Part shown: piece by piece, positions 1 to 33,839 of the stretch | Layout: each line of letters begins with the position of its first letter | Numbering within the stretch: position 1 is the first letter of the stretch | From: a bacterium | Lineage (GTDB): Bacteria > Electryoneota > RPQS01 | Direction of reading: 5' to 3' | DNA: 33,839 nucleotides | Assembly (NCBI GenBank): GCA_018812265.1 | Contig: JAHJDG010000232.1 | Location: 1 to 33,839 of the forward strand | Made by a program: the position numbers and the translations under genes | Notes under the pieces: model-generated | Databases searched by the model: none | The model's input: the letters and a program-made list of their open reading frames with translations, nothing else | What the model was told of the DNA's origin: nothing

Positions 1-12
1 AGGTGGTGGAGG

Positions 13-32
13 GGTGACTCTGGAGAGTCACC
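13..32. repeat. Inverted repeat (hairpin) before the first cytochrome gene
   Basis: GGTGACTC and GAGTCACC face each other across a TGGA loop, giving a perfect 8-bp stem. No T-tract follows on either strand, so it is not a standard intrinsic terminator. It could be the end of an upstream transcript or a leader hairpin of the cytochrome gene; the window begins too close to decide. Confidence 0.4.
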
Positions 33-96
33 ACCGGGAGAAATCACGCATTCCCCTCTGATGTTTTTGGGATGCGCTCAAGTAAATAATGCGCCA

Positions 97-2580
97 ATGA
101 ATCCGCGGCTGATTTCATCCTTTTTTCGTCTCGTTTTAATCGCGTCCGCCGTCTGTGGCTTTGCGCTCCTGACCTTTGCGCAGTCGGATGATGACTGCAT
201 GATGTGTCACTCGGACGCTTCGCTGACCCGGACTCTGGACAACGGAACGATTCAATCGCTGGCCGTTACGACGGATTCGCTCGGCAGCTCGGTACACGCA
301 TCGTTTTCGTGCGTGGATTGCCACGCCGACCTGAAGGGCTTCGAAGACTATCCGCACGCGGAGAAGCTGGAAGCCGTCCGCTGCGGAACCTGTCACACCG
401 ATGCGGCGACTGCGATGGCTCGCGGGTCACACGAAGGAAGCTTGAATTGCGCAGCCTGTCACGGGACGCACAACGTACTTCAGACCCGGAATCCGAAATC
501 TCCCGCATCAACGTCGCGCATCAACCAGACGTGTAGCGAGTGTCACAATCGCCTGCATGCTCCGATTCGCGGCCGCACCGCCGCCTATGCAAATTACGAC
601 GTGGGGCTGCACGGTCGTCATCCGAATGCCAACGGTGCGAACGGTCCCACCTGCACGACCTGTCACGGCACGCACACCGTTCTATGTGAAAAGAAACTGG
701 CTGATCGGCTCGAGCAGAAGTGCATCGGCTGTCACGGCGAGGTGGCGGCGGAGTTCAAAACTTCGGTACACGCCGACATTAACGAGGGCCGGGCCAATTC
801 ACACTGCTACGAATGCCACGGCGAGCATCGCAGCCGCGCGCCCTCCGATACCACGCTGCGCGTGCTGAACGAATCGCCCGCCGAAGCCACCTGCGGTTCC
901 TGCCACGCCGAATCGGTCGCTCGCTACAACCAGAGTCTTCATGCCTACGCGCTGGCGGAGGGATCGCCCCGAGCACCGCGGTGCGAAAGCTGTCACGGAG
1001 CGCACAGCATCCGGCGCGTATCCGATCCGCATTCGCCGATCGCGCGCGGCAATCAGGTCCGAACCTGTGCCGCCTGTCACAGCCAGATCGGAATCACGCT
1101 CGACCCAGACATTCGCATGCCGCGCTCGTTCGAGAACTATGAGGAGAGTTCCCACGGCCGACTCCTGGGGGAGGGCAACACCGAAGTCCCGGTTTGCGTG
1201 GATTGTCACGGCGGCCACGCCATCCGTGCCAGCAGCGATCCGACGTCAACGATCAATCCCAAGAAGATTGACGAGATGTGCGGCCGATGCCATGCTGAGG
1301 AACAGAGGCTCTTTCGCGAGTCCATTCACTATCGCGCCCTGATGTTCGGGATTGACGACAGTCCCACCTGCACAGGTTGTCACGGAGAGCATATCCAGCT
1401 CTCGCCCAACGATCCCAACAGCCGGGTCAGCCGCAGCCGGCAGTCTCACGAGACCTGTGGTCGTTGTCACAACAATCCGATGATGATCCGCAAGTACGGC
1501 CTCGCTCCCGACGTGGTTACAACCTATGAAGACAGCTACCACGGTCTGGCCACGCGGGGGCGAAGCGCAAGGGCGGCGGTGTGCGCCGATTGTCATCAGG
1601 CCCATGCGGTACGCACCGCGCGCGACACGCTGTCCACGATTCACGAGCGCAACGTGACGGAAACCTGCCGTCAGTGCCATCCCAGAGCCGACACCAGATT
1701 CGCTCAGTCATACACTCATACTGCTCTACAACCCCGTACCGGTGGAATCAACTATTGGATCGCGCAAGTGTACTGGGTTCTTATCCTGGTCATCGTCGGC
1801 GGCATGCTGGTGCACAATCTGATTATCCTCAACTGGCACATACTCGAAACGCGTAGACGCCAGGACGTGGGCCGACGGATCGTCCGGTTCGATATCCATC
1901 AGCTCATTCAGCACATGGCGCTGACGATCTCGTTTATCACACTGGCCGTCACGGGTTTCGCGCTGAAGTATCCTGACGCCTGGTGGGTACGGTGGCTGGC
2001 GGCGCTGGGGATGGACGAATCCGTTCGGCGGATGCTTCACCGGGTCATGGCGGTCGTGCTCATCGCTTGTTCCGTCTATCACGTCATCTATCTGTTTCTG
2101 ACTCGCCGCGGCTGGGACGAGTGGAAAGCCATGATGCCGGACAAGCGAGACGTGGTGGACCTCGCCGACACGATGAAATTCCACCTGAATCTCAACAAGA
2201 AGGTTCCGGAGTACGCCCGCTACGACTATTCCCAGAAGGCCGAGTACTGGGCGTTGATCTGGGGAACGATCGCGATGATCATCACCGGCATCATTCTCTG
2301 GTTTCCGGCCCAGCTTGCGCCGCTGCTGCCGGGATGGGCGATCACCGCCGCGCAGACGATCCACTTCTACGAGGCCTGGCTGGCGACGCTGGCGATTGTC
2401 GTATGGCACTTCTTCTTCGTGATTTTCCATCCCGAAGAGTATCCCATGAGCTGGACTTGGCTCACGGGGCGAATGAACATCGAGCAAGTGAAGCACCGTC
2501 ACCGTCGCTGGTATCGCGCGTTGATGGAGCAGGAAGCGGCGAGATCGGCGGAAGCGGAGACGCCATCGCCGAAGGAGTAG
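97..2580 (+). CDS. 17-heme cytochrome c fused to a membrane b-type cytochrome
   Basis: Predicted quinol-linked electron-transfer protein with a periplasmic heme-c wire and a membrane cytochrome b. The protein carries 17 CXXCH motifs, from CMMCH just after the signal peptide to CRQCH. They fall into eight two-heme modules of about 55-70 residues plus one final heme; a typical module has a conserved distal His (S-x-H) between its two motifs and CHGxH at the second. About five hydrophobic helices follow, with His residues placed for heme b (LVHNL, QHMAL, HRVMA, YHVIY, WHFFF). The c-plus-b architecture recalls CbcL-type inner-membrane cytochromes of Geobacter, but with many more hemes. I chose the Met at 97 because it gives a normal signal peptide ending in TFA; the frame stays open to an ATG at 61. 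Neither start has a clear ribosome site. The next gene begins 56 nt downstream. Function is inferred from architecture. Confidence 0.9.
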   Translation: MNPRLISSFFRLVLIASAVCGFALLTFAQSDDDCMMCHSDASLTRTLDNGTIQSLAVTTDSLGSSVHASFSCVDCHADLKGFEDYPHAEKLEAVRCGTCHTDAATAMARGSHEGSLNCAACHGTHNVLQTRNPKSPASTSRINQTCSECHNRLHAPIRGRTAAYANYDVGLHGRHPNANGANGPTCTTCHGTHTVLCEKKLADRLEQKCIGCHGEVAAEFKTSVHADINEGRANSHCYECHGEHRSRAPSDTTLRVLNESPAEATCGSCHAESVARYNQSLHAYALAEGSPRAPRCESCHGAHSIRRVSDPHSPIARGNQVRTCAACHSQIGITLDPDIRMPRSFENYEESSHGRLLGEGNTEVPVCVDCHGGHAIRASSDPTSTINPKKIDEMCGRCHAEEQRLFRESIHYRALMFGIDDSPTCTGCHGEHIQLSPNDPNSRVSRSRQSHETCGRCHNNPMMIRKYGLAPDVVTTYEDSYHGLATRGRSARAAVCADCHQAHAVRTARDTLSTIHERNVTETCRQCHPRADTRFAQSYTHTALQPRTGGINYWIAQVYWVLILVIVGGMLVHNLIILNWHILETRRRQDVGRRIVRFDIHQLIQHMALTISFITLAVTGFALKYPDAWWVRWLAALGMDESVRRMLHRVMAVVLIACSVYHVIYLFLTRRGWDEWKAMMPDKRDVVDLADTMKFHLNLNKKVPEYARYDYSQKAEYWALIWGTIAMIITGIILWFPAQLAPLLPGWAITAAQTIHFYEAWLATLAIVVWHFFFVIFHPEEYPMSWTWLTGRMNIEQVKHRHRRWYRALMEQEAARSAEAETPSPKE

Positions 2581-2594
2581 CTCCTCGAAAATTT

Positions 2595-2614
2595 CGCAGA
2601 GCGAAAACTCTGCG
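2595..2614. repeat. Intercistronic hairpin between the two large cytochrome genes
   Basis: CGCAGAG and CTCTGCG form a 7-bp stem around a CGAAAA loop in the 56-nt gap between the two cytochrome genes. There is no U-tract, so it is more likely an mRNA-processing or stability hairpin than a terminator. Confidence 0.35.
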
Positions 2615-2636
2615 GTTGACGTAGATGAGTTGAACC

Positions 2637-4586
2637 ATGCGGCCGAGCTTGTGGCAAAACCTGTTGGCGATGATTCGTGATTTCGCTTCCGCCTGCTGGG
2701 AAGTCGTCAAACTGCCGTTCTGGCTGATCGGGCAGGGGTTTCGCCGTCTGTTCGCGCTGGGTTTCCGCAAACTTCTGATGCTATTCGTCGCGGCGGTCGT
2801 CGTGACGATTGTTTTTATCACGGTGATGGTGGAAGCCACGTCGCGGCCGGGATTCTGCGTGACGTGTCATTTCATGCAGCCCTACTTCGACAGTTGGCGC
2901 ACGTCCACCCATCGGGATGCGGAGTGTACGAAGTGCCACGTCCCGCCGGGACTGGAAGGGACGCTCGAGCACAAGTTCATGGCCGTCTCGATGGTGGTGA
3001 ACTATGCGACCGGACTGTACAAGCGCTCGAAACCGTGGGCGGAGATTGACGACGCGTCCTGTCTGCGCGGGGGCTGTCACGAAACCCGGCTCTTGGCCGG
3101 TGTGGAAGATTTTCTCGGGGTGCGCTTCGATCATCGCCCGCACCTGATCGAGCCGCGGCGCGATCGCGAGCTGCGTTGCACGTCCTGCCACGCACAGATC
3201 GTTCAGGGCCAGCACATCACCGTAACCGAGGGGACTTGTTTCCTCTGCCATTTCCGGCCCGATTCGAGCGGAGACATGACCGAACTCGCCCGTTGCACCC
3301 ATTGCCACAATCCGCCGCACGGTGCCGCCGCCGCCGGCAAACCGTTCGATCATGGCGACGTTCTGGCTCGCGGAGTGGATTGCCTGAATTGTCACGCGAC
3401 CGCCGTCTCCGGCAACGGCTACGTGCCGCCGGATCGCTGCAATTCCTGTCACGCGCAAGCCGCCCACATCGAGCGCTACGACGATCTTGAGTTCGTGCAT
3501 CAGATGCACGTAACCAAGAACAAAGTCGAGTGCCTGCAGTGTCATATTGCCATTTTGCATGGCCACGAGGCGGAAGCGGAACAGCATCCCGACCAAGCCT
3601 GTGTGACGTGTCACGGCGGAGAGCACGGAGCGATTCTTTCGGTGTGGAAAGGCCGGCTTCCCGAACTGCCTGAAGTTCCGTCCGAAATGGCCCGGGTGGG
3701 AATGACCTGCAACTCGTGCCACGTGGAACCGATCCATCGAACCAATGACCAGTTCGCCCCCCCCCAATGCACGCCCTGTCACGCTCCCGGCTATGACGCT
3801 CTGTGGCCGACGTGGCGACAACCGCTTGAACGCTCGATCGGCGATCTGGAGAAGGAAGCGCAGAAATTGCCCGCGGAGAAACGCGCCGCGATGCTGAACG
3901 CGCTCCGCATCTATCGCCGGGGCAATCCGGTTCACAATCCCGATCTGCTGGCCGAGCTGACGCGCGAGATCACGGGTACCCTGCGACGCAGCGAGGGAGA
4001 TTGCGCCGTTTGTCATCCGGCCGCCTCTGAGCTGGCTCCGGTATGGAACGGCAAGGCGGTGGTGCATCGCACGCACGCTCGCGGGAGCATCGGATGCCAA
4101 GTATGCCACGAAACGGACGAACCCCGCCATGGCAAGCTGCGACTCACCACTCAGAATTGCAGCGAGTGTCACCACCGGTCCGTATCTGCCACAACGGCCT
4201 GCTCCGAATGCCACGGATTTCAGGCGAGCGTTTACGAGGGAACGATTCCGATAGCGGGCGGTGCCGAATCCTCCCTCATGGCGCAGGCGGAAGTTGCCTG
4301 CACGGAATGTCACATCACCGAGGGCACCGTGATTCGACGGCCGGATGGACCCTCCTGCGCCGCCTGCCACGACGAGTCCTATTCCGATACCTTGCGGGTG
4401 TGGCAGCGGCAGGGAGCGGAACTGCTGACGCTGGCCCGGCAGCGGATGCGCGACCTGAATCCCGAAAGTCAGCTGTATAAGAACTACGCCGATCTGGCCG
4501 CCGCGCTCGGCCGCGACCGCAGTCAGGCCGTGCATAATCCGGAACTGTTTCGCACGTGGATGAAGCGCATCGAGGCCGCCCCATGA
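2637..4586 (+). CDS. NapC/NirT-type membrane-anchored 18-heme cytochrome c
   Basis: Predicted inner-membrane quinol dehydrogenase extended into a long periplasmic multiheme chain. One N-terminal hydrophobic helix (about residues 46-68) is followed by the NapC/NrfH signature FCVTCHFMQPY, in which the Met after the first CXXCH is the expected axial ligand. I count 17 CXXCH motifs and one widened CX4CH (CLRGGCH), 18 candidate hemes in 649 residues. NapC/NirT proteins usually have four or five hemes and Geobacter ImcH has seven, so this one is unusually long. A helical stretch without hemes (about residues 395-450) splits the chain into two parts. The start lacks a strong ribosome site; an ATG at 2670 would also keep the helix. 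It probably acts with the preceding 17-heme protein. Electron direction and acceptor cannot be read from sequence. Confidence 0.9.
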   Translation: MRPSLWQNLLAMIRDFASACWEVVKLPFWLIGQGFRRLFALGFRKLLMLFVAAVVVTIVFITVMVEATSRPGFCVTCHFMQPYFDSWRTSTHRDAECTKCHVPPGLEGTLEHKFMAVSMVVNYATGLYKRSKPWAEIDDASCLRGGCHETRLLAGVEDFLGVRFDHRPHLIEPRRDRELRCTSCHAQIVQGQHITVTEGTCFLCHFRPDSSGDMTELARCTHCHNPPHGAAAAGKPFDHGDVLARGVDCLNCHATAVSGNGYVPPDRCNSCHAQAAHIERYDDLEFVHQMHVTKNKVECLQCHIAILHGHEAEAEQHPDQACVTCHGGEHGAILSVWKGRLPELPEVPSEMARVGMTCNSCHVEPIHRTNDQFAPPQCTPCHAPGYDALWPTWRQPLERSIGDLEKEAQKLPAEKRAAMLNALRIYRRGNPVHNPDLLAELTREITGTLRRSEGDCAVCHPAASELAPVWNGKAVVHRTHARGSIGCQVCHETDEPRHGKLRLTTQNCSECHHRSVSATTACSECHGFQASVYEGTIPIAGGAESSLMAQAEVACTECHITEGTVIRRPDGPSCAACHDESYSDTLRVWQRQGAELLTLARQRMRDLNPESQLYKNYADLAAALGRDRSQAVHNPELFRTWMKRIEAAP

Positions 4587-4831
4587 GTCAGAAGCGAGAT
4601 ATTGTGAGGTCCGATCAGCACGATCCGGGAGAAGCCGACGATAGGAAACATGAAGAGCGGTTGCTGACGTTGGCGGAAGCTTCGTTTCAACTGGGCCGCG
4701 TCCATCGCACCACGGTCATGCGCTGGGTCAAGGAGGGCAAGCTGCGGTGTGTGCGACTGTCCCGCAAGGCGATTCGGTTTGAACCAGAAGAGCTGGATCG
4801 TTTCATCCGCGAACATCGCTCTACGGGGTGA
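4583..4831 (+). CDS. Excisionase-family helix-turn-helix DNA-binding protein
   Basis: An 82-residue protein whose C-terminal half matches the MerR-like excisionase fold (HTH_17): LTLAEASFQLG, then HRTTVMRWVKEGKLRCVRL, then IRFEPEELDRFI. The N-terminal 25 residues are charged and probably disordered. Its ATG overlaps the TGA of the 18-heme cytochrome (ATGA), so the two are probably translationally coupled. No integrase, att site or other phage gene is in the window, so the name reflects the fold and not a role in excision. It may be a small regulator of the cytochrome genes, or of the divergent lipoprotein cytochrome gene; this is inference. Confidence 0.8.
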   Translation: MSQKRDIVRSDQHDPGEADDRKHEERLLTLAEASFQLGRVHRTTVMRWVKEGKLRCVRLSRKAIRFEPEELDRFIREHRSTG

Positions 4832-4900
4832 CGCTCATTCTAAGAGCGCGGTGACGCCGCCTACGGTGATCGCGCGATTCTGAATCCATTTCAATCCCGG

Positions 4901-4946
4901 AAAAAAGAAAACGACAAGGCGAGACTCCCATGAGTCTCGCCTTGTC
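4901..4946 (-). terminator. Intrinsic terminator of the nine-heme lipoprotein gene
   Basis: A perfect 15-bp stem (4913-4927 with 4932-4946) closes a 4-nt loop. On the minus strand it is followed by GTTTTCTTTTTT (4912-4901), and it lies 27 nt after the stop of the minus-strand cytochrome. The hairpin could also slow plus-strand transcription leaving 4831, but there is no T-tract in that direction. Confidence 0.9.
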
Positions 4947-4973
4947 AATTCAAGGATTATGCCGTGAACGAAT

Positions 4974-6365
4974 CTACCCGCGCGCGCCGGTCTGCCTCTC
5001 CTCGGTCATTGCCGCCGAGAGATGGTTGATCGCATTCGTCAGAATGCGGATCGTGTAGTCGCGGTTATGCACGCCGTGACTCTTATCGTCATGCACGAAG
5101 AAATAAGCGTAGCCCGCCTGACGCTGCGCGAGGGTCCAGTTGACCGTGTCCATCGCGGCCCTTACCTCGCCGTTTTCCTGCGGCAGGAGCGTGCTGAGCT
5201 GTTCCATTAGGTTCGCGACTTGAGTCTGAATGCCGTTGACGTCAAAGCTGGTGGCTCCCGAATGGCACGTCTGGCACTTGGACAACTGTGGCGCGAACGT
5301 GTGCCCATAGGCGGGGCCGCCGGGATCACCAAATCCCCGCGTCACAATGTGACATTCCACGCACATATCCGCCAGAATGCCGGTGGTGTGCAACATGGTC
5401 CCGCGAACGTCCGCGTAGTTCTGTCCGGGTATCTCATAGCAGGCCCGACCGGCCACCATATCTCCCTGCGAGCTGGGATGCGGTCCGGGATGATCGCTGC
5501 CCCGCGCGATCTGCCCGGCAATATTCGCGCTGTCCCGCCGTGCGTGATGGCACTGCACGCACAGTTGTCCATTGCCCCATCCGCTAATGGTGTAACTGGT
5601 CGTTCCGTTATCACCGCCGCCGTATGGAGATACCACCGATCCTACGTTGCGAAGTTGGCCGGGATTGCCGGCTTGATGCGGATCGTGGCAGGTAACGCAG
5701 GTGACCTGCCAACTTTCGGCGGTCGGAGTGTGGCCCGCCCAATCGGGATCGTTGTTGGCAATGAACTTTTCCGACACGTGGCAGCTCCAACACGGATTAC
5801 GTCCGAATTCCGCCCACCATTCCTCATGTCCACCGGCCCGCTCGATGGCCGTTCCATGACGTGACGTGATGTATTCAGCATATGCGGGGTGGCAGCTACC
5901 GCAGGTTTCGCCGGTCAGTCCCTTGTGGATTTCCGGCGCGTGAGTCAGGGCCGGGCCCATCGGCCCATGACAGGCTTCGCAATGCACGTTCTTGACGGCA
6001 TCCCGCGGATTGTCATCGAAGCCGTCCCGATCCAAGCCCTGCGAAATCAGATTCCCGTCGTGATCGTACCGATCGTCAAAACCCGTCGTGTGGCACTGCA
6101 AACAATAGAGATCGGTCGCATTGTCACCGGTCAGCGCAAAGTAGGCTTCCGAATGACCGGTTCCCTCCCACGCTTCAGTCGTTGCCGCATGACAGTGGCC
6201 ACAACTCTCGGCGCTGTTGCCCAGATAGACCTGACCGTCTCCCGGACCTCCAGGAGGGCCGGCCGGCCCTTGCGGTCCTTCCGGACCTTCACACCCAATC
6301 ATCATAAAACCGATAGCCAGCACCCCCGCCACCAAGAGCCCGACGTGCAGATGGTGGACTCTCAT
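4974..6365 (-). CDS. Nine-heme cytochrome c lipoprotein with collagen-like tether
   Basis: Predicted lipid-anchored multiheme cytochrome. The N-terminus is a short hydrophobic signal ending in MIGC, a slightly non-standard lipobox with Cys25 as the lipidated residue. It is followed at once by a collagen-like Gly-X-Y tract (GPEGPQGPAGPPGGPG). Nine CXXCH motifs follow (CGHCH, CLQCH, CEACH, CGSCH, CWSCH, CVTCH, CVQCH, CVECH, CQTCH), then a heme-free helical C-terminus of about 90 residues. The heme spacing resembles the cytochrome c554/multiheme family, but I see no catalytic signature. AGGAGA lies five or six bases before the ATG. It is transcribed alone, towards the 17/18-heme operon. Whether it faces the periplasm or the cell surface is unknown; an outer-membrane partner for the two membrane cytochromes is a reasonable guess. 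Confidence 0.9.
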   Translation of the reverse strand: MRVHHLHVGLLVAGVLAIGFMMIGCEGPEGPQGPAGPPGGPGDGQVYLGNSAESCGHCHAATTEAWEGTGHSEAYFALTGDNATDLYCLQCHTTGFDDRYDHDGNLISQGLDRDGFDDNPRDAVKNVHCEACHGPMGPALTHAPEIHKGLTGETCGSCHPAYAEYITSRHGTAIERAGGHEEWWAEFGRNPCWSCHVSEKFIANNDPDWAGHTPTAESWQVTCVTCHDPHQAGNPGQLRNVGSVVSPYGGGDNGTTSYTISGWGNGQLCVQCHHARRDSANIAGQIARGSDHPGPHPSSQGDMVAGRACYEIPGQNYADVRGTMLHTTGILADMCVECHIVTRGFGDPGGPAYGHTFAPQLSKCQTCHSGATSFDVNGIQTQVANLMEQLSTLLPQENGEVRAAMDTVNWTLAQRQAGYAYFFVHDDKSHGVHNRDYTIRILTNAINHLSAAMTEERQTGARG

Positions 6366-6830
6366 GATCTCTCCTTGCAGAATTTTATGTTCGGGATCAA
6401 GTTCAATTTGTCACAAAAGAAGATAACAGGATATTGTCATCAATATATGATAAAATAGGAAGAGGTCAATAGTCGAGATCAATCAATGAGTCATATATGA
6501 GCCTTGATGGAGAATTATAAGACATTATTTTTCATTCTGTCGTGTTCAATTACGATTCTCAGATGGATTCTCGAGAGGAATGCTTTCAAATAAAACTTCT
6601 TATGTATAATTTCAATAATATCCTATTCTTCGTGATAAATAGTGCAATCACTGACATGAGCACGCAATGGGACAGAATCAGGCGGTTTCGTGCAGTCTAT
6701 AAGATGCCGCCTTGAAATGATAATAAGGAACGGTTCCGCACTCGCCAATTGGCTCTCCGACAATTGTGTGACATTCCCGAACACGTACTTCCATATATTC
6801 TACTCCATAAGTGAGGAAACAAAACCCACT
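6366..6830. promoter_or_regulatory. AT-rich divergent promoter region
   Basis: This 465-bp spacer separates the minus-strand lipoprotein cytochrome from the plus-strand heme operon and must hold both promoters. It is much richer in A+T than the flanking genes. The best -10 candidate for the heme operon is TATAAT at 6605-6610, about 220 nt before hemC, with no convincing -35. I see no RNA gene, known riboswitch or credible protein-coding frame. Confidence 0.5.
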
Positions 6831-7724
6831 ATGAGAATCGGAACTCGTGGTAGTGCGTTGGCACTTGCTCAGGCAAAATGGGTAGCCGAGCGTTTGTCGG
6901 ATTGCCTGCGGACTTCGCCGGAAATCACCGTCATCGAGACTACCGGAGATCGCGTCACCGATCGGCCACTTCGTGAAATCGAGGGACGAGGTTATTTCAC
7001 GAAAGAAATCGAAGAAGCTCTGCTCAATGGAGCTATTGATATTGCCGTTCACTCGTTCAAGGACATGCCGTCTAAGGCTCCCGGAGGTCTTGTTGTAGTA
7101 GCCGTCACGGGCCGCGAATATCCCGCGGACCTGTTGATCATTCGGGGGAATGCCTATGATCCGCGGGAAAGGGATCTACCGCTGCGAGCGAATTCGGTAG
7201 TCGGTACAAGCGCCGTGCGGCGGGAAACACAAACCCGGGCGCTGCGGAAAGACTTGGTCTTCTCCGATCTGCGGGGCAATGTTCCCACTCGTTTGAAGAA
7301 ACTCGATGCTGGCCCGTTCGATGCGATCTTTCTGGCGTCGGCCGGCGTGCGACGGTTGCGACTCGATCTGGCCGGTTACCACGTAATTCGACTCGATCCC
7401 ACCCGTTTCATTCCCGCTCCGGGACAGGGAGCGCTGGCGATTCAGATGCGCGAGGACGATGAGCACTCCGCGCGTGTGCGAGCGGCGCTGCACGACGCTT
7501 CGATTGGCACGGCCACTTCCATCGAGCGCGCCGTTCAAGCCCGGTTCGGCGGTGGCTGCGGACTTCCGCTGGGAGTCTATACCTATCCCGAGCATTTGGA
7601 ATGGCATGCTCACGGCTTCTGGGGCGGTGATCCGGCGCGGCCCGTGTGGGCACAGGTTGCCGATGAGGATCCCGAGAGAATTTCGGAGCGTTTGTTTGCG
7701 CAACTGAAAGACAAATCGGCATGA
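6831..7724 (+). CDS. hemC: Hydroxymethylbilane synthase (porphobilinogen deaminase)
   Basis: Joins four porphobilinogen molecules into the linear tetrapyrrole hydroxymethylbilane in the cytoplasm. The protein opens with MRIGTRGSALALAQA, the family N-terminus, and has the catalytic Asp in HSFKDMP (Asp78), the Arg-rich cofactor site GTSAVRRETQ, SDLRGNVPTRL, PAPGQGALAIQ, and Cys243 in GGGCGLPLG, which carries the dipyrromethane cofactor. At 297 residues it is slightly short of the usual 305-315. The frame stays open upstream to 6690, but homology places the start at 6831, with a GAGG site about 14 nt before it, which is rather distant. First gene of the heme operon; its TGA overlaps the ATG of hemD. 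Confidence 0.96.
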   Translation: MRIGTRGSALALAQAKWVAERLSDCLRTSPEITVIETTGDRVTDRPLREIEGRGYFTKEIEEALLNGAIDIAVHSFKDMPSKAPGGLVVVAVTGREYPADLLIIRGNAYDPRERDLPLRANSVVGTSAVRRETQTRALRKDLVFSDLRGNVPTRLKKLDAGPFDAIFLASAGVRRLRLDLAGYHVIRLDPTRFIPAPGQGALAIQMREDDEHSARVRAALHDASIGTATSIERAVQARFGGGCGLPLGVYTYPEHLEWHAHGFWGGDPARPVWAQVADEDPERISERLFAQLKDKSA

Positions 7725-8491
7725 ATCTTCGTGTGCTCATCACAAGGGAACCACACCGCTCGGCAAGACTCGTTCGGGCGCTAAGCGAGCGCGGAATCGT
7801 CGGGATCAGTATTCCCGTCACTCGGATTGAGTTCATCGAAAATCCGGCACCGTGTCCCGATCTCCGCAACTTCTCATGCATCGCCTTCACAAGCGTCAAC
7901 GGCGTGGAGGCGTTTGCCATGTGGCTGGAGCGAAACCACCTCAGTTTGCTCAATCAAATTCGCTTGGCCGCCGTGGGTCCCTCGACCGCCGAAATCTTGA
8001 GAACGCGGCTGCGCAAACCCGATATCATCAGCCATAATACTACGGCCGCCGGTCTGGCCGGGGAAATCATTTGTTCTCTCGCTGGTGAGACTGCTCAAGA
8101 AATTCTCTGGCCATGTGCGCAGAAACGGACTCCCGAGTTGGAAAACGAACTGACGCGCGCGGGAATGCACGTAACGCCGTGGGAGTGTTATCGCACCGTT
8201 CCCGTGCCCGCCTCTGAATTGCAGCCTCGCTTGGAGAATGTGTCGCCGTGGGATGCCGCGCTATTCTCTGCTCCGAGCGCGGTCAGAGCCTTTGTGGAAG
8301 CTTGGCCGTTGCCGTGGAGTTTCGCAGTTATCGCTATCGGCCCTTCGACTTCAGCGGCTCTTCACGAAGCGGGCGTTCCTAATCCGCTCGTCAGCCCACG
8401 GGCAACGGACGGACAAATTCTGGAAACGATCCTGTCGGCGATTCGCCATCCATTCCCGAGTGAATCCTATCCAAGTCAAGCGACCGAATGA
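7721..8491 (+). CDS. hemD: Uroporphyrinogen-III synthase
   Basis: Closes hydroxymethylbilane to uroporphyrinogen III with inversion of ring D. The family is weakly conserved, and recognition rests on several features: 256 residues, the two-lobed pattern of FTSVNGVEAF and AVGPSTAEIL repeated later as FSAPSAVRAF and AIGPSTSAAL, and the position between hemC and hemE. It starts inside the hemC stop (ATGA) and ends inside the hemE start (ATGA), so translation is probably coupled on both sides. No odd features are seen. Confidence 0.92.
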   Translation: MNLRVLITREPHRSARLVRALSERGIVGISIPVTRIEFIENPAPCPDLRNFSCIAFTSVNGVEAFAMWLERNHLSLLNQIRLAAVGPSTAEILRTRLRKPDIISHNTTAAGLAGEIICSLAGETAQEILWPCAQKRTPELENELTRAGMHVTPWECYRTVPVPASELQPRLENVSPWDAALFSAPSAVRAFVEAWPLPWSFAVIAIGPSTSAALHEAGVPNPLVSPRATDGQILETILSAIRHPFPSESYPSQATE

Positions 8492-9561
8492 AAACGGCCC
8501 ATAATTCTTTGCCCGAAAGAATCCCGGCGACAACCGCGGCGGAATCCGAGTATCTTCGCGCCGCGCGCGGAGGAAAAGTGTCCCCTCCACCGGTCTGGTT
8601 GATGCGACAGGCCGGCCGATACTTGCCCGAATATCGTGAAATCCGCAGCCGTCATGGATTTCTCGAAGTGTGCAACACTCCCGAGCTCGCCTGCGAGGTC
8701 ACCTTGCAACCGATTCGGCGATTCCGATTTGATGCCGCCATTCTCTTCAGTGATATTCTGCTTCCCCTGATCCCGATGGGAGCGGATCTGTCGTTCGGGA
8801 AGAACCATGGGCCGCGCATCTCCAATCCCCTGCGCACCCGATCCGATGTCGAGAAGCTCAAGCGTTTCGAGCCGCGCGAGAGTTTGACTGCCGTATTGAA
8901 AGCCATTCGCATGATCCGTTCCGAGCTTCCGCGCGAAATCGCCTTGATCGGATTCGTTGGTGCTCCTTTCACTCTGGCTTCCTATTTCATCGAGGGGGGA
9001 AAGCCCGATCCCTTTGCCAACATCAAGCGGATGATGTATGGCGATCCGAAAGTCTTTGATCTACTCTCGAAACGACTGGCGGACATGGGAGTTGAGTATC
9101 TTGCGGCGATGGTGGAAGCCGGCGTGGACGCCGTCCAGCTTTTTGACACCTGGGCCGGCCATTTGTCGGAGCTTGAATTCCGTTCACGTTGTCTCCCTTA
9201 CTTGAAAATAATATTCGAGCAACTCGCTCCGCTTGCTGTTCCCATGACCTACTTCACACTGGGAGGAATGCACCTGCTGTCCGGTATTCGTGAAAGCGGC
9301 AGCACGGTGGTCGGGCTGGATTGGAGAACTCCCATCGCCGCCGCTCGCAACACGCTCGGTTCGGACATTGCGATCCAGGGCAACCTCGATCCCGCGATTC
9401 TGTTGACCGACGAAACGACGATTCGTTCGGAAGTGCGGCGAATTGTTGCGGAGGGAAAACAGGAGGGACATGTTTTCAACCTCGGGCACGGCATTTTTCC
9501 TCAAACGCCGGTCACTTCCGTGGAAATCATGCTGGACGAATTGCGCGGAGCGAAGAAATGA
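8488..9561 (+). CDS. hemE: Uroporphyrinogen decarboxylase
   Basis: Removes four carboxyl groups from uroporphyrinogen III to give coproporphyrinogen III. All the family landmarks are present: WLMRQAGRYLPEYR near residue 40, FSDILLPLIPMG with the catalytic Asp, GFVGAPFTLASYFIEGG, LFDTWAGHL, GNLDPAILL and FNLGHGIFPQTP near the C-terminus. The length of 357 residues is normal. The ATG overlaps the hemD stop, and its own stop overlaps the ATG of hemN. Confidence 0.97.
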   Translation: MKTAHNSLPERIPATTAAESEYLRAARGGKVSPPPVWLMRQAGRYLPEYREIRSRHGFLEVCNTPELACEVTLQPIRRFRFDAAILFSDILLPLIPMGADLSFGKNHGPRISNPLRTRSDVEKLKRFEPRESLTAVLKAIRMIRSELPREIALIGFVGAPFTLASYFIEGGKPDPFANIKRMMYGDPKVFDLLSKRLADMGVEYLAAMVEAGVDAVQLFDTWAGHLSELEFRSRCLPYLKIIFEQLAPLAVPMTYFTLGGMHLLSGIRESGSTVVGLDWRTPIAAARNTLGSDIAIQGNLDPAILLTDETTIRSEVRRIVAEGKQEGHVFNLGHGIFPQTPVTSVEIMLDELRGAKK

Positions 9562-10952
9562 GTGGTACTCCGCTGAATAAGATTCCTGAAGAACGTATCT
9601 TCGCTCTTGTAGAACGGTTGGAAGTTCGTGGACCACGCTACACTTCCTATCCGACCGTTCCATCATGGAAGGATGATCGTCCGGTTGAATCCTATGGGTC
9701 CGCTCTGGCCGAGCTTGCTTCCAGGAAACGTCCCATTGCGATCTACGTTCATCTGCCCTTCTGCCGCCGCCGCTGCCTCTATTGCGGCTGCAATTCGTAC
9801 GTCACGAGTGACGCCAATCGAATGAACGGCTATGCCGATAGTCTGCTGCGGGAAATCGAGCGCGTAGCCGAGCATCTCCCGAGCAGCGTGAAACACTATC
9901 AACTCCATCTGGGGGGCGGGACGCCGACTCACTACTCCCCGGAGTTGTTGCAGCGAATTCTCGAACGGGTTATCGCCGTCTTTCCGGGTGAGACGAGAGC
10001 CGAACATTCTATCGAAGTAGATCCGCGAATCACCGCCAGCGAGCACCTCCGCGTTCTGCAGGCTCAAGGCTTCCAGCGCATTTCCGTTGGTCTGCAGGAC
10101 CTAAGTCCCGCTGTTCAACGGGCTGTGCAGCGAGAATATTCACCAAATCAATTACAGAATTTCATTGAACTGTCGCGGCAATACGGTTTCACCAGCATCA
10201 ACATTGATCTTATCTACGGCTTGCCGAAACAAACCCACGATTCTTGGAAACAAACTCTGAACGCAATTGCGAAACTGCGGCCCGACCGAATTGCCTGCTT
10301 CGGCTATGCCCATCTGCCCGAGCGACTCAAACATCAGGCGGCGATTCGCAGCGAAGATTTGCCGTCGCCGAACGAGCGACTGGGAATGATGCTGGACGCG
10401 CAGCGTCTTTTTGCTGACGCGGGTTATGTTTCCATCGGTATGGATCATTTCGCCTTGCCCGATGACGACCTTGCAATGGCGCAGCGCGCGGGCCGGGTTT
10501 GGCGGAACTTCATGGGCTACACCACTTCCCATGGAATGGAGCTCCTCGGCCTCGGTTGTTCGGCAATCAGCGAATTCGAGAGCCTGTTCGTTCAGAACGC
10601 GGTGTCGCCGGAGCGTTATGCCGAACTCCTGTCCGGCGGATCATGGGCGATTCAGCGAGGCCATCAGCTTAATTATGATGATCGCGTGAGAAAACATATC
10701 ATCAATCACCTGATGTGCAATCTGGACATTCGCATTCCACCGGATGTCGAGGAACTTGATAATGAACTTGCGGAATCTCTGAACGCAGCAATGGATTCAT
10801 TGCGCGGATACGTGGACGAGGGCTTGCTGATTGAGTACGACAGCGGATATACGGTAACTCCGCTTGGTCAACTGTTCGTGCGGAACCTCGCCATGCCGTT
10901 TGACCGGTATCTCGAGCAACAGCACGGCGTTTACTTTTCCCAGACCGTTTAG
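9558..10952 (+). CDS. hemN: Oxygen-independent coproporphyrinogen III oxidase (radical SAM)
   Basis: Converts coproporphyrinogen III to protoporphyrinogen IX without oxygen, using radical SAM chemistry. The N-terminus has the HemN signature PRYTSYPT, and the cluster motif is PFCRRRCLYCGC: Cys69, Cys73 and Cys76 bind the 4Fe-4S cluster, and Cys78 is the extra Cys seen in true HemN and not in HemW-type proteins. LGGGTPTH and IDLIYGLPKQT also match. At 464 residues it is close to E. coli HemN. The reading frame is open back to 9321, but the ATG at 9558 overlaps the hemE stop (ATGA) and matches the family start. Its presence indicates that heme is made anaerobically. Confidence 0.96.
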   Translation: MSGTPLNKIPEERIFALVERLEVRGPRYTSYPTVPSWKDDRPVESYGSALAELASRKRPIAIYVHLPFCRRRCLYCGCNSYVTSDANRMNGYADSLLREIERVAEHLPSSVKHYQLHLGGGTPTHYSPELLQRILERVIAVFPGETRAEHSIEVDPRITASEHLRVLQAQGFQRISVGLQDLSPAVQRAVQREYSPNQLQNFIELSRQYGFTSINIDLIYGLPKQTHDSWKQTLNAIAKLRPDRIACFGYAHLPERLKHQAAIRSEDLPSPNERLGMMLDAQRLFADAGYVSIGMDHFALPDDDLAMAQRAGRVWRNFMGYTTSHGMELLGLGCSAISEFESLFVQNAVSPERYAELLSGGSWAIQRGHQLNYDDRVRKHIINHLMCNLDIRIPPDVEELDNELAESLNAAMDSLRGYVDEGLLIEYDSGYTVTPLGQLFVRNLAMPFDRYLEQQHGVYFSQTV

Positions 10953-10959
10953 GTGATTC

Positions 10960-11892
10960 GTGCGCGCCGTACTGTTGGTGAATATGGGCGGTCCCGCGGA
11001 TGAGACGAAAGTGCGGCCCTATTTGCGGGCGATCTTCCGCGATCCGGCCATTCTCCCCGTTCCGGCTTTGATTCGTCCGCTGCTATCAAGACTCATCGTG
11101 GTTTTGCGCGCGAATCGCGTTATCGAGCGATACCGGATGATCGGTGGGGCCTCGCCGTTGATTGCATGGACGGAAAGACTATGCATAGCAGTTGCCGACG
11201 CACTGAAGGAGTATGAACCCGCACCGCCGGTCGCCTATGCCTTTCGCTACTCCGAACCGACGATTGAGACGGCATTGACGAAACTGAAGACACAACGCAT
11301 TCAAACCGTGAGCCTCGTCCCCTTGTTTCCGCACCACACACGGGCGATGACCGGCTCGATTGAAACCGAAGCCAGAGAAGTGTCTCGCAAATTGGGTATG
11401 ACGGTGGACGTACTGCCCGCGTGGGGCAATCAGGCGGACATTCTTGATGTATGGAGCGGATATCTGAACGAAGCATTGGCCATGCTCGGAAAAGATGCAC
11501 GCGTGCTCTTCGTAGCTCACGGGATTCCTTTGCGAGACGTACGCCGGGGTGACGACTATCCTGATCGTGTGCGTGACACGGCTCGCGCGCTTGCTTCATC
11601 GCTTCCCCAAGGAACGGAGTGGACTGTTGCTTTCCAGAGTAAAGTCGGTCCTTTGCCGTGGACTCGGCCGTATTTGAAGGTGGAACTCGACCGTTTATGC
11701 GCCGAATCGAAACCCCTGGTCATCATGCCCATCAGTTTCGCCGCCGACTGTCTGGAGACAATGTACGATCTTGATCTGCAGGCCGTTCCGCGCGCCCGGC
11801 AAGCCTGTAGCGATCAAGTCGTTCGCGTTCGTGCTTTCAATGATGAAGCGCGGTTCGCCCGCATACTGGCTCGTCTGGCGGTGGAACGATGA
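10960..11892 (+). CDS. hemH: Ferrochelatase
   Basis: Inserts ferrous iron into protoporphyrin IX. LLVNMGGPADETKVRPYLRAIF is the family N-terminus; YRMIGGASPL, the catalytic-His region FVAHGIPLR, FQSKVGPLPW and FAADCLETMYDLD (with the conserved Glu) follow. The 310 residues match the bacterial length. The start is GTG at 10960, seven bases after the hemN stop, preceded only by a weak AGG. The next gene begins inside its stop codon. Confidence 0.95.
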   Translation: MRAVLLVNMGGPADETKVRPYLRAIFRDPAILPVPALIRPLLSRLIVVLRANRVIERYRMIGGASPLIAWTERLCIAVADALKEYEPAPPVAYAFRYSEPTIETALTKLKTQRIQTVSLVPLFPHHTRAMTGSIETEAREVSRKLGMTVDVLPAWGNQADILDVWSGYLNEALAMLGKDARVLFVAHGIPLRDVRRGDDYPDRVRDTARALASSLPQGTEWTVAFQSKVGPLPWTRPYLKVELDRLCAESKPLVIMPISFAADCLETMYDLDLQAVPRARQACSDQVVRVRAFNDEARFARILARLAVER

Positions 11893-13313
11893 ATCCGTCC
11901 GACGAACTGCACAACGTTCCGCGAGTTGTCGTCGTCGGCGCGGGCGTCGCCGGACTGGCGACGGCATTCCTCATTCGTGAGATCGGCAACACTGCGGGAA
12001 GGGACGTCAACGTCTCCATACTCGAAGCGCAATCCTCAGCCGGCGGCGCAACCCGTACCGATCACGTAGATGGATACATTTGCGAGTGGGGACCCAACGG
12101 TTTTCTCGACAATGAACCGGCCACCTTTAACTTAGTGAACCGGCTGAATCTTACCAATCGCCTGCTCAAGGCCAACGCGGCCGCGGCGCACCGCTACATC
12201 TTCCATAGTGGCAAACTCCACGACGTGCCGCTGAAACCCGCCGCGTCTCTGGCGTCGGATATCCTGCCATTGTCGGCGAAATTGAGAATGGCGATGGATC
12301 TGCTTGTCCCGGCCAAGCGCGATCATTTGGAGGAAACGGTTTACGCTTTCGGGCGTCGCCGCCTCGGTCGAGCATTTTCTACCTATCTGCTCGATCCCAT
12401 GGTCTCCGGCATCTTTGCCGGAAACGCGCACTAACTCTCTCTTCCGGCGGTCTTTCCCAGAATGGTTGAGTTGGAAAAAGAGTACGGCGGTCTGTTTCGC
12501 GCCATGTTTGCTCTGCAGAAGCAAGCGAAACGGAACGGTCGCGCATCCGGTGGCCCGGTTGGTGCAAACTCGGTTCTGCACACGTTCCATGATGGGATGG
12601 GCGAACTCACGAACGCGCTTGCCGAGCGTATGGCGGGAAGACTTCGCCTGAATCGTCGCGTCGAATCTCTCTCGCGCGCCGGCGGCCGGTGGCAAGTGTG
12701 CCTGACGGACGAACGAATCGAGGCGGACGCTGTAATTCTCGCCTGTCCGTCGTTCGAGGCCGCCGAGATTGTCGGCAAGCTGGCTCCCGACACCGCCGAC
12801 TCACTCCGCGATATCCGCTATGCACCCGTGGACGTGGTGTGTCACGGGTATCGAACCGAGGATATTGGACACCCGTTGCACGGATTCGGAGTTCTGATTC
12901 CACGAAGCGAAGGCATTCGTTCGCTCGGTTGCCTGTGGAGCGATTCGATTTTCACCGGACAAGCTCCCGAGGGGAAACATCTGCTGCGTACGATAATCGG
13001 CGGCGCGCATGATCCCGAGGTGGTCCGTCTATCCCAGGCGGAACTGGATCGGCTTGCCTTTCGGGATCATCAGCACATCCTACCGATTCACAAACCTCCG
13101 ATTCTCGTGAAAACATATCGTCATCCCCGCGGTATTGCACAGTATACACTTGGTCATCTGCAGCGAGTTGCGTGCACGGAGGAACTCGAACGTCATGCGC
13201 CAGGAGTCTTCTTTACGGGAGCCTCCTATCGAGGTGTATCCATCAATGGTTGCGTGAAAGATGCGAATCGTGTGGCCGCGGCATTCTGGGCACGATATGG
13301 AGTCCGCGTATGA
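11889..13313 (+). pseudogene. hemY: Protoporphyrinogen oxidase, interrupted by one in-frame TAA
   Basis: FAD-dependent oxidation of protoporphyrinogen IX to protoporphyrin IX, the step before hemH. The N-terminal FAD site VVVVGAGVAGLATAF, the GGATRTDHVDGYICEWGPNGF region, LLDPMVSGIFAG, and the C-terminal YRGVSINGCVKDANRVA are all in one reading frame of 475 codons, the usual length. Codon 182 is TAA. Residues on both sides (GIFAGNAH before, LSLPAVFPRMVELE after) join as an uninterrupted family sequence, so nothing else is shifted or lost. Read literally, the gene gives a 181-residue fragment and, from the ATG at 12462, a 283-residue fragment. The start overlaps the hemH stop (ATGA). A sequencing error, a recent nonsense mutation, or readthrough could each explain it; TAA is a normal stop elsewhere here (fdhE). 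Confidence 0.9.
12432..12434 (+). other. In-frame TAA within hemY
   Basis: The codon sits between GNAH and LSLPAVF. Homologues as I recall them carry a charged or polar residue here (G-D-P-E-K-L-S-L), so AAA, GAA or CAA changed by one base would produce it. No ribosome-binding site stands just before the next in-frame ATG at 12462, so efficient restart there is doubtful. Confidence 0.85.
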
Positions 13314-13456
13314 ACTTGGCGGTGTACTCGCTGTCCCCTGCTATAATACGAATGACGGGCCATCGTTCGGCGGCCATTTTTGTCGTTCTCTCAGCCGAGG
13401 TGTTGGCATCAATGATTATCGCGGAGGTGGAAATCATGGTGGGAGAGTGGTTATGA
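13310..13456 (+). CDS. Possible 48-residue small protein between hemY and hemA
   Basis: An open frame fills the hemY-hemA gap exactly: its ATG overlaps the hemY stop (ATGA at 13310) and its TGA overlaps the hemA start (ATGA at 13453). The product has a hydrophobic middle (SAAIFVVLSAEVLASMIIA), compatible with a single membrane helix but interrupted by Glu. I do not recognise it. The double overlap is suggestive because other genes of this operon are joined the same way. Against it, ATGA junctions arise easily by chance, and there is no strong ribosome site. A possible internal promoter lies inside it. It could be a coupling frame with no useful product. Confidence 0.35.
   Translation: MNLAVYSLSPAIIRMTGHRSAAIFVVLSAEVLASMIIAEVEIMVGEWL
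13339..13347 (+). promoter_or_regulatory. Possible internal promoter (extended -10) before hemA
   Basis: TGCTATAAT matches the extended -10 form TG-N-TATAAT exactly. TTGGCG at 13316-13321 is a poor -35 at a spacing of 20, which an extended -10 can tolerate. It lies about 105 nt before the hemA ATG and could drive hemA-hemB-hemL and the two-component genes separately. Confidence 0.4.
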
Positions 13457-14754
13457 AGTTCGAGATGATCGGCCTGAACCATACCACGTCCACTCTCGAA
13501 GTCCGTGACAGAGCCGCGATCAGTTCCGGTCGGCTGGAGGAAGTGGCGACGCGGCTTTTGCAGGAACCGTACATGGAGGGCGTGGTGATTCTGTCCACCT
13601 GCAATCGTGTCGAACTCTACTTTTCCCCGAGTTACCACTCCACGGATCAGGCGCTTTATTCCCGCTTTGCAGAAAGCTGCAATCTGTCTCCGGCCGAAGC
13701 CCGCGCAGCCTATATCCACCGCGACGGCGACGCCGTGCACCACATCTTTCGCGTGGCCTCCGGTCTCGATTCGCAACTCATCGGCGAAACCCAGATTCTC
13801 ACTCAAGTCAAACAAGCCTATCATTCCGCGCTGGATCTGGCCTGCTCCAATGCCCTCCTGAACCGCGTCTTCCTGCGAGCCATCGAATGCGGAAAAATGA
13901 TTCGCAGTCGCACCGCCATCTCACGGGGTGCCGTCTCCGTTTCGTTCGCGGCCGTGAACATGGCGGAGCGCGTGTTCGGTCATTTGAAAGGACGCCGCAT
14001 TCTTCTGATAGGAGCCGGTGAAACGATTCGTTTGGCCATGAAACACCTGATGAACGCAGGCGCGGAGTCCTGGCGAATCAGCAACCGGACGCGCGCCCAT
14101 GCGGAGCGACTGGCCGAAACGCTGAACGCCGCGGTGGTATCTTTTCCCCCGCACGACGAAGACCTTGCGTGGGCCGATATTATCGTCTCCGCCACCGGTT
14201 CGCCACAAGTTGTCGTCTCTGCGGATCAGGCCGCTCGCGCGCTGTCGAGTCGGAATCGAAGCGGCCCGCTGCTGATTCTCGACTTGGCCGTTCCGCGAGA
14301 CGTTGATCCGGCCTTTCGGAGCGATAACGCTTACGTGTATTCGGTGGACGATTTTCGGCAGCTCGTCGAGGCCAACCTCAAGGCACGGCAGCGGGAAGCG
14401 GTTCGTGCGGAGAAACTGGTTCGGCAGAGCGTGGAGGATTTCGTTGTCTGGTACAAGGCTCATCGCGTTCTGCCTACCATTCAACAGTTGCAGGAAGTTC
14501 TGGAAGAAATCCGCACGGAGGAAATCGAGCGAAACGCCCGCCGGTTCAGTGCCGCCGACCGTGAGCAAGTGGAATTATTTTCCAAGATACTCATCAAGAA
14601 AGTCGCCACCCTCATCATCGTCAACATGAAACAAGCCTCGGTCGAGCGCAACGATCTTTCTCTGGCCAGCGCCGTATCCCTGGCCTTTGCGGGGGAGGAC
14701 AAAGAAGCTGTTGAGAACGTGCTGGAGCAATTGAAGCATGAACTTTCCCATTGA
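13453..14754 (+). CDS. hemA: Glutamyl-tRNA reductase
   Basis: First committed step of the C5 pathway: reduces glutamyl-tRNA to glutamate-1-semialdehyde with [15 protein letters not shown] contains the catalytic Cys50; [17 protein letters not shown], the nucleotide-binding GAGETIRLA (usually GAGEM), SNRT and [10 protein letters not shown] follow, then the C-terminal dimerisation helices. 433 residues is normal. The frame extends upstream to 13261, but GGGAGA six bases before the ATG at 13453, and the family start [11 protein letters not shown], fix the start. HemA is commonly the controlled step of heme synthesis, and here a possible internal promoter precedes it. Its end overlaps hemB by 17 nt. 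Confidence 0.96.
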
Positions 14755-15721
14755 TCGTCCGCGGCGCTTGAGACGCACGGAGACTCTGCGCCGGCTTGTC
14801 TGCGAAACCTGGCTTCGTCCCGAAGATTTGGTTCAGCCGCTCTTTGTAGTTCCGGGAGAAAACGTTCGCCGCCCCATCGCCAGCCTGCCGGGACAGTTCC
14901 ACTTGTCCGTGGATCAAGTCGCAGACGAAGCGAAGCGAATTTTCGATCTTCATATTCCTGCGATCCTGCTTTTCGGAGTCCCAAGCTGCAAAGACGAGAT
15001 GGGAAGTTCCGCCTATGACGAGAACGGCGAAGTGCAACGGGCGACGCGGGCCATAAAAGAAGCCATACCCGGCCTCCTCGTCATCACCGACGTTTGCCTT
15101 TGCGAGTACACCAGCCACGGTCACTGCGGAGTCGTGAAACGGGGTGACGTGGACAATGATCGGACGCTGCCTTTGCTCGCCAAGACCGCGCTCAGTCACG
15201 CCGCTGCCGGCGCGGACATCGTCGCGCCCTCGGACATGATGGACGGCCGCGTGCGCGCGATCCGCGACGCACTGGACGGGAGAGGCTTCGATCAAACGGC
15301 GATTCTTTCGTATGCGATCAAGTACGCCTCCGCCTACTACGGACCCTTCCGCGATGCGGCGGGATCGGCTCCACAGTTTGGCGACCGCCGCGGCTACCAA
15401 ATGGATCCTCCCAACGCGCTGGAAGCACTGCATGAGGCGGAACTCGATCTCGCGGAAGGAGCGGACATGATTATGGTCAAGCCCGGCGTCGCCTATCTTG
15501 ACGTCTTGTCGCTCGTGAAACGAACACTGAGAAGAGTCACCGCGGCCTATCAGGTTTCCGGAGAATACGCCATGATCGAAGCGGCGGCCCAGCGAGGATG
15601 GATTGACCGCCGCCGCGTCATTCTCGAGACGCTGGTGGCTTTCAAACGGGCGGGCGCCGATTTCATTCTTACCTACTACGCCTCGGAAGCGGCCGCTTGG
15701 CTGCGTGAGGATATCCGATGA
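14738..15721 (+). CDS. hemB: Delta-aminolevulinic acid dehydratase (porphobilinogen synthase)
   Basis: Condenses two 5-aminolevulinate molecules to porphobilinogen. The active-site lysines are Lys195 (SYAIKYAS) and Lys248 ([10 protein letters not shown]). The metal site [14 protein letters not shown] keeps three cysteines (120, 122, 130), so this is the zinc-type enzyme, not the Mg-only form. [10 protein letters not shown] and VSGEYAMI also fit. The 327 residues are normal length. The start lies inside the end of hemA, with GGAG ten or so bases upstream. Confidence 0.96.
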
Positions 15722-15829
15722 CCGCCGAGCCGGGTTTAGCGCTCGATTCCTCCTCGAATGACGGATATTTCGCCGCGCGCAACCCGGCCGGAACAATCTC
15801 TCTCCTTGACAAAATGCGAGGGAAATCGC

Positions 15830-17098
15830 ATGACCAAGTCCGAACAGCTCTTTGAACGAGCGCAAAAAGTCTTGCCGGGCGGAGTAAACTCGCCGGTGCG
15901 TGCTTTCAAGGCCGTCGGTGGCACGCCGCCCTTCATCGTTGCGGCACGGGGATGTACGCTTGAAGATTCGGACGGAAGATGCTACATTGACTATGTAGGT
16001 TCGTGGGGCCCCATGATCTTGGGGCATTCCCACTCCACCGTGGTCAGGGCACTTCAGGAAGCGGTGCCGCGGGGGACGAGCTTCGGCATGCCCTCGCCGA
16101 CAGAGGTAGAACTCGCCGAAGAGATCGTCCGTCGTGTCCCTTCAATCGAAATGATTCGTTTTGTGAATTCCGGAACGGAAGCCACGATGAGTGCCATCCG
16201 CCTCGCACGTGCCGCCACGGGCCGACCAACAATTCTAAAATTCTCCGGATGTTATCACGGGCACGCCGACAGCTTCCTGATCCAGGCCGGATCGGGAGTC
16301 GCCACCCTCGGCCTTCCCGACAGTCCGGGGGTCACCAGAGGAGCCGCGCAAGATACGCGGATCGCTCCCTTCAATGATTTTGCTGCCGTTGAGCGATTAT
16401 TCGACCGCGAGGGCGATTCGATGGCGGCAGTCATCGTGGAACCCGTGTGCGGAAACATGGGAGTTGTTCCTCCCGCGGAAGGTTTCTTGGAAGGGTTGCG
16501 GAGTCTCTGTGACCGCAACCACTCCCTGCTCATCTTCGACGAGGTCATGACCGGCTTTCGCGTGCATCCGGCCGGCGCGCAGGGACTTTTCGGCATCCGA
16601 CCTGACCTGACAGCCTTCGGCAAGGTCATCGGAGGTGGATTGCCGGTGGGAGCCTATGGCGGACGGGCCGATCTGATGCAGCGGATTTCTCCCTCCGGAC
16701 CCGTTTATCAGGCGGGCACGCTGTCCGGGAATCCGCTGGCCATGACGGCCGGACTGGCTACGCTCCATGAACTCACGGAAGATGCTTATGCGAAACTGGA
16801 GCGGACATCGGCGAAACTCGCACAGGGTTTGCGAAACGTATGCGCTGAAAAGAGAATCGCCGCGCAGGTTCAGCGCGTCGGTTCGATGCTTACACTGTTT
16901 TTTGGCGAACGTCCGGTGACGAATATGGAGGACGCTTCGCGGGCCGATCACGGCAAGTACGCTCGCTTTTTTCGGAACCTGCTGGCGTCGGGAGTGCATC
17001 TTCCACCCAGCGGATACGAGGCCTGGTTCGTATCGCTGGCGCATAACGACTCGACGGTGGAACGCACGATTGCCGCCGCCGCCGCCGCTTTAGCGTGA
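15830..17098 (+). CDS. hemL: Glutamate-1-semialdehyde 2,1-aminomutase
   Basis: PLP enzyme that moves the amino group of glutamate-1-semialdehyde to give 5-aminolevulinate, completing the C5 route with HemA. The PLP lysine is Lys265 in AFGKVIGGGLPVGAYGG; SGTEATMSAIRLAR, GCYHGHADSFL and FDEVMTGFR are the other class-III aminotransferase landmarks. 422 residues is normal. The frame is open to 15758, but GAGGG seven bases before the ATG at 15830 and the family start TKSEQLFERA set the start. About 108 nt separate it from hemB; I see no convincing promoter there. Confidence 0.96.
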   Translation: MTKSEQLFERAQKVLPGGVNSPVRAFKAVGGTPPFIVAARGCTLEDSDGRCYIDYVGSWGPMILGHSHSTVVRALQEAVPRGTSFGMPSPTEVELAEEIVRRVPSIEMIRFVNSGTEATMSAIRLARAATGRPTILKFSGCYHGHADSFLIQAGSGVATLGLPDSPGVTRGAAQDTRIAPFNDFAAVERLFDREGDSMAAVIVEPVCGNMGVVPPAEGFLEGLRSLCDRNHSLLIFDEVMTGFRVHPAGAQGLFGIRPDLTAFGKVIGGGLPVGAYGGRADLMQRISPSGPVYQAGTLSGNPLAMTAGLATLHELTEDAYAKLERTSAKLAQGLRNVCAEKRIAAQVQRVGSMLTLFFGERPVTNMEDASRADHGKYARFFRNLLASGVHLPPSGYEAWFVSLAHNDSTVERTIAAAAAALA

Positions 17099-17122
17099 CG
17101 GTATTTCGCCTTCGGAGAGAGT

Positions 17123-18235
17123 ATGCAATACCGACGGTCTTTCCGCCATCACTTCGTAATCTTCGTTCTGCTGTCGTTCATTGCGCTTGCTCAACTGAGC
17201 TGGTGGGTGATTTTTCAGCTCAACGAAGGATCACGCGTAACCAAACTGCAGCACCGGATATGGACGGAACAAATCCGCGTCGCGAGCGAACAGGCCGGGC
17301 TGTGGTCAGAGCGCCCGCGCCACGAGCTTGAGACGTGGCTGCAGCGCGTCTTTCCCGACTTGACTCTGGAAGAAGCGAGCGGGAAGATTATCGTCAGCGC
17401 CGCGGCGGAAAAGCGTCTGCGCCGTCTGGCGGGCGGGCGGGTGCGGATGTACGTCTCGGAAGGCGCGTTCTTCATTTTCCTGCTGCTAACCGGCATCGGA
17501 TACATGTACTGGGTGTTGCGGCGCGAGATCCTTTACGAACAGCAGCAGTCTTCGTTCCTCTCCGCCACCTCGCACGAACTCAAAACACCCATCACTTCCC
17601 TGCGACTCCATCTGGACACGCTCATTGACCGCGACCTCCCCAAAGCACAAGCGCTCGACGTGTTGTCCACCATGCGTCGGGACCTGGATCGTCTGACCGA
17701 TCAAATTGATCGCCAGCTGCAGGCGCAAGCGTTTGTATTCGGAAAGCGAAAACTCTCCCTGCAGCCCACCGATCTGACCGACGAAACTCAGTTCATCCTG
17801 AAGGAAATTTCCGGCCGGTACAATCTGAAAGACCTCCAATTGCGCACCCATTTGGAACCCGACGTCACCGTCATGGCCGATCCGGAACGTTGGCAGATTC
17901 TCGTGCGGAATCTGCTGGAGAACGCGATCAAGTATTCGCCGGGCGGAGGAGTTCTGCAAGTCTCCCTGACGCGAGCCGGCCGCCTCGCCCAATTACACGT
18001 CTCGGACGAGGGTGTTGGATTCTCCCAAGTCGAATGCGAGCGAATCTTTGAGCGGTTCTATCGAATTGAAAGCGAGGAAACTCGGCGAACCCACGGCACG
18101 GGACTCGGACTATATCTCGTTCGTGAGATCGCGAGGTCTTTCGGGGGTTCGGTCCGTGCATCCAGCGAGGGAAAGGGAAAAGGCGCGGCGTTCATCGTGG
18201 AAATCCCGTTGGCGGAGGAAAAGCGCCTTGCCTGA
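17123..18235 (+). CDS. Membrane sensor histidine kinase
   Basis: Two-component sensor in the inner membrane. One helix at about residues 10-31, a periplasmic segment of about 80 residues rich in charged helices and without a recognised ligand fold, a second helix near 114-132, then HisKA with the phospho-acceptor His151 in SATSHELKTPITSL. The ATP-binding domain shows the N box LLENAIKYSPGG, DEGVGF, FERFYR and GTGLGLYL. GGAG five bases before the ATG supports the start. It begins 24 nt after hemL and overlaps the regulator that follows, so it is probably co-transcribed with heme genes. What it senses is unknown; heme, redox state or envelope stress are possibilities without sequence proof. Confidence 0.93.
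   Translation: MQYRRSFRHHFVIFVLLSFIALAQLSWWVIFQLNEGSRVTKLQHRIWTEQIRVASEQAGLWSERPRHELETWLQRVFPDLTLEEASGKIIVSAAAEKRLRRLAGGRVRMYVSEGAFFIFLLLTGIGYMYWVLRREILYEQQQSSFLSATSHELKTPITSLRLHLDTLIDRDLPKAQALDVLSTMRRDLDRLTDQIDRQLQAQAFVFGKRKLSLQPTDLTDETQFILKEISGRYNLKDLQLRTHLEPDVTVMADPERWQILVRNLLENAIKYSPGGGVLQVSLTRAGRLAQLHVSDEGVGFSQVECERIFERFYRIESEETRRTHGTGLGLYLVREIARSFGGSVRASSEGKGKGAAFIVEIPLAEEKRLA
18214..18220 (+). promoter_or_regulatory. Shine-Dalgarno site fixing the TTG start of the response regulator
   Basis: GGAGGAA stands seven bases before TTG at 18228, inside the end of the histidine kinase gene. It decides the start of the response regulator, which has no ATG at the expected position. Confidence 0.75.
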
Positions 18236-18950
18236 GCGAATCCTACTCGTCGAAGACGAAGCGCATATCGCTCAGGGATTGAAGTTGAATCTCGAGAGCG
18301 AAGGTTTCGCCGTGTGCATCGCCGATGACGGCCGGAAAGCCATCGAACGGATTCTCCGGGACGAACCGGATTTGGTCGTGCTCGACGTGGAACTTCCCGG
18401 CCTAAGCGGCTTTGAGGTCTGTGATCGAGTTCGCCACGACGGCAGTCGCGTACCCATACTGTTCCTGACGGTGCGTGATTCGGAAGATGACCGGATTCGC
18501 GGCCTCGAACTAGGGGGCGACGACTACATGACCAAACCGTTCAGCGTGCGGGAACTGATTCAGCGCATTCGAGCCATGCTCCGGCGGGGAAGCTGGTATC
18601 AGGAGACTCCGCGCCACGGAAACGTTCTGGAGTTCGGCGGCAATCGCGTGGACTTTCGAGCTTACAAGGCGCGAACTTCGGACAGCGAGGTGATCCTGAC
18701 GCAGAAGGAGTGCATGCTTCTGAAGCTGCTGGCGGAGGGCGAGGGCCGAGTGATCGGTCGCGACGAGATTCTGGATCGCGTCTGGGGGTACGATCGCTAT
18801 CCCTCCTCCCGAACCATTGACAATCTGATTCTCCGCCTGCGAAAACATTTTGAAGCCGATCCCAAGAATCCGAAGCATATTCATACCTTGTATGGAGCCG
18901 GCTATCGTTTCACCTCCGCACCTACGCCCGCCGAGCCACCGAGCCGATAG
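18228..18950 (+). CDS. OmpR/PhoB-type response regulator
   Basis: Transcription factor partner of the preceding kinase. The receiver domain has the acidic pair in LLVEDE, the phosphorylated Asp53 in VVLDVELPG, Thr81 and Lys103 in YMTKPF. A winged-helix output domain follows, ending in the usual RLRKHFEAD and IHTLYGAGYRF. With a TTG start it is 240 residues, the normal length; the same frame is open upstream inside the kinase gene, but those residues are not family-like. The start overlaps the kinase end by 8 nt. Last gene of the heme operon, followed by a terminator. Its targets may be the heme genes themselves or the cytochromes; this is inference from position. Confidence 0.94.
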   Translation: MPERILLVEDEAHIAQGLKLNLESEGFAVCIADDGRKAIERILRDEPDLVVLDVELPGLSGFEVCDRVRHDGSRVPILFLTVRDSEDDRIRGLELGGDDYMTKPFSVRELIQRIRAMLRRGSWYQETPRHGNVLEFGGNRVDFRAYKARTSDSEVILTQKECMLLKLLAEGEGRVIGRDEILDRVWGYDRYPSSRTIDNLILRLRKHFEADPKNPKHIHTLYGAGYRFTSAPTPAEPPSR

Positions 18951-18992
18951 TTCATTATGTTTTGAAGTCAACCCAACGGAGTCCAAATCACG

Positions 18993-19018
18993 AAACCGTG
19001 AAGCAGTCCACGGTTTTT
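18993..19018 (+). terminator. Intrinsic terminator after the response regulator
   Basis: AAACCGTG (18993-19000) pairs with CACGGTTT (19009-19016) across an 8-nt loop, and the right arm runs into a short T-tract (TTTTT, then CT). It lies about 40 nt after the regulator stop and would end the heme operon. Confidence 0.65.
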
Positions 19019-19103
19019 CTCCACAGGAACAACGTTTGAGGGGAGGAAACGCAAGCCTCATGAAGAGGGTTCGACAAGAAGGCTCTTCCAGAGAAAAAGC
19101 CAC

Positions 19104-19140
19104 AAAATAGCCTGTAGGCTCACCGCCTACAGGCTATTTT
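19104..19140. terminator. Bidirectional intrinsic terminator between convergent operons
   Basis: A 16-bp stem (AAAATAGCCTGTAGGC and its complement) closes a TCACC loop, with A-tract and T-tract flanks in both directions. It lies between the plus-strand heme operon and the minus-strand formate dehydrogenase operon, and should stop transcripts from both sides. Nothing else is seen between 19019 and 19168. Confidence 0.9.
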
Positions 19141-19168
19141 TCATGATCAGCAAACACTCTTGCCGCTG

Positions 19169-19339
19169 CTATGTCTTCTTCTCCGAGGTATCGTCGGGCT
19201 TTGGCTGATCGCTCAGCCCGTCCTTGAACTCGCGAACGCCACGGGCCAATCCGCGCATGAGCTCGGGGATACGCCGTCCGCCGAAGAGCAGGAGTACGAC
19301 CCCGACGATGAGGAGTATTTCCACCCAGCCAAAACGCAT
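19169..19339 (-). CDS. tatA: Sec-independent protein translocase subunit TatA
   Basis: Pore-forming component of the twin-arginine export system. One N-terminal hydrophobic helix (VEILLIVGVVLLLFGG), the Phe-Gly hinge and an amphipathic helix (RIPELMRGLARGVREFKDGL), then an acidic-basic tail: the TatA/E layout in 56 residues. I chose the ATG at 19339 because GGAG stands six bases before it and MRFGWVEIL matches the family; an ATG at 19351 is possible. tatB and tatC are not in the window. Being last in the formate dehydrogenase operon fits export of the Tat-dependent catalytic subunit encoded at its head. Confidence 0.88.
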   Translation of the reverse strand: MRFGWVEILLIVGVVLLLFGGRRIPELMRGLARGVREFKDGLSDQPKPDDTSEKKT

Positions 19340-19439
19340 GTCATGCTCCATTCATTTCTGCCGGAAACAAACTGGGAGTGCCAGTCGTTGCCGGGCTTCT
19401 TCTTGGTTGTGTCAGATAATTCCGTCAACGCGGCCGCAC

Positions 19440-20372
19440 TTAGAGCGTGCCGGAAACGGAATCGGGAGATGTTTCGACGGTCCCCGCCGTCTGCCGATAG
19501 AGCAGGAGTTCATTCCCGTCGGGATCCTCGTAGCGGACGGTCAGAGGAGATTCTCGAATGTATCCTTCCTGCAAAGCCAGATAATCCAATCCGACCGCAC
19601 CGAGTGCATTCTGCAGGAAAGGAAATTGTTCCGCCGGATTCTCCGAGCGAATCTCCTTGACGTAGCGGCGGCACTTCTGGCAGGCGTGCAACCGGCAGGC
19701 GTCTTCCGCTTCGGGCGAAAGAACCGTAAGGGAACCTTGATCTTCATTCAGACAGAACGGACATTGGAGGCGTTTGAAAGCCCAACTCGTTCCGCAGTGC
19801 AAACACCACAGAGTCAGGCGTCCATCCTCACTCCAAAGGTGTCCCAGGTTTGGCCAATGACCGCATACGGGACAATAGCCGCATTTCCACTCCGCCAGAT
19901 CCACACCCTCCGTCAGCGTCCGCGCTACTTGACTTCGATACGGCCTAACCAAACAGACGGCGAAGAAAGCGACGAGATCATCGGCCAGATCAAACTGCCT
20001 TTGAAACCGGACAATCTCGTTGCCCCGGTTGCGGAAGGCGCTGCCTGCAAACGTCGAAGGTTCGCTCTGTCCGTTGGCGAATGCGTGAAGGATCTTCGCC
20101 ACTTCGTCGCGGCGCTCGGGAAGATGCTGATCGAGAACTTCCAGCAACTCATGAGCCGCACTCCCCGCCGTTTCCTCGCGGAGCTCGCAGCCGCAGGGCC
20201 GCAGCAGATAGCGTCCCTCGCGAATACGTCGCGCGGCCACCTCGGGCATATCCTTGGCCGGTGGCTTACGAAAAAGGCTCTCCGCCTCGAATCGGCGAAA
20301 GAAAGCGTTCAGGTCCGATGCGAACGGTTCCAGAGCTTGTATATCTGAACGGATCGAAGAGTCACTATTCAT
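19440..20372 (-). CDS. fdhE: Formate dehydrogenase accessory protein FdhE
   Basis: Cytoplasmic maturation factor of respiratory formate dehydrogenases. The C-terminal half has the paired Cys motifs of the family for rubredoxin-like metal sites: YCPVCGHWP, WCLHCGTSW, CPFCLNED, and ACRLHACQKCRRYVK. The N-terminal half is helical. 310 residues match E. coli FdhE. Its ATG overlaps the stop of fdhD (ATGA), and its own stop is TAA, which shows that TAA is used normally as a stop in this genome. Confidence 0.93.
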   Translation of the reverse strand: MNSDSSIRSDIQALEPFASDLNAFFRRFEAESLFRKPPAKDMPEVAARRIREGRYLLRPCGCELREETAGSAAHELLEVLDQHLPERRDEVAKILHAFANGQSEPSTFAGSAFRNRGNEIVRFQRQFDLADDLVAFFAVCLVRPYRSQVARTLTEGVDLAEWKCGYCPVCGHWPNLGHLWSEDGRLTLWCLHCGTSWAFKRLQCPFCLNEDQGSLTVLSPEAEDACRLHACQKCRRYVKEIRSENPAEQFPFLQNALGAVGLDYLALQEGYIRESPLTVRYEDPDGNELLLYRQTAGTVETSPDSVSGTL

Positions 20373-21232
20373 GCTTCGCGCTCATTCTCCGAAGATGCTC
20401 TTCCCGGACTCAGCATGTCTTCGGCAGTAGTCTCATCAAAAATGATTCGTTCCGGGTGAGTGTAGAGGTTGAATCGGCGACGACGGGCAAATCCCACCAG
20501 CGTGATTCCGGACGCTTCCGCCAGATCTACCGCCAGCGACGTCGGCGCTGAGCGGGACGCCACGACGGGAATCCCGGCGAACGCCGCCTTGCGGATCATA
20601 TCCGATGACAGCCGTCCCGTGCTGCAGAGAACGGCGGAGGCGAGCGGCGACTCCAAGCGCGCGGCGGCGCCGACGACTTTATCCACCGCATTGTGCCGTC
20701 CGATGTCCTCACGAATCACCAGCGGCCCTCCGCTGATCGCCAGGGCCGCCAGATGAATGCAGCCCGTCCGCTCGTACCACACCGAGTAGTCTTCCCGGAG
20801 GATCGTGAACACCCGTCTGAAAAACTCGGGCGGCACGGCGACTTCTCCACCATCCGCCACACGCGGTACGTTCTGCCCGAGCGTCACTCCTTCGCCGCAT
20901 CCGGAACTCACGGTCCGGCGGCTTCGCCAATCCGCCGAGTGGAACGGACGATGCGGAGCGAGCGTAAATGCCGCCACTCCCTGCGCCGGATCGTGATCCG
21001 ACCGCACCACGTCAGCCAACCCGCCGATGACTCCCTCGGTGATGAGGTAGCCCAAGGCCAAGTCGTTGCAGTGGGTGGGGCTGCTGGCCAGTCGCACGAG
21101 CTCCTCGCCGTTGACGACGATGATCAGCGCCGCCTCGCGCGCCACCCATTCGCGGGTGTCGCGAATCTTGCCCGAGGAGTCGTCTTCGGTCGGCTCACGC
21201 CACTGAGTTGCCGGCAGGCTCTTGGCGATCAT
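20369..21232 (-). CDS. fdhD: Sulfurtransferase FdhD for formate dehydrogenase maturation
   Basis: Moves sulfur from IscS to the molybdenum cofactor before it enters formate dehydrogenase. The family landmarks EDIGRHNAVDKVVG, STGRLSSDMIRKA, SAPTSLAVDLAE and GFARRRRFNLYT are all present in 287 residues. The usual sulfur-carrying loop, CGVC in E. coli, here reads SSGCGEG and so has one Cys; another Cys lies in RTGCIHLAAL, where many members have TGG. Single-Cys loops occur in other members as far as I recall. Overlaps mobA upstream and fdhE downstream by ATGA. Confidence 0.93.
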   Translation of the reverse strand: MIAKSLPATQWREPTEDDSSGKIRDTREWVAREAALIIVVNGEELVRLASSPTHCNDLALGYLITEGVIGGLADVVRSDHDPAQGVAAFTLAPHRPFHSADWRSRRTVSSGCGEGVTLGQNVPRVADGGEVAVPPEFFRRVFTILREDYSVWYERTGCIHLAALAISGGPLVIREDIGRHNAVDKVVGAAARLESPLASAVLCSTGRLSSDMIRKAAFAGIPVVASRSAPTSLAVDLAEASGITLVGFARRRRFNLYTHPERIIFDETTAEDMLSPGRASSENEREA

Positions 21233-21828
21233 TTCCCGTCCACCATCGTCAACATCTTCCGGTATTCGCCCGGTGTATTCACGTTGAAGAACATCCGCTC
21301 GATGCTCTCTGGATCGAAGTGCCGGGTGACGTCCACTCGGACCACGTTCACCAGCGGCCAGAAGTCCCGCATGGACCGTCGCCCCGCCTCAAGAGCCGCC
21401 TCCACCTGAGCGTAGCATCTTCGATGGTAGAATCCCGCCAACGGTTCGACGCGATCATTCCAAACCGGTACGATGACGTCGGCTTCGCCCGTGTTTTGCC
21501 AGAGAATCGGCAAGAGCCGCTCGTCGAGAAACGGCAGATCACAGGCGGTCACAAAGGAATAGTCGTTCGCGGCATGATGCAACGTCGCCTGCAAACCGGC
21601 CAGAGGTCCGAGTCCCGGCTGCAGGTCTGCCACGGTGACGTGCTCGTGTCCGGCCAGTTTGTTCACCTGATCGGCCACGAAAAAGACCTCAGCCAGGACT
21701 GACGAAAGCCGCTCGAAAAGCAACTGCGCCACCGACGTTCCTCCAAACGGCATGAATGCCTTGTCGGAATGGAAACGGCGGCTGCGCCCTCCCACCAGAA
21801 CGGCACCCGATGCCGCGATGCGGCTCAT
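21229..21828 (-). CDS. mobA: Molybdenum cofactor guanylyltransferase
   Basis: Adds GMP to molybdopterin to make the guanine dinucleotide cofactor needed by DMSO-reductase-family enzymes such as the formate dehydrogenase here. LVGGRSRRFHSDKAFMPFGG is the nucleotide-binding N-terminus (family form GGxSxRxGxDK), DLPFLDERL holds the metal-binding Asp, and NVNTPGEY is the C-terminal motif. 199 residues is normal. Its stop overlaps the fdhD start. No mobB is fused or adjacent. Confidence 0.93.
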   Translation of the reverse strand: MSRIAASGAVLVGGRSRRFHSDKAFMPFGGTSVAQLLFERLSSVLAEVFFVADQVNKLAGHEHVTVADLQPGLGPLAGLQATLHHAANDYSFVTACDLPFLDERLLPILWQNTGEADVIVPVWNDRVEPLAGFYHRRCYAQVEAALEAGRRSMRDFWPLVNVVRVDVTRHFDPESIERMFFNVNTPGEYRKMLTMVDGK

Positions 21829-21846
21829 GACTGCAATCGCCCAGCG

Positions 21847-22449
21847 CTACAGAACGCGCTCGACAAAACGTACCGTAGCCGCGAGCCACGCGAAAACCAC
21901 GGCTCCGGCGGAAAAGATCGGAACAACCCAGCGCGGAACTCGTTGCGGTTCCGTCAAACGTCGGGCGACAATAAGTCCCAACGGCGCCACGACCAGACTG
22001 AGCAATAGGGCGGGAAGAATGTCTCGGACGGCATAGTCCACGATCCGCGCCCAGCCGCCGGCAACCCAATAGGGATGACGGAACGCCAGCACGGCCCCGA
22101 CGAAAAGCGGCAGGGCCAATGCACAGGTCAAGGCTCCGCGCACAGCGGCGGCCGGCAGCGTGCGAACGTCCTGCCGCCACACCAGACTGGCCAGTACGTC
22201 GAACGATACCGCTACGGAAAGAATCCCGGACAAATTGCACAGATGGAAATTTATAGCGTAGGTTTTCAACAGGCAGACGACCAAACCCATTGCCATACTG
22301 GTTCCGGGTACATTGACCATCCGCCGTCCCAAAGTCAAGAACAGCACTCCCGCCGCTATCATGATGGGAATGGAGATGGGGAGAATTTCCACCAGACCCC
22401 ACAGCGATCCCAACACGATGATCGGGAGAATCCATGCGAATCGTTTCAT
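21847..22449 (-). CDS. Unrecognised six- to seven-helix membrane protein in the formate dehydrogenase operon
   Basis: A 200-residue, very hydrophobic protein with about six or seven predicted helices, beginning LGSLWGLVEIL and ending with a short basic tail. The loops are short, with basic patches (GRRM, ARRL) likely facing the cytoplasm. I do not recognise the family. Size and topology would suit a substrate-binding (S) component of an ECF transporter, and its place directly before mobA would suit a role in molybdenum, selenium or cofactor supply, but no motif proves this. It lies 18 nt upstream of mobA and 50 nt after the diheme cytochrome. Confidence 0.7.
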   Translation of the reverse strand: MKRFAWILPIIVLGSLWGLVEILPISIPIMIAAGVLFLTLGRRMVNVPGTSMAMGLVVCLLKTYAINFHLCNLSGILSVAVSFDVLASLVWRQDVRTLPAAAVRGALTCALALPLFVGAVLAFRHPYWVAGGWARIVDYAVRDILPALLLSLVVAPLGLIVARRLTEPQRVPRWVVPIFSAGAVVFAWLAATVRFVERVL

Positions 22450-22499
22450 GACCGACTCCTCAAGCGACTAAAATGATAACGCGAGCGCAAGCTGTCGTT

Positions 22500-23018
22500 T
22501 CAAAATCCCTGAATGCGCTGGAAGCCGCGCTGGATATTTTCGATTTCTTCCTGAGCGATCTGCGAACCCGGCTTGGCCGCCATCCGTTCGATTACGGCCT
22601 GCTGTTCCCGCGGAGTCATCGCGCCCATTCTTCCCAGCACGCTTTCATCGTGGCAGCGAACACATTGGAGCATCCTCAAAGACCCGTGGATTTTGTCCAC
22701 ATCCGCCGGAGACAAATGTGCACCCGGCATGTTCTCCATGTGGCGGACGACATTTTCCAGTTCCGAAGCCGTACCGTGAATCCCCGTGAATCGCCGTTCC
22801 GAATGGCAACTCGTGCAGTTCTGCTCCAGCGCCGCGAACGGGCGCACAGCTGTCCGCATTTTCTCGGCAGGTTTGGATGCGGCGATCTGGGTTTTGAGAT
22901 CTGCCAGTTCCGCGTTCAGCTTCAGCGTCAGCTGTGCCTGAAAGATCACCACAATCGCCGTCAGGATAGCCAAGAACAAGGGGAGCGTGCGCTCGAATAG
23001 ATGAGACCCGTTCTGCAT
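22500..23018 (-). CDS. Membrane-anchored diheme cytochrome c
   Basis: Likely electron-transfer subunit of the formate dehydrogenase complex. The 172-residue protein has one uncleaved N-terminal helix (LPLFLAILTAIVVIFQAQL), a short helical linker, and two CXXCH sites (CTSCH and CVRCH) separated by about 50 residues with candidate Met ligands (HMENMPG) between. The frame is open far upstream, but AGGA eight bases before the ATG at 23018 and the membrane anchor set the start. It is placed after the HybB-type subunit with a 70-nt gap. Its partner may be the quinone pool or periplasmic cytochromes. Confidence 0.88.
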   Translation of the reverse strand: MQNGSHLFERTLPLFLAILTAIVVIFQAQLTLKLNAELADLKTQIAASKPAEKMRTAVRPFAALEQNCTSCHSERRFTGIHGTASELENVVRHMENMPGAHLSPADVDKIHGSLRMLQCVRCHDESVLGRMGAMTPREQQAVIERMAAKPGSQIAQEEIENIQRGFQRIQGF

Positions 23019-23088
23019 ATTTTGATCCTTCCGTTTCGATCCTTGCCCGGTGTGAAAATCGGGTCTTGGTTGCCTGTCGCCGGTCCCG

Positions 23089-24360
23089 TCAAGCATGGGA
23101 TGGCGATTCGCCCTCATACACCGGCATAGTGCGACCCACCCAGCGGAACACCAGCAGGCCGATGGATACGATGCCGACCGTGATGAAGATCTCAATCCAA
23201 TGCGGGTAATAGGTTTCCCACTGCTTGACGATCACGCCGACGATCGCGACGTTGATGCGATTCCAGAGCACACCCACCACTACCAGAAGAGACGTCCACA
23301 TGAGACCGCTGCGGGAATTGCGGACGTCCGGCGACAGATACAGGACAAGAGGCAGAATGACTCCGACGGATAATTCCATCCACCAAGAGACCGTCTGGGC
23401 GCTCAAGCTGAAGGCGCTGATCACGGTCCACTGCCCCACGATGTCCGCCACCTTGAGCAGCAGGTAAATCCCGAGCAGATAGGGCATCGCCTTGGACAGA
23501 CTTGACAGAAGATGAAAATGTGACTTGTGTCCCAAAACTCGTTCGCTGAGCAACGCCTCGAAAATCACCATCGCCGGTCCCACCATGACCGCCGAGAGCA
23601 GGAAGAAGAGCGGAAGCAGCGGCGAATACCAAAGGACATGGAGCTTCTGCGGAACGAGCAGGAACAAGGTCCCCAAAGAGGACTGATGCATCGTCGAGAA
23701 CATCACACCCGACATGATCAGCAGGATCGGCATCTGTTTGTCCCGCGGCATCCATCCCCCGCGCATGGCTACTTCCCAGAACAGCAGGACGACCGTTATG
23801 ACCAATGCCCACATGAAGGAGTCGGTCATGGCCAGTGTAAAGAGGGCAAGCATGCCAATGATGATCCACGGCACCGCCTTCCTCCACAGGTCGTGGAGAT
23901 TGGCGAGGCGGTAGCGTTCGAAGATGACCGGCAGAAATTCGAGGATGAGCACGGTGGTGTACAGCATGACGCACCAGGCTACCTCGAACATGGGCGATTC
24001 ATGGTTCCAATGAAACAGAGCACGCCAGAGATTCCAGGGGCGGCCCAGATCAATGAAAAGTCCGAAGATGAACATCAGATAGCCGAGCAGGGCGGTGAGA
24101 ATGGCGGGACGTGCCAGGGCGTGGAACTTGTGTCCACCGAAAAGATGGACCGTGCCCGCCAGGACGAAGCCACCGGCCGCCAGAGCAATTCCGGCCAAGA
24201 TGTCCACACCGATCCAGAATCCCCATGGATAGCCGTCGCTCAGATTGGTGGCCGCTCCCAAACCCGCAAACCAACGGAAAAACATAAGCACCGCCCCAAA
24301 AACCGCCAAAACCCACAGCGCCCGGAGGCCAATGGAAGGCTTGGAATTCGCGTGTGTCAC
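23089..24360 (-). CDS. HybB/NrfD-type integral membrane subunit
   Basis: Quinone-interacting membrane subunit of a molybdoenzyme complex, of the polysulfide reductase NrfD superfamily. It has about ten hydrophobic helices in 423 residues; GYPWGFWIGVDILAGIALAAGG near the start and FSTMHQSSLGTLFLL in the middle are HybB-like. It lacks the heme-b pattern of the usual FdnI subunit, so the complex differs from E. coli formate dehydrogenase N. Its ATG overlaps the stop of the iron-sulfur subunit (ATGA). Confidence 0.92.
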   Translation of the reverse strand: MTHANSKPSIGLRALWVLAVFGAVLMFFRWFAGLGAATNLSDGYPWGFWIGVDILAGIALAAGGFVLAGTVHLFGGHKFHALARPAILTALLGYLMFIFGLFIDLGRPWNLWRALFHWNHESPMFEVAWCVMLYTTVLILEFLPVIFERYRLANLHDLWRKAVPWIIIGMLALFTLAMTDSFMWALVITVVLLFWEVAMRGGWMPRDKQMPILLIMSGVMFSTMHQSSLGTLFLLVPQKLHVLWYSPLLPLFFLLSAVMVGPAMVIFEALLSERVLGHKSHFHLLSSLSKAMPYLLGIYLLLKVADIVGQWTVISAFSLSAQTVSWWMELSVGVILPLVLYLSPDVRNSRSGLMWTSLLVVVGVLWNRINVAIVGVIVKQWETYYPHWIEIFITVGIVSIGLLVFRWVGRTMPVYEGESPSHA

Positions 24361-25178
24361 TTTGCTCCCTCCTTCGACTGCGTGTTCCGCTCATTTTCCA
24401 TGCGGCGATTCACTACCCACGATACGGCTCCCAGTGCAATCCCCAATCCCGTCAAAACAAAGGGGATGGCGTGCATGGCCGGCTTGGAGTAGTCCGCCGG
24501 GGTTTTCGCGGGCAGATTCGCGAAGGCCTTTTGCGGCAGATTGGTCTGATAGGCCAGTTCCTCAAACGGCACGTTGGACAAGTGCATAACGCACGTGCCG
24601 CCGACTTCATCCTTGCCATAGATGTGGTGCACATAGCCGCGCGGATTGAGGCTAATGCGATTCTCCGCTTCGGCAACCAGGACTTCGCGATCACCGAAAA
24701 TAATGGCATCCGTCGGACAGACCTTCGAGCAGGCCGGTTCCAGACCCGCCACCACACGGTCGTCACACATTGTGCACTTCATGATCTTGGGGAAGATCCG
24801 ATCCCATTCAAAGCGCGGAACGAGGAACGGACAGGCCAGTTGGCAGTAGCGGCAGCCGAGGCAGATATTCGCGTCGTAAGCCACCGGCCCCTCCTCCGTC
24901 TTCCATAACGCTCCGACCGGACACGCCGTCGCGCAGGCCGGGATATTGCAGTGGAAGCATTGCAGCTTGCCGAACACCCACTCGAAACGGTCTTGAATCT
25001 GCACCTCGTTGTAGGTGATGACCGTCCACGTCTTCGAGGACAGATCGCGCGGATTCTGGTAACCTTTCGAGGCGAAAAACGTGGTCTGCTCGGCGGGCAG
25101 TTCGTTCCATTGCTTGCAGGCAATCTGACAACCCCGGCAACCGATGCAACGAGTCGAATCAATCAACATGGCTTTCAT
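24357..25178 (-). CDS. Four-cluster iron-sulfur subunit of formate dehydrogenase
   Basis: Carries electrons from the catalytic subunit to the membrane. The 273 residues contain four ferredoxin-type Cys groups: CIGCRGCQIACKQ, CFHCNIPACATACP, CLGCRYCQLACP and CTMC with ACSKVCP, plus a C-terminal anchor helix (PFVLTGLGIALGAVSWVV) as in FdnH. There is no Tat signal, so it probably travels with the catalytic subunit. The frame is open to 25208, but the ATG at 25178 overlaps the fdnG stop and gives the family start MKAMLIDSTRCIGC. Confidence 0.93.
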   Translation of the reverse strand: MKAMLIDSTRCIGCRGCQIACKQWNELPAEQTTFFASKGYQNPRDLSSKTWTVITYNEVQIQDRFEWVFGKLQCFHCNIPACATACPVGALWKTEEGPVAYDANICLGCRYCQLACPFLVPRFEWDRIFPKIMKCTMCDDRVVAGLEPACSKVCPTDAIIFGDREVLVAEAENRISLNPRGYVHHIYGKDEVGGTCVMHLSNVPFEELAYQTNLPQKAFANLPAKTPADYSKPAMHAIPFVLTGLGIALGAVSWVVNRRMENERNTQSKEGAK

Positions 25179-28100
25179 GCGGCACCACCTTTCCGGTTCA
25201 CATCGCACAGGAACGCCTTATACTCCGGAATCATGGTATTGGCGTCGCCGATATGGGAGGTGAGAACGTTTGCGCTGTCTCCCCGAGCCAATCCCGCGTA
25301 GCCGAAATGCCAGATCACGCCGATCTGGTGAACGATTGTGCCGTCCACGTGGAATGGCTCGAAACGGTGCGTGACCAGTGCGTAGGCTTCGATCTGTCCG
25401 CGCGCCGACTCGATGATCACGCGGTCTCCATTCTCAATATTCTTCTGGCGGGCGAGGTCCACGCCCAATTCGGCGAACACGTCGGGCACCAGCTCCGCCA
25501 ACCACGGCAGGTTGCGCGTCATCGCCCCGGCCTGCCAGTGTTCGCTCACCCGGTAGGTCGTGCCCACGATCGGGAACCTCGACACGTCCCCGACGGCGTT
25601 GCCTTCCGGGTTGCTGACATGCCACAACTTGACCGCCGGATTCACCTGCATGTTCGACATCAGGTTCTTCACCGGACTTTCAAGCGGTTCGTAATGCTCG
25701 GGCAGCGGCCCGTCCGCCAGATTGGCGGCGAACAGCCAAGCGTGCCCGTCCGGTTTCATGATGAACGGATGCTTGTCTTCCGGCGGCCACGGGCCATCCG
25801 GAACGTCTCCTTCCCATTTCTTGTCCGCCGCATTCCAGCGAACCACCCACCGCTTCGGATCCCACGGCTTGCCCGTCGGATCGCAGGCGGCGCGGTTGTA
25901 GAGGATTCGGCGATTCACCGGCCAGCACCATGCCCAATTGGGATATAACCCGATTTTATTCGCGGCGTCGGTCTTTTCCCGTCGCGCCATCTTGTTGTCT
26001 TTCTTCTCGGGACCGGTGTAGGAATTGCAGTACAGCCAGTTCCCGGAACAGGTCGAACCGTCTGGCTGCAGCATGGCAAAACCCGGCACCTGATCGCCCT
26101 TCTTAAAAGACTTCTCCCCGACCACCGTGTCCCGGGTGAAGTAACCGTTAACCTCTTTCGCCACCCGATGCACATCAGGTTCATGATGGATATCCACCGT
26201 CGCTCCGCTGCCGTAGTCCCAACTCAGTTTGGTGATTGCCTCGGGCAGCGTGCCACCCTGTGCGTATTGCGCTTTGAGGGACTTGCAGAGGGCGTCCAGA
26301 ATCCACAGATCGGATCGGGATTCCCCGACCGGTGGAACCGCGGCATATCTCCACTGCGCCCACCGGCCGCTGTTGACGACGCTCCCTTCCTTCTCAACGG
26401 AAGAGCAGGCGGGCAAGAGGAACACCTCGGTCTGGATTTCGGCGGGATTCACTCCCGGCCGTTTCCAAAACACCGAGGTATCGGTTTCGAAGATGTCCAC
26501 CGCCACCATCCACTCCAGCTTGTCGAGAGCCGCCCGCTCTTTGTTCGAGTTCGGTCCGCCAACCGCCGGATTCTGTCCCCACAGCATGAGCCCCTTGATC
26601 TTGCCCGCATACATGGCTTCGAAGAGCGAAATATGCGAGTAGTTGCCACTGCGCTTGGGAATAAGACGGTACGCGAAATCATTCTCCGCCGTCGCGTAGT
26701 CGCCATACCACGCCTTCAGCAGGGACGTGATGTATTTGGGATAGTTGCCCCACCAGTTCGCCGACTTCGGATCGTTCGTCTTGGGAGTGTAGGCTGTCAA
26801 ATAGTCGGCCAGCGTCGCATCTTTCTTTTCGGGCGACGCCAGATAGCCGGGAATGATGTGGAACAGTAAGGCCATGTCGGTCGAACCCTGTACGTTGGAT
26901 TCGCCGCGCATGGCGTTGATGCCGCCTCCCGCCATTCCCACGTTCCCCAGCAAAAGCTGCAGGATCGCATAGGTGCGGATGTTCTGGGTTCCGTGCGTAT
27001 GCTGCGTCGTGCCCATCGCATACAGCCACGATCCGGTCCGGTCGGGCGCCCACGTCGAAGTGAAATGACGGCACACTTCGAGGTACTTGTCGCGCGGCGC
27101 GCCGGTAATCCGGCATACGGTATCCACGTCGTAGCGGGCGAAGTGCTTCTTCATGAGCTGATAGACGCAACGCGGATTCTGCAGCGTCAGATCCCGCCGC
27201 GGATTGCCCTGACCGTCCAGGTCATAGGCCCACGACGCCTTGTCATAAGTCCGCTTCGCCTCGTCGTAGCCCGAGAACATTCCGTCTTGGAAGGCGTACT
27301 TGTCGGAGATCAGAAACGACGCGTTGGTGTAATTGACCACATAGTCCCGGTGAATGAGACCGTTTTCCAGCGCGTAGTTGATGATTCCGTTGACGAACGC
27401 GATATCCGTTCCGCTGCGGAACTTGCAGTACACATCGGCAATCGAAGCCGTCCGCGTGAATCGCGGATCACAGCATAGAATGATCGCGCCTTTTTCTTTG
27501 GCGCGAGTCAGCCATTTGGACGCAATCGGGTGATTCTCGACCACGTTGGCTCCCATCACCATCGCCACGTCCGTGTTGGCCAGGTCGTTCCAGTGGTTGG
27601 TCATCGCGCCGCGTCCGAAGGTAGCCGCCAAACTGGCGACTGTGGCGCTGTGTCATATACGGGCCTGATGCTCGAGATAGGTAATCCCGAGCCCTCGGGC
27701 CAGCTTCGACAGCAGATAGCACTCCTCCGTGTCCAGCGCCGCGCCGCCGAGGCAGGCGATGCCGTCGGTGCGATTGACGACCGCGTCTCCTTCTTTGGCG
27801 ATGAACGTCGCATCGCGAGTCTTTTTCACCCGCTTGGCAATCTCCTCCAGCGTCCACGCCCACGACTTTTCTTCCCACTGGCTGCTGCCGGGAGCGCGAT
27901 AACGCACCTTGCCCAATCGCCGCTCGTTGACGGCCACCTGATAAAGCGAAGCACCCTTCGAGCAGAGCGAGCCTTCGTTAACGGGATGGTCGGGGTCACC
28001 TTCAATGTTGATGATCTTGCCGTTGCGCGCCGACACGATCAGCCCACACCCCACCCCACAATAAGGACAGATAGTGGTGGTTTCCTGGGTCTCGAGGGTT

Positions 28101-28219
28101 TTCAAGCGCGGCTTTGTCCGCGCCTGAGCCGTCTTCGGTATTCCGAACACCGAGACGGCCGATCCTACTGCGGCGCTCGTGCACAGCGCCTTTAAGAAGG
28201 TTCGTCGAGAAATCTCCAA
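25175..28219 (-). CDS. fdnG: Selenocysteine formate dehydrogenase catalytic subunit
   Basis: Periplasmic molybdenum or tungsten bis-MGD enzyme oxidising formate to CO2. Read through one TGA, the frame is 1014 residues, essentially the length of E. coli FdnG. It has a twin-arginine signal (SRRTFLK), a 4Fe-4S site (CPYCGVGCG ending with CSKG), and Sec189 in HQARI-Sec-HSATVASLAATFGRG, which matches the FdnG active site. The start is TTG at 28219, with AGGAGG seven bases upstream. Gene callers will split it at 27653-27655. Sec insertion needs selA, selB, selC and selD, none of which is in the window. Head of a nine-gene operon with its own maturation genes and behind a CRP/FNR-type box. Dissimilatory formate oxidation is more likely than CO2 reduction because of the export signal. 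Confidence 0.95.
27624..27655 (-). promoter_or_regulatory. Selenocysteine codon and bacterial SECIS hairpin
   Basis: TGA occupies 27655-27653. From the 13th base after it, GTCGCC pairs with GGCGGC around an AGTTT loop (27640-27624). The loop begins at the 19th base after the codon, the same spacing I recall for the GGUCU loop of E. coli formate dehydrogenase mRNA, and keeps the central GU. This supports SelB-directed insertion and not a nonsense mutation. Confidence 0.85.
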
Positions 28220-28226
28220 GTCAAAT

Positions 28227-28232
28227 CCTCCT
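28227..28232 (-). promoter_or_regulatory. Perfect Shine-Dalgarno fixing the TTG start of fdnG
   Basis: AGGAGG on the minus strand stands seven bases before TTG at 28219. Together with the twin-arginine signal that follows, it establishes the non-ATG start. Confidence 0.8.
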
Positions 28233-28270
28233 AAAAGATTGCTGACTTCCCTCTGAATAAATCAAAAATC

Positions 28271-28286
28271 TGTGAAAGAATTCACA
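28271..28286. promoter_or_regulatory. CRP/FNR-superfamily operator upstream of fdnG
   Basis: TGTGAAAGAATTCACA is a perfect palindrome that fits TGTGA-N6-TCACA, the CRP-type consensus. It ends 52 nt before the fdnG start codon, where an activator would be expected. A CRP/FNR-family regulator responding to oxygen, redox or nitrogen oxides is plausible; FNR itself prefers TTGAT-N4-ATCAA. Confidence 0.7.
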
Positions 28287-28580
28287 CAGCGAGCTGATTC
28301 CCCAGCCGGCTTCGTTTCAGCGGCGGTGGATATCTATCGCAACACGGCAGCGACGTCAAAGCGATCGCTACTATGGCCTACTGAAAACAGGGGAAATAGG
28401 ATGGAAGAAGCTGCCGGTTGAGAACGCAGGAGGCAGCAGCTTTGGGGAAAAGTAAGATGGGATTTGTCGAAACTGTTAAGCCGGACATCTACTGAAGCCA
28501 AGACTAATGCGGAACGCGAAACAAGGCAATTATGACCTTACTAACCATGAAATAGGAACACCCGCCACAGGTCAATAATA

Positions 28581-28599
28581 TGACACGATTCCTGTGTCA
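28581..28599. repeat. Inverted repeat TGACAC-N7-GTGTCA
   Basis: Perfect 6-bp arms flank GATTCCT. It lies in the AT-rich part of the spacer, about 360 nt before fdnG and 245 nt after the TonB receptor stop. It could be a distal operator, but it is not the CRP consensus and may be coincidental. Confidence 0.35.
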
Positions 28600-28844
28600 C
28601 AAGTCCAGAAATCAACTTGCGCAATATACTAACCCATATCCCAACACGCAAGGTTAGATTGTAACACTTTGCATTTACTTGTTATCCGTAGATCATGCTG
28701 TATCCTATTAAAAATTAAACAATAATGACCATCTCTGCTAATGCTACCCTATTTGTAAAGTTTTAGGGCAATAGAATTTTCCTCTCGTTGGAATTGCACA
28801 GAGGTGAAAACACTACCGATAGCAGCAGGCAAGTCCGTCAGTAT

Positions 28845-30782
28845 CTACGATTCCCAGCGCAAACCCGCCGTAAACCTGCGTCCCCCGCCGGGGTAGCCGA
28901 GCTCCTCTTCATAGTCGGTGTCCGCGATATTCAGGATTCTCCCGAAGATTGACACATGCCGACCGGCCTTCTGCTCAAGACTCAGTGCCTGCAAACCGTA
29001 TGCGGAAAGAAAACGATTGGACAGATAAGTGGGACGCTCATCGAAGTAGTTCAGCTCGTACCGGATTCGAGTGTGAAACCTTGTCTCGGCGGTGAATCGG
29101 AGACTCCAGTGGTTGGAGGCGGTCTCCTCCATCAGTTCGCGCGACGAGACATCGGGATTGAGATACGCGTAGGCGATATCCGCCGACAGACCGGCAGACG
29201 GTCGAATCGTGCTGCGAAGCTCCCAGCCTTGAAGCGTTCCCGATCCGATGTTTCGATACCGTTCCGTTCGCGTGGACCGATAGATTTGATTCCGCAGCTT
29301 GCTGTGAAAAAACGCCACCTCCAATGAAATGCCGCGCGGAGACGGCCGCTCCGGAAACGATGTCTCGACGGCCACTTCAAACTTGGCGGCTTCTTCCGGT
29401 TTCAGATCCGGATTGCCCGAGCTTTCACTGTACAGATCGTGCAACGTCGGAAAGCGGATGGCGCGCGACCAACCGCCGCGGAGCCGCAGATTCTCGCGCA
29501 CCGACCGTCGCACACAGACCATCGGGCACCAGTAGTTCAAGGTTCCGTCCGCTCGCTCGGCCGAAAAAACCTCATGGCTCATGCCCGCGGTGATCTCGGT
29601 GCTCTCCCACGGGCGGTAGTTGTCTTGCAGAAACAGCGCGCCGGTCAGCGTGTGATGGGATGCCCGCGGTTCATCCCGATCGGGCTTTTTGCCCACCCGG
29701 TCGCGTTTGAAGCTGAATCCCGTATGCACCCAATGAAACCGGTTGGCCTCGATTCTCCCGTCCGTAAGCCCTCCGAGGGTCCAGTTTTTCAGCTCGGAAT
29801 CGTATTCGAGCTGATCCTCGCGCATCTCCGGCCCGGTGTAACTCCTCAGCCGGTCATGATACGCATCGGCAAACACGACGGACTTAAGCTCCACTTTCCG
29901 CGCGAGCTGCCAATTCCCCGAAGCGGACGTGTTGATCCGCACCCACCACGGGAACGTGCGATAGGTCGGCGAGTCCCACGAATAGACCGTCGGCGGTACG
30001 TCCTTTTCCGCCCAGTGATAGCCTGCCGACAGCGCATAGAGCGCGGTCGGCGAAGACTGGAAGCCGATTTTCGCGTCTGCCCCAACTTTGTGATAACCGC
30101 TGCCCCGGCGAAGACCGCCGTCTTCCACCGACGTCGGCTCGAAGGAACGACTGAGACGGAATCCCGATGAGTGGTGTTCGTAGACCGAGAGCCAGTAGTT
30201 GACTCGCCGAATCTGACGGCTGTGGTTCAGACTCAGCCGGCGATACTGAAAGTCTCCGAACTCGCTCTCGACGGCCGTGCGCGGTTTTTCCAGTCCATTC
30301 TGGGTAATGATGCTGATGACGCCGCCCATGGCATTCGGCCCATAGGCGACCGATCCCGGTCCTTTCACCACCGACACGCGGGCCGCGTTGTCCAGCGGCA
30401 GCATGGACAAATACACCTTGCCGTAGTATCCCGGATTGACGGGCCGCCCGTCCACCAGCACCAGAACGTCGCGGCCGGGAAAACCGCGAATGCGGGTTTC
30501 CGTCTCCGCTTTGGCACCGCTGGTGACGTTCAGTCCGGCGTCCGTGCGCAGCAGATCGGCCACCGTCCAAGCGCCATGCTTCTGAATCTCCGCCGGAGTG
30601 AAAGTCGTAACCATAGACGTGTTACTCAGCGTCCGTGGCCCGTAGATGACGATCTCTTCCAGTCGGTAGGTCGCGCTGACGCTGTCGGCTCCGCCTTCCG
30701 CGCTCATCACCAGTGCAACCGGGATGAGTATGGAAAAAAACGCCGATAAAAAAAGATGCCGTAGGGGACGGAATCGTCTCAC
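28845..30782 (-). CDS. TonB-dependent outer-membrane receptor
   Basis: Energy-coupled uptake of a scarce ligand through the outer membrane. A signal peptide (about residues 1-27) is followed by a TonB-box-like LEEIVIYG, a plug domain (TRIRGFPGRDVLVLVDGRPV, VKGPGSVAYGPNAMGGVISI) and a barrel of about 480 residues rich in alternating aromatic strands. The 645-residue length and plug resemble BtuB/iron-complex receptors. The start is GTG, overlapping the stop of the lipoprotein gene (GTGA). The ligand is not readable; cobalamin, an iron complex or another metal chelate are options. No ABC transporter genes are adjacent. Confidence 0.93.
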   Translation of the reverse strand: MRRFRPLRHLFLSAFFSILIPVALVMSAEGGADSVSATYRLEEIVIYGPRTLSNTSMVTTFTPAEIQKHGAWTVADLLRTDAGLNVTSGAKAETETRIRGFPGRDVLVLVDGRPVNPGYYGKVYLSMLPLDNAARVSVVKGPGSVAYGPNAMGGVISIITQNGLEKPRTAVESEFGDFQYRRLSLNHSRQIRRVNYWLSVYEHHSSGFRLSRSFEPTSVEDGGLRRGSGYHKVGADAKIGFQSSPTALYALSAGYHWAEKDVPPTVYSWDSPTYRTFPWWVRINTSASGNWQLARKVELKSVVFADAYHDRLRSYTGPEMREDQLEYDSELKNWTLGGLTDGRIEANRFHWVHTGFSFKRDRVGKKPDRDEPRASHHTLTGALFLQDNYRPWESTEITAGMSHEVFSAERADGTLNYWCPMVCVRRSVRENLRLRGGWSRAIRFPTLHDLYSESSGNPDLKPEEAAKFEVAVETSFPERPSPRGISLEVAFFHSKLRNQIYRSTRTERYRNIGSGTLQGWELRSTIRPSAGLSADIAYAYLNPDVSSRELMEETASNHWSLRFTAETRFHTRIRYELNYFDERPTYLSNRFLSAYGLQALSLEQKAGRHVSIFGRILNIADTDYEEELGYPGGGRRFTAGLRWES

Positions 30783-31579
30783 GGGAGTACCTGGATACTC
30801 TCGAGATGCCGCAGCCGGTAGCGGCCACCGATTAAAGTGGTGTCGTTAAACATGGTGCGCTGACTGGTCAGCAGCCAATAGCCCGTCTGAAACTGTGCCC
30901 ACGTCATGTTGGTTGTCGGACCAAAGTCATCCAGCGACCGCAGGTTGTACTGGAAGTTCTCGGGAGCCGTAACAATCAGCGTTACAAAATCCGACAGCGG
31001 CAGCGCGGATTCCGGCTCTCCATCGGGATTCGTTACCGTCACCGGCGTAACGTCGTTCAGTTCAACGAAGCTGGTGGTGTCCGGTATTTGCACGTCGAAC
31101 TTGCGATAGAGGCGGATGAACCGCATGCCCGTAACGTTATAGGCTCCCGCCAAATCAATGCTGTCGTCGGGGAAGATGGCTCGCCGATTCGAGACCAGCA
31201 TGTATCCAAGATGGAAATGCGCCCAGATGTTGTCCGCATACCCACGATTGTCGTGAGCCGAAAATCCGTCTTCTCCGACGATCCGGTAGCCATACAAGGC
31301 TCGATAATCATAGAAAACGGTATCGTTGACCACCAGATTGGGCACGAGAGTCGTGGTGACGAATTCATTGAGGCGGATCGCCTCCTCGCCCTCGACGGTG
31401 ATCTTGGGAAGATCGCGAAGCATCATCTGAACCGAGTCGTCACCCAGGACGACCCAGACATGTTCAGTGGAGGGTGGAGTATCGGAGTTGTTGTCGTTGT
31501 CGGTGTCGCAGCCTATCATGAGGATTAAGGCGAGAAACAGACAAAACGGCACGAGCAAGGAACGAGCAGAGAGGTGCAT
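30779..31579 (-). CDS. Lipoprotein with internal duplication, partner of the TonB receptor
   Basis: A 266-residue predicted lipoprotein with lipobox LMIGC (Cys24) and an acidic, disordered linker. I do not recognise the family. The mature part looks like two diverged copies of one domain of about 90-100 residues: WAHFHLGYMLVSNRRAIF in the first aligns with WAQFQTGYWLLTSQRTMF in the second, each followed by a similar strand (GMRFIRLYRKF and YRLRHLESIQV). The pattern of strands weakly recalls the sulfite-oxidase-like fold without its cofactor Cys, which is speculative. Ribosome site AGGAG lies six bases before the ATG. Being coupled to the TonB receptor suggests a surface or periplasmic ligand-binding role. 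Confidence 0.8.
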   Translation of the reverse strand: MHLSARSLLVPFCLFLALILMIGCDTDNDNNSDTPPSTEHVWVVLGDDSVQMMLRDLPKITVEGEEAIRLNEFVTTTLVPNLVVNDTVFYDYRALYGYRIVGEDGFSAHDNRGYADNIWAHFHLGYMLVSNRRAIFPDDSIDLAGAYNVTGMRFIRLYRKFDVQIPDTTSFVELNDVTPVTVTNPDGEPESALPLSDFVTLIVTAPENFQYNLRSLDDFGPTTNMTWAQFQTGYWLLTSQRTMFNDTTLIGGRYRLRHLESIQVLP

Positions 31580-31627
31580 GGCGCACTCCTTGGACTTGGG
31601 GATAGAGAGAAGTGATGGAGAGAGTTG

Positions 31628-31666
31628 GGATAAGCGGACGGGCCATTGGCCGCGGACAGATTATCC
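31628..31666 (-). repeat. Structured hairpin in the leader of the lipoprotein/TonB operon
   Basis: GGATAA and TTATCC enclose an inner GGCC-AAT-GGCC hairpin. It sits in the leader about 50 nt before the lipoprotein start, directly after a tiny open frame. It may be a control structure. There is no T-tract, so it is not a plain terminator. Confidence 0.4.
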
Positions 31667-31699
31667 GAAGCCCGTGAGGCCGCCGAAGAGGGTGGGCAT
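31661..31699 (-). CDS. Possible 12-residue leader peptide
   Basis: A short frame reads MPTLFGGLTGFG. GGAG stands eight bases before its ATG, a better ribosome site than several real genes here have. It lies within the long leader of the lipoprotein/TonB operon and its stop enters the leader hairpin. No known leader-peptide family is recognised. It could be chance. Confidence 0.25.
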   Translation of the reverse strand: MPTLFGGLTGFG

Positions 31700-31874
31700 G
31701 TGGGGGTCTCCTTTTCAAGAATGGAAGGTATGGCCGTTTCCAGCCAGGCCCGGTGGGCACCGCTCATGACGTGAGTTTTAGAGACGGTGGCTCGGAGAAA
31801 TGTAAGATGTCAGGTGTTGTCTTTTTCTACTCCGTTATCCTCTAAGGCAACGGGAACCGAGAACGGGTGCGCAA

Positions 31875-31903
31875 ATAATAGTGTGGAAATCTGTGATTGT
31901 CAA
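31875..31903 (-). promoter_or_regulatory. Near-consensus sigma-70 promoter for the lipoprotein/TonB operon
   Basis: TTGACA (31903-31898), a 17-bp spacer and TATTAT (31880-31875) on the minus strand. Transcription would start near 31868, leaving about 290 nt of untranslated leader before the lipoprotein gene. Such a strong core promoter with a long leader usually implies control after initiation or by a repressor. Confidence 0.75.
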
Positions 31904-32271
31904 GGGGACAAGCCTCAAATTCGAATGAGGCATCGCCCGATTCGGACTTCCTCAACACATAGAGAGGGACAAAAAGTGATAAGTGTAAGCCGGATCGCAG
32001 CTTCCAATTGATTCTGATAAATCGGGGCAACAAGTCCGGTAAGTGGATTCCCCTATCTCGAAAGACCTACTCCGAGATCCGAAAGACCGCTTCCCTCGGT
32101 TTTTCGGATAGAGTCAGGGATTCCAGAATACTCACCAGCAGATTGACAATAATCCTCGTGGCGAAATTGTTCAGGGAAACTTCTGAACCGTTGACGATCA
32201 GACTCAGATTCTTCATGCTACACCGTTGTGTGAGATGTTGCCGATGTCCATGCGCAGCTTGCTTACCGTGG
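31904..32271. other. Spacer without recognised genes, containing a strong hairpin
   Basis: No convincing coding frame, RNA gene or mobile element is seen between the promoter of the lipoprotein operon and the stop of the epimerase-fusion gene. The only clear structure is the hairpin at 32077-32109, next to a short direct repeat (CGAAAGACC at 32059-32067 and 32080-32088). Confidence 0.5.
32077..32109. repeat. 13-bp hairpin downstream of the epimerase-fusion gene
   Basis: ATCCGAAAGACCG pairs with CGGTTTTTCGGAT, with one G-T wobble, around CTTCCCT. It lies about 160 nt beyond the stop of the minus-strand gene. No T-tract follows the stem in either direction, so termination is uncertain; a 3' end-protecting hairpin is another option. 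Confidence 0.5.
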
Positions 32272-33839
32272 CTATTCGAGGAGGGGTTCGCCGCAGACGT
32301 CTTCGATGTGGTGGACGATGCGATGGAGTTCTTCACCGGCGATGGGCCGCACTCCGCTATCCATCCGGCGATCCCGCGACGAAGTCTCGAGCAACTCATA
32401 GGTGTCCTGGATTTCGTCCACCGCCAACTGCACCGTAAAGGTGATGGAGTCGTAGACCTCGCGCTGCATCCGCTTGAATTCGTCGCGCGCCAGAAGGGCA
32501 TCCCGCACCGTATCCCCGATGGTCGTGATGACGTCGCACACCTCTTCCATCGTGAAGCCTTCCGCTTGCCGTTCGGACGCGATCGCCTCGGCGTATTGAC
32601 GCATCAGGAGACGGTTCCCGTGGCGGACGCTCACCGCCACCAACTTGTAGAAGAGAGTCAGGTACCACTTCAGGACACTGGCGTCCATGCGCCGATAATG
32701 GCTGAAACGAGTGTATCGCTCGGGCGACGCGACGTACGCCGTTACCTGTTCCAGGAGTTCGTGACGACCGGCCATCATGGTTTCGTAGATCATGATATTG
32801 GGCCGGCGCGCAGTGCGCTTGAGCTGGAGTTCGTTGCGCACCATCCACTCGTCATGGAAGTGCTTGATTTTTTCGACCAGCAACAGCATCCGGCGCAGGA
32901 TGTGCATGCGGGAACGCGGCTCCCAGCCGAGCGCCGCGTGGGTGGCCGAAGCGTCCACGATCAGTTTCTTGTCCAGATACTTCATCATCCACAACCGCTC
33001 GAAGGGCATCCGGCCGGACAGTTTTCCCAGCCCGTGGAACATCGCCACGCCGGCCGTCGCCATTGGCTTCGGCATACAGATCGGTTCCCGTTCCCGTCCA
33101 AACCAGCAGCGGTTGGCCATACGAAAGAGATCATAATGGGACGTGGTTCCGTTCGGACTGGCGATGAACGTCCCCAGCCGGGGCAGGGTCGGGCTGAGAT
33201 CCAGAATACGGAAGAACAACCGTGCCACGTCACTCACGTGGATGTAGGTGACCGCCGCCGCCCCGCGGCCGCCGAGGATCCGCGACCTCCACCCGGGAGA
33301 CAACCAGTTGCGGAGAAAGACATAGAGCGGCGGGTACTCGCACCAATCACTGAAGACGGCCGCCAAACGCACGATCGAGCAGGGGACCTTCTGCGAAAAC
33401 TCGGCCATCATCTCTTCCCCTTTGCGCTTGCTAATCGCATAGGGAAACTCCGCGTCGGCGGGACTCGTCTCCGTAATCACTTCCCGGCGGGTTAAAAAAT
33501 CGCAGGCGGCGAGCGAACTGGCGAAAACCACGCGTTTGGCGTGAATCAACTCAGCCATGTCCAGGACGTGCCGCGTCCCCAGAACGTTCGTGCGTTCGTA
33601 CTCAGGATTGGCGTCCAAACCGAAATCGTAGTAGCCGGCCAGATGCAGAACGTAGTCGGCGCCTCCGTGAAACACCACGAATTGGGCGAAGTCGCGCAGC
33701 GCCGGCCAATTCGCGATATCCAGTTGAATCCAGCGCAGATTATCGTGCTGATGGACTCCGGCGTGAAAGGGCGAGCGCCGCGCCACGCAAAACAGGCGAT
33801 AACTCTGGCCGGCGGACTCGACGAAATTCCGCCCGATAA
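32272..33839 (-). CDS. NAD-dependent epimerase/dehydratase with helical C-terminal extension (5' end cut by window)
   Basis: The frame is open to the window edge; residues before the GTG at 33786 ([11 protein letters not shown]) continue a Rossmann GxxGxIG motif, so the true start lies outside. The extended short-chain dehydrogenase part shows [33 protein letters not shown] and the catalytic YAISKRKGE (Tyr-x-x-x-Lys). After about residue 300 a helical region of some 200 residues follows, including [23 protein letters not shown], which resembles the RsbRD-type N-terminal sensor fold of stressosome-like proteins. Such a fusion is unusual. The substrate is probably a sugar nucleotide or lipid-linked sugar, unproven. 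The stop is TAG. Confidence 0.85.

Follow-up and report, generated by a model that had tools for sequence, protein, structure and literature searches.

Sequence and structural analyses suggest that the product of the fused cytochrome gene at the start of the window (the whole stretch of DNA analysed, 33,839 nucleotides) is a CbcL/MtrH/MtoC-type quinone:cytochrome c oxidoreductase of the inner membrane. Its 17-heme periplasmic wire would have grown from an 11-heme ancestor by a six-heme insertion. The probability of this reading is put at about 0.8. To our knowledge, no member of the subfamily of the window protein has been studied biochemically.

Architecture of the fused gene

The open reading frame at 97-2580 starts with ATG at 97, and its stop codon ends at 2580; it encodes 827 amino acids. 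These coordinates and the count of 17 CXXCH motifs were right in the initial annotation. They start at residues 34, 72, 96, 118, 146, 186, 209, 237, 266, 296, 324, 367, 395, 425, 454, 496, and 524, and contain 34 of the 37 cysteines. The parts of the gene are listed in Table 1.

Table 1. Features of the fused gene and of the gene downstream of it, with positions in the window.
Feature	Residues	Position	Strand	Basis
Signal peptide (periplasmic export)	1-29	97..183	+	Hydrophobic helix 3-26 in the model; sequence MNPRLISSFFRLVLIASAVCGFALLTFAQ
N-terminal two-heme cap, hemes 1-2	34-95	196..381	+	Pairs with hemes 1-2 of 11-heme relatives (scores 23 and 26) and with no other segment
Inserted six-heme block, hemes 3-8	96-265	382..891	+	Insertion-point scan best after heme 2; block z 7.0 against hemes 9-14
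Conserved nine-heme core, hemes 9-17	266-545	892..1731	+	Spacing 30,28,43,28,30,29,42,28 in most 11-19-heme orthologues
Cytochrome b domain, five helices, FdnI/HydC type	551-820	1747..2556	+	PF01292; FdnI sequence and fold matches
Predicted heme-b ligand (FdnI H18)	H606	1912..1914	+	Invariant in 22 homologues; FdnI alignment
Predicted heme-b ligand (FdnI H57)	H648	2038..2040	+	Invariant in 22 homologues; FdnI alignment
Predicted heme-b ligand (FdnI H155)	H756	2362..2364	+	Invariant in 22 homologues; FdnI alignment
Predicted heme-b ligand (FdnI H169)	H771	2407..2409	+	Invariant in 22 homologues; FdnI alignment
Probable partner gene, NapC/NrfH-type anchor plus 17 CXXCH	649 aa	2637..4586	+	PF03264, E 1.5e-9; 56 bp downstream

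The C-terminal part is a five-helix cytochrome b, as had been proposed from the sequence. PF01292 (prokaryotic cytochrome b561) matched the last ~270 residues with 68 bits, against a cut-off of 30.1. The domain aligns over the length of E. coli FdnI (1kqf_C, E 8.5e-11), and its predicted fold matches the same chain with a TM of 0.81 on FdnI. The long helices of the model lie at residues 551-584, 600-624, 641-668, 711-735, and 747-777. The formate dehydrogenase gamma model TIGR01583 also gave 68 bits, below its cut-off of 115.85. FdnI, from formate dehydrogenase-N, has the same diheme b fold with four histidines; however, its partner is formate dehydrogenase and not a multiheme c wire, and the window protein has an extra first helix.

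The internal repeat of the c domain was examined by pairwise comparison of the inter-heme segments after removal of CXXCH. Segment likeness was found at the even lags 2, 4, 6, and 8 (z 7.4, 7.5, 8.4, and 4.5), with lag 6 the highest, and no likeness was found at odd lags in this comparison. This two-heme periodicity, far beyond chance, runs through hemes 3-16; segments 1, 2, and 17 had no match to other segments. The best exact ungapped offset was 129 residues, a four-heme super-repeat. The repeat is thus made of seven two-heme modules of 50-71 residues each, in a four-heme super-register, between a cap and a terminal heme. The initial annotation had described eight two-heme modules plus a terminal heme. 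Its periodicity and separate terminal heme were retained; eight equal modules were ruled out, since hemes 1-2 form the cap and, like heme 17, lie outside the repeat.

The full-length structure model had a pLDDT of 74 and a pTM of 0.53. The model of the c domain, built with 49 homologues, had a pLDDT of 83 and a pTM of 0.74. The nine-heme core was mostly at 86-98, and the poorly modelled linkers were residues ~158-164, 175-180, 229-233, and 245-260 in window numbering. The best fold match of the c domain in the PDB was 6r2q_A (TM 0.53 on the target, probability 1.00, E 0.033), which was also the top PDB hit of the full-length profile (E 5.8e-15). We take this chain to be MtrA of the Mtr complex; the sequence file gives it a different name. 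A continuous heme chain would be supported indirectly by this closeness to chain A of the Mtr complex. The best curated sequence family of the c domain was likewise MtrA/DmsE (TIGR03508, E 1.1e-22), at 80.7 bits, below the cut-off of 192.2. These proteins are soluble decaheme subunits, whereas the window protein carries a b domain. A TIGR03508 family search of the window's own genome at E 1e-8 found none, so the curated decaheme model misses the fused protein by this route.

In the window subfamily, 19 histidines outside the motifs are invariant, which is enough for bis-histidine ligation of all 17 hemes. The c-type hemes of the wire are probably bis-histidine. The best PDB match to the N-terminal hemes of the family was 28pb_A, a 278-aa 'Cytochrome c' (E 1.1e-17).

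Neighbouring genes and other features of the window

The gene downstream of the fused gene (Table 1) encodes an NrfH-like 17-heme protein, HmcA-like by NCBIfam (E 4e-8), and it is possibly a second quinol:cytochrome oxidoreductase. Of the nine family genomes with the fused gene, eight match it over nearly its whole length (G004 has a partial copy at a contig end), and it was matched weakly at most in the two family genomes without the fused gene (G002 and G009).

The window begins where its contig does. Another contig of this genome, C44, encodes a 4-heme cytochrome, the cytochrome c assembly proteins ResB and CcsA, 8- and 11-heme cytochromes, and a porin-like protein of 414 aa, which had no family match. 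C44 and the window share an exact overlap of 51 bases; this 51-mer is a 12-copy repeat, so a join from the overlap alone was rejected and C44 is placed just upstream of the window by synteny. ResB, then the 4-heme gene, are found upstream of the fused gene in G003 and G008. In G008 the two genes come after a porin-like gene and two 12-heme genes, and in G001 the 4-heme gene adjoins the fused gene. Eight of the nine genomes that carry the fused gene also encode the porin-like protein and the 11-heme cytochrome; in G002 and G009 both were absent or gave a trace match only. As read from the sequences, these neighbours would fit extracellular electron transfer.

The repeat itself is 51 bp or longer and dispersed, at window positions 1-51 and 11 other genome sites (12 exact copies in all, many of them at the ends of contigs). 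It forms a hairpin (GGTGACTC-tgga-GAGTCACC) and breaks the assembly.

In G008, the fused gene is immediately preceded by HmcB- and HmcC-like genes. At L033:5774-9305, in a relative, HmcB- and HmcC-like proteins and a 13-heme cytochrome are encoded immediately upstream of the fused gene. Four contigs of relatives (L043, L045, L046, and L047) have split operons, in which a 7-/11-heme c gene, a separate 4-helix b gene, a 9-heme c gene, and a separate b gene are followed by a 15-17-heme NrfH-like gene. These operons resemble an unfused version of the fused tandem genes.

A nearly complete heme-biosynthesis cluster (window 6690-17098, + strand) sits just past the cytochrome genes, with hemC, hemD, hemE, hemN, hemH, and PPO, and with hemA, hemB, and hemL by sequence. 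The protoporphyrinogen oxidase gene (11889-13313, +) has an in-frame TAA at 12432-12434, and the sequences on either side of it align to successive stretches of the family model; the gene may be a pseudogene, or the TAA may reflect a sequencing error or a strain-specific mutation. A gene (4974-6365, -) that separates the cytochrome genes from the heme cluster encodes a probable lipoprotein with nine hemes and, behind the lipobox, a collagen-like GPEGPQGPAGPPGGPG stretch. The catalytic subunit of a formate dehydrogenase (25175-28219, -) is split solely by an in-frame TGA (HQARI-TGA-HSATVASLAATFGRGAMTNHW), which would be read as selenocysteine, as expected. It is followed by FeS, NrfD-type, FdhD, and MobA-like genes.

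Proposed function and comparison with known systems

By analogy with FdnI and CbcL, the diheme b domain would exchange electrons with the menaquinone pool, either oxidising menaquinol or reducing menaquinone. The b heme on the periplasmic side would exchange with heme 17, and electrons would run from heme 17 along the 17 c hemes to the cap at heme 1. At that end the wire would probably meet a porin-cytochrome outer-membrane complex or a periplasmic/soluble carrier.

Outward flow, with quinol oxidation and extracellular respiration, seems the more likely direction, since the genome encodes a formate dehydrogenase with selenocysteine as well as an outer-membrane conduit. Inward flow from an extracellular donor (Fe(II), a syntrophic partner, or an electrode) to quinone, as proposed for MtoC and CbcBA, is given a minor share of the probability. 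Both Fe(III) reducers and Fe(II) oxidisers carry CbcL/MtrH/MtoC homologues, and nothing in the sequences of these proteins distinguishes those that oxidise quinol from those that reduce quinone (PMC6295460). CbcBA is thought to be reversed in the syntrophic sulfate reducers Seep-SRB2 (PMC10553843), and the homologous FdnI reduces quinone. However, the window gave no sign of Fe(II)-oxidising or autotrophic metabolism, and its formate dehydrogenase locus (20369-28219) represents an ordinary electron donor, a better fit to outward flow.

The multiheme part might instead feed a periplasmic reductase or NrfH-like/Hmc-type complexes, working internally to distribute or store electrons. The NrfH-like 17-heme gene that adjoins and co-occurs with the fused gene, together with the HmcB-/HmcC-like genes of G008, would agree with such a role. 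This also seems rather improbable: a porin-like protein and two multiheme cytochromes co-occur in synteny, and no dedicated periplasmic terminal reductase adjoins the fused gene in the window.

The fusion of c and b domains was already in print by 2018, when Zhong and Shi described 138 CbcL/MtrH/MtoC homologues from 15 phyla, with 3-23 CX2CH motifs, 416-1034 residues, and 28.6-100% identity; most have six transmembrane helices, and four were reported with five (PMC6295460). The novelty implied by the initial annotation, that CbcL has far fewer hemes, did not hold for the family, although CbcL itself has nine. The window protein fits this kind by its architecture and the published descriptions. 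It has an exported N-terminal domain with a signal peptide and 17 motifs, and an FdnI/HydC-type b domain in the same chain; in the model, the C-terminal half contains five long helices, and the signal peptide adds a further one.

In CbcL of Geobacter sulfurreducens, nine bis-histidine c hemes are joined to a diheme b domain, and binding of the triheme cytochrome PpcA to the periplasmic domain has been demonstrated (PMC9129911). CbcL acts as a quinone oxidoreductase in extracellular electron transfer (PMC6295460; PMC9129911). It is like the window protein in having a periplasmic multiheme c domain at the N-terminal and a HydC/FdnI-type diheme b domain at the C-terminal of one chain. However, it has nine c hemes and six described helices, as against 17 c hemes and five predicted helices in the window protein. 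CbcBA (Geobacter) and Mco (ANME-2) also combine a multiheme c cytochrome with a b-type quinone or methanophenazine subunit. In CbcBA the c and b parts are on separate genes, whereas the window protein is a single polypeptide with 17 c hemes. The window's formate dehydrogenase is encoded on the opposite strand, ~18 kb from the fused gene, together with an NrfD-type membrane subunit of its own.

Heme-number variation and growth of the wire

Matches to the fused protein were found in 34 of 61 related genomes. The 17-heme spacing was kept within one residue in all six intact relatives from the window's GTDB family. A scan of named genomes gave at least 573 relatives, and the best 80 were taken further. 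These 80 came from MAGs labelled Zixiibacteriota, Calditrichota, Gemmatimonadota, Ignavibacteria/Melioribacter, Bacteroidetes, Acidobacteria, Planctomycetota, and others. Two of the named contigs, L053 ('Zixiibacteriota' SURF_9) and L098 ('Calditrichaeota'), come from genomes in the same phylum as the window. Nothing more specific was found in the literature on Melioribacter cytochromes, and a whole-protein search of a plasmid collection gave only weak matches to the b domain.

Homologues with other module numbers do exist. The complete fused ORFs among the best 80 and close relatives (~120 fused, a biased census that includes paralogues and some doubly represented genomes) had 11 (31 ORFs), 13 (1), 16 (21), 17 (24), 18 (6), 19 (33), 21 (1), and 23 (1) hemes. 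The 24 ORFs with 17 hemes fall into three architectures. The last nine hemes of the orthologues hold the core spacing within a few residues, except in the 18-heme forms (L087, L094, L102, L114, L120, and L122), where one core CXXCH is absent and a gap of 60-61 residues replaces two spacings of ~30.

Segment comparison showed that core hemes 9-17 pair with hemes 3-11 of the 11-heme form. In an insertion-point scan against this form, the six extra hemes were placed best after heme 2 in 61 of the 80 sequence pairs. With the average matrix, the 13-, 16-, other 17-, and one 19-heme form were also extended after heme 2. The insertion point of the main 19-heme form was heme 3, and those of individual 16-heme pairs were scattered. 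The 18-heme forms, too, are lengthened in this part of the wire.

The inserted block, hemes 3-8, is most like hemes 9-14 (z 7.0), so the six-heme gain reads as one block duplication. Hemes 11-16 were a poorer source (z 2.4), and offset 6 scored above offset 8 for 37 of the 42 pairs compared inside the subfamily, although such pairs are not independent. The spacings of the insert (22,28,40,23,28,29) and of the core (30,28,43,28,30,29) agree roughly in register; spacing alone is weak evidence of duplication, since 36 of 360 orderings fit equally. The likeness of inserted hemes 3 and 6 to core hemes was not above noise. These comparisons suggest that an 11-heme ancestor, with a two-heme cap and a nine-heme core, reached 17 hemes by a six-heme gain between cap and core, most likely by duplication. 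The simplest history would be one six-heme duplication, then shortening and decay of hemes 3 and 6. The tandem duplication of a heme-wire unit that was initially proposed thus stands as growth by copying, in the sharper form of a six-heme block; the copying of equal modules does not.

Insertion of a domain from another multiheme cytochrome seems less likely. In its favour, hemes 3 and 6 are unlike core hemes, and many extra hemes of the 16-/19-heme relatives resemble no core heme; against it, blocks 3-8 and 9-14 match in register with z 7.0, and the top z of all lags falls at lag 6.

A quick tree of the b domain, in which 47 of the 120 inner branches were weakly supported, placed the window subfamily in a single clade (SH-aLRT 99). 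Heme-number labels changed 13 times in all, and 11 hemes was the parsimonious ancestral state of the orthologues. A single origin for all long forms was rejected (AU p 2.3e-5). The window subfamily was sister to one 19-heme group with a support of just 14, and the two extensions may share their start.

A paralogous 19-heme group offers a clearer example of duplication, in which hemes 1 and 3-6 match hemes 9 and 11-14 (lag-8 scores for hemes 1-6: 31, 1, 29, 37, 78, and 41). Several paralogous 19-23-heme fusions (L042, L058, L062, L068, L072, L109, and others) look as if an eight-heme block had been tandemly duplicated.

The growth of heme wires is usually hard to read, as their sequences decay quickly. 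In this family the slow b domain gives an independent tree and the nine-heme core gives the register, so that changes in heme number can be placed on the tree. They can be traced to a block duplication (17 hemes) or the repeat of an eight-heme block (19-heme paralogues). It thereby becomes testable whether hemes are gained for longer reach, for storage of charge, or for adjustment of potential. No account of the cap, insert, and core, of the block duplication, or of repeated extension near one joint was found in the open-access papers. A more speculative and at present improbable idea is that wire length is a tunable lineage trait: several lineages may have lengthened the chain independently near one joint, until one protein spanned much or all of the periplasm, free of a shuttle. 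If this is true, the quinone pool would be linked to the outer-membrane conduit by one protein without a soluble shuttle.
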